Assembly (NCBI RefSeq): GCF_036373705.1
Contig: NC_089863.1
Span: forward strand, 6,361,357 to 6,425,356
Length of the DNA stretch: 64,000 bases
Source of the DNA: Amia ocellicauda
Lineage: Eukaryota > Chordata > Actinopteri > Amiiformes > Amiidae
Direction of reading: 5' to 3'
Below the pieces are notes generated by a model that was given only the letters and a program-made list of their open reading frames with translations, was not told where the DNA came from and made no database searches. Shown in pieces: positions 1 through 64,000 of this stretch. The translations under genes and the position numbers were made by a program. Position 1 is the first letter of the stretch. Each line of letters opens with the position of its first letter.

Positions 1-1092
1 GTAGAGGGTCCTGATTGAGATTGTTTGTAATTGGGCTAAAATCCCCAAACTCTGCGTGTCATACTGTAAGCTTGCCTAGTAGAAAAACAGATGCCGATTC
101 ACTAAATTAATTGATGTGCAATAACCACGGCTAAACGTGGGGTTTAGTTAATAGGATCCGCTCCAGAAAGGCTGGTCTTGTCAGGTGTTTTTTTGTGCAC
201 CAATTGTAGTCAAGACAAGCACAGAGGTGACCATGACAGAATGGAAAAATACCAGCAAACCCAACTGGCACAAGTCCTTCTGGCGCTGTTGTGCGAGGTT
301 AGTCATATGTCGATTCTAAGAAATATGACAGGACATGTGACCCCTGAGCACACAGCATCCATAACGGCCTCCGATTATGCTGCGGTGACGCCGTCGGAGC
401 ATCTCATAGGTCTGTCTGGAACTTCAGTCCATACCCTGCACAATTTTCTCTGCAAGTTTCCATTCTCCGTTTGCGTCATTTGTACAGATTCGAGTTTCTC
501 CGGAATGTAATTTTACAAAGGGTTTATTTTAGTTAAATTCTGCCCCATTTTGACATCCCCTGGCTTCTTCAAATCTGTGCTGATGGCAAGATCACATTTT
601 TACAATGTTGCCACAACATCGTTTGGATAGTGGAGTAGTTGAGTTCGAAAGCTGAAGGGTTTGATTTTCCACAGGATGTCCAGTAGTGGGAAGTCGGTTC
701 ATTACATTTGCAGTCTTTCAGATTAAACTTTGCAACTTTCCCTGTGCTACAATGTTTGCCGCAACATTTGGTTAGCTGGGAACATGCTTCTGAGTTTCTG
801 TACTTTTAGGGTTGGATGTGTGAGGCAAGGCTAGCTCTGCAAAATGATCATTGGTAGCAGATTAATATTTTTGGCATTGTGTGAGTGTGTGCGTGCGAGT
901 GTGTGTGTGTCAGGGGAGTGCTTGTGGAGGTCAGCTGATGAGCTGTATTGAGGCATCCCAATGAATATGCACCAACGAATGCACACATTCCCAGACACTT
1001 GCAAGAAATCCTGTCTTCCTGTTGACAAAAACACAATGTACTCTGCTGAGATTTTCTAATAATGCATCGCTATATATGTGCATTGATGTGTA

Positions 1093-1139
<47 letters not shown>

Positions 1140-1790
1140 TGACTCGTTTGCATTACAGAATTGTGTGTGGGGGGTGGGGGGGTCTGGAAAGGGGTCACAG
1201 GAGCCAGAAATGAACGTCTGCATACACAGGCACTCTCTCAAATCACTGCTTCCTGTTGATTAAGGATCATTCTGTTATTTTCCAACAATGCACTTGTCTG
1301 TGTTGTCTGTATGCAAGATAACGGTGTTGACTGACTGGGGGATAGAGGGGGAGCATTGTGACAGATATGGGAGCGGGAATTCAGTGATGAGGGAGACACC
1401 AAAGGAAACAATATTTCCTGCCCCCCCCCCCGCAAGCAAAATAGGTGGTTGGGTCCTCTCCTTGCTCTCCTGCTATTCTGCTCCCATGGTCAAACCCCTT
1501 ATCTCCCATCAGCACTGGATTTCAAAACATCCGGCCTTAACAGTCTTACACAAGGATGGCAGATTCGACTGGTTTCTTTTATTATTGCTTTTTGTTTGGA
1601 GGGGGGAAATTTCACATGCCAGAAGTGGAAAATAATGACTACAACACTAAGGACACTTTTAGGTCTCTGCATAGGATGTGATACAAGACCGAGGCCTGAA
1701 ATAACAGGAAACCATACACACACTGGCTGCTGTCGACAGCAAACACCGAGGGCTAGAGCTCCAATTAAATGACTCAAATAGTGTCCAGAG
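1..1790. other. Non-coding stretch, no gene recognised
   Basis: I see no exon-like reading frame flanked by convincing splice sites on either strand. The content is ordinary AT-leaning fish intergenic or intronic DNA with GT-rich patches (about 880-910), a long GT microsatellite and a C-run near 1420. Short open frames here lack domain signatures. Confidence 0.5.
1095..1138. repeat. (GT)n microsatellite
   Basis: An uninterrupted GT dinucleotide tract of about 44 bases, preceded by a GTAT-type transition. Open frames reading VCVCVC or THTHTH across it are artefacts of the repeat. Confidence 0.95.
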
Positions 1791-1796
1791 CAGCGG

Positions 1797-1880
1797 TTTC
1801 TCTACCCTGGTCCTGGGGATCCCGTCTTGTCCTACTGGTTTGTGTCCCAGCTCAGCTCTCGCGTCCCTTAACTCTTATCT
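1797..1880. repeat. Dispersed repeat arm with CCCTGGTCCTGGGGA core
   Basis: The segment reads as the arm of a common fish dispersed repeat, with a CCCTGGTCCTGGGGA core followed by a GGTTTGTGTCCCAGCTCAGCTC-like stretch. A fuller palindromic relative lies at 48979-49200 and another arm near 29880. The family name is not certain; a hAT-like MITE is likely. Confidence 0.4.
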
Positions 1881-2149
1881 GGAGTCATAAGTTGGCCAAT
1901 CAGACCTTATAAAAATCAGTATAAACCTCCATGTGGGTACATAAATGATAAAGGCCCTTCAAATTTCACACTTTTTGTGAGCTGAACAACTGACAGTCAA
2001 ATTAAGTGGATGGGTAGTGTAGTGCATGGGACATATTGTACCAGAGCATGTGGTTGGGACAGAAACAAACACAGGAGCCACCAAGAGCAGCACTGAAAGC
2101 AATTACCCTAGAATATATCAGGGGCACACTCCACATGGGCTTCTTGTCA

Positions 2150-2300
2150 GGGGTCAGGAGTGGAGGGTCATGGGTTCAACCCTAGGTGTGGGGTGCTACT
2201 GTTGTACTCTTGAGCAAGGTACTGTACCTGGATTACCTAGATTGTATGTAAAAATAATGTAATGATGGATAAGGATGTCTGCCAAGAAAAATAAAAGAAA
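2150..2300 (+). mobile_element. SINE-like element, tRNA-type B box and fish SINE tail
   Basis: A Pol III B-box-like GGGTTCAACCC (about 2172-2182) is followed by a TGAGCAAGGTACTGTACCTGGATT segment and a tail GGATAAGGATGTCTGCCAAGAAAAATAAA. This order is typical of tRNA-derived SINEs in fish genomes. The A box is not obvious, so the 5' part is degenerate or truncated. The open frame of 78 aa across it is not a gene. Confidence 0.6.
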
Positions 2301-5300
2301 ACGCACTTACCCGTCACCCTACCGTAGTTTAAAATCTGTCAGGAGTCCCTTTCTACTTGTAAACAAAACACGATCAGGTACAAGTTATTTACATTTAACT
2401 CTGGGGCCAAAGTTTTTTTTATTTGATCTAGGCCTTTTAGGTGAGTCACCATGCTCTTCCAAACTGCCATAACACTGCAGAGCTACACCATGTCTGGACA
2501 TTTTCAAACCACCCCTGTGCACACGCCTCACCGTACACCTGACTGCCCCTTCTCTGCATTACAGCTTGTAGACTTACCACCAATACACAACCACAGCACT
2601 AGAAAACAGCTCACCTGTAGTAATAGTAGTACATTTCTTAGCAGATGACCTTACCCAGTGGGAAACCATGAACACATCACCAAAACATTATGTTATAGTG
2701 AGTGCAACATACAGGATTAGTCCAACTGCAAAAGAACTATAAACAGTACAAGAAGTGCATGAGCATAAGTACTAGTTAAGTGACCTAAAAGCAATACCAA
2801 TCACAAAGGATTACAAAAATAGTGTGTGCCAGGTCAAATGATTGATATGACTGAAGGAGCAACAGCAACATGATAAAACTGCAATAACAAGATCCACATC
2901 CTGATTGGCATAATCAACACAAAGGGCTGCGATAATAAGATATGATTGAAATTTAAAAAATGCCACAATCCTACAGAAGGAATTAACTTCCTGTCACGTT
3001 GAATGCCTCACAGTCAGACTCAACACCGATTTCTGGGCAAGGGTGACTGTATGGTGATATGTGCCCAGACAGGCCACAGATAACACCTTGTGTTGCAGTC
3101 TGTGTCTCAGAGGATACTCATTCTGACATGAGAGGGAGAGAAAAGAAGAAGGAAAAGAATGGAAAAGAGGGAAAGAATGCAGAAAATTGTGACCTTACGT
3201 TACTATTCGGTCCCAGTCACACCACTTTGTTACCTTGTTCTGTGCACGTGTGCAAGAGCGTGTCCGTCTGCTCACTTGGGTGCGTTTACAAATGCATCTG
3301 TCTCAGTCTGTGTGTGTGTCTGTGTGTGGATGTCTGTCGGAGTGAGGCTGTGGACTCTGTGTTCAGTCAGGGCCCCCCAACCAGCCTACCTTGTCTATGC
3401 TTTGACACTCAAACATGGTAACGCACAGCACCATGCACAGTGCCACATGCAATCCCTCTGGCTCCCAGCCCATCCAGCTCTTACACACAAGTCCTGACCC
3501 TGCCAATCTGTATTATTGCCCTCCTGTGTGCCAGCAGACACGAGCACAAATCTCTTATCTTTTCTTGGCATGCCCTCCATGTCCTTTCATCATATTTTTC
3601 CATCTGCCCTCCCCCTTCTTCAATTCTTTTTCAATTTGTCCTTTTTTCTTAGTCGTGTTCCCCAATTTAGAGGTGTCCTTCTTTCATTTGTTCTTACAGA
3701 GTTCCCTTCATCTCACAACTTTTTCTTTTTTTTTTTTTTTTTACACCCCCCCCCCCGCCCCCTCCTGTCATTTCTCCGATGGGGCAGAGATGACAGCTGC
3801 CTGATGGGAACGATTGCCAACAATACAATTATCACTTCAGATTTATCCATCTCCCCTCCAACACTCTTTCCATCACCTCCCTAATACTCTTCCTTTTCCT
3901 TGTCTTGTCTCATCTTTCTCTCTCTCCCCCAAGAGAGCAGCTAAATGAGGGGAAAGGTTCCTAACAGACAACACTAGGGATCATTTGAGGTCTGTCTCTT
4001 TCCCTTCCTCCTTTATGCCCACCCCTCTTTCTAATCAGCTGGGGCAGAGGGAGAGGAGAAAAAAAAAGCGGGGGGCACAACATCTAGGGGTAACCTAGCT
4101 CTACAGTACTTTGTTTGACATACCAATATAATGTGGGGAAATCAAGGCATTATACATCGTCCCCGTGAAATTAACACAAAGAAAGAACAGAACAAAGACA
4201 CTTGCAGTTGATGGGGAATAATTACTAATCACATTAGCTTGGGGTCACCTATGGTCTGGATCCCCACCTCTCTCTCTATTTCCGTCTCTGTCTGTCCCAT
4301 TGTGTAAACCATGCTGCTCTCCACACACTCAGCTTCTTCAGTGACCTGCAGCTGTGTGACTCACAGGGTGTTTTGCAAATGTGCTCTCGCTCTCTCTCTC
4401 TCTCTCGCTATGCTGAGTCAGAAGGGACGTTTTAACCCAGCCCTCCAGTAGCACTCTGTATAAATGTTATTTGTGTAAATGTCTGCCTGCAGGCGACATA
4501 AGAAACAGAGCCCGGGTGTGCGTCTGTGTGTGTGTCTGTGTATGTGTGTGGCGGTCAATATGTCATCTGAGTTGGATAGGAGTATTGAGCTTTATTTAAG
4601 TCAATTAGCGAAAAGGACAAGGGCGGGGAGAGAGAAGATGGGGGTAGAAAGAGAGAGAGGTAAGGGTGTCAGGATGGTCCCAATGCAGGAGAGAGGCGGG
4701 GGGCAAAAAAAAGGGGAGCAGAGAAAGGGTAGGGCAAGGAAGGGGGATAAAGAATAAAGGGCACAGGATAAAGAAAGATAGAAAAGAAGAAAATAAACTT
4801 ACCTAATTGCTCTGATCACCAGTGCTATGGCAACAGCACACAGTTTATTAGCAGTTCTGAAACAAAGTTCTAGGAGAAGGTGGGGGGGCAGATAATATTA
4901 TTTAACCAGACGTTTCTACAAAGAGGCTTCTGAATGAGTGGATTACACAACAGGGGTTTCCTGTATATGTTCAGTCTGGCACTACTCCCGCAGTATTTGT
5001 TTGCAACGATGTCTGTTGTGTCTATGGTGACGGCTCCTTTCCATTGTGAGTAATAACAGCAGCTAATATTAGCCTCCCCAGCACGGAGGGTTCAGTTCAG
5101 CCGACTAAGAGAACTCACTCTGTGGATCACATAGGCATGCCCCTTTGCACAGGGCGTGCAAAAGGTCACTGGATGTAGAGCTGGGGTCAATGGCGATTTA
5201 TGATCTATACCATTGAATGACTGCAAGTGCAGTCACAACCCAGTTACGCCACCGTCGTCTTGCCTAATGATCCTCGCAATACGTGACACGGGACATTAAA

Positions 5301-6150
5301 AAAAATAAAAAAAATAAAAAAAAAGGCACAGTGACCTACATGTGCAAACAGTCGTCAAAAAGAGGAGAGTGTCAGCACAACGATGCATTAAACACAGCTC
5401 TCGCTCAATCCACTGCCGAGATACGGCCACTCAAAGCAGAATGGTGCTGGCATCACGCGTATACAGCGCTCTGATTGGCTGAATGTGATGCCGATTGTTA
5501 TGATGCGTGTGGTAAACTGACTGAGAGAATCCCACGCTGTGCATTAAGATGCAGAAAGTGGGGGACAGCACACAGGTGAAGAAGACAGTATACCGTCTCA
5601 AGTACGCCCATAGGGGTGGAATTCAGGATACATTTTCCCTTACAGTTCTATTTTGGCATTTGATACCAGGAAAAGAAATGCTTAAATTAATTTAGGAAAT
5701 TTGTGGCATTCAAATTATGTGCGTGTGACTTAGTAAATTAATTTATTGTGTGGGCAGGACCAGTGCCAAGACCCACCATCCTAGACACGTGGATAACATT
5801 TTCAGTGTGTTTCTACATTACAGGTCTCCCATCACATCCCCGAGTATTCCTTGGAATATAACCATATACATATACACCCACTCACTAATACTTTGAAGGG
5901 TGAAACTAAACAAACCTGACATTTATTATGACGGGTTAGTCAGATTTTCCTGTCCTTGACCTGTGGTTACCCATTACTGAGTCATTCCCCAACTGAGGAG
6001 GCATGAGAGGATTCTCCAAGTCTAAAAGGATTAAAAACCATTTAAATCTGCCCCCTAGGCTACATTGTCCCTGGTCTCCCCCACCCTCTTTCTCCCCCTC
6101 AACCTAACCACTCCCACCCCCTGGTCTGCACTGATGTGCATACATTTTTT
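2301..6150. other. Non-coding stretch with simple-sequence patches
   Basis: No gene recognised. The interval holds pyrimidine-rich tracts (3560-3760, including T-run and C-run), TC repeats (3920 and 4385-4407), a purine-rich GGGA/GAAA tract (4620-4790) and a degenerate SINE tail near 2634. Reading frames here are low complexity (Phe/Pro/Ser-rich or Arg/Gly/Glu-rich) and lack splice context. Confidence 0.5.
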
Positions 6151-6158
6151 GAAATTTG

Positions 6159-6264
<106 letters not shown>

Positions 6265-6804
6265 GTTCTTCAATGCATCTCAGTTTCTCTCCCGTCTGCT
6301 CTCTTCATCACTCTCCCTCCTTCTCCCTCCTCTTACATAACTGCCAGGAAAGCTTTGCAGTGACCTCATCTCCCTGATCCCAGAGGCTCCCTGCCCTGCA
6401 GCAGCTTTCATCGCTCAACCACATCTCAATGTTTCACATGTTCATGTCAGCCCACCTAACAGCCCATTTTCCACAGGACTGCTCTCTCTGCAGGCCTGTG
6501 TAAACCATGGTATTATAGAAGACACACAATTATCTTTATTATTATTGTGATCATCATGACCATCATCTTCATTATAGACCCAGCAAAGATGAAGAAGCAT
6601 TTCTTTTGTCTTTAATTATTATTCCTGCATGTAACGCGTGACAGGGAGTGGTCAAGGACCTTCCAAGGGGCACATTAGGCCCAAGTCTTTAAAGGTAAGT
6701 TGAATTTTCCTTCCACTGCACTGCCTGGCTTCCCGATTGCTCGTTAGCACGTAGTCATGACTGTGTACCGTGCCGACGGTCAGCATTTCCGCCAATCCCT
6801 TAAG

Positions 6805-7556
6805 CAGTGAGTGTGAGGGCAACCAACGATAATCGACAGTGGTGTAAATTAGCTGGGTGTTGCCCAAACTGTGGAGGCAAGGTGCTGCTTTGAGCGCTCC
6901 CTTCCTGGGCCGTTTGCTTTAGTAGTCTGGAAGGGCAACTGCCGGACCTCCCCTCTGGGAATTGGCGATCGTTGAGGAATTGGGGTCACGCTTATGACAT
7001 CCGTAACACAGCCCTCGTTGTGTGGACTATAGTATAGGGAGAATGTAAAAAGAACACCGAAAAGGGAGGTGCTGAGTAAAAGATAAATAAGTCAAAAATT
7101 TAAATTTGTTAGAATATGTTTTGGTGCTTTAGTAAGTGAACATAAGACTGATATTATTGGTCAACGTTTCAGCCAGTTGGCCTTCATCAGAACAACACAA
7201 GGCAGAATACTGAACCATTCAAATAGTGCAGACGAGGAATCCCATACGTATGTTCTAGAAACACCCATCACCAGGTCATTACCATGGAGCAAACTAACAG
7301 AGAGATTAACAGAAAAGGAAAAGAAAAAAAACTACAGCTAATGAAATATACTAGCAATTAAAGACAAATAAGATTTTAAGATGTTCCGATTAAGGCTGAA
7401 TGGCCAAAATGTTAAACAATATGAGCCTTATGTTACAGTAATTGTTTTGAAGCTGAGTGCAAGTTCTATTATTTTTTTTTACTATAATATATGGCCCAGA
7501 TTGGAGCCTGCACTGTCTGGACTATATAGTACAGGGTACAGACTGGAAACAGCACT
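6805..7556 (+). repeat. Copy 1 of a ~750-bp near-identical dispersed repeat
   Basis: This block, from GAGTGTGAGGGCAACCAACG to GCACTTTTT, recurs at 9850-10598 with only scattered substitutions. It contains a GGTCAACGTTTCAGCCAGTT motif followed by GGCCTTCATCAG, seen in several fish repeats. It has no coding capacity. Both copies are in the same orientation, about 3 kb apart. Confidence 0.85.
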
Positions 7557-9847
7557 TTTTGCAATATCCAGCCCACATTAGAACCAGTGTTCTAACTTGG
7601 CCCCCAAGCAGAGCCAATTACCAGTTGAACAAATCGGAAGCCCCCATTCCTCCAGGCAAGTTTCTAAACGCCTAAATCCAACACGGTCATGGCTGCAGTC
7701 TCCCAGTTTCTACACTGATCGCCCACTGAGTTATTCATCAAGGCCTCTTCAGTGTAAATCTGATAACCACCACTTTACATAAGGCAAATTATTTATTAGG
7801 AACGAAGAGTGATTTCCAGCTGTGGTACTTGCACTACCATACTTCTGGACGGGTTCTTGACCTCGGTTTCCAGGACTTTCACAGGCTGATTCACTGGGGT
7901 TTTTCCTCTGAATCGGCCTGACAAGAATGATTACTGCCTTGTGAAGAAACTCAACTCTCTAGTGGGCTGACAGGAAGGCCAAGTGATGATTATACCTTCC
8001 TTACCAGTCTTGATTACTGGATTTGCACACTTTTCACAGTTTTAAGTCTGGTTGTACCCTAGTGTGACAGTGGTTACCTTTGGGCTCAACATGACCTCGG
8101 AGTGCTTTACTGCATTAACATTTTCACTCTATGCATTTTTTTTTTCAAATGCAAATGTCACTTCATATTGTTATTGGAAAATGTTTTGACACTAGTTTGC
8201 AATGTGTACCTAAACACAAAGACCAATTTCTGAATCACGACCAAATACCTCAGACAGCTGCTCTCTCAATGTAACTTCTTCACTCTGTCATTTTACAGAG
8301 AGAACTCATCGCATCACTGCTGGGAACAAGCAACTGGGAAGAGAAACAAATTCAGGGTGGTGACTGAGATGTTCGAAACCCAGCACAGTGCATTTAAAAT
8401 TTCCCCCATCTGTGTCCAGGCATTCCATTTTGCTTAAATCAACACTGCGAGAAAGCGGCAACACACAATGTTCGTCAAGGTCTCTGAAGCATTTCAAGGT
8501 TAATAGGAGAGCCACTTACAAATACCTAGGAACAGAATAAACAAACATCAAAGCTGAATTTCTAATTACGAAGACCATTTTGCAATGTCTATACAGATAT
8601 ACATCATCAAAACACCATCCTGATATCTGTAATATCACACAGGGAAAAGTCAGACTATCATCTCTATGGAACAAATGTCTGAAGAGAAACACAAAACCCC
8701 TATAACTGTACTACTGAGAATTGCATTTCTGGAAAATTGGTAACTCAGTTTAACTTTTCCAGTTCCAGTTCTGTACTGTTGTGTGTTTAACCCCAATTCA
8801 GAACATATCCACATAAAAAGAAACACAGAGGGAAGCTTAACAGGGGTATAAAACCCTACAAGAAGAACCCCTGCCGAGAAGCACGAGAAAGAGAAATGAG
8901 AGTCTGAACATCGAAGGGCATGAATCTCAGGACGGCGTTTGAAGTCATCAACAAACCCAGGACAACATGTAGAGAAACTGTAATATGCAAGCAGGGTTAA
9001 ACTCCAATGTTATGGTTACTGTTACTGTAATAGCAGGGAGATCTATACAAGTTGTTCAGGTTGAAAAATGTGCCGCAGGAACGGAAGATTCTAGTAATGA
9101 GGCTGCTGATGCTGCCATTCACCTCCCCGAACAGAGGTGGCCCAGAACAATGACTCACTGTCCACAATGACTTTCACCGAACAGGCCTCACCACCACACA
9201 TAATTAATTCACGAAATTACCCCCCCAACCCCCACCCTCCCGTGCCCCCCCCACTTCCCAGAGTAAACCATTTTTCTCTGCACGTCCCCCCCAACCAACA
9301 ACAATCAACAATCACCCACGCACCCCTCTTCGATTTTCCCTCTTAATGAGTTGGTTTCATTTGAAATGGCTTTTTATTTTTATGCAATCATTTGTCAACG
9401 AGGTGTAGGCAGAGTGAAGGCTGCAGTGTACCCACAGCATGTACACTTCTTATTTATTTTATTGTGTGGAATGCTTTAGCCACCCTCCTCGTGAAGAGCT
9501 TCAATTACAAGGCAGCAAGAGACACACTTTACCTGCGTGTGACCAGGATGAGTCAGCGATGCTTCATCGCTGGTCCACATGCATTCCCAGGGTCCATCTT
9601 TGTCCGTTTCTTCAGTTTTCTTTTCATAAGCACATTTCCACAGTTGGTTACAGTTTTATTTTTTTTACTGATGACACACCAGAAGCCCAAGAAACTTAGT
9701 ATCCAATCCCTCTCCAATACAGATACCACTTCTGTGCATCTTATTCTGCACAGAAAGCTCAGGAACACGATCAAGCAAGTCAAAGCCACTGGATCATAAC
9801 ACTAACAAGACCAGTGGTTAGCATCACTGTTGTAGTTGGGAAGTTCG
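7557..9847. other. Non-coding stretch, no gene recognised
   Basis: No exon-like segment supported. There are C-rich patches near 9220-9300 and an AT-rich remainder. Open frames such as the 135-codon one at 9392-9799 overlap frames on the other strand and show no domain. Confidence 0.5.
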
Positions 9848-9849
9848 AG

Positions 9850-10598
9850 TGTGAGGGCAACCAACGATAATCGACAGTGGTGTAAATTAGCTGGGTGTTG
9901 CCCAAACTGTGGAGGCAAGGTGCTGCTTTGAGCGCTCCCTTCCTGGGCCATTTGCTTTAGTAGTCTGGAAGGGCAACTGCCGGACCTCCCCTCTGGGAAT
10001 TGGCGATCGTTGAGGAATTGGGGTCACACTTATGACATCCGTAACACAGCCCTCGTTGTGTGGACTATAGTACAGGGAGAATGTAAAAAGAACACCAAAA
10101 AGGGAGGTGCTGAGTAAAAGATAAATAAGTCCAAAATTTAAATTTGTTAGAATATGTTTTGGTGCTTTAGTAAGTGAACATAAGACTGATATTATTGGTC
10201 AACGTTTCAGCCAGTTGGCCTTCATCAGAACAACACAAGGCAGAATACTGAACCATTCAAATAGTGCAGACGAGGAATCCCATACGTATGTTCTAGAAAC
10301 ACCCATCACCAGGTCATTACCATGGAGCAAACTAACAGAGAGATTAACAGAAAAGGAAAAGAAAAAAAACTAGAGCTAATGAAATATACTAGCAATTAAA
10401 GACAAATAAGATTTTAAGATGTTCTGATCAAGGCTGAATGGCCAAAATGTTAAACAATATGAGCCTTATGTTACAGTAATTGTTTTGAAGCTGAGTGCAA
10501 GTTCTATTATTTTTTTTTACTATAATATATGGCCCAGATTGGAGCCTGCACTGTCTGGACTATATAGTACAGGGTACAGACTAGAACCAGCACTTTTT
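9850..10598 (+). repeat. Copy 2 of the ~750-bp repeat, bounded by 25-bp direct repeats
   Basis: Same unit as 6805-7556. Copy 2 is bounded on the left (9826-9850) and right (10599-10623) by the direct repeat CACTGTYGTAGTTGGGAAGTTCGAG, differing by one T/C. The direct repeat is absent around copy 1. This is the footprint expected of an insertion with a long target-site duplication, or of a local duplication with microhomology. Confidence 0.75.
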
Positions 10599-10624
10599 CA
10601 CTGTCGTAGTTGGGAAGTTCGAGG

Positions 10625-11270
10625 GCCTCTGGAATGTTTTAACCGTAATAAATACAGATATCGGAATACAGAAGGAAAAGGTTGTCAAAAATATTCAGCT
10701 ACATAACTTACGCCATCATTCACTGGTTCGTACATGATGTACAATAGTGTGGGGAAAATCACCATGAAATCCATTTGAAATCCACCCCCACCCCAGTTTT
10801 AACCAACAAGCAAGTTACTGAGGATAATTCAATTAGGAATTCAAACAGGCTGCCTAGCACAGTCACCCAAAATAAATGTGTGTAACAGTCAAAGTACAGA
10901 ACGTATTAGCAGATTGCACAAGGCTTTGGTGTACTGTAGAAAGTGCTGTGTCACAAAAAAAATTTAAGAGCACAATCAAGTCATCAAGTTTCAAAATAGT
11001 CCCTGACATGTAGCCAGCGTATAAATAACTCAAAGTCTAAAATTACAAGCTATGCATTTGTGAACCGCTGCCACAGACTAAATCTTTCTAGGTCAGACGC
11101 ACACTGTGAAATACACACATACACGCCAGAGAATGCTTCCATAGGGTTAACAGATGCACACAGTGACAAACCCACAGAGAGATGCATGTGCAATTAAAGT
11201 CCGACATTGACAGACACCCTGACATCTGAGTACAACATAGTGCTTGCATGAGCGTGCACACACACATACA
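10625..11270. other. Non-coding stretch, no gene recognised
   Basis: AT-rich sequence with CA-rich spots (11110-11130, 11255-11268). No supported exon, RNA gene or complete element. Confidence 0.5.
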
Positions 11271-11271
11271 G

Positions 11272-11910
11272 AGTTAGGTCTATAAATATTTGGACAGTGA
11301 CGCAATTGTCATTATTTTGGCTCTGTACGCCACCACGATGGATTTGAAGGGAAACAAATGTTATGTGCTTTAAGTGTAGACTTTCATCTTTAATTTGAGG
11401 GGAGTTACATCCAAATTGGGTGAACGGTGTAGGAATTACAACAATTTTTTTTATAGGTGGTCCCCCTAATTTTAGGGGCTCAAAAGTATTTGGACAAACT
11501 AATAAAATCATGAATTAAATTGTGAGTTTCAGTACTTGGTTGTGAATCCTGTACTGCAGCTTCCTTTAGTTCCTGCTTGTTCTTGAAGTGTTTTGCCTTC
11601 AGTTTTGGCTTATAAATCAAAACAAACCAATCAGAGAGATAGCAAAAACATTATGTGTGGCCAAATCAACTATTTGGTACATTCTTAAAAAGAAAGAATG
11701 CAATGGTGAGCTCAGGAACACCAAAAGGCCCGGAAGACCATGGAAAACCATGGAAAACAACTGTGGTGGATGACAGAAGAATTATTTCCCTGGTGAAGAA
11801 AAACCCTTCACAACAGTTGGCCCGATCAAGAACACCCTCCAGGAGGTAGGCATATCTGTGTCAAAGTCAACAATCAAGAGAAGCCTTCACCAGTGTAAAT
11901 GCAGAGGGTT
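11272..11910 (+). mobile_element. Tc1/mariner-like element, 5' part with broken transposase N-terminus
   Basis: The left end starts AGTTAGGTCTATAAATATTTGGACAGTG, a widespread Tc1-like terminus in fish. From about 11600 the frames decode the paired-like DNA-binding N-terminus of a Tc1 transposase (IREIAKTLCVAKSTIWYILK, then the GRPWK linker), changing frame near 11750 to DDRRIISLVKKNPSQQLA. No catalytic DDE region and no right terminal inverted repeat are present before 11910. It is a 3'-truncated, frameshifted relic. Confidence 0.75.
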
Positions 11911-12061
11911 TACCACATACTGTATATAATAAAATTCTTGCACACACATTGACACACACACACAGATATGCATAAAATCACAGTGAAACACAGATATTGT
12001 ATATTTTCCTATACACTTTTGTAATTTGGAACTTGCAATTGCATTATGCTTTGAACTGTAC

Positions 12062-12146
12062 AGTATTATTGCACTTTTGTAATGCTCTTATGTTTTGTAA
12101 GTTGCCCTGGATAAGGGCGTCTGCTAAGAAATAAATAATAATACAC
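12062..12146 (+). mobile_element. SINE 3' tail
   Basis: Ends TTGCCCTGGATAAGGGCGTCTGCTAAGAAATAAATAATAATA, the canonical tail shared by several fish SINE/LINE families. Further degenerate copies of the tail lie at 2266, 17458 (minus), 35785 (minus), 36525 (minus) and 46110 (minus). The head of this copy is not recognisable. Confidence 0.65.
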
Positions 12147-15100
12147 AGTGCAACACAAAAACTCACACACATGTACAACAAAATACTTGCACATGTTCCT
12201 GGAAAGGCAGAGTGTGTGACACACACACACACAAACACAGACAGTCAGACAGATGCATAAGGCAAGAACTTGTGCAGGAAACAGCAGGCTATCTTCAACG
12301 GAACGGCTTGACATTGCTGTGGCCTACCATCACACACATACACACAGCTCACTTCTCTCTCATCGCAGAAAGAGAAGGAGTGAGAGAGAGAGAGCACAAA
12401 GGACTGGGGGAGAAAGAGACTAGGGGTTGATGAAATGAGTCAATGTTACCAATAATGAGACCCCCCGCCCCCCAACTCTCCCACATGTCTAAACTTGGCT
12501 GTGGAATGCTGCCAGGGGGACAGATTAAGCCAGCGCACATTGAGTCACCCCTACTAAACATAGCCATAGGCAAAACACTGGGGACTGCTGGGGCACAGGA
12601 AGTGACCATATGCAGGATTCTCATAATGGAGAAAGGGGGTAACTGGCAGTAGTTTAAAACAAATTAGTAGTATACAAATCAAAATAAGTTGGGATTTCCC
12701 AGAATAATTAAACTAAACAAGTCTGAGGATCACAAGTGTGCGGTTGTATGGAGAGATTTCGATCTCATATGTGCAGCTGTAGGAATGGGCTACGTCCCTG
12801 ACAGCTCCATCACTCCCTTCATCTTCTGTTCTGTACAGACTTCCCACAGGGAGTGCACTGGAGTGAACACAGATGTAGGGTGGCAAGAGGAGCGCCAGGT
12901 GCTAAACCCAGCCCAGTCCGCTCTCCTGGCAGTTAATTCCCCCTGATAACAGGGCATTGTCTGCCATACACGGGTGGATGGGCCTGATAAGGTGGAGTTA
13001 TTTTCCCTTTATTTCTTAAAAAATATAAATAATAAAAGTTGAGTCCATTAGTCAATCAGCAGCTACCTTTGTGACTTGCCAGCCACTCTTAATCATTTGT
13101 TTTTAAGTAAGCCAAATTTTTTTAAGTCAGGGAGTTGGCAAGGTCAACATAATCAGAGCTTGTGTGAAAGGTGGGTGTATAACACACTTAATTAAACAAC
13201 CACTCAGCCAACACAAACATTTCAGTGCTGGATGGTCAGCCGAAGGTAACGAACTGCATTCACTTATCTCTAAATACCAGTAATTCAAAACGATTCAGTT
13301 ACCGTAAACAATTAATTCATGTTGAAAATATAAGGTATAAACACTGGTCATTACATTTGAGATCAGCCTTCATATGCACCGGCTCACGGACCACCTGGAA
13401 GAACACATTTTGAGAACCATTGTCTTAGCTCGTCAGCGGCCTTATAACTTTTAATTGACGTCTCTTCCCTTCAGAAACCACACCTGTAGAATTAGCAATA
13501 AATAGAGGTGGAGGGGCAACATATCTGCCACCAATTACACAATCCCACACCGTCATCACAGTGTAAAGGACAGCCTCTTGCCGTCAGTGCTAAATCAAGC
13601 CTGCTCCCAATTTCCACTGCTGATTCGGACTCGGTTTTGTACTGGTGAGGCTTCCGAGTCTGCTTGAGTAGGCTATATGTGGTCAGTGGCATTAATCAAC
13701 TTAAAGTTCCCTGTGGTTTCTCTTAAACCTATCTGGATTTGAAGGTTGCTACTTAAAGCACCTCAACAGAACCGGGGGGAGCTGGGTTGCTTCAGACAAG
13801 TTACTACCCATCTGAGGCACTTTATGTAACTGGACACTGGAATTTCTGTGAATCAGGACGTTCCGAAACCCACACACTCCAAAAATGCAGTTTCAGGTTT
13901 ACTGCTGCTCAGCGGTGACCACAATCTCCCTAATATGAACCATATTGGAAGCTTTCCTTCTAGGCCCATAAAAGAATGTCACGGTGAAGTCATCCCAGAT
14001 TTCGCCCGAAGTGTGGGAAAAAAGGCGAGGGTTTACTAATTGCTATAAAACATTCTAGCCATTCCACGCCTAGTAGGGCTGACACAACGGGCCGAAAATA
14101 AATTGAAATTAGCGGTGTAGCTGAGCTTGGCTTTTTTTTTTCTAATTTAGGCAGGCAGTGTGTGAGACACCAAGCAGATAGAATACGTAATAGTTTGTTA
14201 AACCTTTGTGAACAATAGATAACCTAAATACTTGCATAACTTCACAATGCTGTCATTATTGAACCCATGGTCTTCACTTAACGGACTACTCAGCAATATT
14301 TTGTTTAAAAAATAAGAAATCACTATTATTAAACCAACTACTCTATGCTCTAAAGTGTCTGATATCTGACACACTCTCGCTCCATTGCTTCCAATAGTCT
14401 CAAGCCATGCTTCTCAACATCCGGATCTGGGCCTTCACTGTAAACTAGTGATTTAATAAATCTGAACTTTTTTTCTTCTTCTTACAAAAAGTTGGAGATT
14501 CCAGTGGGTTACAGAATGCTATATTGAACAAGAAATCTCCAGCTGCTTTCAAAATTGCTAAAAAGCTCAATTACAAATTAATTCAATTAAGGGTATAATT
14601 AAGTAACTAAGTAAGAGCTTATTTGGAAGAAAAAGCAGCAGGGCAATAAAACCCTCAGGGCCAGGGTTTACAACCACTGGTTATTATTATTACTAATGTT
14701 ATTTATCAGCAAACATGGTATTATATAACTACAATTACACAACTTCACAAGGTTTACAACTTCACTATGAAAAGAAAGTCTTCAGCACATTACATTAAGA
14801 ACAGAAATTACAAATTGGAACTGCACAAAAAAGTATCCATTAATTAAACAATTAAAGACACTTCCCATGTTAAGCACCTTACAGTGAACGCAGGAAAATG
14901 TTTTATGATCATCTTTGTGGTGTATCATCGTTGTTTATGCCAAGAGACGAGATGAAAAATTAAATGATGGGAAATATAAATTACACAACAACCAAAAAAA
15001 CAAAACAAAAAAGTTGGCATAAGCTATCATGACTCGAGTGTTTTTAATTATGGATTGAGTTTTCCTCTCTGTGAATAAGCAGTCGGCAAATACGGAAACT

Positions 15101-15220
15101 ATCAGTGTGGGAAAGCACTGTATGGAAAAAAACTAAGAAAAAAGAAAAGGGGGAAAAAATGACCAGTATGTTCTCATTTGGAAACCCCACTATCATCCCC
15201 AGGGAAGATGGCATCAGTGA
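12147..15220. other. Non-coding stretch, no gene recognised
   Basis: AT-rich, with an imperfect CA run near 12220 and dispersed-repeat arms near 14400 and 14660 (GGGCCAGGGTTTACAACCACTGG-like). No exon supported. Confidence 0.45.
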
Positions 15221-15244
15221 GTGTGAGTGTGTGTCTTGTCTATC

Positions 15245-15276
<32 letters not shown>

Positions 15277-16575
15277 AGTGTCAGTGTGTGTGTGTTTGTG
15301 TGTGTGTGCGCGAGTGTCAGTGTGTGTGTGTTTGTGTGTGTGTGTGTGCGAGAGAGTGTCAGTGTGTGTGTGTGCGAGAGAGTGTCAGTGTGTGTGTGTG
15401 TGTGTGAAAGAGAGTGTGAGTGTCAGTGTCAGTGTGTGTGTGTGTGTGTGTGAGAGAGTGTCAGTGTGTGTGTGCGTGTGTGTGCGAGAGAGTGTCAGTG
15501 TGTGTGTGTGTGTGTGCGAGAGAGTGTCAGTGTGTGTGTGTGTGTGTGCGAGAGAGTGTCAGTGTGTGTGTGTGTGTGTGTGCGAGAGAGTGTCAGTGTG
15601 TGTGTGTGTGTGTGAAAGAGAGTGTGAGTGTCAGTGTCAGTGTGTGTGTGTGTGTGCGTGTGTGTGTACGAGAGTGTCAGTGTGTGTGTGTGTGTGTGCG
15701 CGAGAGAGTGTCAGTGTCAGTGTGTGAGAGAGTGTCAGTGTGTGCGAGAGTGTCAGTGTGTGTGTGTGTGTGCGAGAGTGTCAGTGTGTGTGTGTGTGTG
15801 TGCGAGAGAGTGTCAGTGTGTGTGTGCGTGTGTGTGTACGAGTGTCAGTGTGTGTGTGTGTGCGAGAGTGTCAGTGTGTGTGTGTGTGCGCGAGAGTGTC
15901 AGTGTCAGTGTCAGTGTGTGTGCGAGAGTGTCAGTGTGTGTGTGTGTGTGTGCGCGAGTGTGTCAGTGTCAGTGTGTGTGTGTGTGAGAGAGTGTCAGTG
16001 TGTGTGTGCGAGAGTGTCAGTGTGTGTGTGTGTGTAAGAGAGTGTGAGTGTCAGTGTGTGTGTGTGTGTGTGCGCGCGCGCGAGAGTGTCAGTGTGTGTG
16101 TGCGAGAGTGTCAGTGTGTGTGTGTGTGTGTGCGCGAGTGTGTCAGTGTCAGTGTGTGTGAGAGAGTGTCAGTGTGTGTGTGTGAGAGTGTCAGTGTGTG
16201 TGTGCGAGAGTGTCAGTGTGTGTGTGCGAGAGTGTCAGTGTGTGTGTGAAAGAGAGTGTGAGTGTCAGTGTGTGTGTGTGTGTGTGTGCGCGCGCGCGAG
16301 AGTGTCAGTGTGTGTGTGTGTGTGTGTGTGTGCGAGAGAGTGTCAGTGTGTGTGTGCGTGTGTGTGTGCGAGAGTGTCAGTGTGTGTGTGTGTGTGCACG
16401 AGAGTGTCAGTGTCAGTGTCAGTGTGTGAGAGAGTGTCAGTGTGTGTGTGTGTGTGTGTGTGTGCGAGAGAGTGTCAGTGTGTGTGTGCGTGTGTGTGTG
16501 CGAGAGTGTCAGTGTGTGTGTGTGTGTGCACGAGAGTGTCAGTGTCAGTGTCAGTGTGTGTGTGTGAGAGAGTGT

Positions 16576-16612
<37 letters not shown>

Positions 16613-16650
16613 AGTGTCAGTGTCAGAGTGTGTGTGTGTGTGTGTGTGTT
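15221..16650. repeat. 1.4-kb compound GT minisatellite with GAGAGTGTCAGT core
   Basis: The tract alternates (GT)n blocks with a short core GCGAGAGAGTGTCAGT, repeated dozens of times with variable spacer length. Variants include GCGCGAG, AAAGAGAGTGTGAGTGTCAGT and GCACGAG. Because the units contain no stop codon in most frames, several long open frames (up to 254 codons) run through it on both strands; their products are only Cys/Val/Ser/Arg or Thr/His/Leu repeats. The higher-order periodicity at 16290-16650 shows nested duplication. Confidence 0.95.
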
Positions 16651-17279
16651 TGCGCCGGGATTTTGGGGGAGAATGGAATGCATTTTGTTCCAGCAATTCA
16701 GTCAGGAGAAAATCAGTGGCTCCATCTGTGAACAATTGTGATTCGTATTGCATCTGTTCTCCTTTCTTCTCATTTCCGATTAGGATGACTGTGGAAAACC
16801 GTCACTAATTATTTTACTTACTCGATTTTTGTTTATTAACTCATTTGCTTAGTTAGTAATCTGGATGATAACACCCATTCAAATACAACACTGCATTCTG
16901 TAATGAGGGAGGTGTGTCCTGCAAAACGGTAGAACATGGATGTGACCCCTAATGAACACAAATACATACACCCCCCCCCCCACCCCCTTTGTTCATTTGA
17001 TTTTTCAATTTCGGAACCTAAATCAACATGAACACTCAACATGAAAGATTACTAGCTTAAAACTGTGGGGAAAGTGGTTCAAACCAAAAATAAAAAGAGA
17101 ACAGAGTCCAACATGAAGAAGTATAAATCCAGACGTTCCCTATCAAGCGCTTACCGGATACGAGGAAGCTGTTCAGCGAGACTCCCCGCTGTACCGTTTA
17201 CTAATACTAGTAGTAGTAGTAGTAGTAGTAGTAATAGTAGTCGTCAGTTTAAATGAGCTCCACGTCGCTTCGGGTGTCT
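16651..17279. other. Non-coding stretch between minisatellite and CpG cluster
   Basis: Contains a C-run at 16970-16990 and a (TAG/AGT)n tract at 17205-17240. No exon supported. Confidence 0.45.
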
Positions 17280-17430
17280 ATGCTCTGCGCTACCGGCCTG
17301 CAAGCGTCGCTCAAGCCGCGCACCGTCAGGAAAGCCCGATTTCAAGACCCCGCCATTGCTGACGTCAGCAAGAACCCGCCGAGGACTTCCGGTTCGAAAC
17401 TCTCGCGTGACTTTGATCACGCGAGACTGG
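17280..17430. promoter_or_regulatory. CpG-rich promoter-like cluster (CRE, ETS, TCTCGCG-type motifs)
   Basis: Within 150 bases the sequence holds a perfect 14-bp palindrome TGCTGACGTCAGCA (17357-17370) centred on a full CRE TGACGTCA. An ETS/GABP-type ACTTCCGGTT lies at 17385-17394, and TCTCGCGTGA (17401-17410) is followed by its exact inverted partner TCACGCGAGA (17417-17426). CRE, ETS and TCTCGCG motifs are typical of housekeeping CpG promoters. I could not attach a first exon on either side, so the driven transcript is unknown. Confidence 0.45.
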
Positions 17431-18894
17431 ACTGCAATGAACACAACACACAAAATATTGATTTATTTCTTAGCAGACGCCTTGTCCGGGTGTAATTAAT
17501 ACACATCTACAGGCCTATGAATGGTGGGTAATTTGTGCAAACATTTTAACTTAAATAAATATATAAATAAAAAAAACTTAGATAAGTTAAAAAATAAATA
17601 AATCGATATATATATTAAATTCGTTATTTATTTAATCATCCATGAATTTATTTAGACTTTTAGGCCTATTTATTTATGTGCACACATTATCCTCCATATT
17701 TATGTGGTGATTTGAATGTTTAATACTGATCCATGTAGAGTGGATTGTTAGACTATAAACGAAGGCACTATTATCATTACGACTAGCAAAAGTAGCAGCA
17801 GTGTTTCAAACTGTCTTAATATTGTATGTTATAGACCTAGTGTGGCCTACGTAGTTTTAAAGATTACAGCTGCTCGCAAAAGTATGTAAGGAGTGCCACC
17901 GTGTGGCTCAAAGTAATACAACACAGTAACTATAGCCCGCAGTTAGTGCACACAAACAGCACGCCAATAAACCATTAGCATGCTGTTTTAGGTCACAGGC
18001 TACATTTGTGCAACATGTCCATATGAATGTTTAAAATCATTTAATTCCACATTCAAATGAACACATTAAAACACAGGATTATATTTCTGACCTGATAATA
18101 GGAAGTATTACAAGAAAGACTGAAAACTCAGGCAGACATAAGTAGTAAAAGAGCTATTTCTGTTCTTCAACAAACCGCGGCTGATCGTCAGTGAAAATCA
18201 GAATGGGCTTGTTAAGGTGTTGCGGTTCCTTAACATGCAGGAGCAGTTAATCACTGCTTCATTGGCTCCCACTCATCATCTTCTGAAACCCCATTGCTGG
18301 AGTAACAGGTAAGGATGTACCTCACTGACGATACCCGGCACCCGGGCGGGGAGGGGACTGGTCCAGCGCGCAATACAGAGGGCCCACGGTAGGTTTGGAA
18401 ACCTCTCTGCTTAAGCCTAAATAGATCTCAATCTGTCACAATATATTGCTGCACACACCATACAGACCATTATCAACGCAAAGAAACAATGTTTCCATGT
18501 TTATCTTTAAACGCCAAATAATATCTCCCGACAGTCTTTACAGACCTGACTGATTTGCATATACCGCCCAGTGCTGCGATGTTGGTGCTACGTCATGAAA
18601 CAGGTCCAATCCGCAATCGAGGCTGAGCTGGGCGGGCACTGTGTCACAGAGGATGATTGTGACGAAACACTGTGTTGCGCGTAATTAGCGTTACACTCTA
18701 TCAATCAGTTTGCCCTCGCTTTGACAGTAAATGCGTATTCATCCGTATTGGCAAGCATATGGGCTAGGACTTCCAATTGTATTTTGTTTCTCCCTTGGAA
18801 TGCGTATTTGTAAATGCAATGGCAGCACACCCACATGCTAACCTGTGTCGCTGGGTGTTACTGTATCGTTTTCACGGATATCCTGTCTTATGGG
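17431..18894. other. Non-coding stretch upstream of tRNA-Ser
   Basis: Begins with a minus-strand SINE tail (TTTCTTAGCAGACGCCTTGTCCGGG, about 17465-17490) and then AT-rich DNA. The segment 18641-18730 (GTGTCACAGAGGATGATTGTGACGAAA...) has a diverged duplicate at 23654-23745 beside the tRNA-Val gene. Confidence 0.5.
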
Positions 18895-18976
18895 GCTGCG
18901 ATGGCCGAGTGGTTAAGGCGTTGGACTTGAAATCCAATGGGGTCTCCCCGCGCAGGTTCGAACCCTGCTCGCAGCG
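18895..18976 (+). tRNA. tRNA-Ser (anticodon TGA)
   Basis: 82-nt class II tRNA. The acceptor stem GCTGCGA pairs perfectly with TCGCAGC and is followed by discriminator G. The A box is TGGCCGAGTGG, the anticodon stem TTGGA/TCCAA encloses loop CTTGAAA with anticodon TGA (18928-18930), the variable arm is long (TGGGGTCTCCCCGC region), and the B box is GGTTCGAACCC. No intron. A T-run follows within about 25 bases (TTCTTTT), suitable as a Pol III stop. It reads UCN serine codons. Confidence 0.95.
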
Positions 18977-21205
18977 CATGAAGGATGAGATTCTTCTTTT
19001 ATTACACAGAGGTTTGTTAAAAGGCAATTGAAGGGAAGATTGTACTCCTTAATACACACCATGGGTTCAAGCAGTGCTGTTATGGGTGGATGTTCTGGTT
19101 ATTTGTGTCTGTATATGCAGGACTATCCATGACTAAGAGGGAAAAAAGGATACATACATAAATAAATAAATAGATCTTTTAACTATTTTATGAATGATTG
19201 TCTTTTAAAATGACTTTTAAAAATGAATTTTAACTGTTTTTAAAGATTTCGTTTTTTTTTTTTTTTTTTTGGTTTAGTTTTGTTCTATTTATTTGTCAAA
19301 TACATTGACCGTTTTGGATTAATTTTAAATGCATTGGACCGTTTTTGTTTGTTTTTTATTTTTTCCATTTTAATTGTTTCTTTATTTTGTCCGGTGCATT
19401 TTCAGTTATTTTCAATGTATTTGACTTTTATGTTGGTAGCAGTTTGCTTTAATCACGTTTGTTTTGTTGTTTTGTGCACTTGTTTATTTGAAGTTCATTT
19501 ATTTTGTTTTCGTTAAATCACAAAGATTTTTAAAATTTTAAGTGATTTTAAGAATTGATTTTTAAATTTTTAATCATGAGTATTTATAATGATTCTTTTT
19601 TAATTTGAAATGTAAAATACTTCACCAAATAAAACAGTATAAATAAATACATAGAGAAATCAATTAATAAATGTTGAAATATCAGTATATTTTGAAATAA
19701 ATACATAAAATACAGGGATATGTATCTATTTATTGATGTATTTCAAAAACAAATAGATTAATGTCCATGTATATTTTTGACATGTATTTATTAATTAATT
19801 ACAACATTTATTTATTTATTTATTTATTTAATTATTTAGTTATTTCAACATTGTTTTATGTATTCTCTTCTCTGTGTATTTATTTTTAATTTTGGAATGG
19901 ATAGTCCTCCATAGTACAGGTCTTGAACGGCGATGGATTTTACAGCTCTGAGGCCACGTCTGTTTAGAAGATGAATTGGATGCGCCTTCATTCCTTACTG
20001 ATGAGTTCCCACTTCCTTCCCTGTGCACGTGTACAGTATGGAGTAAGAAGCACAGTTTCTGAGACCCTTTAGTCTAGTCCACCCACCCTGTGAAGAGTGC
20101 ACAGTAAGTACAGAGGTTCTTAGTTTCATTGAATCCGGGATTTATATTGTTTATTGTATGTTATGTATTGCACATCATTTTCTCTGTGAAATGTGCATGT
20201 TTTTTGACAACAGTAGGTCAAGCTGAGTATTGCTTTCTACTAATAAATACATGGCAATGTGGTGCATCATGGAGAATAATACTGTTTTATTTGTTTTAGT
20301 ATTTTACATCATCAAAAAATTAAGAACATTCAAAATGTTAATACTTTTGATTAAAAAAAAATCTAAAATCTGTAACATTAAAATCATAAGTGATTCACAA
20401 CAAAAATTCAAAATAAATTCAAAATAAACACATGCATCAAAACAATCAATGTGTTAAGATGGCTGCCAAAAGAACAACAATCAAATAAAACAGTCTAATA
20501 CATTGAAATTAATGGGAAATGCATCAGATAACACAAAGACACAAAACATCACAGAAACAAAATAGAGAATAGCCATAGAACTAAGTGTATGTAGTATCCA
20601 CCCAGTCTTGGATTCAAGGCCAGGACTCAAAAGGCCAAGCGTTGATCGCTAACACTGATCTACCATCTTAACCCTATTACCAATTTATCAGATATTTCCA
20701 GCTCTCTCTCGTGAACTTAGGTGTCCAGTTTAAATAACATCCTCCCCCCAGGTTGCACATTCTGCACATGTGATCCAAGAGGGAGGGGAGAATGCAAACT
20801 AGCAACCTCAGTCTTTACAGTACCCCCTCCCTTAAATTAGATGTGTCCTCACATCATAGTTCCACACATATTGCAGTCAATCTTAAAGCCACCGGGGAGG
20901 ATTCCTTTGCCGTTGGGGTCTCTAACTTCCCATTGGCACAGCATGTAGTGGCAGTTTCGAGCGGTTTCCCTCAGCCAACCCCATTTCCTTGCATAATAAT
21001 AAACGGTTCCCCTTTTCCTCAGGTCATAGAATTCTCTCCTGATACCTCAGAACTCCTCCATGGACTGACCCCAGCCTGGCTTATCGCTCAGCCACATACC
21101 CTCCCACTGTACCCCCCTCTCCTACCTCAACCCAAACAAGGTCTACTGGCATCATGTCTCAACCAAACCAGACAATAGTGGGAGAACTAGGTTTTCTCTT
21201 GAATG
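18977..21205. other. AT-rich non-coding stretch with TTTATT/AAAT-type repeats
   Basis: T-rich (19240-19520) and (TTTA)n (19805-19840) low-complexity sequence. Open frames here (for example 19280-19516) are Phe/Leu/Val-rich products of the T-rich DNA. 20790-21180 is Pro/Ser-rich in one frame and could be part of the Gypsy-type element whose integrase relic follows, but I cannot show it. Confidence 0.45.
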
Positions 21206-21700
21206 CTACAACAGTACGCCATCATAGCATATGCCATTTGCATCTACAAGCATAGATAGCATGGTCCCTTGATCTGTATGGATCATACAAGAGCCACCAA
21301 ACCAAAATATAAACTGTTCCACAACAACTCTAGCCGTGGTGCCAGCCTCCTGATTTACAAGTGGAAAAGCCTCCCCCCACTTTGAAAAGTAATCTGCTAT
21401 TACCACTATATACTTATATTTCTAAGGCATAACAGGAAGGGGACCAACAATGTCAATATCAACTTTCTCAAAGGGGTAAGTTGCTGTTATGGGGCGTATT
21501 AAAGCTCTAGGCTCTGGTCCAGTGGTCTTAAGAGACGCCTGGGCCTTACACCACTCTTTCACATCTCTGTACCATCCTGGCCAATAAACGCATAACCTCA
21601 CTTTTTCTTTAACCTTTTCACATACCTTGCTTCCATGACACTGCAACACCGTGTTGGCATGGTGCCGTCACTGTTGTGAAAGCATGTAGAGAGGTTTGTA
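21206..21700 (-). pseudogene. Ty3/Gypsy retrotransposon integrase fragment, broken
   Basis: On the minus strand a first frame (21649-21422) reads the end of the integrase zinc-binding region (VRLCVYWPGWYRDVKEWC) and the start of the catalytic core (PFEKVDIDIVGPLP). After a stop near 21420 a second frame (21406-21206) continues with VIADYFSKWGEAFPL and HTDQGT, carrying the first and second acidic residues expected of the DDE integrase core. The third (Glu) region is missing. No reverse transcriptase or LTR pair is recognisable nearby, so this is a dead fragment. Confidence 0.75.
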
Positions 21701-22194
21701 CAAATCCATACGATGCCCTGCCGTGTCAGCACCATGTCATGCCAGCATCTTTTCATATCCAAAACTGACTTGTGCGTGAACATGAAGGTATGTAGCCAAA
21801 TATGCCAAATATTAAGAAGCGCAAGAATTGAAGCGCAGTGTCCTCATGAAAAACAAAAAAATTAAAGTTGACTATCGTAAATATAAGGATGTAAACCAAA
21901 GGAGTCGACAGAGGCGAAATGTATACTGATATGATGATCTTATTGATATTTGAACGACTGTTCATAGGAATCCGACAAATCGTAAAAACACCGACAGTTT
22001 CCTAATTAGCATATCATTGGCTATGCAAGTAGACGAAAGGAAACGATTCACCAAACATTTCAGGTGCAAATAAGGACTCTTTTTCTGTCCTTAACACGGA
22101 CAAAAACGCAGACAAAACACAGAAAACGGGGGTGTAAATGGATAGGCAATGGTAACCCAAGCCACATATTACATTTTGAAGGCTGCTGAATCTA

Positions 22195-22700
22195 TGGAAG
22201 ATCATTTCAGACAAAATAAATGAATAAATAAATACAGAAATATAATAAGAAATACAGAAATAAATAAGTGAAGACATATACAAATAGTTACACAATTAGA
22301 TACATAGTGTAACGTAGATGGGAAGGCAGCGCCCCCCAGCCTAATTAATTGCCATCTCCGCAAGGGCTGCTGGGAAGTGGCTCAAAGACTGCGTAGAGTT
22401 AACTTAATTTCTGTTAATTGAAGGGGTTTTGTCACATTAAAAAAAGAAAAATAATATAGAAGACGCTCCGAAATGTAAAAGCGCACAGAGAAATGTAAAT
22501 AGCATAGCAGCAAACGGGAAATAAATAAATAAATAAATAGTGAAATAAACACATAAATAAATGAATAAATAGATGTTGGAATAAATACATCCATAAATAA
22601 ACATATAAATAAATACATTAATACATACATGTTTAAATGAATAAATAGCCTACCTAAATGTTGAAATAAATACATGGATAAATAAATATTCATATATTAG
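22195..22700. repeat. (AAAT)n-rich low-complexity tract
   Basis: Imperfect AAATAAAT repeats interspersed with ATACAT; a T-rich counterpart lies at 19620-19850. The 93- and 103-codon minus frames (Tyr/Leu/Phe/Ile-rich) are products of this composition and not genes. Confidence 0.75.
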
Positions 22701-22881
22701 TGTATTTATTTTTAAGTATGGCATGGATTATCCTGCATATCTAACACCGGAATACACGGTGATATTTAGGAAGCTTTTCAATTCGAAAGTAATACAAAAA
22801 TTAATGTTGCTTTTCTTAAGAGACCTGACAATTATGAACAATACAACAGTAAGCACCTTGCATCGGTAGGAAAGACATACA

Positions 22882-22951
22882 GGCAGCGCTGGGATTTGAA
22901 TGCAGGATCTGTTTGCAAGACAGGCACTTTAACCAGATACGTCACGGTGCC
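22882..22951 (-). tRNA. tRNA-like sequence (Ala-TGC-type), probably degenerate
   Basis: On the minus strand 70 nt fold as a tRNA. GGCACCG pairs with CGCTGCC with one mismatch, a TGGTTAAAGTGCC A-box-like segment follows, the stem CTGT/ACAG encloses loop CTTGCAA (anticodon TGC), and CATTCAAATCC resembles a B box. The D arm is irregular and the B box lacks the canonical GGTTC, so I read it as a tRNA pseudogene or tRNA-derived repeat. Confidence 0.45.
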
Positions 22952-23210
22952 GACCTCGGGGGGGGCGGGGCACCTGCATTAAATCTTACGTATGTTACGT
23001 CATTCTTCTTATTATTTGTTTTATTCGTGCCTAAAACATAAACTGTACTGATGGTCTTCGCAGCAACATTATTTCACTCTCTACGTTTAACGAATAGTTT
23101 GATTTTTTCTTTAAATAATCAAATGTAATCAAGATCATCTTCACAACGTGAAATAATAACATTACCCTTATATATATATATATATATACCCACTATATGT
23201 AACATAAACA

Positions 23211-23292
23211 GACGAGGTGGCCGAGTGGTTAAGGCGATGGACTGCTAATCCATTGTGCTCTGCACGCGTGGGTTCGAATCCCATCCTCGTCG
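23211..23292 (+). tRNA. tRNA-Ser (anticodon GCT)
   Basis: 82-nt class II tRNA with perfect acceptor stem GACGAGG/CCTCGTC and discriminator G. The A box is TGGCCGAGTGG, the anticodon stem ATGGA/TCCAT encloses loop CTGCTAA (anticodon GCT at 23244-23246), there is a long variable arm, and the B box is GGTTCGAATCC. It reads AGC/AGU serine codons. It stands about 100 bases upstream of tRNA-Val on the same strand. Confidence 0.95.
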
Positions 23293-23394
23293 GGTGGAGT
23301 TGCGTTTTTTGCGTGAACACATTTGTTTGTATTCGCGGTGTATCTTTATATGAACTCTCCACAGACCCGCTTCTCGACGATACCTGGTATACGC

Positions 23395-23467
23395 GGTTCC
23401 ATAGTGTAGCGGTTATCACGTCTGCTTTACACGCAGAAGGTCCTGGGTTCGAGCCCCAGTGAAACCA
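23395..23467 (+). tRNA. tRNA-Val (anticodon TAC)
   Basis: 73 nt, acceptor GGTTCCA against TGAAACC with discriminator A. One C-A mismatch sits at the fifth acceptor pair. The A box is TAGTGTAGCGG, the anticodon stem TCTGC/GCAGA encloses loop TTTACAC (anticodon TAC at 23428-23430), and the B box GGTTCGAGCCC lies in a perfect T stem. A short T-run follows at about 23474. The mismatch is mild and the gene could still be functional. Confidence 0.9.
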
Positions 23468-24689
23468 AGTGCTCTTTATTCCGATTCGTACTAGTAATTT
23501 AAGTGTTTACTAACAATGATCGCAGATATCTGTTAATAGGACTCACATAAAAACGCATTTTGTTTTGTCGTGGCTAGATGGGCTGGTCTAACTAGAATAT
23601 TTAACAAACAATCCTAAGCAGTGAACGTGGAACGTGGATAATACGGCCACGTTGCGTCACAGAGAAGGATTGTGACGAAATACTGTCGCACATAATCAGT
23701 TTTACGCTGTCTCAGTTTGCCCTCACTTTGAAAGTAAACAAATACATAAATGCCAACGTTTCAACATTAAAATAACCCGTTTAGATTAAAAAACATTCAA
23801 GTTGCGTAAAACACCTTCATTACTGACTCATGAGTTTAGCCAAGGTACCACGCAACTTCGCCCCATATGAAAATATAGGAACCGGGTGAAATATTGGAAC
23901 TAGCTTAAATGAACAGGTTACATTCCAGCTTTTCTTTAATGCTTTTTATAATTTCATTTAAATAACATAATCACGATAACAGCAGTAGAAAAATAGACAT
24001 ATGGCTCACCTTTCTGCAACAGGTATTTGCTTAAAAAAATATATTGGCTTCAGTTTGACTCTTAATGTGTACGTGTCTATTCTTATAATTGTTAATAAAA
24101 ATCCTCACCAGGATAAGTGGTTTTCGAAAATGGATGGATGGATGTTAATAATAATAATCATCAAGTTTACCATCAAGGACTTTACCGGGTGAGAGTTAAA
24201 ACACATCACTCTTTCACATGTAATGAATTGTACAAAGAGATTCTTTATTGCATTTTGTGAAGTCTTTACAGAAAAATACAGATTCCCTGAAAAAATTTCC
24301 TGTAGCAAGACATTCAGTGCAGATCACATTTCCCAGCGAAGTGGTTACCTGTAACAGGACAATTATAGGCAGGTTAGGATAATACTTGGGCTGGTATCAC
24401 AGGCCCAAATCAGAACTGGACCAAGCCTAGTGCTAATCAAGCTCCGTGAAACCCGACAATACTGTTGTAATTTCTCGAAGTATAAAATTTGAAATAGAGA
24501 GGAGAATATACAAAATATAAAAGGAACAACGTTTCCATCTGAGCACTTAAAATCATGAATTAAAGGCCTGCGTTCAAAAAGTGCATTTTGAACATATATG
24601 AACTGTCATGTAAGTGTTGTTGTCAGTTAATAATGGCGTGTGTTTGTGCTTGTATGTGTTTTTTCCTTTGTTTATTAGGGTCATTGTGC
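23468..24689. other. Non-coding stretch between tRNA-Val and FMO 3' end
   Basis: AT-rich. 23654-23745 duplicates 18641-18730. On the minus strand AATAAA signals at about 24671-24676 and 24243-24248 could serve the FMO transcript that ends upstream. Confidence 0.4.
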
Positions 24690-24885
24690 CTTTGTTTAAA
24701 ATGGTCAGTATGTGTGTGTGTGTGTGTGTGTGTGTGCGAGCATTTACCTCAGTTTGAAATGGTTAGTATGTGTGTGTGTGTGTGTGTGCACAATTAGCTC
24801 AGTTTAAAATGGTCAGTATGTGTGTGTGTGTGTGTGTGCACGTGCGCGCGTTTACCTCAGTTTAAAATGGTCAGAATGTTTGTGT
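24690..24885. repeat. Minisatellite, ~60-bp unit with internal (GT)n
   Basis: Four imperfect copies of a TTACCTCAGTTTAAAATGGTCAGTAT-(GT)n-GCRC unit, placed directly downstream of the FMO stop codon, probably in its 3' UTR. Confidence 0.85.
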
Positions 24886-24912
24886 GCAAGAAGAGTGACC
24901 AGGGGAAGCCCT

Positions 24913-27900
24913 TCATGCATTCTGTGCGCGTGGCCGCTGGACTGTCCACTCGCGGTCGTTTAGAACAGTGTAGCGGTAGGTCTTGTAGTTGAGCAGGTCC
25001 TCGGCTCGATGCCCTTTGTTGGCCTCATACAGGTCCTTCCAGTAGGGGGGCAGGGGCTGGAACCTCCCCAGCAGGGCCAGCTCGTCATTGTAGTCCCACT
25101 GGTCGGAGTCCAGCTTCAGAAGGTGCCTCGTGGCAATTCCGCGCCCCAGTCTAGACGCCGTTTCTGCCTCAATCTCCCTCTCCATCTCCTCACGGGATGG
25201 CAGGGGGCAAGAGCCGTCAAGAAGAGACAGGACGAATTGAGTCTGGAACAAGAGATGAGAAGAGTTACCATTGTGGTTCTTGTCCCCCCTACCCACCACG
25301 GAGTTAGTGCATTGAACTCTTGGTGAACAAGTTATTTTGGGCGTGGGCAGAGAGTACTGACCTGGCAGTGGAAGTGGGGGAAGGGGCAGATGGCACGGCA
25401 GACCCCAATGATGAAGAGGGAGGGGAAGGCCGGGGGCACCAGGTACTTGTACAGGGGGGTGACCAGGTGGTCCTGCACCCTGAGCCCCAGCTCCGTCTCC
25501 CCCAGGAAGGGAAAGGTGAACCTGTAGCCGGTGCACAGCATGAACACCTCGGGCCGGGCCTGCTCCCCGCCCTGGTACTGCACTGCCCCATCCTCCAGCA
25601 CCCTCTCCACGGCGGGTGCCTGGGACACCCCTTCGGGCAGGATGCAGCGCAGGGGGGGCTGCCCGTGGCTCAGGGTCACCTGGGAGCTGACCCGGGCCAG
25701 CTCCACAGCGATGTCCAGTCCAGACAGGCCGGCACCCAGAACCACCACCGACATGCCAGCCAGGGGCTCGGCCGAGCGATAATCATGGCTGTGCATCAGC
25801 TTGCCTGAGGAGAGAACAACAGGCACTCAGCGTGGGGGGCTCCTGGGAGCAGAGGGCTCGGTCTCAGCAGTGGATCACAACCCGTTGACATACTATCTGT
25901 ACAGTGCTCTCTTAGAGTGCAACCCATTCTACTCCATCACCATTGTGTTCTTTCTGAACAGCATCATGTCATTCTGTCCGTGTTGGTCTAGGATTCCTTC
26001 TGAACAACAGAAAAATCTAAACTTCTATTAGGATAGATCTCTTTCTGAACAAGTCATTTTAACCCCTTCAGACACAGTGTTGGCCGTTATGATTGGGTTT
26101 ATTTATTTCTCTATTAGCCCTTGTCCAGGGTAAACCACAAAACACATGTCTTAATCAACTCGCCATGGTGCAATGAAGACAAATGTTTGCAGAAGGTATG
26201 GCTTGGTAGTGACGTCTTAGTACAATTCTGCTAATTCAGCTAAAGGACAAGCCGTTCTCAGGCAATCACTGAGTAAAGTGCAGCTGACGGTGTGTTATGT
26301 AACAAGTGCCATCTGACCTAGTGTGTCTAGAGAAGGCACCTGATAGAAATGGAGCACACAACTACATGCACAGTAACCCGAGGGGGCTGTCTGTATCAGG
26401 TGCTTTCCGAACCACATCAATGGAAAAACTTGATCAGTTTGAGGTTCTAAGTATAGGCTTCTTTTAGAAGTGAAGAGACAGACTGGACTCTCCATTAAAT
26501 GTGATGGCCGGCAGTAGCCCTCCCTCGCAAGCAGGTTGGGGACCAGGTTTGCATATACACAATAGCTGGGTGTAGCTTTTGTATACAGACAGGTTTGCCA
26601 ATTAGGCCTGCAGACACACATTTGTTGAGATTCACTGCTGTTTGCTTGCTTGCATCAATAACAAAAGACCCCCCGAAACAAAAAGGTATGCAATCTCCTG
26701 CTATGATAGGAATGAGATCTCAGAAAATGCTATTTCCCTTTCTCTCCTTACACCAATATCACATGATTGGCTATGATAGATAAGACACTCTCAGGTTCTA
26801 CCAAGTACACAAGTGCCCTCCCAACAAATACGCCAAAACTGCATGTATACATCACTCTGTATTTCGGCTATTTCTATAAGAGTTGCTTCATCACTTCATC
26901 AGTGATTGGCGGCTCCTCCCTTGCATGCATTTAATTAAATATGCAGAGTTGAGAATCAACCTGAGTCTCTGTTTATAATAGAAAATAAATCCACTACAGA
27001 AGGGTTCCTTCTCAATGGTGCCTGAACTAAATGTGTTAGGGGGGTAACTGGTAGATACCCAGCTATCTGCCGACCTATCGACATAAGATCCAAATAGATG
27101 GGTTATCCCTTCAATAATGAATGTAGAATCGAATATCTGCCCAACACAGGCAATAATAATTCAGTGTCACTCCAGGCTGGGATGTGTACACTAGAACCTA
27201 GAGGTGTCTTAGAATTCAAGTTGTTTAGGAAACCATGTTCCTCTTCTCCTGAATAGCCACTGGGGGAATCATTTCAGTTTCACTGCATTTTCTGCTGAGG
27301 GCAGCATCATAATGCAAATTGCTTTAGGGGAATGATTTTTATTTTTTACAAAACTGCAGTACCAGAATGGGGGGAAAGGTTACCCTTTGGACTTGACTGG
27401 GGTCCATAAAAGCAGCAAACGTGGGAGTTCAGATAATGCATTCCTCAAATAAACAGGTTTGCCGGCATGCTGGGCTGTGTGTTGTGGTGGGTTTCAGAGA
27501 GGATTGAACCAAGTGGTTAAGAAATAGCACTACAGATGGCGACTTCAGGTCTGGGACTTGAAATACTATCCGTGGCGGTAGAATCTATACATGTATGGGT
27601 CCATACAAATAGCCACGACCACAAACTGGACTACACAGGGAAAGAAATGCATTGGGACAAAAGGGGAACATAACCAGAATTCTTTAAAGTGCTATGTCCT
27701 TTTATTTGGTCTTAAACACCATACCATTTCATAATTTGTGATTCAACAGTCAGTCATAGATTAGGTCTAGCTCTAGGCATCTTCCCCTTCCACTCTCTTA
27801 GACCTCATTCTCCTCCCATTTCTTTCCCTACATAGTATTTCTCCGCAATGCCGAACCAGCTAAGCAAATAATGTTGTGGCAGCACTGCACTAAAGCCGGA

Positions 27901-30900
27901 CTTAGAAACAACGTGATGTCATGGCAGCTCACATTTAGAGACAACTGGGGATGTTGTCAAAATGTTGGATAACAACATTCTAGAATTGCAATTACTAGCC
28001 TACATTCTGGATGAAATGTCAGAACCAACACAAGACCCATCTACAGTTTCACATAACAGAGCCAGAGTCACATGTGTTCACTGGGGATTAATTCATACAA
28101 ATGCTTTCTTCACTTATAAATGCCATTCACCTCAGTGTATCCTCAGGAAACACAATCCAAGTGGCTTGAATGTGTATAATGTGCAACACTAACATTCATA
28201 TATATTGCATTTAATGACCATTAACACCCAGGCGGCTTGTGGCACGAGCTCAAAGCTCAATGTAAATAGAGAGAGAGAGGAGTTCAGGGGGGTTACAGAA
28301 CTCGACAGATAAACTCGTGGCCTTTGTGTCAATGCTAATTGCACAATCTTTTGATTGTTAAATATAAACAATAAGATAAGAGCAACGATATTTATCTTTA
28401 TTTTAATGATTTTATGGTATCACCCATGAAAGCCACTTAATTATTAACTACACATAGTCAGTAGATGAACTAGCTGAAATGTTCAGTTTTGTGCACTCTT
28501 CAAATTCATCACCATTAAAATCTCCATAGGCTTCCCAACAACTCATCTTTAACCAATCAGCAAGCTTAAGCCCCACCCTCACCAGCTCCCGTCAACTCAA
28601 CCAATCCAATAGCGCAAAAAACACCATCTACACTTCTGTCTAAACCAATCAGCAAGTTCAGAATTCACCACGCCTTCTAGCCCGCACCAATCAGCAATCA
28701 AGCTAGAAACCCACCCCGGCCCGTGAGCTCTAGCGAATCAACAACCCCGATAGGCGCCCCGCCCCTCACATATGCAAGCGGAGAAACTCTCAAAAAGTGT
28801 AGAGAACAGCATGAGTTTGTAGGAGTCATGAGGAATTTACCTTTGAAATTCTCCAGACCAGGGATGGGTGGGATGTAAGGATCGTAAAAATGTCTGCAAA
28901 ACAAACAGATGCACTTGAGGACATCAGAATTTCTGGATTCGATTATGCTCGATTGTTGAAATTGAGGGGATATTGTCTGTATGCACTTTTATCCTGGTAC
29001 ATTTCCCATAGGATCTGCCCACTTAAACACAGTTTCATGGTGGCTGTGCCATAGTATGACAGTGGTGTCCTATAGGCTCAACATGCCTTCACAGTTCTTG
29101 CTTATTTTTGTGTTATTTAGTATTGGTGTTATGCTGCGGTTAACATATTAACTTTGCAGTGGGGATTAAAAGTTTTCTATCTGAGACAGTTTATAATTCT
29201 CTGAAGGTGTTTGAAAATGAAATGAAAATGAAAATATAGCATCAAGTCATGGGATTGTAATTTGAAATGGCTAAAGTGGTCAAACTATTTATTCAATCCT
29301 AGCAACAGGCTTTGCTTAAAACAGTTAAAATCATGACACTGTTTTGCTGGCCTGCAGCTCAACGTCCAAGCTAACCAAGCAACACAGAGGCAGCACTGAA
29401 ACATGATTGTTGTGTCCGGGGCACACATCTGTCCAGGGCCTGCTGTCAAAGCACTGCACAGCAATACCCACAGACAAAAATGGTTTGTTAGAGGTGCAGA
29501 CAAATGGCCACAATCAGAGGACAATATGGACGCTGAGTGATAAGGGGTCACACGTTTCTACATTTTTTTTTCAGTCAGAACCGAAACACGGCCCAACTAC
29601 AGCCTCACACAGCGTAGGCAGAATGTATCATGTCAGCTGGGCTGTTGTGACTGACTTACCCGTTGCAGACCATCACGGCGTCAAAGCGCTCGGTCACGCT
29701 CTGCTTCTGGCCAGTCAGGTTGCTGGTCGTCACATCCCAAGCCAAGCCTTGCCAACCTTTGGGTGTGGTGACTGGCTGGACAGAGTCGACTGTGGTGCTG
29801 AACTAAGAGAGGAGGGAAGACAGATCAGAACTGGTGCAGTGCTACCGCCAAATACACACAAAAGGGGTCTCCAGCCCTGGTCCTGGAGAGCTACAATACA
29901 GTTATTCAGGCATGTTTATGAATTGATTTTCGCACACGTTTTATACACACAGAACAAATCTGTCATTTTAATACCTGGTGGGAATGTGTGCTCACAGACT
30001 TGAGCCTAACCCAACCGCAGCAGTGCACAGCAGACTTACAGTATATAAGCCATCAAGGGGGAGAAGTTACCTTGATGTGGTCGGACAGGCGGAAGTGATC
30101 GCAGTACTTCTCCAGGTACTTGCGGACCTCGGTGTGATGGACGAACGAGGGCAGGCTCTTGTCAAAGGGGAAGTCTGGGAAGCCCATGACTTCCTTGGGG
30201 ATGTTTGTCCTGTTAAAGACCAACAAAGCAGCGGACTTCAATAATGCAACACCTGGTCACACCTGATATCTGGACATCTGTTGTTTATTGATGAACTGCA
30301 TTTCTTTCCCTGTGTGTAAACAAGGTCACTGTCTCACTGTCTTGCTGTGCTACGGTACTGTGCTATAGTTCAACCCTGATTCCCAGAGGAACAGAGTCTG
30401 ATAAGAACCAGTTTTCTCCAGCAATTTGGGCTTGATACATCGTACAAACCCCCCTTATATTAAACATTACGTATGCCTTACATTTTCCCCGGTTTAACCA
30501 TACATGGGTTTTCCTAATGAGTTGTCAAGCAGAAACCGAACTTGCACTCTTAACAGGACAGACATGTGGGTCCTGTTATCTTTCTCTCCTGTCTGGTCTG
30601 CATAAAAGTGCCTGTAGCTTGTAACTTCTCTAAGACTGTTCTTGAGATTTCCTCTTGAACCTCTTCCTTGCAGCTGCATGTATTAAAAACCTTTGATTGG
30701 AAACATACATCTCTCTCCGGATTTCTTCGACTCTTCATTTATCCACCTGTCTTTCTATATCTATTGTTTCAGAGAATTGGCATCTGGTTTAGAAATCAGC
30801 TTATCTGTGTGCAGGTGTGTTACATTATTAGTATACCTGTATCCTGCTTTCACTCAGAGTTCTGTACAGGTCAGTGTCTTAGCAGTCAGTGTTATCTGAG

Positions 30901-31292
30901 GTCTGTGCACAAGTGAGTATTTTACCTGCATAAAGTGTTACCAGAAGTCTCTGTACAGGTGAGTGTAGTACCTGTATACAGTGTTACCTGAGGTCTTTGT
31001 ACAAGTGAGTGTAGTACCTGTATACAGTGTTACCTGAGGTCTCTGTACAGGTGAGTGTACCCATCTCTAGGGTTACCTGAGGTCTCTGTACATGCTGCTG
31101 AGTACAGGCCTGCCGTCATCGTAGGTGCCCACGCGATCCTCGTACACCCAGGTGCCGCCCACGCGCTCCGTAAGCTCGAACACGGTGGGGGGGGCAAAGG
31201 TGTCTGCGCGTGCCAGCAAGTGTCGGGCAGCACACAGCCCCGCTGCCCCTGCACCAATCACTGCCACCCTGAGTCTGCCCACACTGGCCATC
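24913..31292 (-). CDS. Flavin-containing monooxygenase, FMO GS-OX-like, complete
   Basis: Six coding exons join in consistent phase: 31292-31077 (ATG at 31291), 30209-30071, 29802-29660, 28893-28841, 25804-25362, 25242-24913 (TGA at 24915-24913). They give 440 aa, a normal length for this family. All junctions are GT-AG. Near the N-terminus VAVIGAGAAGLCAARHLL is the FAD-binding GxGxxG. VVVLGAGLSGLDIAVEL is the NADPH-binding GxGxSG. FKGKLMHSHDY, split across exons 4 and 5, is the FMO signature FxGxxxHxxxY. CTGYRFTFPFL is the C-terminal C/ATGY motif. FMOs use NADPH and O2 to oxygenate N- or S-containing substrates, usually at the ER; no C-terminal membrane anchor is evident, which fits the GS-OX-like subgroup in fish rather than FMO1-5. 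The start was chosen because the ATG lies 1 base after an acceptor, with a 5' non-coding exon at about 35155-35300. Introns hold a splice-donor minisatellite (30860-31095) and a dead Tc1 copy (31873-32961). Confidence 0.93.
25828..28550. other. FMO intron 4, 5' and middle part
   Basis: Intron of the FMO gene (28840-25805). Nothing coding is visible; it is mostly unique-looking AT-rich sequence, with a GA run at 28268-28282. Confidence 0.6.
28551..28770. promoter_or_regulatory. Cluster of CCAAT boxes within FMO intron 4
   Basis: AACCAATCAGCAAG-like motifs occur near 28552, 28645 and 28686, plus CAACCAATCCAATAGC near 28598, interspersed with GC-rich pieces (CCCCGCCCC near 28757). Repeated NF-Y sites next to a GC box would suit an internal promoter, but the pattern could also be a decayed repeat with a 45-50-bp period. 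Confidence 0.3.
30860..31076 (-). repeat. Minisatellite of ~45 bp carrying copies of the FMO splice-donor region
   Basis: Read on the minus strand, the end of FMO coding exon 1 (CTGTACAGAGACCTCAG followed by GTAAC) is repeated about five times downstream in the intron at intervals of 43-46 bases, each with the same or a near-identical donor. The copies decay with distance (GTAAC becomes ATAAC in the last clear one). The exon edge was evidently the seed of the tandem array. Confidence 0.8.
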
Positions 31293-31394
31293 CTGCCCAC
31301 AGAAGAGGGGAGGGGAGGGGAGGAGGAACAGTACTGTCACGCCTGTATTGCACATCACATAATGACAAACACATGGCACTGCCTGGGAAAACTT

Positions 31395-31585
31395 AAAACC
31401 TGTGGTGGAAGAATCCTAGTAGTAGTAGTGGTGGTATTAGTAGTAGTAGATGTGGTAGAAGCAGTATTAGTAGTTGTAGTAAGGGTAGTAGAGTGATGGT
31501 AGAAATAGAAGCGGCAGCAGTAATAGTATTACTAGAAGCAGAGGTAGTAGAAGTGTACTCCTTTTTATACCTTGATACCTTCATC
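31395..31585. repeat. Imperfect (AGT/GGT)n trinucleotide tract
   Basis: Imperfect AGTAGTAGTGGTGG-type repeats; a second smaller tract lies at 31800-31855. Val- or Thr/Ser/Leu-rich open frames here are artefacts. Confidence 0.8.
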
Positions 31586-31872
31586 CTGTTGTTAATAGAG
31601 TTAAGCTTAATATGAATTTAGCCAAAATAACAACATGTTGGCAATAATAAACCCATGTTGTTCAGCTTCCTGGTTTTATTATACTATAAGTAATGATGTT
31701 GGCAGCATTTTCATTAATATAATGGTTACAACGTAATTAATTTATATGTTCGGATTTCCTTGCGCTCTTGGGGTACGTTTAAAGTGAGATGCACCTGTAT
31801 TAGTACTGCTAGTGGTGGTAGTATAAGTAGTAGTATTAGTAATTGAAGTAGTAGGCCTACGTATGGTATGTA

Positions 31873-32961
31873 CAGTGAGGGAAAAAAGTATTTGATCCCC
31901 TGCTGATTTTGTACGTTTGCCCACTGACAAAGAAATGATCAGTCTATAATTTTAATGGTAGGTGTATTTTAACAGTGAGAGACAGAATAACAACAACAAA
32001 ATCCAGAAAAACGCATTTCAAAAAAGTTATAAATTGATTTGCATGTTAATGACGGAAATAAGTATTTGATCCCCTATCAATCAGCAAGATTTCTGGCTCC
32101 CAGGTGTCTTTTATACACGTAACGAGCTGAGATTAGGACCACTCTCTTAAAGGGACAAGATTGTAGACCTACACAAGGCTGGAATGGGCTACAAGACCAT
32201 CGCCAAGCAGCTTGGTGAGAAGGTGACAACAGTTGGTGTGATTATTCGCAAATGGAAGAAACACAAAATAACTGTCAGTCTCCCTCGGTCTGGGGCTCCA
32301 TGCAAGATCTCACCTCGTGGAGTTTCAATGATCATGAGATCGGTGAGGAATCAACCCAGAACTACACGGGAGGATCTTGTTAATGATCTCAAGGCAGCTG
32401 GGACCATAGTCACCAAGAAAACAATTGGTAACACACTACGCCGTGAAGGACTGAAATCCTGCAGCGCCCGCAAGGTCCCCCTGCTCAAGAAAGCACATGT
32501 ACAGGCCCGTCTGAAGTTTGCCAATGAACATCTGAATGATTCAGAGGAGAACTGGGTGAAAGTGTTGTGGTCAGATGAGACCAAAATCGAGCTCTTTGGC
32601 ATCAACTCAACTCAAATCTTGGGTGAGAACCTCCTTCCCTCAGCCAGGGCATTGAAAATGGGTCGTGGATGGGTATTCCAGCATGACAATGACCCAAAAC
32701 ACACAGCCAAGGCAACAAAGGAGTGGCTCAAGAAGAAGCACATTAAGGTCCTGGAGTGGCCTAGCCAGTCTCCAGACCTTAATCCCATAGAAAATTTGTG
32801 GAGGGAACTTTTTTGAGATGCGTTTTTCTGGATTTTTTTGTTGTTATTCTGTCTCTCACTGTTAAAATACACCTACCATTAAAATTATAGACTGATCATT
32901 TATTTGTCAGTGGGCAAACGTACAAAATCAGCAGGGGATCAAATACTTTTTTCCCTCACTG
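31873..32961 (+). mobile_element. Tc1/mariner element with intact TIRs and internally deleted transposase
   Basis: Bounded by TA dinucleotides, with inverted repeats of about 150 bases starting CAGTGAGGGAAAAAAGTATT at both ends. The reading frame 32184-32816 (210 aa) has the HTH N-terminus (YKTIAKQLG), the first catalytic Asp in WSDETK, the second in [10 protein letters not shown] and the Glu in [14 protein letters not shown]. About 50 residues between the first and second catalytic residues are missing, joining after INSTQ to the [13 protein letters not shown] region. The C-terminus runs straight into the right TIR. The protein is therefore unlikely to work, but the ends could be mobilised in trans. 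It lies in FMO intron 1. Confidence 0.93.
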
Positions 32962-33320
32962 TATATAAAAAAGCCAAGAGCAAATCAAAATGTAAATCAG
33001 AAATGTAACACTATAGCAGTTTAATTTATTGTCTGCAATTTATATAATTGACTAGCTCACAGCTAAATTTGCGTGTTTCTAAAGAGACGTCAACTGATTG
33101 GCAGAAACCGTAACACAAGCCCGAGGGGGTCCTGACAACTGCCAAGTCTTGAGCAATTGCACATGAACTACAGCCTGAGAAGGAATGCAAGAAATGTTTT
33201 GGACCCTATGGAGCCTGTGGTGCAGTGGAGGTTGCTGTTCAACAGAATACAAAAGGAAATGCTTTTAATAAATGAACACATAAATACACAAAACTATATT
33301 CTCAATAAGAATAAACTATG

Positions 33321-33554
33321 CTCTTAGAACGAATGTGTTAAATTTAACACATTCCAAGTTTGTTCAATGCAACTTTGTGTTAAAATTGACCAAATTACAA
33401 TACAATAATGTGTATTTTTAATTCATTCTGCATGGGAAAAACACATTAATGTGTTACGCATTATTGTGTTGTACTTTGGTACATTTTAACACAAAGTTGT
33501 GTTGTCCTGGAACAAACTCAGAATGTGCTAAATTTAACACATTAGTTCTAAGAG
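33321..33554. mobile_element. Palindromic MITE-like element (234 bp)
   Basis: CTCTTAGAACGAATGTG at the left end and CACATTAGTTCTAAGAG-like at the right are inverted, and the complementarity continues inward through TGTTAAATTTAACACATTC and the AACTTTGTGTTAAAATTGACC region. No coding potential. The TSD is not clear. Confidence 0.7.
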
Positions 33555-33599
33555 TGTAGGATCTTTGTTATGTTTATCAGACCACTGTTCTTTTATTGT

Positions 33600-34628
33600 C
33601 AGAAGCCACTTTATACTACTTATAAATCGAGGCTACAGGTATGTCGGGCACAATTTGCAGGCAGGTCAAAGTTTTGATTTATTCTAGGTCTAAGTATAAA
33701 GGTAATATGGTAAATATTTGGTGTTTTATGATAGAAAGATCGAAGGGGGGGGTCTCTACGTTATCCTGTATTGATATGTATAGACGCTGTATTACTTTAT
33801 TTCAATGACGTGTGAGGAAGACCTTCCTTTGAGGCAACACAAGGCGATTAGATAAGGGATTCCCAGAACACTACTGTGCGATTAATTAGTGCAACAACGC
33901 AAATTAAGACGGGTGGACACTTAGTGAAGTCAAGAACAATGACACAGCTTTCATTTGTCAATTTTAGTGTGGTGCCATAAATTCAAAAAGGCAGACCTGG
34001 TTTGACAGGGTTACATGTTATTGCTTTACAATTTAAAAGGCAACTTTGAAACCCCGACCTGCCTCAAAGGGTCCGCTTGACCTCGGACCCTTGGGTCCCT
34101 TGACCTTTGCATGTGTGTTAAAAATATATATTGATTACAATCACACGTTCTAAGGATATATCCCTCAAGTCGTTCAGAGTAAGATGTTAAATGAATGAGT
34201 CGATGTTAAATTCATGTTTAAGATGATAAATGAATGTTTAAAGGGACTTTCAAAGAAGCCGGCTCGCTTCGCCTCTGGCTCACAGCCAACGCTCAATTGC
34301 TCGTTTCCAAGGATTTTCCATCTGATTGGCAGAAACTGTAACACGAGTTCGCGGAGAACAACGAACAGCCCCGAATGAACTCGGAGGAGCTTTATGACGT
34401 CGTGTCCAATCGCACCCTGCACCTTTTCAACAGGCAGAATGCAACGGTGCAGTTTTGGATCCTAAGGAGCCCAGGGTGCAGCGATAACGGTTATATAATC
34501 AACACGTTGTATTACACGGGCATTGGCCAGTTAGCCAATAGGCTTGACATTGACTGCAAAAGGAAATGCTATCAATACAAACAAATTAATTAAAACTAAA
34601 AAAATTGTCATGAGCAATCAAATACCCA
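33600..34628. other. FMO intron 1, no gene recognised
   Basis: No coding signal. 34280-34600 has open frames without domain content. Confidence 0.45.
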
Positions 34629-34714
34629 GCTAACACACAACATCGCCACAAAGTTGTAGCAACGTACATTACGTGTTATTACGTTGCTACAAAGTGGCAA
34701 AGTTATGTGTTAGC
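34629..34714. mobile_element. 86-bp hairpin MITE-like element
   Basis: GCTAACACACAAC at the left pairs with GTTATGTGTTAGC at the right, and AAGTTGTAGCAACGT pairs with ACGTTGCTACAAAG. Together they form one long imperfect hairpin with a short ACATTACGTGTTATT loop. Confidence 0.65.
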
Positions 34715-35004
34715 AAGGTAAAAGCTAATATTATTATCAGACCGCCGTTACTTTGTTGATTTTCATATAGTTATATTCTCTGCTGAACACAACCTACTTA
34801 TTATTGTTATTATTTTAGTAGTAGTTATTCAATTAACAATTACGCTTCCGCCTTTCAGTTAACATCAGTAAAATGAAGTACACATATTAATGGTCAATTA
34901 AAGGCAGCGAAAGTTAGGCTCGAAGAATTGCACAAGACGGAGAGCAATTTAAAGTTGTATCTTTTTACAATCCCAAGTATTGCAGCTAACAAACCATAAT
35001 ACTA

Positions 35005-35051
35005 TGCATACATGCATGCATGCATGCATGCATACATACATACATACATAG
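35005..35051. repeat. (CATG)n/(CATA)n microsatellite
   Basis: ATGCATGCATGC passes into CATACATACATA just downstream (in transcript sense) of the FMO 5' exon. Confidence 0.9.
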
Positions 35052-35089
35052 ACACAGATCTATTTTCGTACTTGGACGGCGACGTCTTA

Positions 35090-35360
35090 ACAGCCCTTGC
35101 GAATGAAGCAGTAGATTCGGGGTCTGTAAGGACAGCTCGTCGAGGGAGGCTTACCTGAGCTGCGGTTTTAGCTGGAAGTCTGTTGCTGAAGACGGCGGCT
35201 GCGGACGTCTTCCCTTCAGGGGCGAAAGAAAGGGCTCGACTCGCCGGTGAAAGGGAGAAAGCCTGTCAACGACGCCCCGCCCCCATGTACGGGAGAACCG
35301 GCGAATGGCTGCTTTCCACGTCCGTCAAGCGCCAAGCCCCGCCCCTGCTCCCTGTCCTTC
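35090..35360 (-). promoter_or_regulatory. FMO promoter CpG region with 5' non-coding exon
   Basis: CpG-dense block with two GC boxes on the minus strand (GGGGCGGGGC complement at 35273-35283 and 35336-35345). A non-coding exon on the minus strand ends at 35155 with a strong donor (CTCAG followed by GTAAGCC) and can splice to the acceptor at 31294-31293, one base before the FMO ATG. The transcription start is inferred to lie near 35270-35330. No TATA box is evident. Confidence 0.6.
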
Positions 35361-35720
35361 CCCTTTTCTTGTGAATAGCGTCTCAGGGGGGCAAATATAT
35401 CTTTACGTACTAGCCATAATACACAGTGGCAGTTCTAGACCAGTTCAGCTGGGGGGACTGGCTGGAACCAGTTATAATTTTAGGGGGGGCATCAATTTCT
35501 CCGCAGTGCTGGAGTAGGGGGCTGTTTTGTCTGCGATGCTGGGGGTGGGGGTGCTGAAGGTGTTTTGTCCCTGGTGCTGGCGGGGGGTGGGGAAGCTGAC
35601 GGTGTTTTCTCCGCAGTGATAGTTAGGGGGGCCACAGGGGGGGCAAGCTTGTTGTCACGGGGTTACTGCCACCCCCCCCCCCCCCCCTCAGAACCGCCCC
35701 ATATAATACATTATTTGTAC

Positions 35721-35765
<45 letters not shown>

Positions 35766-36056
35766 TTTTATTTTTTTATTTATTGGCAGACGACCTTATC
35801 CAGTGCGACTTACAAAATACTTACGAAATACAAAGTGCAAAAACACAGTGCATCAAACATTACAAATTCAGATTTACATTATACAAAGCAATTCAAAGCA
35901 AAATACATTGTACAAATTCCAGTTTAATAATGTTATCAATTGAAACACACAGCGTTATAAAAAAAACTGCAAAAAGCGGCCTAATACTCTTAATTGACGC
36001 AATTGATACAATTGTTGCGCCTGGAGTTTAAACTCTCAGACATAAGCTGCATACTA
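35361..36056. other. Non-coding: G- and C-runs, (AAT)n, SINE tail
   Basis: G-rich (35450-35650), a C-run at 35671-35687, (AAT)n at 35722-35765, and a minus-strand SINE tail (TATTGGCAGACGACCTTATCCAGTGCGACTTACAA) at 35780-35817. No gene. Confidence 0.6.
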
Positions 36057-36059
36057 CGA

Positions 36060-37428
36060 ATGATAATTTGTGTCAAACTACATACATATGCACAAATACA
36101 TTTCCCGGTATTTTATTTAGACTCAAATGATCGCCCATGGAAGACTGCATATGAATAATCACAGACAGACACAGACACACAGCTGTATTGTCTTCCAACG
36201 CAACAGCAAACAGCTGGAATCGGACACTGGCTGCCTTGTTATAACAATGCGGAGTCTCGGTAGGACAGTCGGGTTTGTTGCTGTTCAGTTATTTGACCTC
36301 AGTAGAGATTTAACGGTCTGTCTTTTCCCTGTGTGGCAGTGGAGATAAATCCTCAGCATCAGATCTGTCCGTACCCAACTTGTAAACATTTTCACATATA
36401 TGGATAAGATAAGAGACTGTTTCAGGGGGCAGTATAATTTAAGTACAGTGCTGTACTGTAAATTATGCCGACAGCTCTGACGCCTTGTTATTATTCTTAT
36501 GTTTTATGATTTATTTCCATTAATTTCCTTATCCAAGGCGACTTACAAAACATAAGTTGTTATCCCTCGCCGGTGCCAGCTGTACTAAACCATCCAATCC
36601 TAAGGGTCCCGGCCAGTGAATCGCTGTAGGATGGCCATCGACTCTACCTATGACGCTGTAATGAAAGATGCGTTTCTGTGAGGTAAACAGAGAATTTCCT
36701 TGAATATATAAGTAAAAGATCGTTGATATTTGCGGTTGGAATGTATGCACAATGTAAACTAGTGACGTTCAAGAATTATGCATACAATAAACTTATATTG
36801 TAGAAAGAGGACATTATAAAAAAGTTGTTCACCCAGGAACTTGATCGCTCGACCACAAACAGATTTAAGTTCCCATGAAGCTGTAGAAAGTCCACTCATA
36901 AGAAAACAGAACTCTGCAGGTACTAGTATCAAATGAACGGGGCGAAGAAATTACCTGAACATTATAAGGACTTAAATGCTTGTCGATTTGCACAAACTAT
37001 ACGCAGCATTTTAGCACCACTGTGTAGCCCGTGTAATTATGTTTTTGCAAGCTGTTTTATAATAATGTCGTACTTAGCAAAGCTACAATGTGTGAACTTA
37101 ATGCTCTGCTCTCACAATGCTTTTTTATTTTCAATGCCAGTTTCATGTTCATTTTCTGAGCGGATCATATTCCTGTTGGGGGCAGTGCGAGTCATTAACC
37201 CACCCGCAGTGGATGAAATCAACAAAACCCTGCAGATTTTGAACCATTCAATTAAAATACTTCTATGGGGGGTATAGTGTTGTTGGAAATAATTCATGGC
37301 ACAGTAATTTCAGTCAATCAGGTTTATTTTGAAATTAAATCACCCGTCATAAGTCTGGTTAGGACCACAAAAGCCCATTGATTTCCTGATTACAAGCAGT
37401 TACATTGTACACCAAAAGGGGGTGCTAT
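36060..37428. repeat. Segmental duplication copy A, left part
   Basis: Matches 41480-42605 with moderate divergence. Shared blocks begin TGATAATTTGTGTCAAACTACATAC and end ACCAAAAGRGGGTGCTAT. Copy A carries an extra block at about 36465-36770, including a minus-strand SINE tail at 36525-36560, that copy B lacks. Confidence 0.85.
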
Positions 37429-37429
37429 G

Positions 37430-39260
37430 TGTAGCGTAAGGTACACTTATAAATTTCAATTAAAGAAGTGAATTTATAGTATCACCTTATCACGAATCCT
37501 GGAATCTTGTAGAACTCAATTTCTGTAATAATTGGAAGCAGACACCAATTCCAAAGATATAAATTGTCAAATTTATTCAAAACAAAGACTAAATGTAGCA
37601 CTACACTAATTATACAAAAGGGAAAAACTAATTAAAATTCAACTCTAGATCAACAAATCAAAGACAAATCACTTCCGTGACCAAATCAAAGACCATGGGA
37701 TCGCATATGATAACACAAATCGTTAAACAAAAAAGGTTATAAACACATTGACTACAATACCGGTTAGTAAGACGAAGGTGAGTCTCTCGTTAGTATTATT
37801 AGTCAGACATTAAATAACTACGCAGGTTAGTATTTATGTCAAGTAACTTCTCGTTATATATATATATATCAGTCTCATTTACGTTTAGGTGCAGAGAAAG
37901 ATCCTATCATTACTTGTTACCACAATTTCCCTTAACTGATTATTATTCAATGATTAAGGATAGGCAGGGCCACCTATAATCTAATGTCTATTAACTTGTG
38001 TCAATTTCAGACTAAACAGTTAAACAGGAATGAGAAGATATTTCTCAGCGTTGACAGATTTTATTTCTAAAATTATCAACAAAACAGTTTAATGCAACAC
38101 ACATTTATATTTAAGAAAACTAAATGATATTACACATTCTAGAGTTATGAATCACAGATTAACATTTCTAATTGATTTCTCAAATGTCATGAATCATGAA
38201 CTCCAAACTGTTAAACTTATCTGAACTTCGTCGCAGAGAGGCCTCTCTGGCTTCGGGCTCAGATAACAGCACACGGCACGAGGTCCGTGTGGTTGGAACA
38301 AAGGCAGTCCGGTTCGGCTTTGTCCAAGAACTTCCACTCAGTCGATGCACCTGGAAGTTGGGGTTTCGCGAAAGTAGAGTCGTTTCCAAACAGATTTTCC
38401 ACTGGTTTGAAGGCTCCAAGGTTGTGCACAAAATCTTCTTGGCAAGCAGGGTCTCTCACCGTACTTATTTGAAGACAAAGTCTTTGAGGAAAGCAGGGCC
38501 CTGTTCGTTCCAAGGGTCAAGTTTCTTAAGACTCAAATAGCTATTTAAATGACTGACACTTTCGTATACAGTCGACTTGTCCAATTGTCCAGCTGTAAAA
38601 CTCCACTGATCAGGTGGGCACAGGTGGGCAGCGCAGTCTGTAAAGTTCTTTATTTAATAAAGTCCTTTAAAAGAATTCTTCGTACGGCTCAATCTCCTTC
38701 TCCCAGTTTAACTCTTCTGTTGCCGGCAAAGACTTGGTTGGTTTCTGGTTCCGGTTCTGGCAACAGAGCTACAGGTTGAGCTGTGGCAGCGAGTTTCTGG
38801 TTCAGGTGAGAGAGAGAGAAAGACTGTCCGCTGTTCCTTATAGTCTGTCAGATCAATAGGTGATTGGTCCCTGAGTTCTTGAGATTGGATTTCGGTTTCA
38901 GCCCCCAGTGTCCTATTGGAGGGGGGCTTGATTTATGACTGATGTCAATCCATGCCATCATTTGGAAATGCCGGTTGGCCTGGGTTCGTAGCTCTATGTC
39001 GGGATTTCGGCTCTCGTCCACTTCAAAGAGTTTTTATCACCTACAGGCCCCTTTCTCCAGACATCTCATAGCAGAATTCCAAACTATTTGGCCTCTTCTC
39101 GGTGCCATCCTCCCCAAAACTGTCACTTTGATGCAAACCAGTTCCAAGCTGATGAGCTAAGGAAATCTGATAACTTTGGGGGGGAGAGGTCTTCTTTAGA
39201 TCAGTGCTTCAGCTCAGAGCCCAAATGCTCTTATCCAAATACACCCAACATAACGCTACA
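37430..39260. mobile_element. Solo-LTR-like insertion (1831 bp) in duplication copy A
   Basis: The segment starts TGTAGCGTAAG and ends CATAACGCTACA, so it has TG...CA ends within a 10-base inverted repeat (one mismatch). TATG flanks both sides (37426-37429 and 39261-39264). Copy B preserves the empty site at about 42605 (GGGTGCTAT then CAGTCCTCTC). It has no recognisable gag or pol, which fits a solo LTR; a non-autonomous DNA element with a 10-bp TIR is the alternative. The overlapping frames at 38180-38540 show no domain. Confidence 0.75.
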
Positions 39261-39489
39261 TATGCAATCCTCTCTTCCTATTGAAGCAAGCAGGTCTTGT
39301 TCTGAACAAATTTGGTGGGCTCTTAGTTTTACTTGGAAGTAACACATGCTCACAAGACAATGAACAAAAGGTCAGTGTACTCCTTGCACATAGATATAAT
39401 TAATTTCTCACACAGAATAAAAACAAAGATTATAGGTATTCAGAAAAGCACTGGTCATTCATATTAACCCCACAGTTTGAAGGGGTTAA

Positions 39490-39806
39490 CTATTCCTCCA
39501 GGGGTTTAATGCTCTTGATGGCGTTGCCCTGCAGTACAGCACAGACAGAGACAGGCAGCTGCTCCACGATGCTATCCTCACTCATTTCAGCCCCAAAGAT
39601 TGTGAACAGCAGGTCTGTGGGTGCGGTGATGGTCTGGATTGTGGAGTCAGCCATCAGGGTAACCTGGTGCTTGTTGAACTCCTGCAGCCCCATCAGCTTC
39701 AGAGTCTTCTCCTGCTGAGGGGCACAGGACTTCTGCACACACAAACACATACTGATTAATACTCACACAGAAGCACACACACACACCGATCAATACTCAC
39801 TCACTT

Positions 39807-39837
<31 letters not shown>

Positions 39838-40254
39838 AATGGTCAAGACACTCTGACATCTCTGGGGGTCCACAGCATACCTCTGAGCGCAGGACAACAA
39901 ACTTGCTGTGCCAACTGACCTGTCCAGTTCTATTCAAACACTCTAACAAGCTCAGAGAGGGATGATATCACTGTGATGAGCTCATATGCTGCAAGCCCCG
40001 AAACACACATGTGTATGGCGGTCACATAGCGATCTTACCTCAACTTTAGTCCTGGCTGTGGAGCTGAGGGAGATTTCAGAATTGTACTCTGTCACGCGCA
40101 GGTGTGACACACTGACACAGTCTCCTTTAGACATGCAGGTTTTGGACAGCTCCCTCCAGAGACACACGTTCACACTGCCGGTCTCATCCTGCAGCCTGAC
40201 AGTGCAGATGTCGGTCTTCTTCCTCTTGACTTTGAAGATCTCCCGGAGAGGATC
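39490..40254 (-). pseudogene. Duplicated last three exons of the PYD/HIN-like gene (copy A)
   Basis: Three exon-like blocks, 40254-40039 (216 nt), 39919-39881 (39 nt) and 39732-39490 (243 nt, stop TAG), match copy B at 43788-43018 with the same splice sites and phases. They encode the second OB-fold-like module ([20 protein letters not shown]...), the [12 protein letters not shown] link and the C-terminal module. No PYD, linker or first OB exon lies between copy A and copy B, so copy A is a partial duplicate. It could still be used as an alternative 3' end of the upstream gene, because the first exon is phase 0. Reading frames are intact. Confidence 0.7.
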
Positions 40255-40384
40255 CTGGGAAGAGAGCACAGGCCACTGCCAAACAATATCCTCCATCCCA
40301 CTCTGAGCATAGCTTATCAAAGCATGGGGGGAATGAGTGACAAAATCTAACTAACAGTTTCATTTTAATTCTATTAGAATTTGG

Positions 40385-40830
40385 ACATCAATCCTTCACC
40401 ATATTCTTGACAAGTGGGCGAGTGCATGTGTGGGACACCAAGAGAACGGGACAGGCCTGACTGCTGGACCCCTACAGTGAGGAGGTCTGGAGGCTCTGTT
40501 ATGCTGTGGGGGGCATTTTCCTGGCATGGTTTGGGTCCACTTGTCCCCTTAGAGGGAAGGGTCACTGCAAATCATTACAAAGTTATTCTGAGCGATCACC
40601 TTTATCCTATGGTGAAACATTTCTATCCTGAAGGAAGTGGTCTCTTCCAGGATGACAATGCCCCCATCCACAGGGCATGAGGGTCACTGAATGGTGTGAT
40701 GAGTATGAAAATGATTGTGAATCATATCCTATGGCCTTTACAGTCACCAGATCTCAACCCAATTGAACACCTATGGGAGATTTTGAACCGACGTGTTAGA
40801 CAGTGCTCTCCACCACCATCATCAAAACCC
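40385..40830 (+). pseudogene. Tc1/mariner transposase fragment, frameshifted
   Basis: Decodes the catalytic part of a Tc1 transposase: [28 protein letters not shown] (second Asp) and [14 protein letters not shown] (third residue). A stop at 40678-40680 and a frame change break it. It begins abruptly at a CCTTCACCATATTCT that corresponds to the middle of the transposase, and the same breakpoint appears in copy B (43920-44097). Confidence 0.85.
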
Positions 40831-41479
40831 CAAATGATACTGTTTATTGGGTTGAGTATTTTACATTACGAATATAAAAACAATCAAATTTTAATTCTTG
40901 TGATTAAAATTGTTTTTAAAATTCCTTTCTAAAAGTGATCAAAATAAATCAATCTCTATAAGAACAAAAGCAGGAACAACAACAAATGAATCAGTGCATA
41001 AGAAAAAAAAATAGTTAATTTGAACTGAAACAAATATCAATTAACATCCAAAAACAAAACAAAAACAATCTGATGCATTGTATTGTAACGGTGAGTGCAT
41101 TAGACAAATCAAAACCAAACATGCTACTAAAACAAAACAAAACAAAACAGTCTAATGTATTTCTTTCTTGCTTTTAAAAAAGGTCAGTACATCAGATAAA
41201 CCATAAAAATAACAAATTCTTTAAACCATAAAAATTTAAACCATGTGCAGTAAAAACACTTAAAAACAAAGACAACTATAAAACTCTATTTTTCATTATG
41301 TACAAAATTAAAAATTAAAATTTTAACAATCAGTCCTGCAGATGAGGCCCTCACAGTCCTGGTGGAGGTGTTCTTCCTATGCTTCCCAGTGCTGGTGCTT
41401 CACTCCGAACTGGCTCCTGTCACTGATGTACTGGCTTCCCTCTGTGGTCCACCTTGCCAGCGTTATCACAGTGTGATAA
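40831..41479. other. AT-rich spacer between duplication copies
   Basis: Low-complexity AAAC/AAAT-rich sequence (40860-41340), then a short GC-balanced stretch (41340-41470) without recognisable content. Confidence 0.5.
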
Positions 41480-43340
41480 TGATAATTTGTGTCAAACTAC
41501 ATACATATGCACAAATACATTTCCCGGTATTTTATTTAGACTCAAATGATCGCCCATGGAAGACTGCATATGAATAATCACAGACAGACACAGACACACA
41601 GCTGTATTGTCTTCCAACGCAACAGCAAACAGCTGGAATCGGCGAAGGACACTGGCTGCCTTGTTATAACAATGCGGAGTCTCGGTAGGACAGTCGGGTT
41701 TGTTGCTGTTGAGTTATTTGACCTCAGTAGAGATTTAACGGTCTGTCTTTTCCCTGTGTGGCAGTGGAGATAAATCCTCAGCATCAGATCTGTCCGTACC
41801 CAACTTGTAATCTTTTTCACACCGAGGATCGTGTTCTACTATGTAATGTAGCGTTGGCTACTTCTAGCTGCCAACTGTGAAAATGTGGATAAGATAAGAG
41901 ACTGTTTCAGGGGGCAGTATAATGAAAGTACAGTGCTGTACTGTTAATTATGCCGAATTAAGCATACAATAAAGTTATATTGTAGAAAGAGGACATTATA
42001 AAAAAGTTGTTCACCCAGGAACTTCATCGCTCGGCCAAAGATTTCAGTTCCCATGAAGCTGTAGAAAGTCCACTGGTAAGAAAACAACTCTGCAGGTAGT
42101 TCCAACTGAACGGGACGAAGAAATGTTCAGCATCCCCTGAATATTATATAAGGACTTGGCTTAAATGCTTGTCGATTTGCACAAACTATACACACCACTG
42201 TGTATTCTGTTTTTGTTTCAAGCCGTTTTATAATAATGTCGTACTTAGCAAAGCTGCAATGTGTGAGCTTAATGCTCTGCTCTCACAATCCGATTTTATT
42301 TTCAAAGCCAGTTTCATTTTAATTTTCTGACCGGATCATATTCCTGTTGGAGGCAGTGCGAGTCATTAACCCACCCGCAGTGCATGAAATCAACAAAACC
42401 CTGCAGATTTTGAACCATTCAGTTAAAATACTTTCATGGGGGGTATAGTGTTGTTGTAAATAATTCCTGGGAAAGTAATTTCAGTCAATCAGGTTTATTT
42501 AAAAATACAATACAAAAAGATACCCGTCATACATCTGGTTAGGACCACAGAAGCCCATTGATTTCCTGATTACAAGCAGTTATATTGTCCACCAAAAGAG
42601 GGTGCTATACAGTCCTCTCTTCCTATTGAAGCAAGCAGTGACACAAAAGCAAAAACAGCCAAAAATAAAGATACACCGTTTTACACAGTCTGGGAAAATT
42701 CCATAACTTGTCTTAAACTAGACACTTTTATCTCCTCCCAATAAGTAGAGTTGTAGGAGCACCTGGTTTCGAGGTCTTGTTCTCAACAAATTTGGTGGGC
42801 TCTTAGTTTTACTTGGAAGTAACAAATGTTCACAAGATAATGAACAAAAGGCCAGTGTACTTCTTGCACATAGATATAATTAATATCACAAACCGAATAA
42901 AAGCAATGATTATACGTATTCAGAAAAGCATTGATCATTCATATTAAAAAGCAATGGTAAACATATTAAAGAAAAGCGCTGGTCATTCATATTAACCCCA
43001 CAGTTTGAAGGGGTTAACTATTCCTCCAGGGGTTTAATGCTCTTGATGGCGTTGCCCTGCAGTACAGCATGGACAGAGACAGGCAGCTGCTCCACAATGT
43101 TGTCCTCAGTCATTTCAGCTCCAAAGATCGTGACCAGCAGGTCTGTGGGTGCAGTGATGGTCTGGATTGTGGCATCAGAGTCAGCCATCAGGGTGACCTG
43201 GTGCTTGTTGAACTCCTGCAGCCCCATCAGCTTCAGAGTCTTCTCCTGCTGAGGGGCACAGGACTTCTGCACACACAAACACATACTGATTAATACTCAC
43301 ACAGAAGCACACACACACACCGATCAATACTCACTCACTT

Positions 43341-43371
<31 letters not shown>

Positions 43372-44097
43372 AATGGTCAAGACACTCTGACATCTCTGGG
43401 GGTCCACAGCATACCTCTGAGCGCAGGACAACAAACTTGCTGTGCCAACTGACCTGTCCAGTTCTATTCAAACACTCTAACAAGCTCAGAGAGGGATGAT
43501 ATCACTGTGATGAGCTCATATGCTGCAAGCCCCGAAACACACATGTGTATGGCGGTCACATAGCGATCTTACCTCAACTTTAGTCCTGGCTGTGGAGCTG
43601 AGGGAGATTTCAGAATTGTACTCTGTCACGCGCAGGTGTGACACACTGACACAGTCTCCTTTAGACATGCAGGTTTTGGACAGCTCCCTCCAGAGACACA
43701 CGTTCACACTGCCGGTCTCATCCTGCAGCCTGACAGTGCAGATGTCGGTCTTCTTCCTCTTGACTTTGACGATCTCCCGGAGAGGATCCTGGGAAGAGAG
43801 CACAGGCCACTGCCAAACAATATCCTCCATCCCACTCAGAACAAAGCTTATCAAAGCATGGGGGGAATTAGTGACAAAATCAAACTAACAGTTTCATTTT
43901 ACTTCTATTAGAATTTGGACATCAATCCTTCACCATATTCTTGACAAGTGGGTGAGTGCATGTGTGGGACACCAAGAGAACGGGACAGGCCTGACTGCTG
44001 GACCCCTACAGTGAGGAGGTCTGGAGGCTCTGTTATGCTGTGGGGGGCATTTTCCTGGCATGGTTTAGGTCCACTTGTCCCCTTAGAGGCAAGGGTT
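41480..44097. repeat. Segmental duplication copy B
   Basis: Counterpart of 36060-40560 without the solo-LTR-like insertion. Identity with copy A varies. It is roughly 93% on the left. It is nearly perfect across about 43205-43845, where I find one substitution (GAAGAT/GACGAT) in the exonic and intronic sequence compared. It falls again to the right. It ends inside a Tc1 fragment. Confidence 0.85.
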
Positions 44098-46399
44098 TGA
44101 TTTTGGTATGTGGAAATTATTATTCTATGGGATATGAGGGTTGGGGTATGGGAATTTTGTGACATAATTGATTCCACTGCCATGTTCTTGTCCAGTTTGG
44201 TTTCAAAACAATGTGACCATGTCAACAGAATAAGTTTCACTTAAACCAACTGCTTCCTTATCTGGGCCATTGACCTCGATACTCAAATAATGTAGAATTG
44301 AAATCACCTGCTGAAAGGAAGAGCCTTAGTCTGTTTTGTTTTACCATTCCCCAAACTTTACCAGCTTCTAAACACTGAGATATGTTAGTTACTGAATAAG
44401 TGAGTCACATCACTTGAATTAATTGGTCCCTGAGTGGTTGGAGGACATTCAGAAATGTTGTATAATTGGCCGCTTAATGTGATGGCAGAGTAATGCCTCA
44501 CAGTTTGATTCTGGTTTGGGCTGTGTGCCTGTTGTCCCTGTGTCTTTTCGCCTGGTTCTCCAGCTTCCTCCCACATCCTGAAAAAAAGATTGATTGGCTA
44601 GTATAAACTGCTCTGCAGTGTACAGACGGGTGACAAAGAAAAAACCTCAATAAATGAGTAGAGGAATGTAATGAATACAGATGCCTCCGACCAGATGTTC
44701 TGCATGATACACTTAAGCAATTAACATCCTAGCATGCTCTGTGGCATGTACAAAAATGCTGTGCAGGCCCATTTGACCTTGTTTTTGGTTCAAGATGGCA
44801 GTGCATAAACCCCTCATTAAAAAGACAAACGCACATTTGAGAGTTCAGTGGTGCAAAAACCATAGGCCCTGGTCTACAGAGATGTGGAAAAAGTGATTTG
44901 GTCAGATGAGTCATCCTTCACCATATTCTGAACTGAACTGATTCTGGACTGACATGTTAGACAGCACTCTCCACCACCATCATCAAACCCCCAAATGAGG
45001 GAATATCTTTTGGAAGAATGGTGTTCATCACTCCAGTAGAGTTCAGAGACTCGTAGAATCTGTGCCAAGAGCATTGAAGCTGTTCTGGCGGCTCGTGGTG
45101 CCCAACACCTTACTGTGATGCTTTATGCTGGTTTGTCACCCATCTGAATGTGTGTGTGTTACCCTGTGAAGGACTGGTATAGGAAAAAATTATCTCTGGG
45201 GGTCCACAGTTCAAGGCCCAAGCCTAATTCAAATAAAAAATGGATTGATTGATTGAACTATGCAATGTAATCTCTGTGGCTCTGTGCGGTGCTGGGCATT
45301 GGGTAGCAAAACTCACTGTGATCATTGTGCCCTCTATGGTCACTTGTGTATTTGGAGGGGAGGACTTGGCTTTGGCGATGGTGCACACAGGTGGGGGCGG
45401 GCCAATAAGCCCCAGAGCCTGCTCCTTGATTCCTGCCGGAATCGTGAACACGCTGGTCTTGGACACGCCAGTGCGCATGGTGATTTTGATCTGGTCTCCA
45501 TCAATGAGGAGATTGTGCAGCAGGACAGAGCTGTTCTCCTGGAAGGTGTTGTAGCATTCACGGCCGTACACGGTGACCTTGGCGCAGTCCGTCTCATCCG
45601 CCAGGGCCACGAAGAACATAAAATTCTGCTTTTTCTTGGTGGTAGTGTAGGAGATAAGGTCGGATTTCTTCAGGACCAGGGCACGGGTGGCCTTGTTGCC
45701 CTGGGTTCCACAGAGCTTCACCTCTGAGAGGGAGATAGACTGGGTGAGGGAGACCGAGGGAAATTAGAAGAATTTTAGCATATTATACCTTAGGTAAAGC
45801 ATTTCAGCCAAATTAGAAAGAATGAATGATATATAGTATGTTTATTATTTTTTGGCACTGGGAGTACCACAGTGCAAACAGAGAGAACTGCAGGGGCAAA
45901 TGAGGCTGTTTCCCTTCACAAAGTCAGATGGGGCACTTACACAGGAACTTGAAGAGCTCTGGGCTTTAGGAGGAGGTTTACCCTGCAAAGGACAAGAACA
46001 CATAGATCTGCACGTGAAACAGGTCCATAGGAAAAAGCAATTTTACCCAGACTGAAATGAAGCCCATCTTGAGATTAAGGGGGCACTACTTTAATATTAT
46101 TATTGTATGTCTTAGCAGATGCCCTGATATAGGGAAAATTACAATTGTTATAATACATCTAGGGCTGGGCGATATGACTTAAAAATAATATCTCACTATT
46201 TTTAGAAGTTTGGGCGATACACAATATATATCTCGATATTTCTTATTTTTATCCAATTAAGCCACAAAATAAGACCAAATACATTCAAACTACAAGTATT
46301 TCGTTAATCATTCAAAATGCAAAACTAACAAATACTACATGCAGGTTGTCATGGGAAATACAGTGTTGTGTGATTACTAATACGTGTGTTGTTGTTATG

Positions 46400-46432
<33 letters not shown>

Positions 46433-46683
46433 CACACACATACATACATACACACACGTATATACACATTATGATTTACTGTCACATAACAACAATAACA
46501 CAAGTAATATTAATCACGCAACACATGCGCTGTAAAATGGTACAGATTCAGGTAGACCACATGCAGGTTTAGAGTGGCCCATTTAACATCTGCTAGACAG
46601 GGACATTTCTCCTCTGACTGTCGCGTCTCGATTCTACTTACCGGTACAGCACGTGTTAATACGAAATAGTTATTATTATTATT

Positions 46684-46732
<49 letters not shown>

Positions 46733-48712
46733 CTGTTGAACAACTTCACCATCTTAATAAACAGAAAATGATACTTTCTGCATGTGTTTGCATTGCTTTC
46801 CAATTTATTAAAATGCAAACAAACATTATTATTAATTTTATACAAATGATATCAGTCTAAATTAGCCTGCTGATCGAGTTTAGCCCGGCGACGACAGCGG
46901 GGCGGAACGTGTGCGCTTGCGCATTAAAGTATCTCTTGCTTATGTTGGTTATTGTGTGTCAGTTCACTCTCCTCCATGTCTGTCTGAGTTTCTGATGCAC
47001 ATTTCTTGCCGCATCCGGCACCTGTGGAATAACCGGGAAGAACGCAAAGCGTCCTAATGATTAAAAATATTGCCGTAAAGAGTGGGATTTGCGACACCAC
47101 GATATTAACGATAGAGCATAATATGAAACGATAGACGTTTTTCTATCATCATAAATGCCCTAAATGCATCAAATGATTTTGACATACAATTAACCATCTA
47201 TACAGCTGTGTTTTCACTGCAGCAATCCAGGTTGAGGACCTCAAAGGCACATTAGCAGTGTCCACCCCCTGGCACTGAACCCTTGACCCTCCACTCAGGA
47301 GTCCAGAGCCCTGACAACTACCACGCACTACTTGGACTACTTGCTCTTGAAAAGTCTAGGTTAATTTCTTCTTACCAATTCTTTCTGCTTCCAGTTTCCG
47401 TGATGATTGGAGGCTTCACCTACAGGAGAAACAAAGCCAGGGATACAACAAATTCACTTTCAGACAAGAACGAATTGCAGACTCACACTGGGACAGCCTG
47501 TACCCTGCCAGAGACTGAGATCTCTCCTTCTCTCTGTGCACAAGCACAGAACCCAACCTACAGCTCACACTACTCACACACCTCACCCCCACCCACATTG
47601 ATCCCAATGGGACTTGAGCACATGTATGACATAAAATAGCGCTGTCATGGGTTGTATGACTAATCATGACACTACAGTGGATAACTATAACGAGAGAGCA
47701 GCCAATGTAGACAGAGAAAGTTCTGACCCTGGGTTGATGTGGCGTCTTCCTGGCAGGGGTCTTGGTTTTCATCCTGGTACTTCGCTTTGGCTCGGGTTTC
47801 TGATCCAGCTTGCTTTTTCTCTGCAACAGTGAGGGAGGAGAATCCAAAAGAGACGGACTCTTTTGAGAGATTTACTGCAGACAGGGTCAATATACTGTGG
47901 AACTATAGTTTTCCCATAGAGGTATTTGCTATAAAATGCATATACAACACCACAGAAAACATTATACCGAGTACAATGGTGTCAACATTGCTACTGGATT
48001 GCAAGTGCTGAAAAGTGTTTTTGCAGAAGTCATAGCTTTAGTGTAGTATGTCGTGCAGTATCAGTAGTTACAGTGTGTATATTTTGTATTGCTGTACTCA
48101 ACCTGCTGTACCTGACTTTGAATTTTCATCTCTTGACTTGCTCCTCTGTCTCTTCTTTCCTGAAATGATACACAGATCACAAATGTTACAATGTAGACAG
48201 ACCTACATCTGACCAGTCCCTGCACTGCTGTCTGGACTATCTGGTCTATCTTGTGCTCTGAGCATAAGCTTATCAGTCGAGCTATTCCACAAATATAAAA
48301 AATCATTAAACATGTTACTAATTAAAACATAAGTTAATTAGGTAAGAAAAGACTACAGGGTGGACCCAGCTGGAGAACTGGGTGACACTGGGAGTTCACA
48401 GGGGCGGCTGACAAACCGGCAATGTTGTCTTTCTGACTGGTCTTCAGGATGAAGGGCTCCAGCAGTTGCAGCATCCTTGGGTCATTCCTGGGTATTTTGG
48501 CCATGATTACTTGGACAGTCTTGATTGAATTCTCCAGGCCGAGGTGACACAGGATGATCTGGGGCAGGTCCTGCTTCAAGGCTTTATCCTTCACCCCCTG
48601 AGGGATCTTATCCAGCAGGGAAAGCATCTTCTTGTATTCCTCCCTTCTCAGCTCATCTATAATATTATACAGAGCCTGGCGCCAGGCACTCTCTGCCTTC
48701 TCAGCAGACATC
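43018..48712 (-). CDS. PYD plus HIN-200-like (AIM2/IFI16-like) protein
   Basis: Nine exons join in consistent phase: 48712-48417 (ATG 48711; donor GTTTGT is weak, so this boundary is provisional), 48159-48112, 47820-47728, 47419-47376, 45982-45941, 45721-45317, 43788-43573, 43453-43415, 43266-43018. Total 476 aa. Residues about 8-90 are a pyrin domain: LRREEYKKM, then [30 protein letters not shown] and [12 protein letters not shown] follow the PYD helix pattern. A Lys/Arg-rich linker ([18 protein letters not shown]) may be nuclear-localising. The 405-nt exon is OB-fold-like ([48 protein letters not shown]). The 216-nt exon is a second OB fold ([29 protein letters not shown]). Order and motifs match the two OB folds of HIN-200, a DNA-binding domain. 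The last ~95 aa are unrecognised. By analogy it would sense nucleic acid and recruit a PYD adaptor; this is inference. A replication-protein-A-type OB origin is the alternative. Confidence 0.65.
44098..44784. other. Intron sequence, right of duplication copy B
   Basis: Part of the intron between the first and second OB-fold exons. No coding signal was found. Confidence 0.5.
44785..45130 (+). pseudogene. Tc1/mariner transposase fragments within the PYD/HIN-like intron
   Basis: Plus-strand decoding gives [19 protein letters not shown] and [10 protein letters not shown] (first catalytic Asp) at 44805-44930. It then jumps to C-terminal residues ([25 protein letters not shown]) at 44955-45125. 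The central part is missing; that part is found at 43930-44097 and 40385-40830, suggesting one Tc1 copy was split and shared by the duplication. Confidence 0.75.
46163..47160. mobile_element. Non-autonomous DNA transposon-like block
   Basis: Begins AGGGCTGGGCGATATGAC, a frequent fish DNA-transposon end, and finishes in CGATAGACGTTTTTCTATC...ATGCCCT, which could be the decayed right end. It contains AT/CA microsatellite (46410-46445) and a (TTA)n(TAA)n tract (46668-46733). No transposase frame. It sits in an intron of the PYD/HIN-like gene. Confidence 0.4.
46668..46733. repeat. (TTA)n/(TAA)n inverted trinucleotide tract
   Basis: TTATTATTATTATTAATAATAATAA is self-complementary around its centre. 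Frames reading I or N runs are artefacts. Confidence 0.9.
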
Positions 48713-48978
48713 CTGGCAAATACAATTTTTAGATCAATTTAAAAGTCACAGTACCAGCTGGGAGCCACAGAGCTGCACTGTTTACAGGGCCTACATGGCA
48801 GAAGACCTGGGAACAAAGATCATTTAGCTCAACAGGAAAGTCAATGTTTTAATCTTATAGATTTTCTTACTGTGTTATTAAGTTTCCCACACTAATTCTT
48901 TAAGATACGTCAGCCTTTTTAACTCAATGACCACAAACTGGTTTTGCACACACAATGCCATTAATTACACTGCACATC

Positions 48979-49200
48979 TAGACCAGTGACTCTCAACTGT
49001 GGTCCTGGGGAACCCCTGTGTCTGCAGGATTTCATTCCAACTTGAACTCTCAATTGGATCCTTACTTGTCTTATGACCACATTTTCCATTGTAAATATTA
49101 AATTCCTTCTTAAACAGATGGAGAGAATTTTGTAATTGAACATTTAAGTGGCGGTTAATGGGGTTGGATTGAAAACCAGCAGACACAGGGTTCTCCCAGG
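48979..49200. mobile_element. Palindromic MITE of the CCTGTGTCTGC family
   Basis: CTGGGGAACCCCTGTGTCTGCAGGATTTCATTCCAAC at the left is inverted in GTTGGATTGAAAACCAGCAGACACAGGGTTCTCCCAG at the right, leaving about 110 bases between. Arms of the same family occur near 1797 and 29880. Non-coding. Confidence 0.75.
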
Positions 49201-49778
49201 GAGGCAGCTACACATATGGACTTAGTTAAAAAGGACACATATAGATTGTTAATATATTGTTCATTTTCATTGTATTCTATTTAGACAATTCTCAATCAAT
49301 TAAGATTATAACACCAATATATTATGTAACCCCATATAGTTATGTATGCAGGAGTACATGTATGTCAATAAATGTATCTGCGTAAGTACTGTATATAGCC
49401 TAAGTATCTAAGAAGGAGGAGTTTGACCCATTCAATACGAAGAAGCTCTCGGGTCGTTGGTGTCAGGTCGTTGTCCAAGGTCCTGACTCACTGTCCTGCG
49501 CGCCTGCACAAGACAGGACGCGTATGCTGGGGTACACGCACAGGCCTGGGCGGTTTATGACGTTTACAGAGTATGCTGTGTGTGGCATTTGCTTACTAAG
49601 TAAAACTCAATTCGATCGGTTTCAGCTGACCTGTGCCCTCGAAAACGATGAAAACAACGAAAGTAATTCAAACAGAACCAACGAAACTTAAAAAAAACGA
49701 ACTAGACGTGCTAAATGGACAGCTACCTGTGTTGTTTGTTGGTGTTACATTGACATCATGTTCTCCTTAGTATGTATC

Positions 49779-50610
49779 GGGCGCCAAATGTAAAACAGCG
49801 CACACTTTTTTTCGAGTGTCTTTTTTCACACATTTAACTTAAACCTTGTATTTTTTTTCCACATTTAGTAAATACTTAACCCGTTTTTTCCACATTTATA
49901 AATATTTCGTTTATTTAAATAAATACTTAAATAAATGCTAAATCTGTTTTTGAAAAATAAATATTTATCCCTTGATTAAATATTTGGCAAAATCCTAAAT
50001 CTCTGAGTCACAAAATAAATGTATAGTTTTTAAATAAATATTTAGTCTAAATACAAATGTTAATTGTAAATGTTAAATATAAATGTTAATGTTAAATATA
50101 AATATAAATGTTAAATGTAAAAGTTAAATATAAATGTTAAATATAAATATAAATGTTAAATGTGGAGTTTGCAAAATAAAAATATAGCTAACATGCAAAT
50201 GTTGCCCCGCCCCTCTGGTCAGTCAGCCTCTCAGCCTCTATATAGTAGCTATATATTTATTTTGCAAACTCCACATTTAACATTTATATTTATATTTAAC
50301 ATTTGCATTTAACATTTATATTTAACTTTTACATGTAACAATTATATTTAGATTTAACTTTTAGATTTAGACTAAATATTTATTTAAAAAATATATATTT
50401 ATTTTGTGACTCAGAGATTTAGGATTTAGTTAAATATTTAATCAAAGGATAAATATTTATTTTTCAAAAACGGAGATTTAGCATTTATTTAAGTATTTAT
50501 TTAAATAAACGAAATGTTTATAAATGTGGGAAAAACAGCTTAAGTATTTACTAAATGTGTGAAAAAAGACACTCGAAAAAAAAGTGTGCGCTGTTTTACA
50601 TTTAGCGCCC
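49779..50610. mobile_element. 830-bp fold-back element with ~400-bp inverted arms
   Basis: Left end GGGCGCCAAATGTAAAACAG and right end CTGTTTTACATTTAGCGCCC are inverted. The complementarity continues through the AT-rich arms (CACACTTTTTTTCGAGTGTC, AAATATTTATCC, TCTGAGTCACAAAATAAA) to a centre near 50190-50240. No transposase. A clean TSD is not visible. Confidence 0.85.
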
Positions 50611-51464
50611 CATAAGTGTGAACACCACAGCGGATCGTTTCCAACATATTTTGTGCAGCCTTTGCATAATCTCTGGGGCCGCCGGCCCGTCCAGGTGAGC
50701 TTTTTGGTCGCTTAAAACGCCGACGTCATAAGCCCGGTGAAAGGGTTCAAACAGTACACAAATAAATGTAGAATTATTTTAATTAGGTATTTAACAGCTC
50801 AGGTGCAACGAACACCATATGTCACCGAGGACTGGAGTTGCCGGAGAAAAACAAACAAAAAACAGGCCTCAATACCAACAGGACTGCTTATGCCTACTGG
50901 TCTGTGAAGGGTTAAGCGTGCAGAGAGCCGGAGCCCGGTGTGTTTCTATAAAAAGCACAGAATGAGTTGCTCAGACCGCAGACACGGCTCGGCGAAATGT
51001 GACAGCAGCGGTGTCCCTGCAACAAAGGTTTATATCGAAATAAGGGAAAGGGCTATTTTATTATCATTTGTCGGTAGCTGTATTGTATTTTATAAACAAA
51101 TTATAACCGTAGAGAACATTTGGGAGCACACAATTAAATAAAGTATGATTGATTAAGTTTTGTAGTTTATTTTAGTGTTTCCAAAAAGGGAATCTTAATA
51201 CATTGTACTTTCCCGTACATGCAAATCCCAATGATAAACGATACACACTAAGCGCGATTTAGAATCGTTACCTTGTTCAGTTGAACATTGAGTCTGTTAT
51301 TATTAGCTCAGTGCAGACTGCATGTTTTAGTTGAGGTTGTTATTTTCGCTTTTCCACATTCATCACACGAAATTAAGTTTACCTGTGGGGCGGGAGCTGG
51401 CTTATCTATGTAATTACGAGCACCAGTTTATTTAATAAATAAAGGCAAATATGTATACACCTAC
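50611..51464. other. Non-coding stretch left of the candidate divergent promoter
   Basis: No recognised exon. The 50690-50940 stretch has some CpG, but there is no splice context I trust. Confidence 0.4.
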
Positions 51465-51560
51465 CTTACTTAATACGAGTATACCAGCCAGATCAACGAC
51501 ACACGTTTGAGTCTGCAGCTTTTCTTTTTCAATTTGGCGCTCAACTTATAATGACGCAGA
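51465..51560 (-). promoter_or_regulatory. Candidate 5' non-coding exon of PYD/HIN-like gene with ISRE-like site
   Basis: A minus-strand donor (AGTAAG followed by GTAGGTGTA, exon end 51465) lies upstream of the acceptor at 48714-48713 that precedes the PYD ATG by one base. GAAAAAGAAA (minus strand, 51521-51530) fits the GAAANNGAAA core of interferon-stimulated response elements. The exon is an inference; no transcript evidence is available. Confidence 0.3.
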
Positions 51561-52073
51561 TATGCTTCCGCTTACTGGCCATGACTCATTTCAGGACTTC
51601 AGTGGGTTGATCCCAGAGGAGCTCTTGTCTCTCTCGTTCTCCTGTTTTCTCCCACATTGGTATAAACGTATGACTGCAGCCTTTCGAGCGACGGGTATTC
51701 ATTTGGGCATAAAACAGAATTAATGTTAAAGTCGCCAAGTCCAAGTCCAAAACTGCCTCCACTCCCCGCGTTAAATGCTTAGAGAGCCACACGTACCAAG
51801 CAGCAGTTTAAACTCGTTTGAGAAAGTTTGCCTTTGTGTGGGTTTTAAGTTGTGTTTATTGCAATAGTGCACGTGTCATAATGGGCAGCATTTGGATAAG
51901 GGGTTGGCTATATTATATTATTTAAAATGGGTACAATATTTATTTATTTATTTATTTATTTATTTATTATTACCTATAGTTTGCAGTGCAACTGTGGATG
52001 CACTTTTGGTTTCGATTATTTCTAAAGACGAAACGCCAGCAGAGTGTATATTCAATTGAACTGTGCGCTGTAG

Positions 52074-52133
<60 letters not shown>

Positions 52134-52299
52134 TTGTTTACATACATTCTCTCACACCACAAATTGTCTCACATCCTTCTTCTGCTTCCTAAAACTTTCA
52201 ATAACACAATTGAGCGGGAAAATTGAATTTCATATTCGGAACAGTGCGCATTTATCTTTAGCCACGGGACATGTAGGTCGCCTTTTAACTATTACAGCG
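51561..52299. other. Interval between the two candidate divergent first exons, (AAT)n
   Basis: Holds (TTTA)n at 51939-51968 and a long (AAT)n at 52074-52133. No gene. Confidence 0.5.
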
Positions 52300-52430
52300 G
52301 GTTACACAGGAGTAAGTGTCGGTCCTTCACTTTAACCGTGCGAACCGGGTACAGTGGTGCAGAGACGCACTGACCGAGGAGTCGACAACCGGAGGCTACA
52401 CACGAAGTTTGAGCTAAAACTTTTCCAAAG
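52300..52430 (+). promoter_or_regulatory. Candidate 5' non-coding exon of the CARD gene
   Basis: CpG-containing segment (GTGCGAACCGGG, GACGCACTGACCGAGGAGTCGACAACCGG) ending in a good donor (CCAAAG followed by GTAACT at 52431). It could splice to an exon near 57186. The link to the CARD gene is positional only. Confidence 0.3.
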
Positions 52431-52642
52431 GTAACTCACTACATTGGGTCTATATCTATATTAAGATGCTACTTCTAATACTACTAAATACAGATATATT
52501 TTCTGAGCCTTCTTTATAGATGCTATATAGCAAAACAATTCGTAGTTAAAGGCTATAGTTAATAAAGCCACAGCTCTACGCATGTAGATAATAATTACGA
52601 TGGAAAGAAAAACGAACATAACAATGTTATGTACGTTTTTTG

Positions 52643-52644
<2 letters not shown>

Positions 52645-52716
<72 letters not shown>
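52645..52716. repeat. (ATT)n(AGT)n compound microsatellite
   Basis: TTATTATTATT passes directly into AGTAGTAGTAGT. The poly-Ile/poly-Ser frame on plus and poly-Leu/poly-Ile frame on minus are artefacts. Confidence 0.95.
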
Positions 52717-52717
<1 letters not shown>

Positions 52718-53004
52718 TAATATTATTTACATTCCAATTAATGAATCTGTGTAACATCAGTGCAATGACATCAAGCACAGTGCTGGAACATTAATTCCAA
52801 ACAGAAACTATTCAGCAGATAGAAAAATGTTTCGCAGTTTACTGAGTGTATGTTTTAGTTATTTCAAGGTCGTCGAAAATGCAACAAAGAGTTTTGGTTC
52901 AATGCAGAGCAGAAATCTAGATAAGTTTGTTTAATAATACACCTCTGAAAAAGGCTGAACCTGCTATATGTACATACCAGATTTACAATGTGCAATGCAT
53001 GATT

Positions 53005-54150
53005 ATTATTATTAGGGGTTGCTGGAACCCTATTGTTATTGTTAGGATTATTCTTATTCTTATTATTTTTCCGCCGTTTTTTTCAAAAGCCTATAAAAAA
53101 CAAACCGCTTGACGAAAACTCATGAAATTTCATACAGTGATAGATGGCTATGTAGTGCTATGCCATATGGAGGCCATATGTCACATGGTCTGGTGGCCAT
53201 AGTGGCTTAAGTGACACATTTTGGAAAATCTAGAAAAATCTTCTTCTCCGAGACCGCAGACGGTACAGATGTGAAACTTGGTGTGTGATGTTATGTTATG
53301 TTATGTTATGTTATGTTATGTTATGTTATGGCCTATATTCAGATTTGTTCAAAAAAAGTCGATAAGTCACATGGTTTAGCAGCCATATTGGATTGGCCAG
53401 AAATCTTCAAATATCTTCTTCTCCGAAACAGTTGGTCCGATTGATACGAAACACGTGACCTTGGCTAGCTCCTCTATCAGATTTGTTCAAGGCAAGTTGA
53501 TTGAAGAAACAAGATGGCCACCATGAGCCAATCAAATTTCAAAGATGGTCAAGTTGGAAATAAATGCATATGGTGCAGTATGGAACTATGTTAGAATGTA
53601 TTGGACTGATTGTTACTTGACAGGATTGATCCCATAAGCAATATGGTGGTCACATGTTATTATTATTATTACTATACTTATTTTGTCTTCTCTTTCACCA
53701 GAATATGTTCAAATGCCTATAACTTTGGAACCACACTCTAAAAATTCACCAGACTTGGCATGGATGTAGGGGTCTATGGCATGGTCACTTGATCACAAAA
53801 TGGCGGCATAATGTAACATGGTTTGGTAGCCATCTTGATTGTAGTCCAAATAAAAATATATAGTTTTCAAATATAGTTTTTCTCAGTAACATTAAAGAGT
53901 TGAGCAATGACACTTATTGTACATATTGCGCTTATGTTAGTACTTAATTTGGCTATTTCCAAAAATGTATAAGTCACACGGTATGGCAACCATCTTGGAT
54001 TATGCTGCAAACACTTCAGCCTCGATTTCTCATAAACCCTTAAACTGGCTGATGTGTGCTTTGGTATACAGTATCTTTGGACTGTGTTCTACACATATTC
54101 TAAAAGTAAAGTTCCTACATAAAGAAACATGGCAGTAATGAACAAAAGAT
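53005..54150. repeat. Degenerate dispersed repeat with (TTATG)n
   Basis: Starts ATTAGGGGTTGCTGGAACCCTATTG and contains repeated phrases (CATATGTCACATGGTCTGGTGGCCAT, ATCTTCTTCTCCGARACCG, CTCCTCTATCAGATTTGTTCAA) that recur diverged at 55690-56060. (TTATG)n with about nine units lies at 53290-53330. No coding content. Confidence 0.7.
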
Positions 54151-54329
54151 TTTGACTTACTGTAAATTTTGTTCAATTTTAAGCCTGCAATGACACACTG
54201 TCACCACTGGTAGCAGCATATACCACAAACAGGACAGACATCTTGGGCATGCACATCGTAACAACAAAGCACTATCAGTCACTTGCAACAATATTAGAGT
54301 GGAAACTATTGTTTTAAACACAGAGGCAC

Positions 54330-55430
54330 TTCTGCATGCAAATACAAATAGTGTAAACTGAGATGTGTTTGTAGTGAGGGGTGTTTCAGCTGTAGAGACC
54401 GTGAAGGAAAACGAGGGAGAAACCGAAAGTGAAAGAAAAAATATTCTTAAATGTGATTCTCAACACACTGTAATGCAAGGTATTAAAGTAAATACATGAA
54501 AATCAACAGTGGTACAACAGCAATGTTAATGATGCAACACGGGGGGCTCGACTTTGTCCTCTTCTCTCTCAGTGAAATCGTAACTTATGGTGACATGTCT
54601 GTGCAGAATCACTTGGTCTTTGCTGTAGCGTTGAAAGGGTGAACATGAGAAGTTTCCTGTGTGAGCTACACCCGAAAAAACGGACATACTCGGTCAGGCG
54701 CAATAGTAAAGACGAATTGCTGCTATTTGCCCCTTAGTGATATACTTTGCTTTTCCAGGTGTAAGTATATATAACGCATCAAATAAACATCTAAATAAGG
54801 TTTAGACGGTAACTATGAATGTATAATCTGCAGCAGTTGTGAGCTGCTTACAGTTTATTTTTTATTTGGTTGGTTTGTTTTAGTACGCAAACGAGTCAGG
54901 GATTCTTTCAGCTATAGTAAAAAAATAACGGAATCAAACCGAATGTGTAACAAAACACTATAATTAAATGTAATCAACAACACACAGCAATACAAGATAT
55001 TTAAATACACACAGGATAATTAACAGTCGTACAACAGCAATGACTTTGCCGAATCTGTAGCGGTGGATTATTGCTTTCAATTGAAAGTCATTTCAAACTG
55101 AGATCGGCTGGATCCTGCATCAGTTCCTGATTAAATAGTTAACGATGCAACACGGGGGGACGACTTTGTCCTCTTCTCTTTCAGTGAAATCGTAACTTAT
55201 GGTGACGTGTTATATACTCAACTGTGAACAATATTAATAATTGTAGATATTTGACCCTTAATGAAAAAACATTGCATTTACAAGCTGTAATTATATATAA
55301 CGTGCACAATCAATGTGACAACAAAATGAAACACAGTAAGCAACTAAATGAGGTTTAGTGATGGTAACTGTGAATTGAAAACCTGCAGCAGTTCTATACA
55401 AGTTTTTAGATTGATGTACACAAACGAGAC
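54330..55430. repeat. Two diverged tandem units of ~520-600 bp
   Basis: GATGCAACACGGGGGGNCGACTTTGTCCTCTTCTCTYTCAGTGAAATCGTAACTTATGGTGAC occurs at about 54531 and 55143. The phrases TTTCAGCTRTAG (54384/54907), GTACAACAGCAATG (54512/55030) and CTGCAGCAGTT (54830/55383) keep the same order. Non-coding. Unit 1 carries the ISRE-like site. Confidence 0.8.
54419..54438 (+). promoter_or_regulatory. ISRE-like triple GAAA element
   Basis: GAAACCGAAAGTGAAAGAAA matches GAAANNGAAANNGAAA, the IRF/ISGF3 recognition pattern. The homologous place in tandem unit 2 (AAACCGAATGTG, 54936-54947) is degraded. It lies in the spacer between the PYD/HIN-like and CARD genes, 5.7 kb and 2.8 kb from their coding starts. 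Confidence 0.4.
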
Positions 55431-55689
55431 TTGTAGAATAAAGTGTTTACTCATTTATCATGATACCAGAGCTATTTATATTATAACTCTTTTAATTAAA
55501 AATGATACATTGAAATCAAATCAGGGTAGTTGATACTTAATACTGGCTTGTACTTTAACACATGTGGCCACAAGAGGGGGAACTTGACCGTGAAAACCGA
55601 TTTTGTCAAAATGTGCCATCATCTGATTTATATGATTAGGAGTCTGAAACCATACATTTCTTGACTGGAATCACCTAGAAGCCTCAATA

Positions 55690-56111
55690 GTATTATTATT
55701 ATTATTATTATTATTATTTCTCTGCCATTATTTTCAAAAGCTTATACAAACAATACAGTTGATGCAGTGATACACAGCTGTGTAGAGTGATGCCATATGC
55801 AATATGGAATCCATATGTCAAATGGGCTGGTGGCCAGTTTGGTTTAAGTGACACATTTTGCACAATTTTCAATCGTCTTCTTCTCTGAAACCGCAGGTAC
55901 GATTGATGTGGAATTTTGTACACATGCCCTTGGCTAGATCCTCCATCAGATTTGTTAACGGCAATATGATTGATGAAACGAGATGGTTGCCATGAGCCAA
56001 TCAAATTTGAGGAATGTTTAAATGGCATAAGGTGTCATAAAAAGCAGTTTTGAAGTACATTAGAATGTGTTAGAATGAATGGTACTGTGTAGATGTGTAC
56101 TTGGACCCCTG

Positions 56112-56161
<50 letters not shown>

Positions 56162-56165
56162 TACC
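55690..56165. repeat. Second degenerate copy of the 53-kb repeat, bounded by (TTA)n and (AAT)n
   Basis: (TTA)n at 55690-55720 and (AAT)n at 56115-56161 bracket a diverged copy of phrases from 53100-53600 (CATATGTCAAATGGGCTGGTGGCCA, CTTCTTCTCTGAAACCGCAGGTAC). No gene. Confidence 0.7.
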
Positions 56166-57185
56166 AGTTTCGTGGTTTGTACGTGGCAATTAAGCAGCTT
56201 CAGGGAAAGTACAAGTTCCAATATTAGCATGAGCATGTAGGATTGCAGTATTGTCTCAGGAACCATTACTAACTCCCTGGCTTGCCGGAACTAACCAGCT
56301 AATGCTAACTCGGCTCCAGAGTACATAGTGCGCCTGCCAGCGTCTTGGATGAGTATCGTAACAATACCCAAGTTGATAGTTGTCTCTTTTCCAAAATGCA
56401 GAAACCTAAATCATTGCATTTCGCAGGTTATACAACTTTAAATTAAATTAATAAATACAAACTAATTTTAAGTATTTTCATTATCTTTTGCTTGCTTCTT
56501 GTAACTGCAATTGCGTTGGATTTTATTCAATTTTATACAGCTAATTGACAGTTGGGTCATTTAGATTTTTTTAATGGAATGCAGTGCTTTTTACATTTTT
56601 ACTGAATTAAACGATATCTCTCAGAATTAAGCTAAATATCAACAGATGTATAAACAGATTTTAAATATATAAATTAAATCTTAAATATTAACTTCAAATA
56701 TACATGTTTAACTTAAATATGAAATATGGACTTCAGATATAAATATTTAAATTAAATATTAAATCTTCACTTAAATATATATCTGATTTAGATATTTAAT
56801 AAATTGGAAGTTTATTTGTTAAGTGAACGTATTCTTCATGCCAACTGTCAGTACAGCTGTCAGCGGTGCAGTAATAAACGGGTCACTGCCATTTAAATAG
56901 GTTTGTTACACTCAGCAGCACTTAAGAGTAGTCTTAGTACTCTAACCTAGAACAGTGAGATACACAACTAACTGACAGCATTGTTCCCAAGTCACAGCGA
57001 TGAACAGACAGTATTTGATTGGAGAATTATGACACATTAACAGTCCGCCAGCACAGCCACAAACCTGCTACGCCAAAACAGCGGTCCCCTGCACAGATGA
57101 TGTCATGGTAATTCACTCAAACACTATGAGTACTTGTGCAAAATGTGATGTCATATATTAACCTTTTCAGTTAACCTGTTCAGAA
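56166..57185. other. Non-coding stretch upstream of CARD gene start
   Basis: AT-rich (TTAAATAT-type phrases at 56640-56800). No recognised exon before the ATG at 57186. Confidence 0.45.
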
Positions 57186-60100
57186 ATGAGTCTGGACAGC
57201 CTAGAAGGTGAGAACAATACACCATTAGTCGGCAATGCTTCATTCATACAGTAGAACTCATCTGGTCAATCTGTTGTCCTGTAGCTGTGATCTTCATTTT
57301 TCACTATTATAAGATACATTTCAGGTTATTTGGGGGTCTTTATAAAGGAACGAACACCTTACAAAGGGCTCCCCAAGCCAGCAAAAATTGAAAACACCTA
57401 ACTTAGGAGACCCTTTTTGTCAAAATGACTTGCATGGTTTTAAAAATGCTAACATATTTGTACACATATACCACATAAAAGAGTTACAATATAATTAGAC
57501 AAATTAACTTGCTTTACATTGAATAACCCCTATATGTGTACTGGAGGGACTGTACTGGAGTGTATCATTTAGGTGGAGGAGAAGATTAGAAAGCCCTACA
57601 GGTACTGTGATTGTTGTTACAGATTTTCATGAGGGCCGTGTGATTACCCTTCAGGATGCATTCGCAGCCATCACTGATCATCTGAAACTACCCTATCTCA
57701 CTAAAATTGCTGATGTTCTGCTAACCAAAAGAAGAATCAACCCTACGTAGTACGAGGAGCTGCAAGAGAAACAAAAAGTCAATCTGTTCCTGCTCATGAT
57801 GCTGAAAAAGCCAAAACGAGAGCAGAAGTTGTTCCTAGAAATCCTGAAGGAGAAATTTGAATGAATGTATAAGCAAATCATGAAAGAATGTAAGACATGC
57901 ATTAAGAGGAGAGGAGTGTGAAAGGAATAGATATGATAGTTTAATGACAACAGAGAAGCAATTCCTTAAAAACAAAATAAAAACAATAACAGAAAACACT
58001 CCTTACTAGTATTAAGGTGATGTAGCATTTTCTGACACTTAAGCACTTGCATACTGTGTGCATAGGGAGAGAAAGGAGTTTCTGGGGAGGGAGTGGGAGG
58101 CAGCTTAGAGTATAATTGTGTTTATTGGAATAAAAACTTGAATTCACTCCCAATCACAGCTCTAATACAACAGTCTCTTCTGTTGTCTTCTATCACAGCC
58201 CTTGATGTGATCAACAGATCATCACAGTTGCAGCCCAAGAAAGACACTCAAGGTTGATGGTGATAAAATTGTTCTCTTCATGGTGTGTTCATCTTCTCTG
58301 TCTCTCACTCTCCATCTGTGTTCCTCTTCCTGGTCTTTCACTTTCTGTGTATGTGTTCCTCTTCCCGATGTCTCACTCTGTGTGTGTGTGTTCTTTGCAT
58401 TAATAGTCTCTCAGACTCAGTGTTTTCCTCTGTTTGGTCTCTAACTTTTTGTGTGTCTTCCCATTTTCGTTCTCTCACTCTGTGTGTGTGTGTTCCTCTT
58501 CCCGGTCTCTCACTCTCCGCATTAGAGACACTGTACCAAAGGAATTCATGAGCATGTGGTTGAAAAAAGCCTCTGTTTTTGTTTTCCCCAATTCATTATG
58601 GGCCAAGGCAAGGCTATGTGAGTGTATTTGAAACACTGTAGACTGACACAACAGCATGCACACAAGATGTCTATCTAGCATGTGATTTAAATATGAAGTG
58701 GTGCTACTTTTACAGTTATTCAGGAAGGAGTCAAACCATACAAATAGTTATATTTTGATTGAACAGTGTATAACAATGACCTAACTGTGCTTGGTTGCTC
58801 TTTTTGAAATTGCAGTTGCATAAACAGAGCAAAGAAATTTGCATCCCACAATATGGTGCAGCATTCAGAGGAGATTAAGTTAGCACTACTAACATATCTT
58901 GATTTATGCTATCAATGTTTAACCTTGTGTCATCTGGTTTCAGTATAGTTGTGTGTCTCGTGGCAGAGAGAAAGTCTTCTGGATCAGACCCTGTTGACAC
59001 CAGACCCCCATCTCCTGAACCAGACAAAGAAGACAAAGTGGACTGTGCCCATGACTTTACTAAGAGTGAGTTGCAGGAGGGCAGTTGACTGCACTGACTG
59101 CTTGATTGTTCTTATATGTCAACTGAATAGTTATACAAAAACAAACTAGTTAATATTAGTTAATATCAGTTCATATTATATGCTGTTTGTTCACATTATG
59201 GAGCTCTTTATTTGTTTATAAATAAACAATTTGCACCCTGCAGAAATAGCCCAACTAACAAAACAACATTGTTATAACATTGTAATAAAGTGAACAAAAT
59301 GCCATTGTGTTGACAGAAATCTGTTGAATTTAGGGGACCTAATATATATCTGTTGAGTGTATGGAGTTTTTTTTGTGGATCATGATTGCTTCAGATTAAG
59401 TATCCTGTTGACCTTTGACTGCCTGAGAAAGGAGGTTTTATTCTTATTTGGGTTAAGTTAAGCTTCAAATTGTTTTGCAGGTTTGACAAAGATGGAGGAG
59501 TACGTTGACAAGCTGGAGATCAGCGAGAGACTGATAAAGGAACTGAGTGCTAGACTGAAAGAGGGAGAGATGGAGAAGCTGGAAAGCCAGTTGACTAACA
59601 AGCAGTTGAAGAGCACCTATGTTTTCACCCACAGAGACATCAAACTACTTGATGGAAACAAACAGCTGAAGCAATTCCTGAGAGGGGGCAACCAAAGGGA
59701 ATTCCCTGCCATCGTCCTGAAGCAGTTCTTTGAGAACAAGCCAGGGCTCAAACAAGACACCAACCTAGGAGAATGCTTGCAGCTGGTGGACAGCAATCCA
59801 GGGTTAAGGGAAAACCGGAGTGCAAATAAAAGCTCCACAGGCATGTCCCCAGTCTTCCCCTCTCCAGACACATTCTCCCCACTACCTGCAAAGGGAAAGA
59901 CCAATTGTGACATGGTTCCCTTTCCAGTGAGTCAGTCCCCGTACCCTGAACATGGACATCCTTTCACAGTCTGTGTTCACCTTTGGAAGCTGTTCAGTGT
60001 CAAGACAAGACTCGGAGAATACAACCACACCCTGGAATGCTGAAGAAAGAGGCAACAGTGAGCAAAGAAGCAACTCCACTTCTGAGAGCAGTGGCTATGG

Positions 60101-62319
60101 CTCCCAGGACATCTCTGGTTTACAGAACTCCTATGCAGCAAAAAACGAGGAGACCTAAGACTCGGGAACACTCAAAAGAGCATGTAAAGGTGATAGTTCT
60201 GGTCAAAAAACTACTGGCAGTATGCCTAAGGTGCTACGTTGGTTCCATGAGAAGAGAAGATCCAAACCCAAAGAGGACTTTCTGCATCGCAAAGACACTT
60301 GGCCAAATCCCTCTGCTGTGACACTAGTAGATGCTGCAAACCCAGACACCCCAAGGAAGCTTGCAAATACTGTTGGCCTTTCACACTCCAAGAACGGCAA
60401 GAAACCACAAGACCTTGGGTTGGCCAAGACTGCTGTGGCCGAAACACATTCTCCTCCTTTGAAAGAGAGGAACACTGACCCACAGCAGAGGATGAAGAGT
60501 TTATCTACTGAGAAGGAGGTGTGGGTCTCGGGAGAGTCAGGGGGGCAGAGTGGGAAGGAGTTCCTTGTGACAGAATGCCCTGCAGCATGGTCTTTTAGAA
60601 GTCACTTAGTGGCACAGATCTCACAAACAGATGGCCCTGATGTAGAAACTGAAACAGAGAATGAGTGGTAGCTCTTTTTTGACTCCTGGCCAGATGAAGA
60701 GATGCTGGATACCACTGTTGAAGAAGGACTACCACATGGAGCTACTGGAGCAAAAGAGGTACACACACTGGAGTTTGAGGCAGGTAGAGTCCCTGGAACA
60801 GGCAAAGGCCTCAGTGATCAAATTGTCCTTCCAGACACCCTATGGAAACCCAAGAAGGACACACATAATGGTGGTCATGATCAGTCGAGAGGCCTGGTCT
60901 CTTTTTTCAACTTCAGAAAAGGGGTGAAGAGAACACTGGAGATGCCAAACGGAAACATACTGAATATTAATATTGAGGAAGGACCTCTATGTGGAACTGC
61001 TGTAGAAAAGGAGAGGGGCACCCCAGGGATTGAGGCAGGCAGGGGCACAAGTAAAGAACCATCAGCAAGGAGCCAATATGGTGTACCAAGCAAGCCATGT
61101 GTGTCAAGAACACATGATGGAAAAGGTGACTCCAGGAGTGTCATTTTCATTGACTCAGATTCTGATGATGACAAGAATGATACTGGATGCCAATCAGAGG
61201 GGAAATCAGCCAGTAGGCTTCATGACAGGACAGAAGGGAACAGGGACCCAGAGAGACTGGATAAACTGGTTCAGATCATCCCTGGAGGTAAAGACTTCTA
61301 TTAAAGAAGAAGAATGTGAACACCTTATTAGTGAAGGAGATAGAAGACCAACACAGACACAGAGTTTATCTCGGATTTCGAATCACTTTGTTGGGGAAGA
61401 TGGGGACAAGCAAAATGAGCTAGAATTAAGGCAAATGGGTTCAAAAGAGGGAGAAATGGTACTTGCTCCCTTTGGTGGAATCTCTAGAACAAGCCTCAGT
61501 CATCAGATTGTCCTTCCAGACACCCTACAAAAGCCCATGAAAGTCACACACAACAGTGGCCATGTCCAGTCAAGAGGCCTGGTCTCTTGTTCCAATGCTG
61601 CTGTTAATTCAGTGTTTAATCCAGAATGTTTACTAATCCAAACAAAGGAATGTCAACCATGTCCTAGCTTTGCATTGCCTCTCCTGCAGAACTGTAATCA
61701 GACCACTTCCAGTGCAGCGTCTACTGAGTTAGACAGTGCTGCAGGGAAGAGCAACTCCAGGAAAGGGCAGAAGAGAAAATCAGAGAGACGGCCAGCAGAG
61801 CAGCTGAAGAAGAGGCTGACAGAGTGGGCAAAGCAACTTGTGTTTACCAGGAAACGAGGGGCCAGCGAGGAAGAGGAGATGGACACAATAAGAAAGGCGG
61901 TGTCCATTGTCAACGTTAGAAGGCACAGTCTGCACCCTTGTCTGGTGGCACAACGCTGCATGGTGTTCCAGGACCCTGAGAGTGGGAAGCGTAGGATTGT
62001 AGAGCTTCTGGAGGGAGACAAGATCCTGACCAAGAAGGGGCACTTAATAGAAGAGCTTACCTTCAAGATGCACTACCAAATGGGGGTGTTTGGAGACATC
62101 AGGGAGACAGAGGTGCTCCTACCTGGGGGGGAGAGGAAGCACATTACTTATGATGAGCCCTTATTTAAGAAGGTGCTGGAGAACTTCTCAGGCGGTGCTC
62201 CCAGTGCTGGCCATCTTCAAGAAGGTTCAGAGGGAGAGAGAGTCATTTTGAGTTTCAGGAGACGGCTGTTCCCTAAAGATGGGGAGCTCTGGACAGCATG
62301 CGCTACTGCCCATTATTGA
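57186..62319 (+). pseudogene. CARD-containing gene with multiple lesions, uncharacterised
   Basis: Phase-consistent exons: 57186-57207 (MSLDSLE), 57623-57889, 58199-58252, 58967-59065, 59481 to the end. Exon 2 encodes a CARD-like helix bundle (DAFAAITDHLKLPYLTKIAD, RRINP, YEELQEKQ, FLLMMLKKPKREQKLFLEIL) but has TAG at 57748-57750 and TGA at 57862-57864. The TGA could instead end a CARD-only product. Later exons give a Pro/Glu/Asp linker and a coiled-coil segment (VDKLEISERLIKELSARLK). The last exon changes frame near 59940-59960 and 61290 and has TAA at 60156-60158 and TAG at 60669-60671. It includes SESSGYGSQD, repeats (QIVLPDTL at about 60820 and 61505), and VIFIDSDSDDDKND, which looks like a SUMO-interaction motif. 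The C-terminus (RKSERRPAEQLKKRL, then RKAVSIVNVRRHSLHPCLVAQ to LFKKVLENF) stays open to 62319 and I do not recognise it. CARDs recruit caspase-1 or similar partners; the role here is unknown. Confidence 0.65.
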
Positions 62320-62374
62320 CACTAAGCATATCTTACAGGAATTCTGCCTTATGGTTTATTTTTCCCTTTCTGAT

Positions 62375-62790
62375 TAATTACTATTGTGACACTGTGGTAT
62401 GCCTCCCCAGACCCATGAGTAGTTGAATTAACAGCCAGAACAGCTGACCCACTGTTCCCAACGTGACTGCCTCCCCACCACAATAAATCGGGGAAGTGCC
62501 TGGCATCCCTTTGTGAAGGGGCAGAGAGGAGAGCCTGAGAGACAAGTGGAGTGAGTGCAAGTGCGGAAGAAGCATATCGAGGAGAATAGAAGTATATGGT
62601 TACGGACCTTTGTTTACAGCTTTGACACCAGATTACGGATCATGGATTTTGGACAGGTTGCTATTGTGTTTGTTGTGTTATTATTAGTTATATGTGTAGA
62701 GAGGGATCTGTTCACCAGTTTAGTTAGGCTCTAGAGGAGCTAGGTTCTTGATGTCTTTTTGCTTTGAGCACCATACAATAAATGAAGACC
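62375..62790. other. 3' flank of CARD gene, possible polyadenylation sites, LTR-like phrases
   Basis: AATAAA occurs at about 62481 and 62777. The block TGTGACACTGTGGTATGCCTCC ... GAGAGGGATCTG resembles a decayed LTR or LINE 3' end, but I cannot name the family. Confidence 0.35.
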
Positions 62791-64000
62791 TTTAAGGCAG
62801 TTTAACAAACAGAAATTGATTGATTGATAACAATGCTAATTACAGATTTTATGGCAGATACAAACAGCAGAAATACATGTTGAAAGTAAGCAACCCTACT
62901 TACATCATGTATGTTGGTGGTTCAAATCCAGGCAGGATCACTAGAAAAAGGAGTGACAAACGGAATTGGAATGGAAGCTCTGGAATAGGGCCCGACCCTG
63001 TCTCTCTAGGTGGCCCCAAGACGGTCAGTGTTGTAGACAACAGCTCGGCCAACTCCAGATAAGGATGAATTTCTCTGCCTGTAAGCCTTCCCTTGTCATT
63101 TTACACTGTTGCTGCTTCTTCTTAAAATGTCACTGCTTTGGGAAAAAGGCCAATTAGTTCCATCTGTGTCGTTTACCTGGAAATGTAATTTGTTTTTAAT
63201 AAAGCATTTTAGAAAAGACTTTGCCGTACTTCCTGTATGTTGTGCTGTTTGACTGTCTGAGCCATCCATTAGCAGAAAAGCATTGTTCATGTTTATATGG
63301 GCTGGCAGAAAATAGGTCCATTCTGAAATATTGTGGCTGTTATGAACTGATCCTAGTCAGTTGTGGTTAGATCTAATTGGTTATATGTAGCCCCAGGGCA
63401 GTGCATGTGCATCTCAAACACTACAGATCCTGTGACACATAAGAAAGTAAATATGTAATTGCCACAATACAATCACCATTGAGATACCTGTGTATGCAGG
63501 GATCAAAGTGAAGAAGCAGAGGAAGGCAATAAAAAAGCGCAAAAAGCTTCTGTTACCACTTGCAATCCAGGAGCACAGGTGTCAACACAAACGTAGATGT
63601 TGTCAAATTGGGATTCAGCGTGAGAGCGCCCTCTGGAGCCCAGTGTGAAACTTACCACAAAGGCACAGATTTAATTCTGTTGGTGCTGGTAGTAGGTTTG
63701 AAATATCCCAATATTGTATTGGTTGGTCACAGTGCTGCACTCACACCCTCCCCTCTACAACAGCACAGCAGCCTGCGCACCACTAATGACAGAGGCATGT
63801 GTGGGAAAGAGTGAATATGATAATTATATTTTTATATTATTTATGATTATTAAGTTACAATGGTAATGCTATCAAAACCCAAGTATACATCAGGAGAGCA
63901 GATAAAAAGGATCAGGTACACAAGAAAGGACAGTTTATTTATTTTTGTATTATTATTCTGCACACGTACTTCCAGCAATGGGCCTGCCCTTGCCTCATGT
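62791..64000. other. Non-coding stretch, no gene recognised
   Basis: GTGGTTCAAATCCAGGCAGG near 62915 resembles a Pol III B-box and could be a SINE remnant. AATAAAG lies at 63198. No exon or complete element is supported up to the window end. Confidence 0.4.

Follow-up and report, generated by a model that had tools for sequence, protein, structure and literature searches.

A Predicted PYD-HIN Gene in the Ray-Finned Fish Amia ocellicauda, with a HIN Domain Probably Shared with Mammals

Introduction

A 64,000-nucleotide stretch of the Amia ocellicauda genome (contig NC_089863.1; hereafter the window) raises the question of whether a protein joining a pyrin domain (PYD) to a HIN domain, the architecture of the DNA sensor AIM2, exists outside mammals. 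Cridland 2012 finds no PYHIN outside mammals, a 2026 paper, which compared >150 species including fishes, places the PYHIN origin in therians, and a review describes AIM2 as absent in teleosts. The first-pass annotation of this DNA had likewise described the family as mammal-restricted, in agreement with the first two sources, and had proposed a PYHIN-like gene here. Judged from its sequence, the fish protein most likely represents a non-mammalian nucleic-acid sensor of the PYD-HIN type. The favored explanation, which we regard as probable with some reserve, is that a ray-finned fish whose lineage did not pass through the teleost genome duplication carries an intact PYD-HIN gene, with a HIN domain shared with mammals and a predicted AIM2-like action. 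The absence of that duplication is inferred because four Hox13 genes are found in this genome.

Structure of the Predicted Gene

The predicted gene, modeled from genomic sequence alone, lies on the minus strand between window positions 48711 and 43018. Its eight coding exons have GT-AG borders throughout and agreeing phases, and together they form a single unbroken frame of 469 aa from the ATG at 48711 to the stop at 43018. The first-pass annotation had given this span and strand, these borders and phases, a Lys/Arg-rich linker, and a 216-nt exon, which is present in phase 0 on both sides with a large exon before it; its nine exons and 476 aa, however, become eight and 469 on recounting. The large exon, reported there as 405 nt, has two legal in-frame versions, so that the version starting at base 45721 (405 nt) stands beside an equally in-frame version starting at base 45739 (423 nt). 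The exons, including tandem copies of the last two, are as follows.

Coding exon 1, 48417..48711, minus strand: pyrin domain, 98 codons plus one base, starting at ATG 48711; Pfam PYRIN score 14.5 bits (under the cut-off); 36-51% identical to eight further PYD exons
Coding exon 2, 48112..48159, minus strand: basic linker (KKRQRSKSR...); GT-AG, continuous frame
Coding exon 3, 47728..47820, minus strand: linker; GT-AG, continuous frame; alternative acceptors possible nearby
Coding exon 4, 47376..47419, minus strand: linker; GT-AG, continuous frame
Coding exon 5, 45941..45982, minus strand: linker; GT-AG, continuous frame
Coding exon 6, 45317..45739, minus strand: 423 nt (405 nt if the start is 45721); HIN OB fold 1, inter-OB link and first strand of OB2, a strand division inferred from alignment; 29.5 bits to Pfam HIN by itself, over profile positions 6-97
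Coding exon 7, 43573..43788, minus strand: OB fold 2, encoded in 216 nt with phase 0 at either end
Coding exon 8, 43018..43266, minus strand: C-terminal 82 aa; stop TAG
Exon 7', 40039..40254, minus strand: tandem copy of exon 7, identical at 215 of 216 nt; splice sites intact
Exon 8', 39490..39732, minus strand: tandem repeat of exon 8 with 6 nt fewer; reading frame and stop preserved

A splice acceptor AG adjoins base 48712, directly before the ATG, and an extra non-coding 5' exon is therefore likely. At the other end, exon 8' is a possible alternative 3' end of the gene, while the 82 aa of exon 8 match no Pfam family over any cut-off. The 1.4-kb intron at 45983-47375, inside the linker region, carries simple repeats. 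The window holds 407 open frames of at least 55 aa, a few of which were scanned with Pfam.

The HIN Domain

The Pfam HIN profile matches the spliced product at 33.2 bits (E 5.3e-8) against a gathering score of 22.7, and HIN is the sole family over its cut-off among the six listed for this product. Exon 6, which encodes OB1, exceeds the gathering score by itself (E 7.3e-7), while every non-HIN Pfam family does no better than E 0.07 on OB1. In a profile search of the genome this locus is the best HIN match among those listed (28.1 bits, E 8.5e-4), and of the two matches listed, drawn from the best candidates scored, it alone exceeds the cut-off. A profile built from seven solved mammalian HINs scores 27.4 bits against the product, where the best of 5000 shuffles reaches 11.5; in another comparison it scores 29.0 bits, with 8.9 for the best shuffle and −1.0 for human RPA70 A/B as a control. 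Its alignment is collinear through OB1, the inter-OB link, and OB2, and hhalign assigns it 92% probability over 170 columns, compared with 0.2% for RPA70 A/B. When this profile is run against the PDB, all 18 listed chains are HINs and other OB proteins are absent up to E 10. Judged by sequence, the product has the two OB folds of about 200 aa that make up a HIN, and the HIN-200-like OB pair proposed at first pass is borne out by a curated profile, in collinear order and in OB1 specifically. The HIN pair of Amia ocellicauda and that of mammals probably go back to one ancestral HIN.

A comparison of the fish gene with mammalian PYHIN (AIM2, IFI16, MNDA, PYHIN1) shows a common plan: both have a basic linker and a two-OB HIN with an inter-OB link, and both pass the Pfam HIN cut-off. 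The HIN region of the fish gene is coded by two exons (6 and 7), as is mammalian HIN in PMC3458909, and the PYD is the first coding exon, as it is in AIM2. Unlike mammalian PYHIN, the fish gene has an 82-aa C-terminal exon after the HIN and no CADM match on its chromosome. Identity to mammalian HINs is low, at 27-38 of 173-175 aligned columns (15-22%), and the AIM2 DNA contacts and the MFHATVAT motif are mostly lost. Mammalian MFHATVAT reads MFFVALAD at the same place, with three of eight residues kept. Only K160 is retained among 14 AIM2 HIN DNA-contact positions, and the placement of the link in the alignment is uncertain. One of the six contacts named in PMC4926060 is kept. The earlier statement that the HIN binds DNA is accordingly weaker than it implied. 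The ligand and contact surface of the fish HIN may differ from those of AIM2, since most of these contacts have changed in a domain that is still basic (pI 8.9); by analogy with RPA-type OB folds, a single-stranded nucleic acid is a real option. Structure models of single exons are not usable as fold evidence, either for exon 6 (pLDDT 34) or for exon 1, which is modeled as six helices (pLDDT 51).

The Pyrin Domain and Genomic Context

Exon 1 by itself falls below the Pfam PYRIN cut-off of 22.9 bits, but it is identified as a pyrin domain because of its kinship to PYD exons of the same chromosome (C20), the closest of which is 51% identical. All nine of these exons, exon 1 included, match PYRIN at E values up to 1, the best being 4.3e-14. 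The N-terminal PYD of the first-pass annotation therefore stands on this kinship. The nearest solved domains to the fish PYD family are those of NLRP3, NLRP4, and NLRP10. NLRPs carry NACHT and LRR domains and differ from the fish protein in having no HIN.

The surroundings of the gene were compared with the place of PYHIN between SPTA1 and CADM3 in human 1q23. Matches assigned to PEA15, COPA, and VANGL2, which are 1q23 genes in humans, lie on C20 at 5.9-6.4 Mb from the PYD-HIN gene, while the best matches to CADM, DUSP23, ETV3, and USF in the genome search fall outside C20. An ASC candidate is found on C18, with a PYD at 27783639 upstream of a CARD at 27780667 on the same strand, about 2.7 kb apart, the domain order of ASC. 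Mammalian contamination was rejected in view of the 36-Mb contig, the gene's own adjoining tandem copy, and the membership of its PYD in a local family. A search of viral contigs with exon 6 confirmed no relative.

Alternative Explanations

Three other readings of the locus bear on different parts of the architecture. The OB pair could be HIN-like simply because both are OB folds, a PYD having been joined to an RPA/SSB-like pair, so that the whole resemblance would be convergent. OB2 alone does resemble archaeal RPA at least as well as HIN: a single-sequence PDB search with 213 aa places archaeal RPA first (8.5e-5) and AIM2 fourth (0.02), the best four of 11 NCBIfam matches are RPA/SSB models, all on OB2, with E values (8e-8 to 1e-6) close to that of HIN, and an archaeal RPA profile outscores the HIN profile at 31.0-31.9, with 96.3% in hhalign over OB2 only. 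Archaeal RPA/SSB OB folds (PDB 3e0e, 2k5v, 3dm3, 1o7i) share with OB2 the pattern [14 protein letters not shown]...KGDCVSV. The loss of AIM2 contacts points the same way. The RPA/SSB match of the whole pair, however, is confined to OB2; these proteins do not match OB1 and have no PYD, while OB1 matches HIN, the match passes through OB1, link, and OB2 in order, and the HIN profile retrieves no RPA, SSB, or other OB protein from the PDB and, unlike with the fish pair, does not match RPA70 A/B. Moreover, the RPA resemblance of OB2 is not by itself evidence against HIN, since a generic OB model also picks up two of the seven mammalian HINs. The sequence comparisons favor HIN for OB1 and the collinear pair, but leave archaeal RPA at least equal for OB2 alone, and full convergence is unlikely. 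Still more improbable is that the PYD and OB exons are transcribed separately or that the locus is a decaying pseudogene. The reliance of the model on genomic sequence, the repeat-bearing linker intron, and the duplication of exons 7 and 8 would allow it; all eight exons, however, are open, in phase, and bordered by GT-AG, an acceptor directly precedes the ATG, and the exon 7-8 copy is likewise intact.

The remaining reading accepts an old HIN common with mammals and places the convergence in the architecture, with the PYD joined separately in the fish from the C20 exon family, or swapped for one of its members. In the PYD tree exon 1 falls within a starred clade of C20 PYD exons (99/97), no over-cut-off HIN lies near the other C20 PYD exons among the matches listed, and a grouping of exon 1 with AIM2 and MNDA and nothing else fails the AU test (p-AU 4.8e-5). 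The fish PYD family profile also finds NLRP PYDs in the PDB (6e-7 to 4e-6) ahead of AIM2 (0.027). Grouping the whole C20 family with AIM2 and MNDA, however, withstands testing (p 0.205), and an old PYHIN PYD could thus be the source from which the C20 PYDs were copied; the tree is built from short PYDs with long branches present. Separate joining is a serious contender that we hold to be possible rather than probable. The corresponding reading of common descent is plausible, though our confidence in it stays below even: the whole PYD-HIN sensor would have arisen before ray-finned fish and land vertebrates diverged about 430 million years ago, disappeared from teleosts, amphibians, reptiles, and monotremes within the reach of published searches, and persisted in this fish.

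Significance

Under the favored explanation of an intact PYD-HIN sensor, the protein would act much as AIM2 does. Its OB pair would bind nucleic acid and crowd molecules along it, the clustered PYDs would seed a filament to which ASC is recruited, and caspase activation would then start.

The locus suggests either a far greater age for the PYD-HIN protein type than has been assumed or two separate assemblies of it. A protein with both domains, in a fish outside the teleost duplication, dates HIN to the early bony vertebrates or else means that an OB pair was wired to the inflammasome twice. Either reading makes the origin of the DNA inflammasome testable, in a living lineage that may keep an ancestral or alternative mode of nucleic-acid binding. 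If the sensor predates the split from land vertebrates, AIM2-type DNA inflammasomes were not an invention of mammals.

Gene Structure and Domain Architecture

The candidate PYD-HIN gene, which resembles AIM2 and its relatives, is encoded on the minus strand by eight coding exons. GT-AG borders and agreeing phases hold throughout, as the first-pass annotation had proposed. The nine exons and 476 aa counted there give way to eight and 469 aa in the splice model, with one stop, at the end.

48711-43018, minus strand: PYD-HIN gene (exon 1, PYD; exons 2-5, linker)
45317-45739, minus strand: exon 6 (OB1, inter-OB link and start of OB2)
43573-43788, minus strand: exon 7 (216 nt, OB2)
43018-43266, minus strand: exon 8

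By sequence, the product consists of a PYD, a basic linker, a HIN pair and an additional 82-aa exon. A splice acceptor immediately precedes the ATG, which suggests a non-coding exon 5' of coding exon 1. Alternative splice sites at some linker exons yield listed models of 467-474 aa and make the linker the least certain portion of the gene model.

Against Pfam-A, the spliced product matches HIN (PF02760, gathering score 22.7) at 33.2 bits (E 5.3e-8, residues 193-362), the sole family above cut-off among the six listed; the generic OB model PF01336 falls below its own (25.8 bits vs 27). Exon 6 alone reaches 29.5 bits for HIN (E 7.3e-7), with the sole other family listed at E 0.073, while exon 7 alone stays under the cut-off at 12.2 bits and matches OB models at E 6e-5 to 8e-3. 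Searches covered the 988-Mb assembly of 385 contigs, in which the window lies at C20:6361357-6425356. Two HIN matches are listed: exon 6, which alone exceeds the cut-off (28.1 bits, E 8.5e-4), and a 16.9-bit match on contig C2 with two stops inside. The exon 6-7 protein finds three places among the matches listed: exon 6, exon 7 and a tandem copy of exon 7.

HIN Domain or RPA-Like OB Folds

The tandem OB folds had been annotated as HIN-200-like, a reading to be weighed against kinship with RPA/SSB proteins. A profile of seven mammalian HINs whose structures have been solved (IFI16 HIN-A/-B, p204 HIN-A/-B, MNDA, human AIM2 and mouse AIM2) scores the fish sequence at 27.4 bits vs 11.5 for the top shuffle (5000 shuffles, 4466 rows reported). 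A second run gives 29.0 vs 8.9, with human RPA70 A/B at −1.0, and both parts score by themselves: OB1 plus link at 14.2 vs 8.7 and OB2 at 18.6 vs 10.9. Aligned by hhalign, the fish sequence matches the HIN profile at 92.4% across 170 columns, in order, and RPA70 A/B at 0.2%. The same profile, run on 177635 distinct PDB sequences, returns 18 matches to E 10, all 18 HIN proteins; together with the shuffle and RPA70 controls, this shows that general OB similarity does not yield such scores.

The pull towards RPA/SSB lies in OB2. In NCBIfam, 11 models match, every one of them RPA/SSB and on that part (top four E 8e-8 to 1e-6), and an archaeal RPA profile, built from three sequences, scores the fish sequence at 31.0-31.9 bits and reaches 96.3% by hhalign across 66 OB2 columns. 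The generic OB model also picks up two of the seven mammalian HINs, so this resemblance is a common OB signal that is stronger in the fish protein. A single-sequence PDB search also speaks against HIN: it is led by three archaeal RPA/RFA chains (8.5e-5 to 9.5e-4), with AIM2 fourth at 0.02.

Residue conservation is low. The fish sequence is identical to mammalian HINs in 27-38 of 173-175 columns, and MFHATVAT of mammalian PYHIN proteins reads MFFVALAD. The fish domain is nevertheless basic, with a pI of 8.94 (mammalian set 8.80-9.80). Of 14 AIM2 DNA-contact positions, six of which are named in PMC4926060, it retains one.

The Pyrin Domain

The N-terminal PYD of the earlier reading finds its support in the family and not in exon 1 alone, which scores 14.5 bits for Pfam PYRIN, under the cut-off. 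Exon 1 has 11 matches in the genome, itself and 10 further places on C20 (E 8e-22 to 0.004), and the PYD exon family sits on this contig. The alignment takes in 8/10 other members, leaving out L036 (no alignment by local tblastn) and L037 (partial); 9/9 aligned members match PYRIN, the top one at 4.3e-14. The family profile finds NLRP PYDs at 6e-7 and the AIM2 PYD at 0.027, with archaeal aIF2-beta, which has no PYD, ranking between them at 0.0075. PYD and CARD exon clusters also occur on C20, at 8.07-8.15 Mb and again at 5.39-5.88 Mb.

A tree built on 24 PYDs (exon 1, eight C20 relatives, ten other fish and five human PYDs; loci L015 and L016 omitted), with long branches and short rows, places exon 1 inside the C20 family (99/97). 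The AU test on this tree rejects grouping exon 1 with just AIM2 and MNDA (p-AU 4.8e-5); it does not reject joining the whole C20 family to AIM2 and MNDA (p-AU 0.205) or to NLRP3 (p-AU 0.161). A six-frame scan of a set of loci (~3.2 kb each, one 7 kb) gives no HIN-like match reaching E 0.5 apart from the PYD-HIN gene.

Genomic Setting

Other features of the window are as follows.

18197-18331: U8 snoRNA
18895-23467: three tRNA genes
25335-25826: flavin monooxygenase (FMO-like) exon, Pfam 57.5 bits
32151-32813: Sleeping-Beauty-type Tc1 transposase frame (Pfam)
59462-62316, plus strand: open frames with no Pfam match

The last are related (40% over 179 aa, 30% over 86 aa) to a 468-aa frame with neither a Pfam nor a PDB match, at L038:653-2056 on C20, ~1.8 kb downstream of PYD exon L029. 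The interferon-response-like motif GAAANNGAAA occurs 15 times window-wide vs 3.7 expected (0/100 shuffles as high), with an overlapping pair at 54419-54434, 5.7 kb upstream of the PYD-HIN ATG.

Four Hox13-class matches on C10, C7, C3 and C22 (identity 80-94%, next best 60%) indicate that the genome has four Hox clusters and lacks the teleost duplication. Synteny with the human PYHIN region is suggestive at best. The gene lies at 6.41 Mb of C20, which also carries matches assigned to PEA15 (12.29 Mb), COPA (12.72) and VANGL2 (12.76), all genes of human 1q23, where the PYHIN cluster also resides. C6 has a VANGL match of comparable identity, taken as VANGL1 because COPA adjoins the C20 copy. Best matches of CADM lie off C20 (C1, C24, C3), those of DUSP23 and USF on C1, and that of ETV3 on C18, with a weaker ETS match on C20 at 14.27 Mb.

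Distribution and Proposed Mechanism

PYHIN proteins had been described as mammal-restricted, and two papers bear this out: TBLASTN and PSI-BLAST found no HIN outside mammals, with none in chicken, frog, anole or zebrafish (PMC3458909), and a comparison of >150 species, fishes included, places the origin in therians (PMC13253634). Others describe teleosts as lacking AIM2 (PMC9978379), DDX41 as the only one of the cytosolic DNA sensors named to be identified in teleosts at that date (PMC4588145), HIN as unique to PYHIN, and the PYD as the first coding exon of AIM2 (both PMC4764838). The matches listed in open-licence literature hold no report of a fish or other non-mammalian PYHIN, which does not prove absence in print.

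By analogy with AIM2 and IFI16, the OB pair would hold nucleic acid and the PYDs would build filaments and recruit ASC. On C18, a PYD exon and a CARD exon on the same strand, ~2.7 kb apart, look like ASC. Exons 7-8 have a recent tandem duplicate at 39490-40254, which is intact and whose intron 7 is identical to the original in 306/306 bases. Since exons 7-8 and their copies are in phase 0 throughout, the gene may use alternative 3' ends or encode a protein in which OB2 is repeated. Because the AIM2 contact residues are changed, the choice of ligand may differ from that of AIM2.
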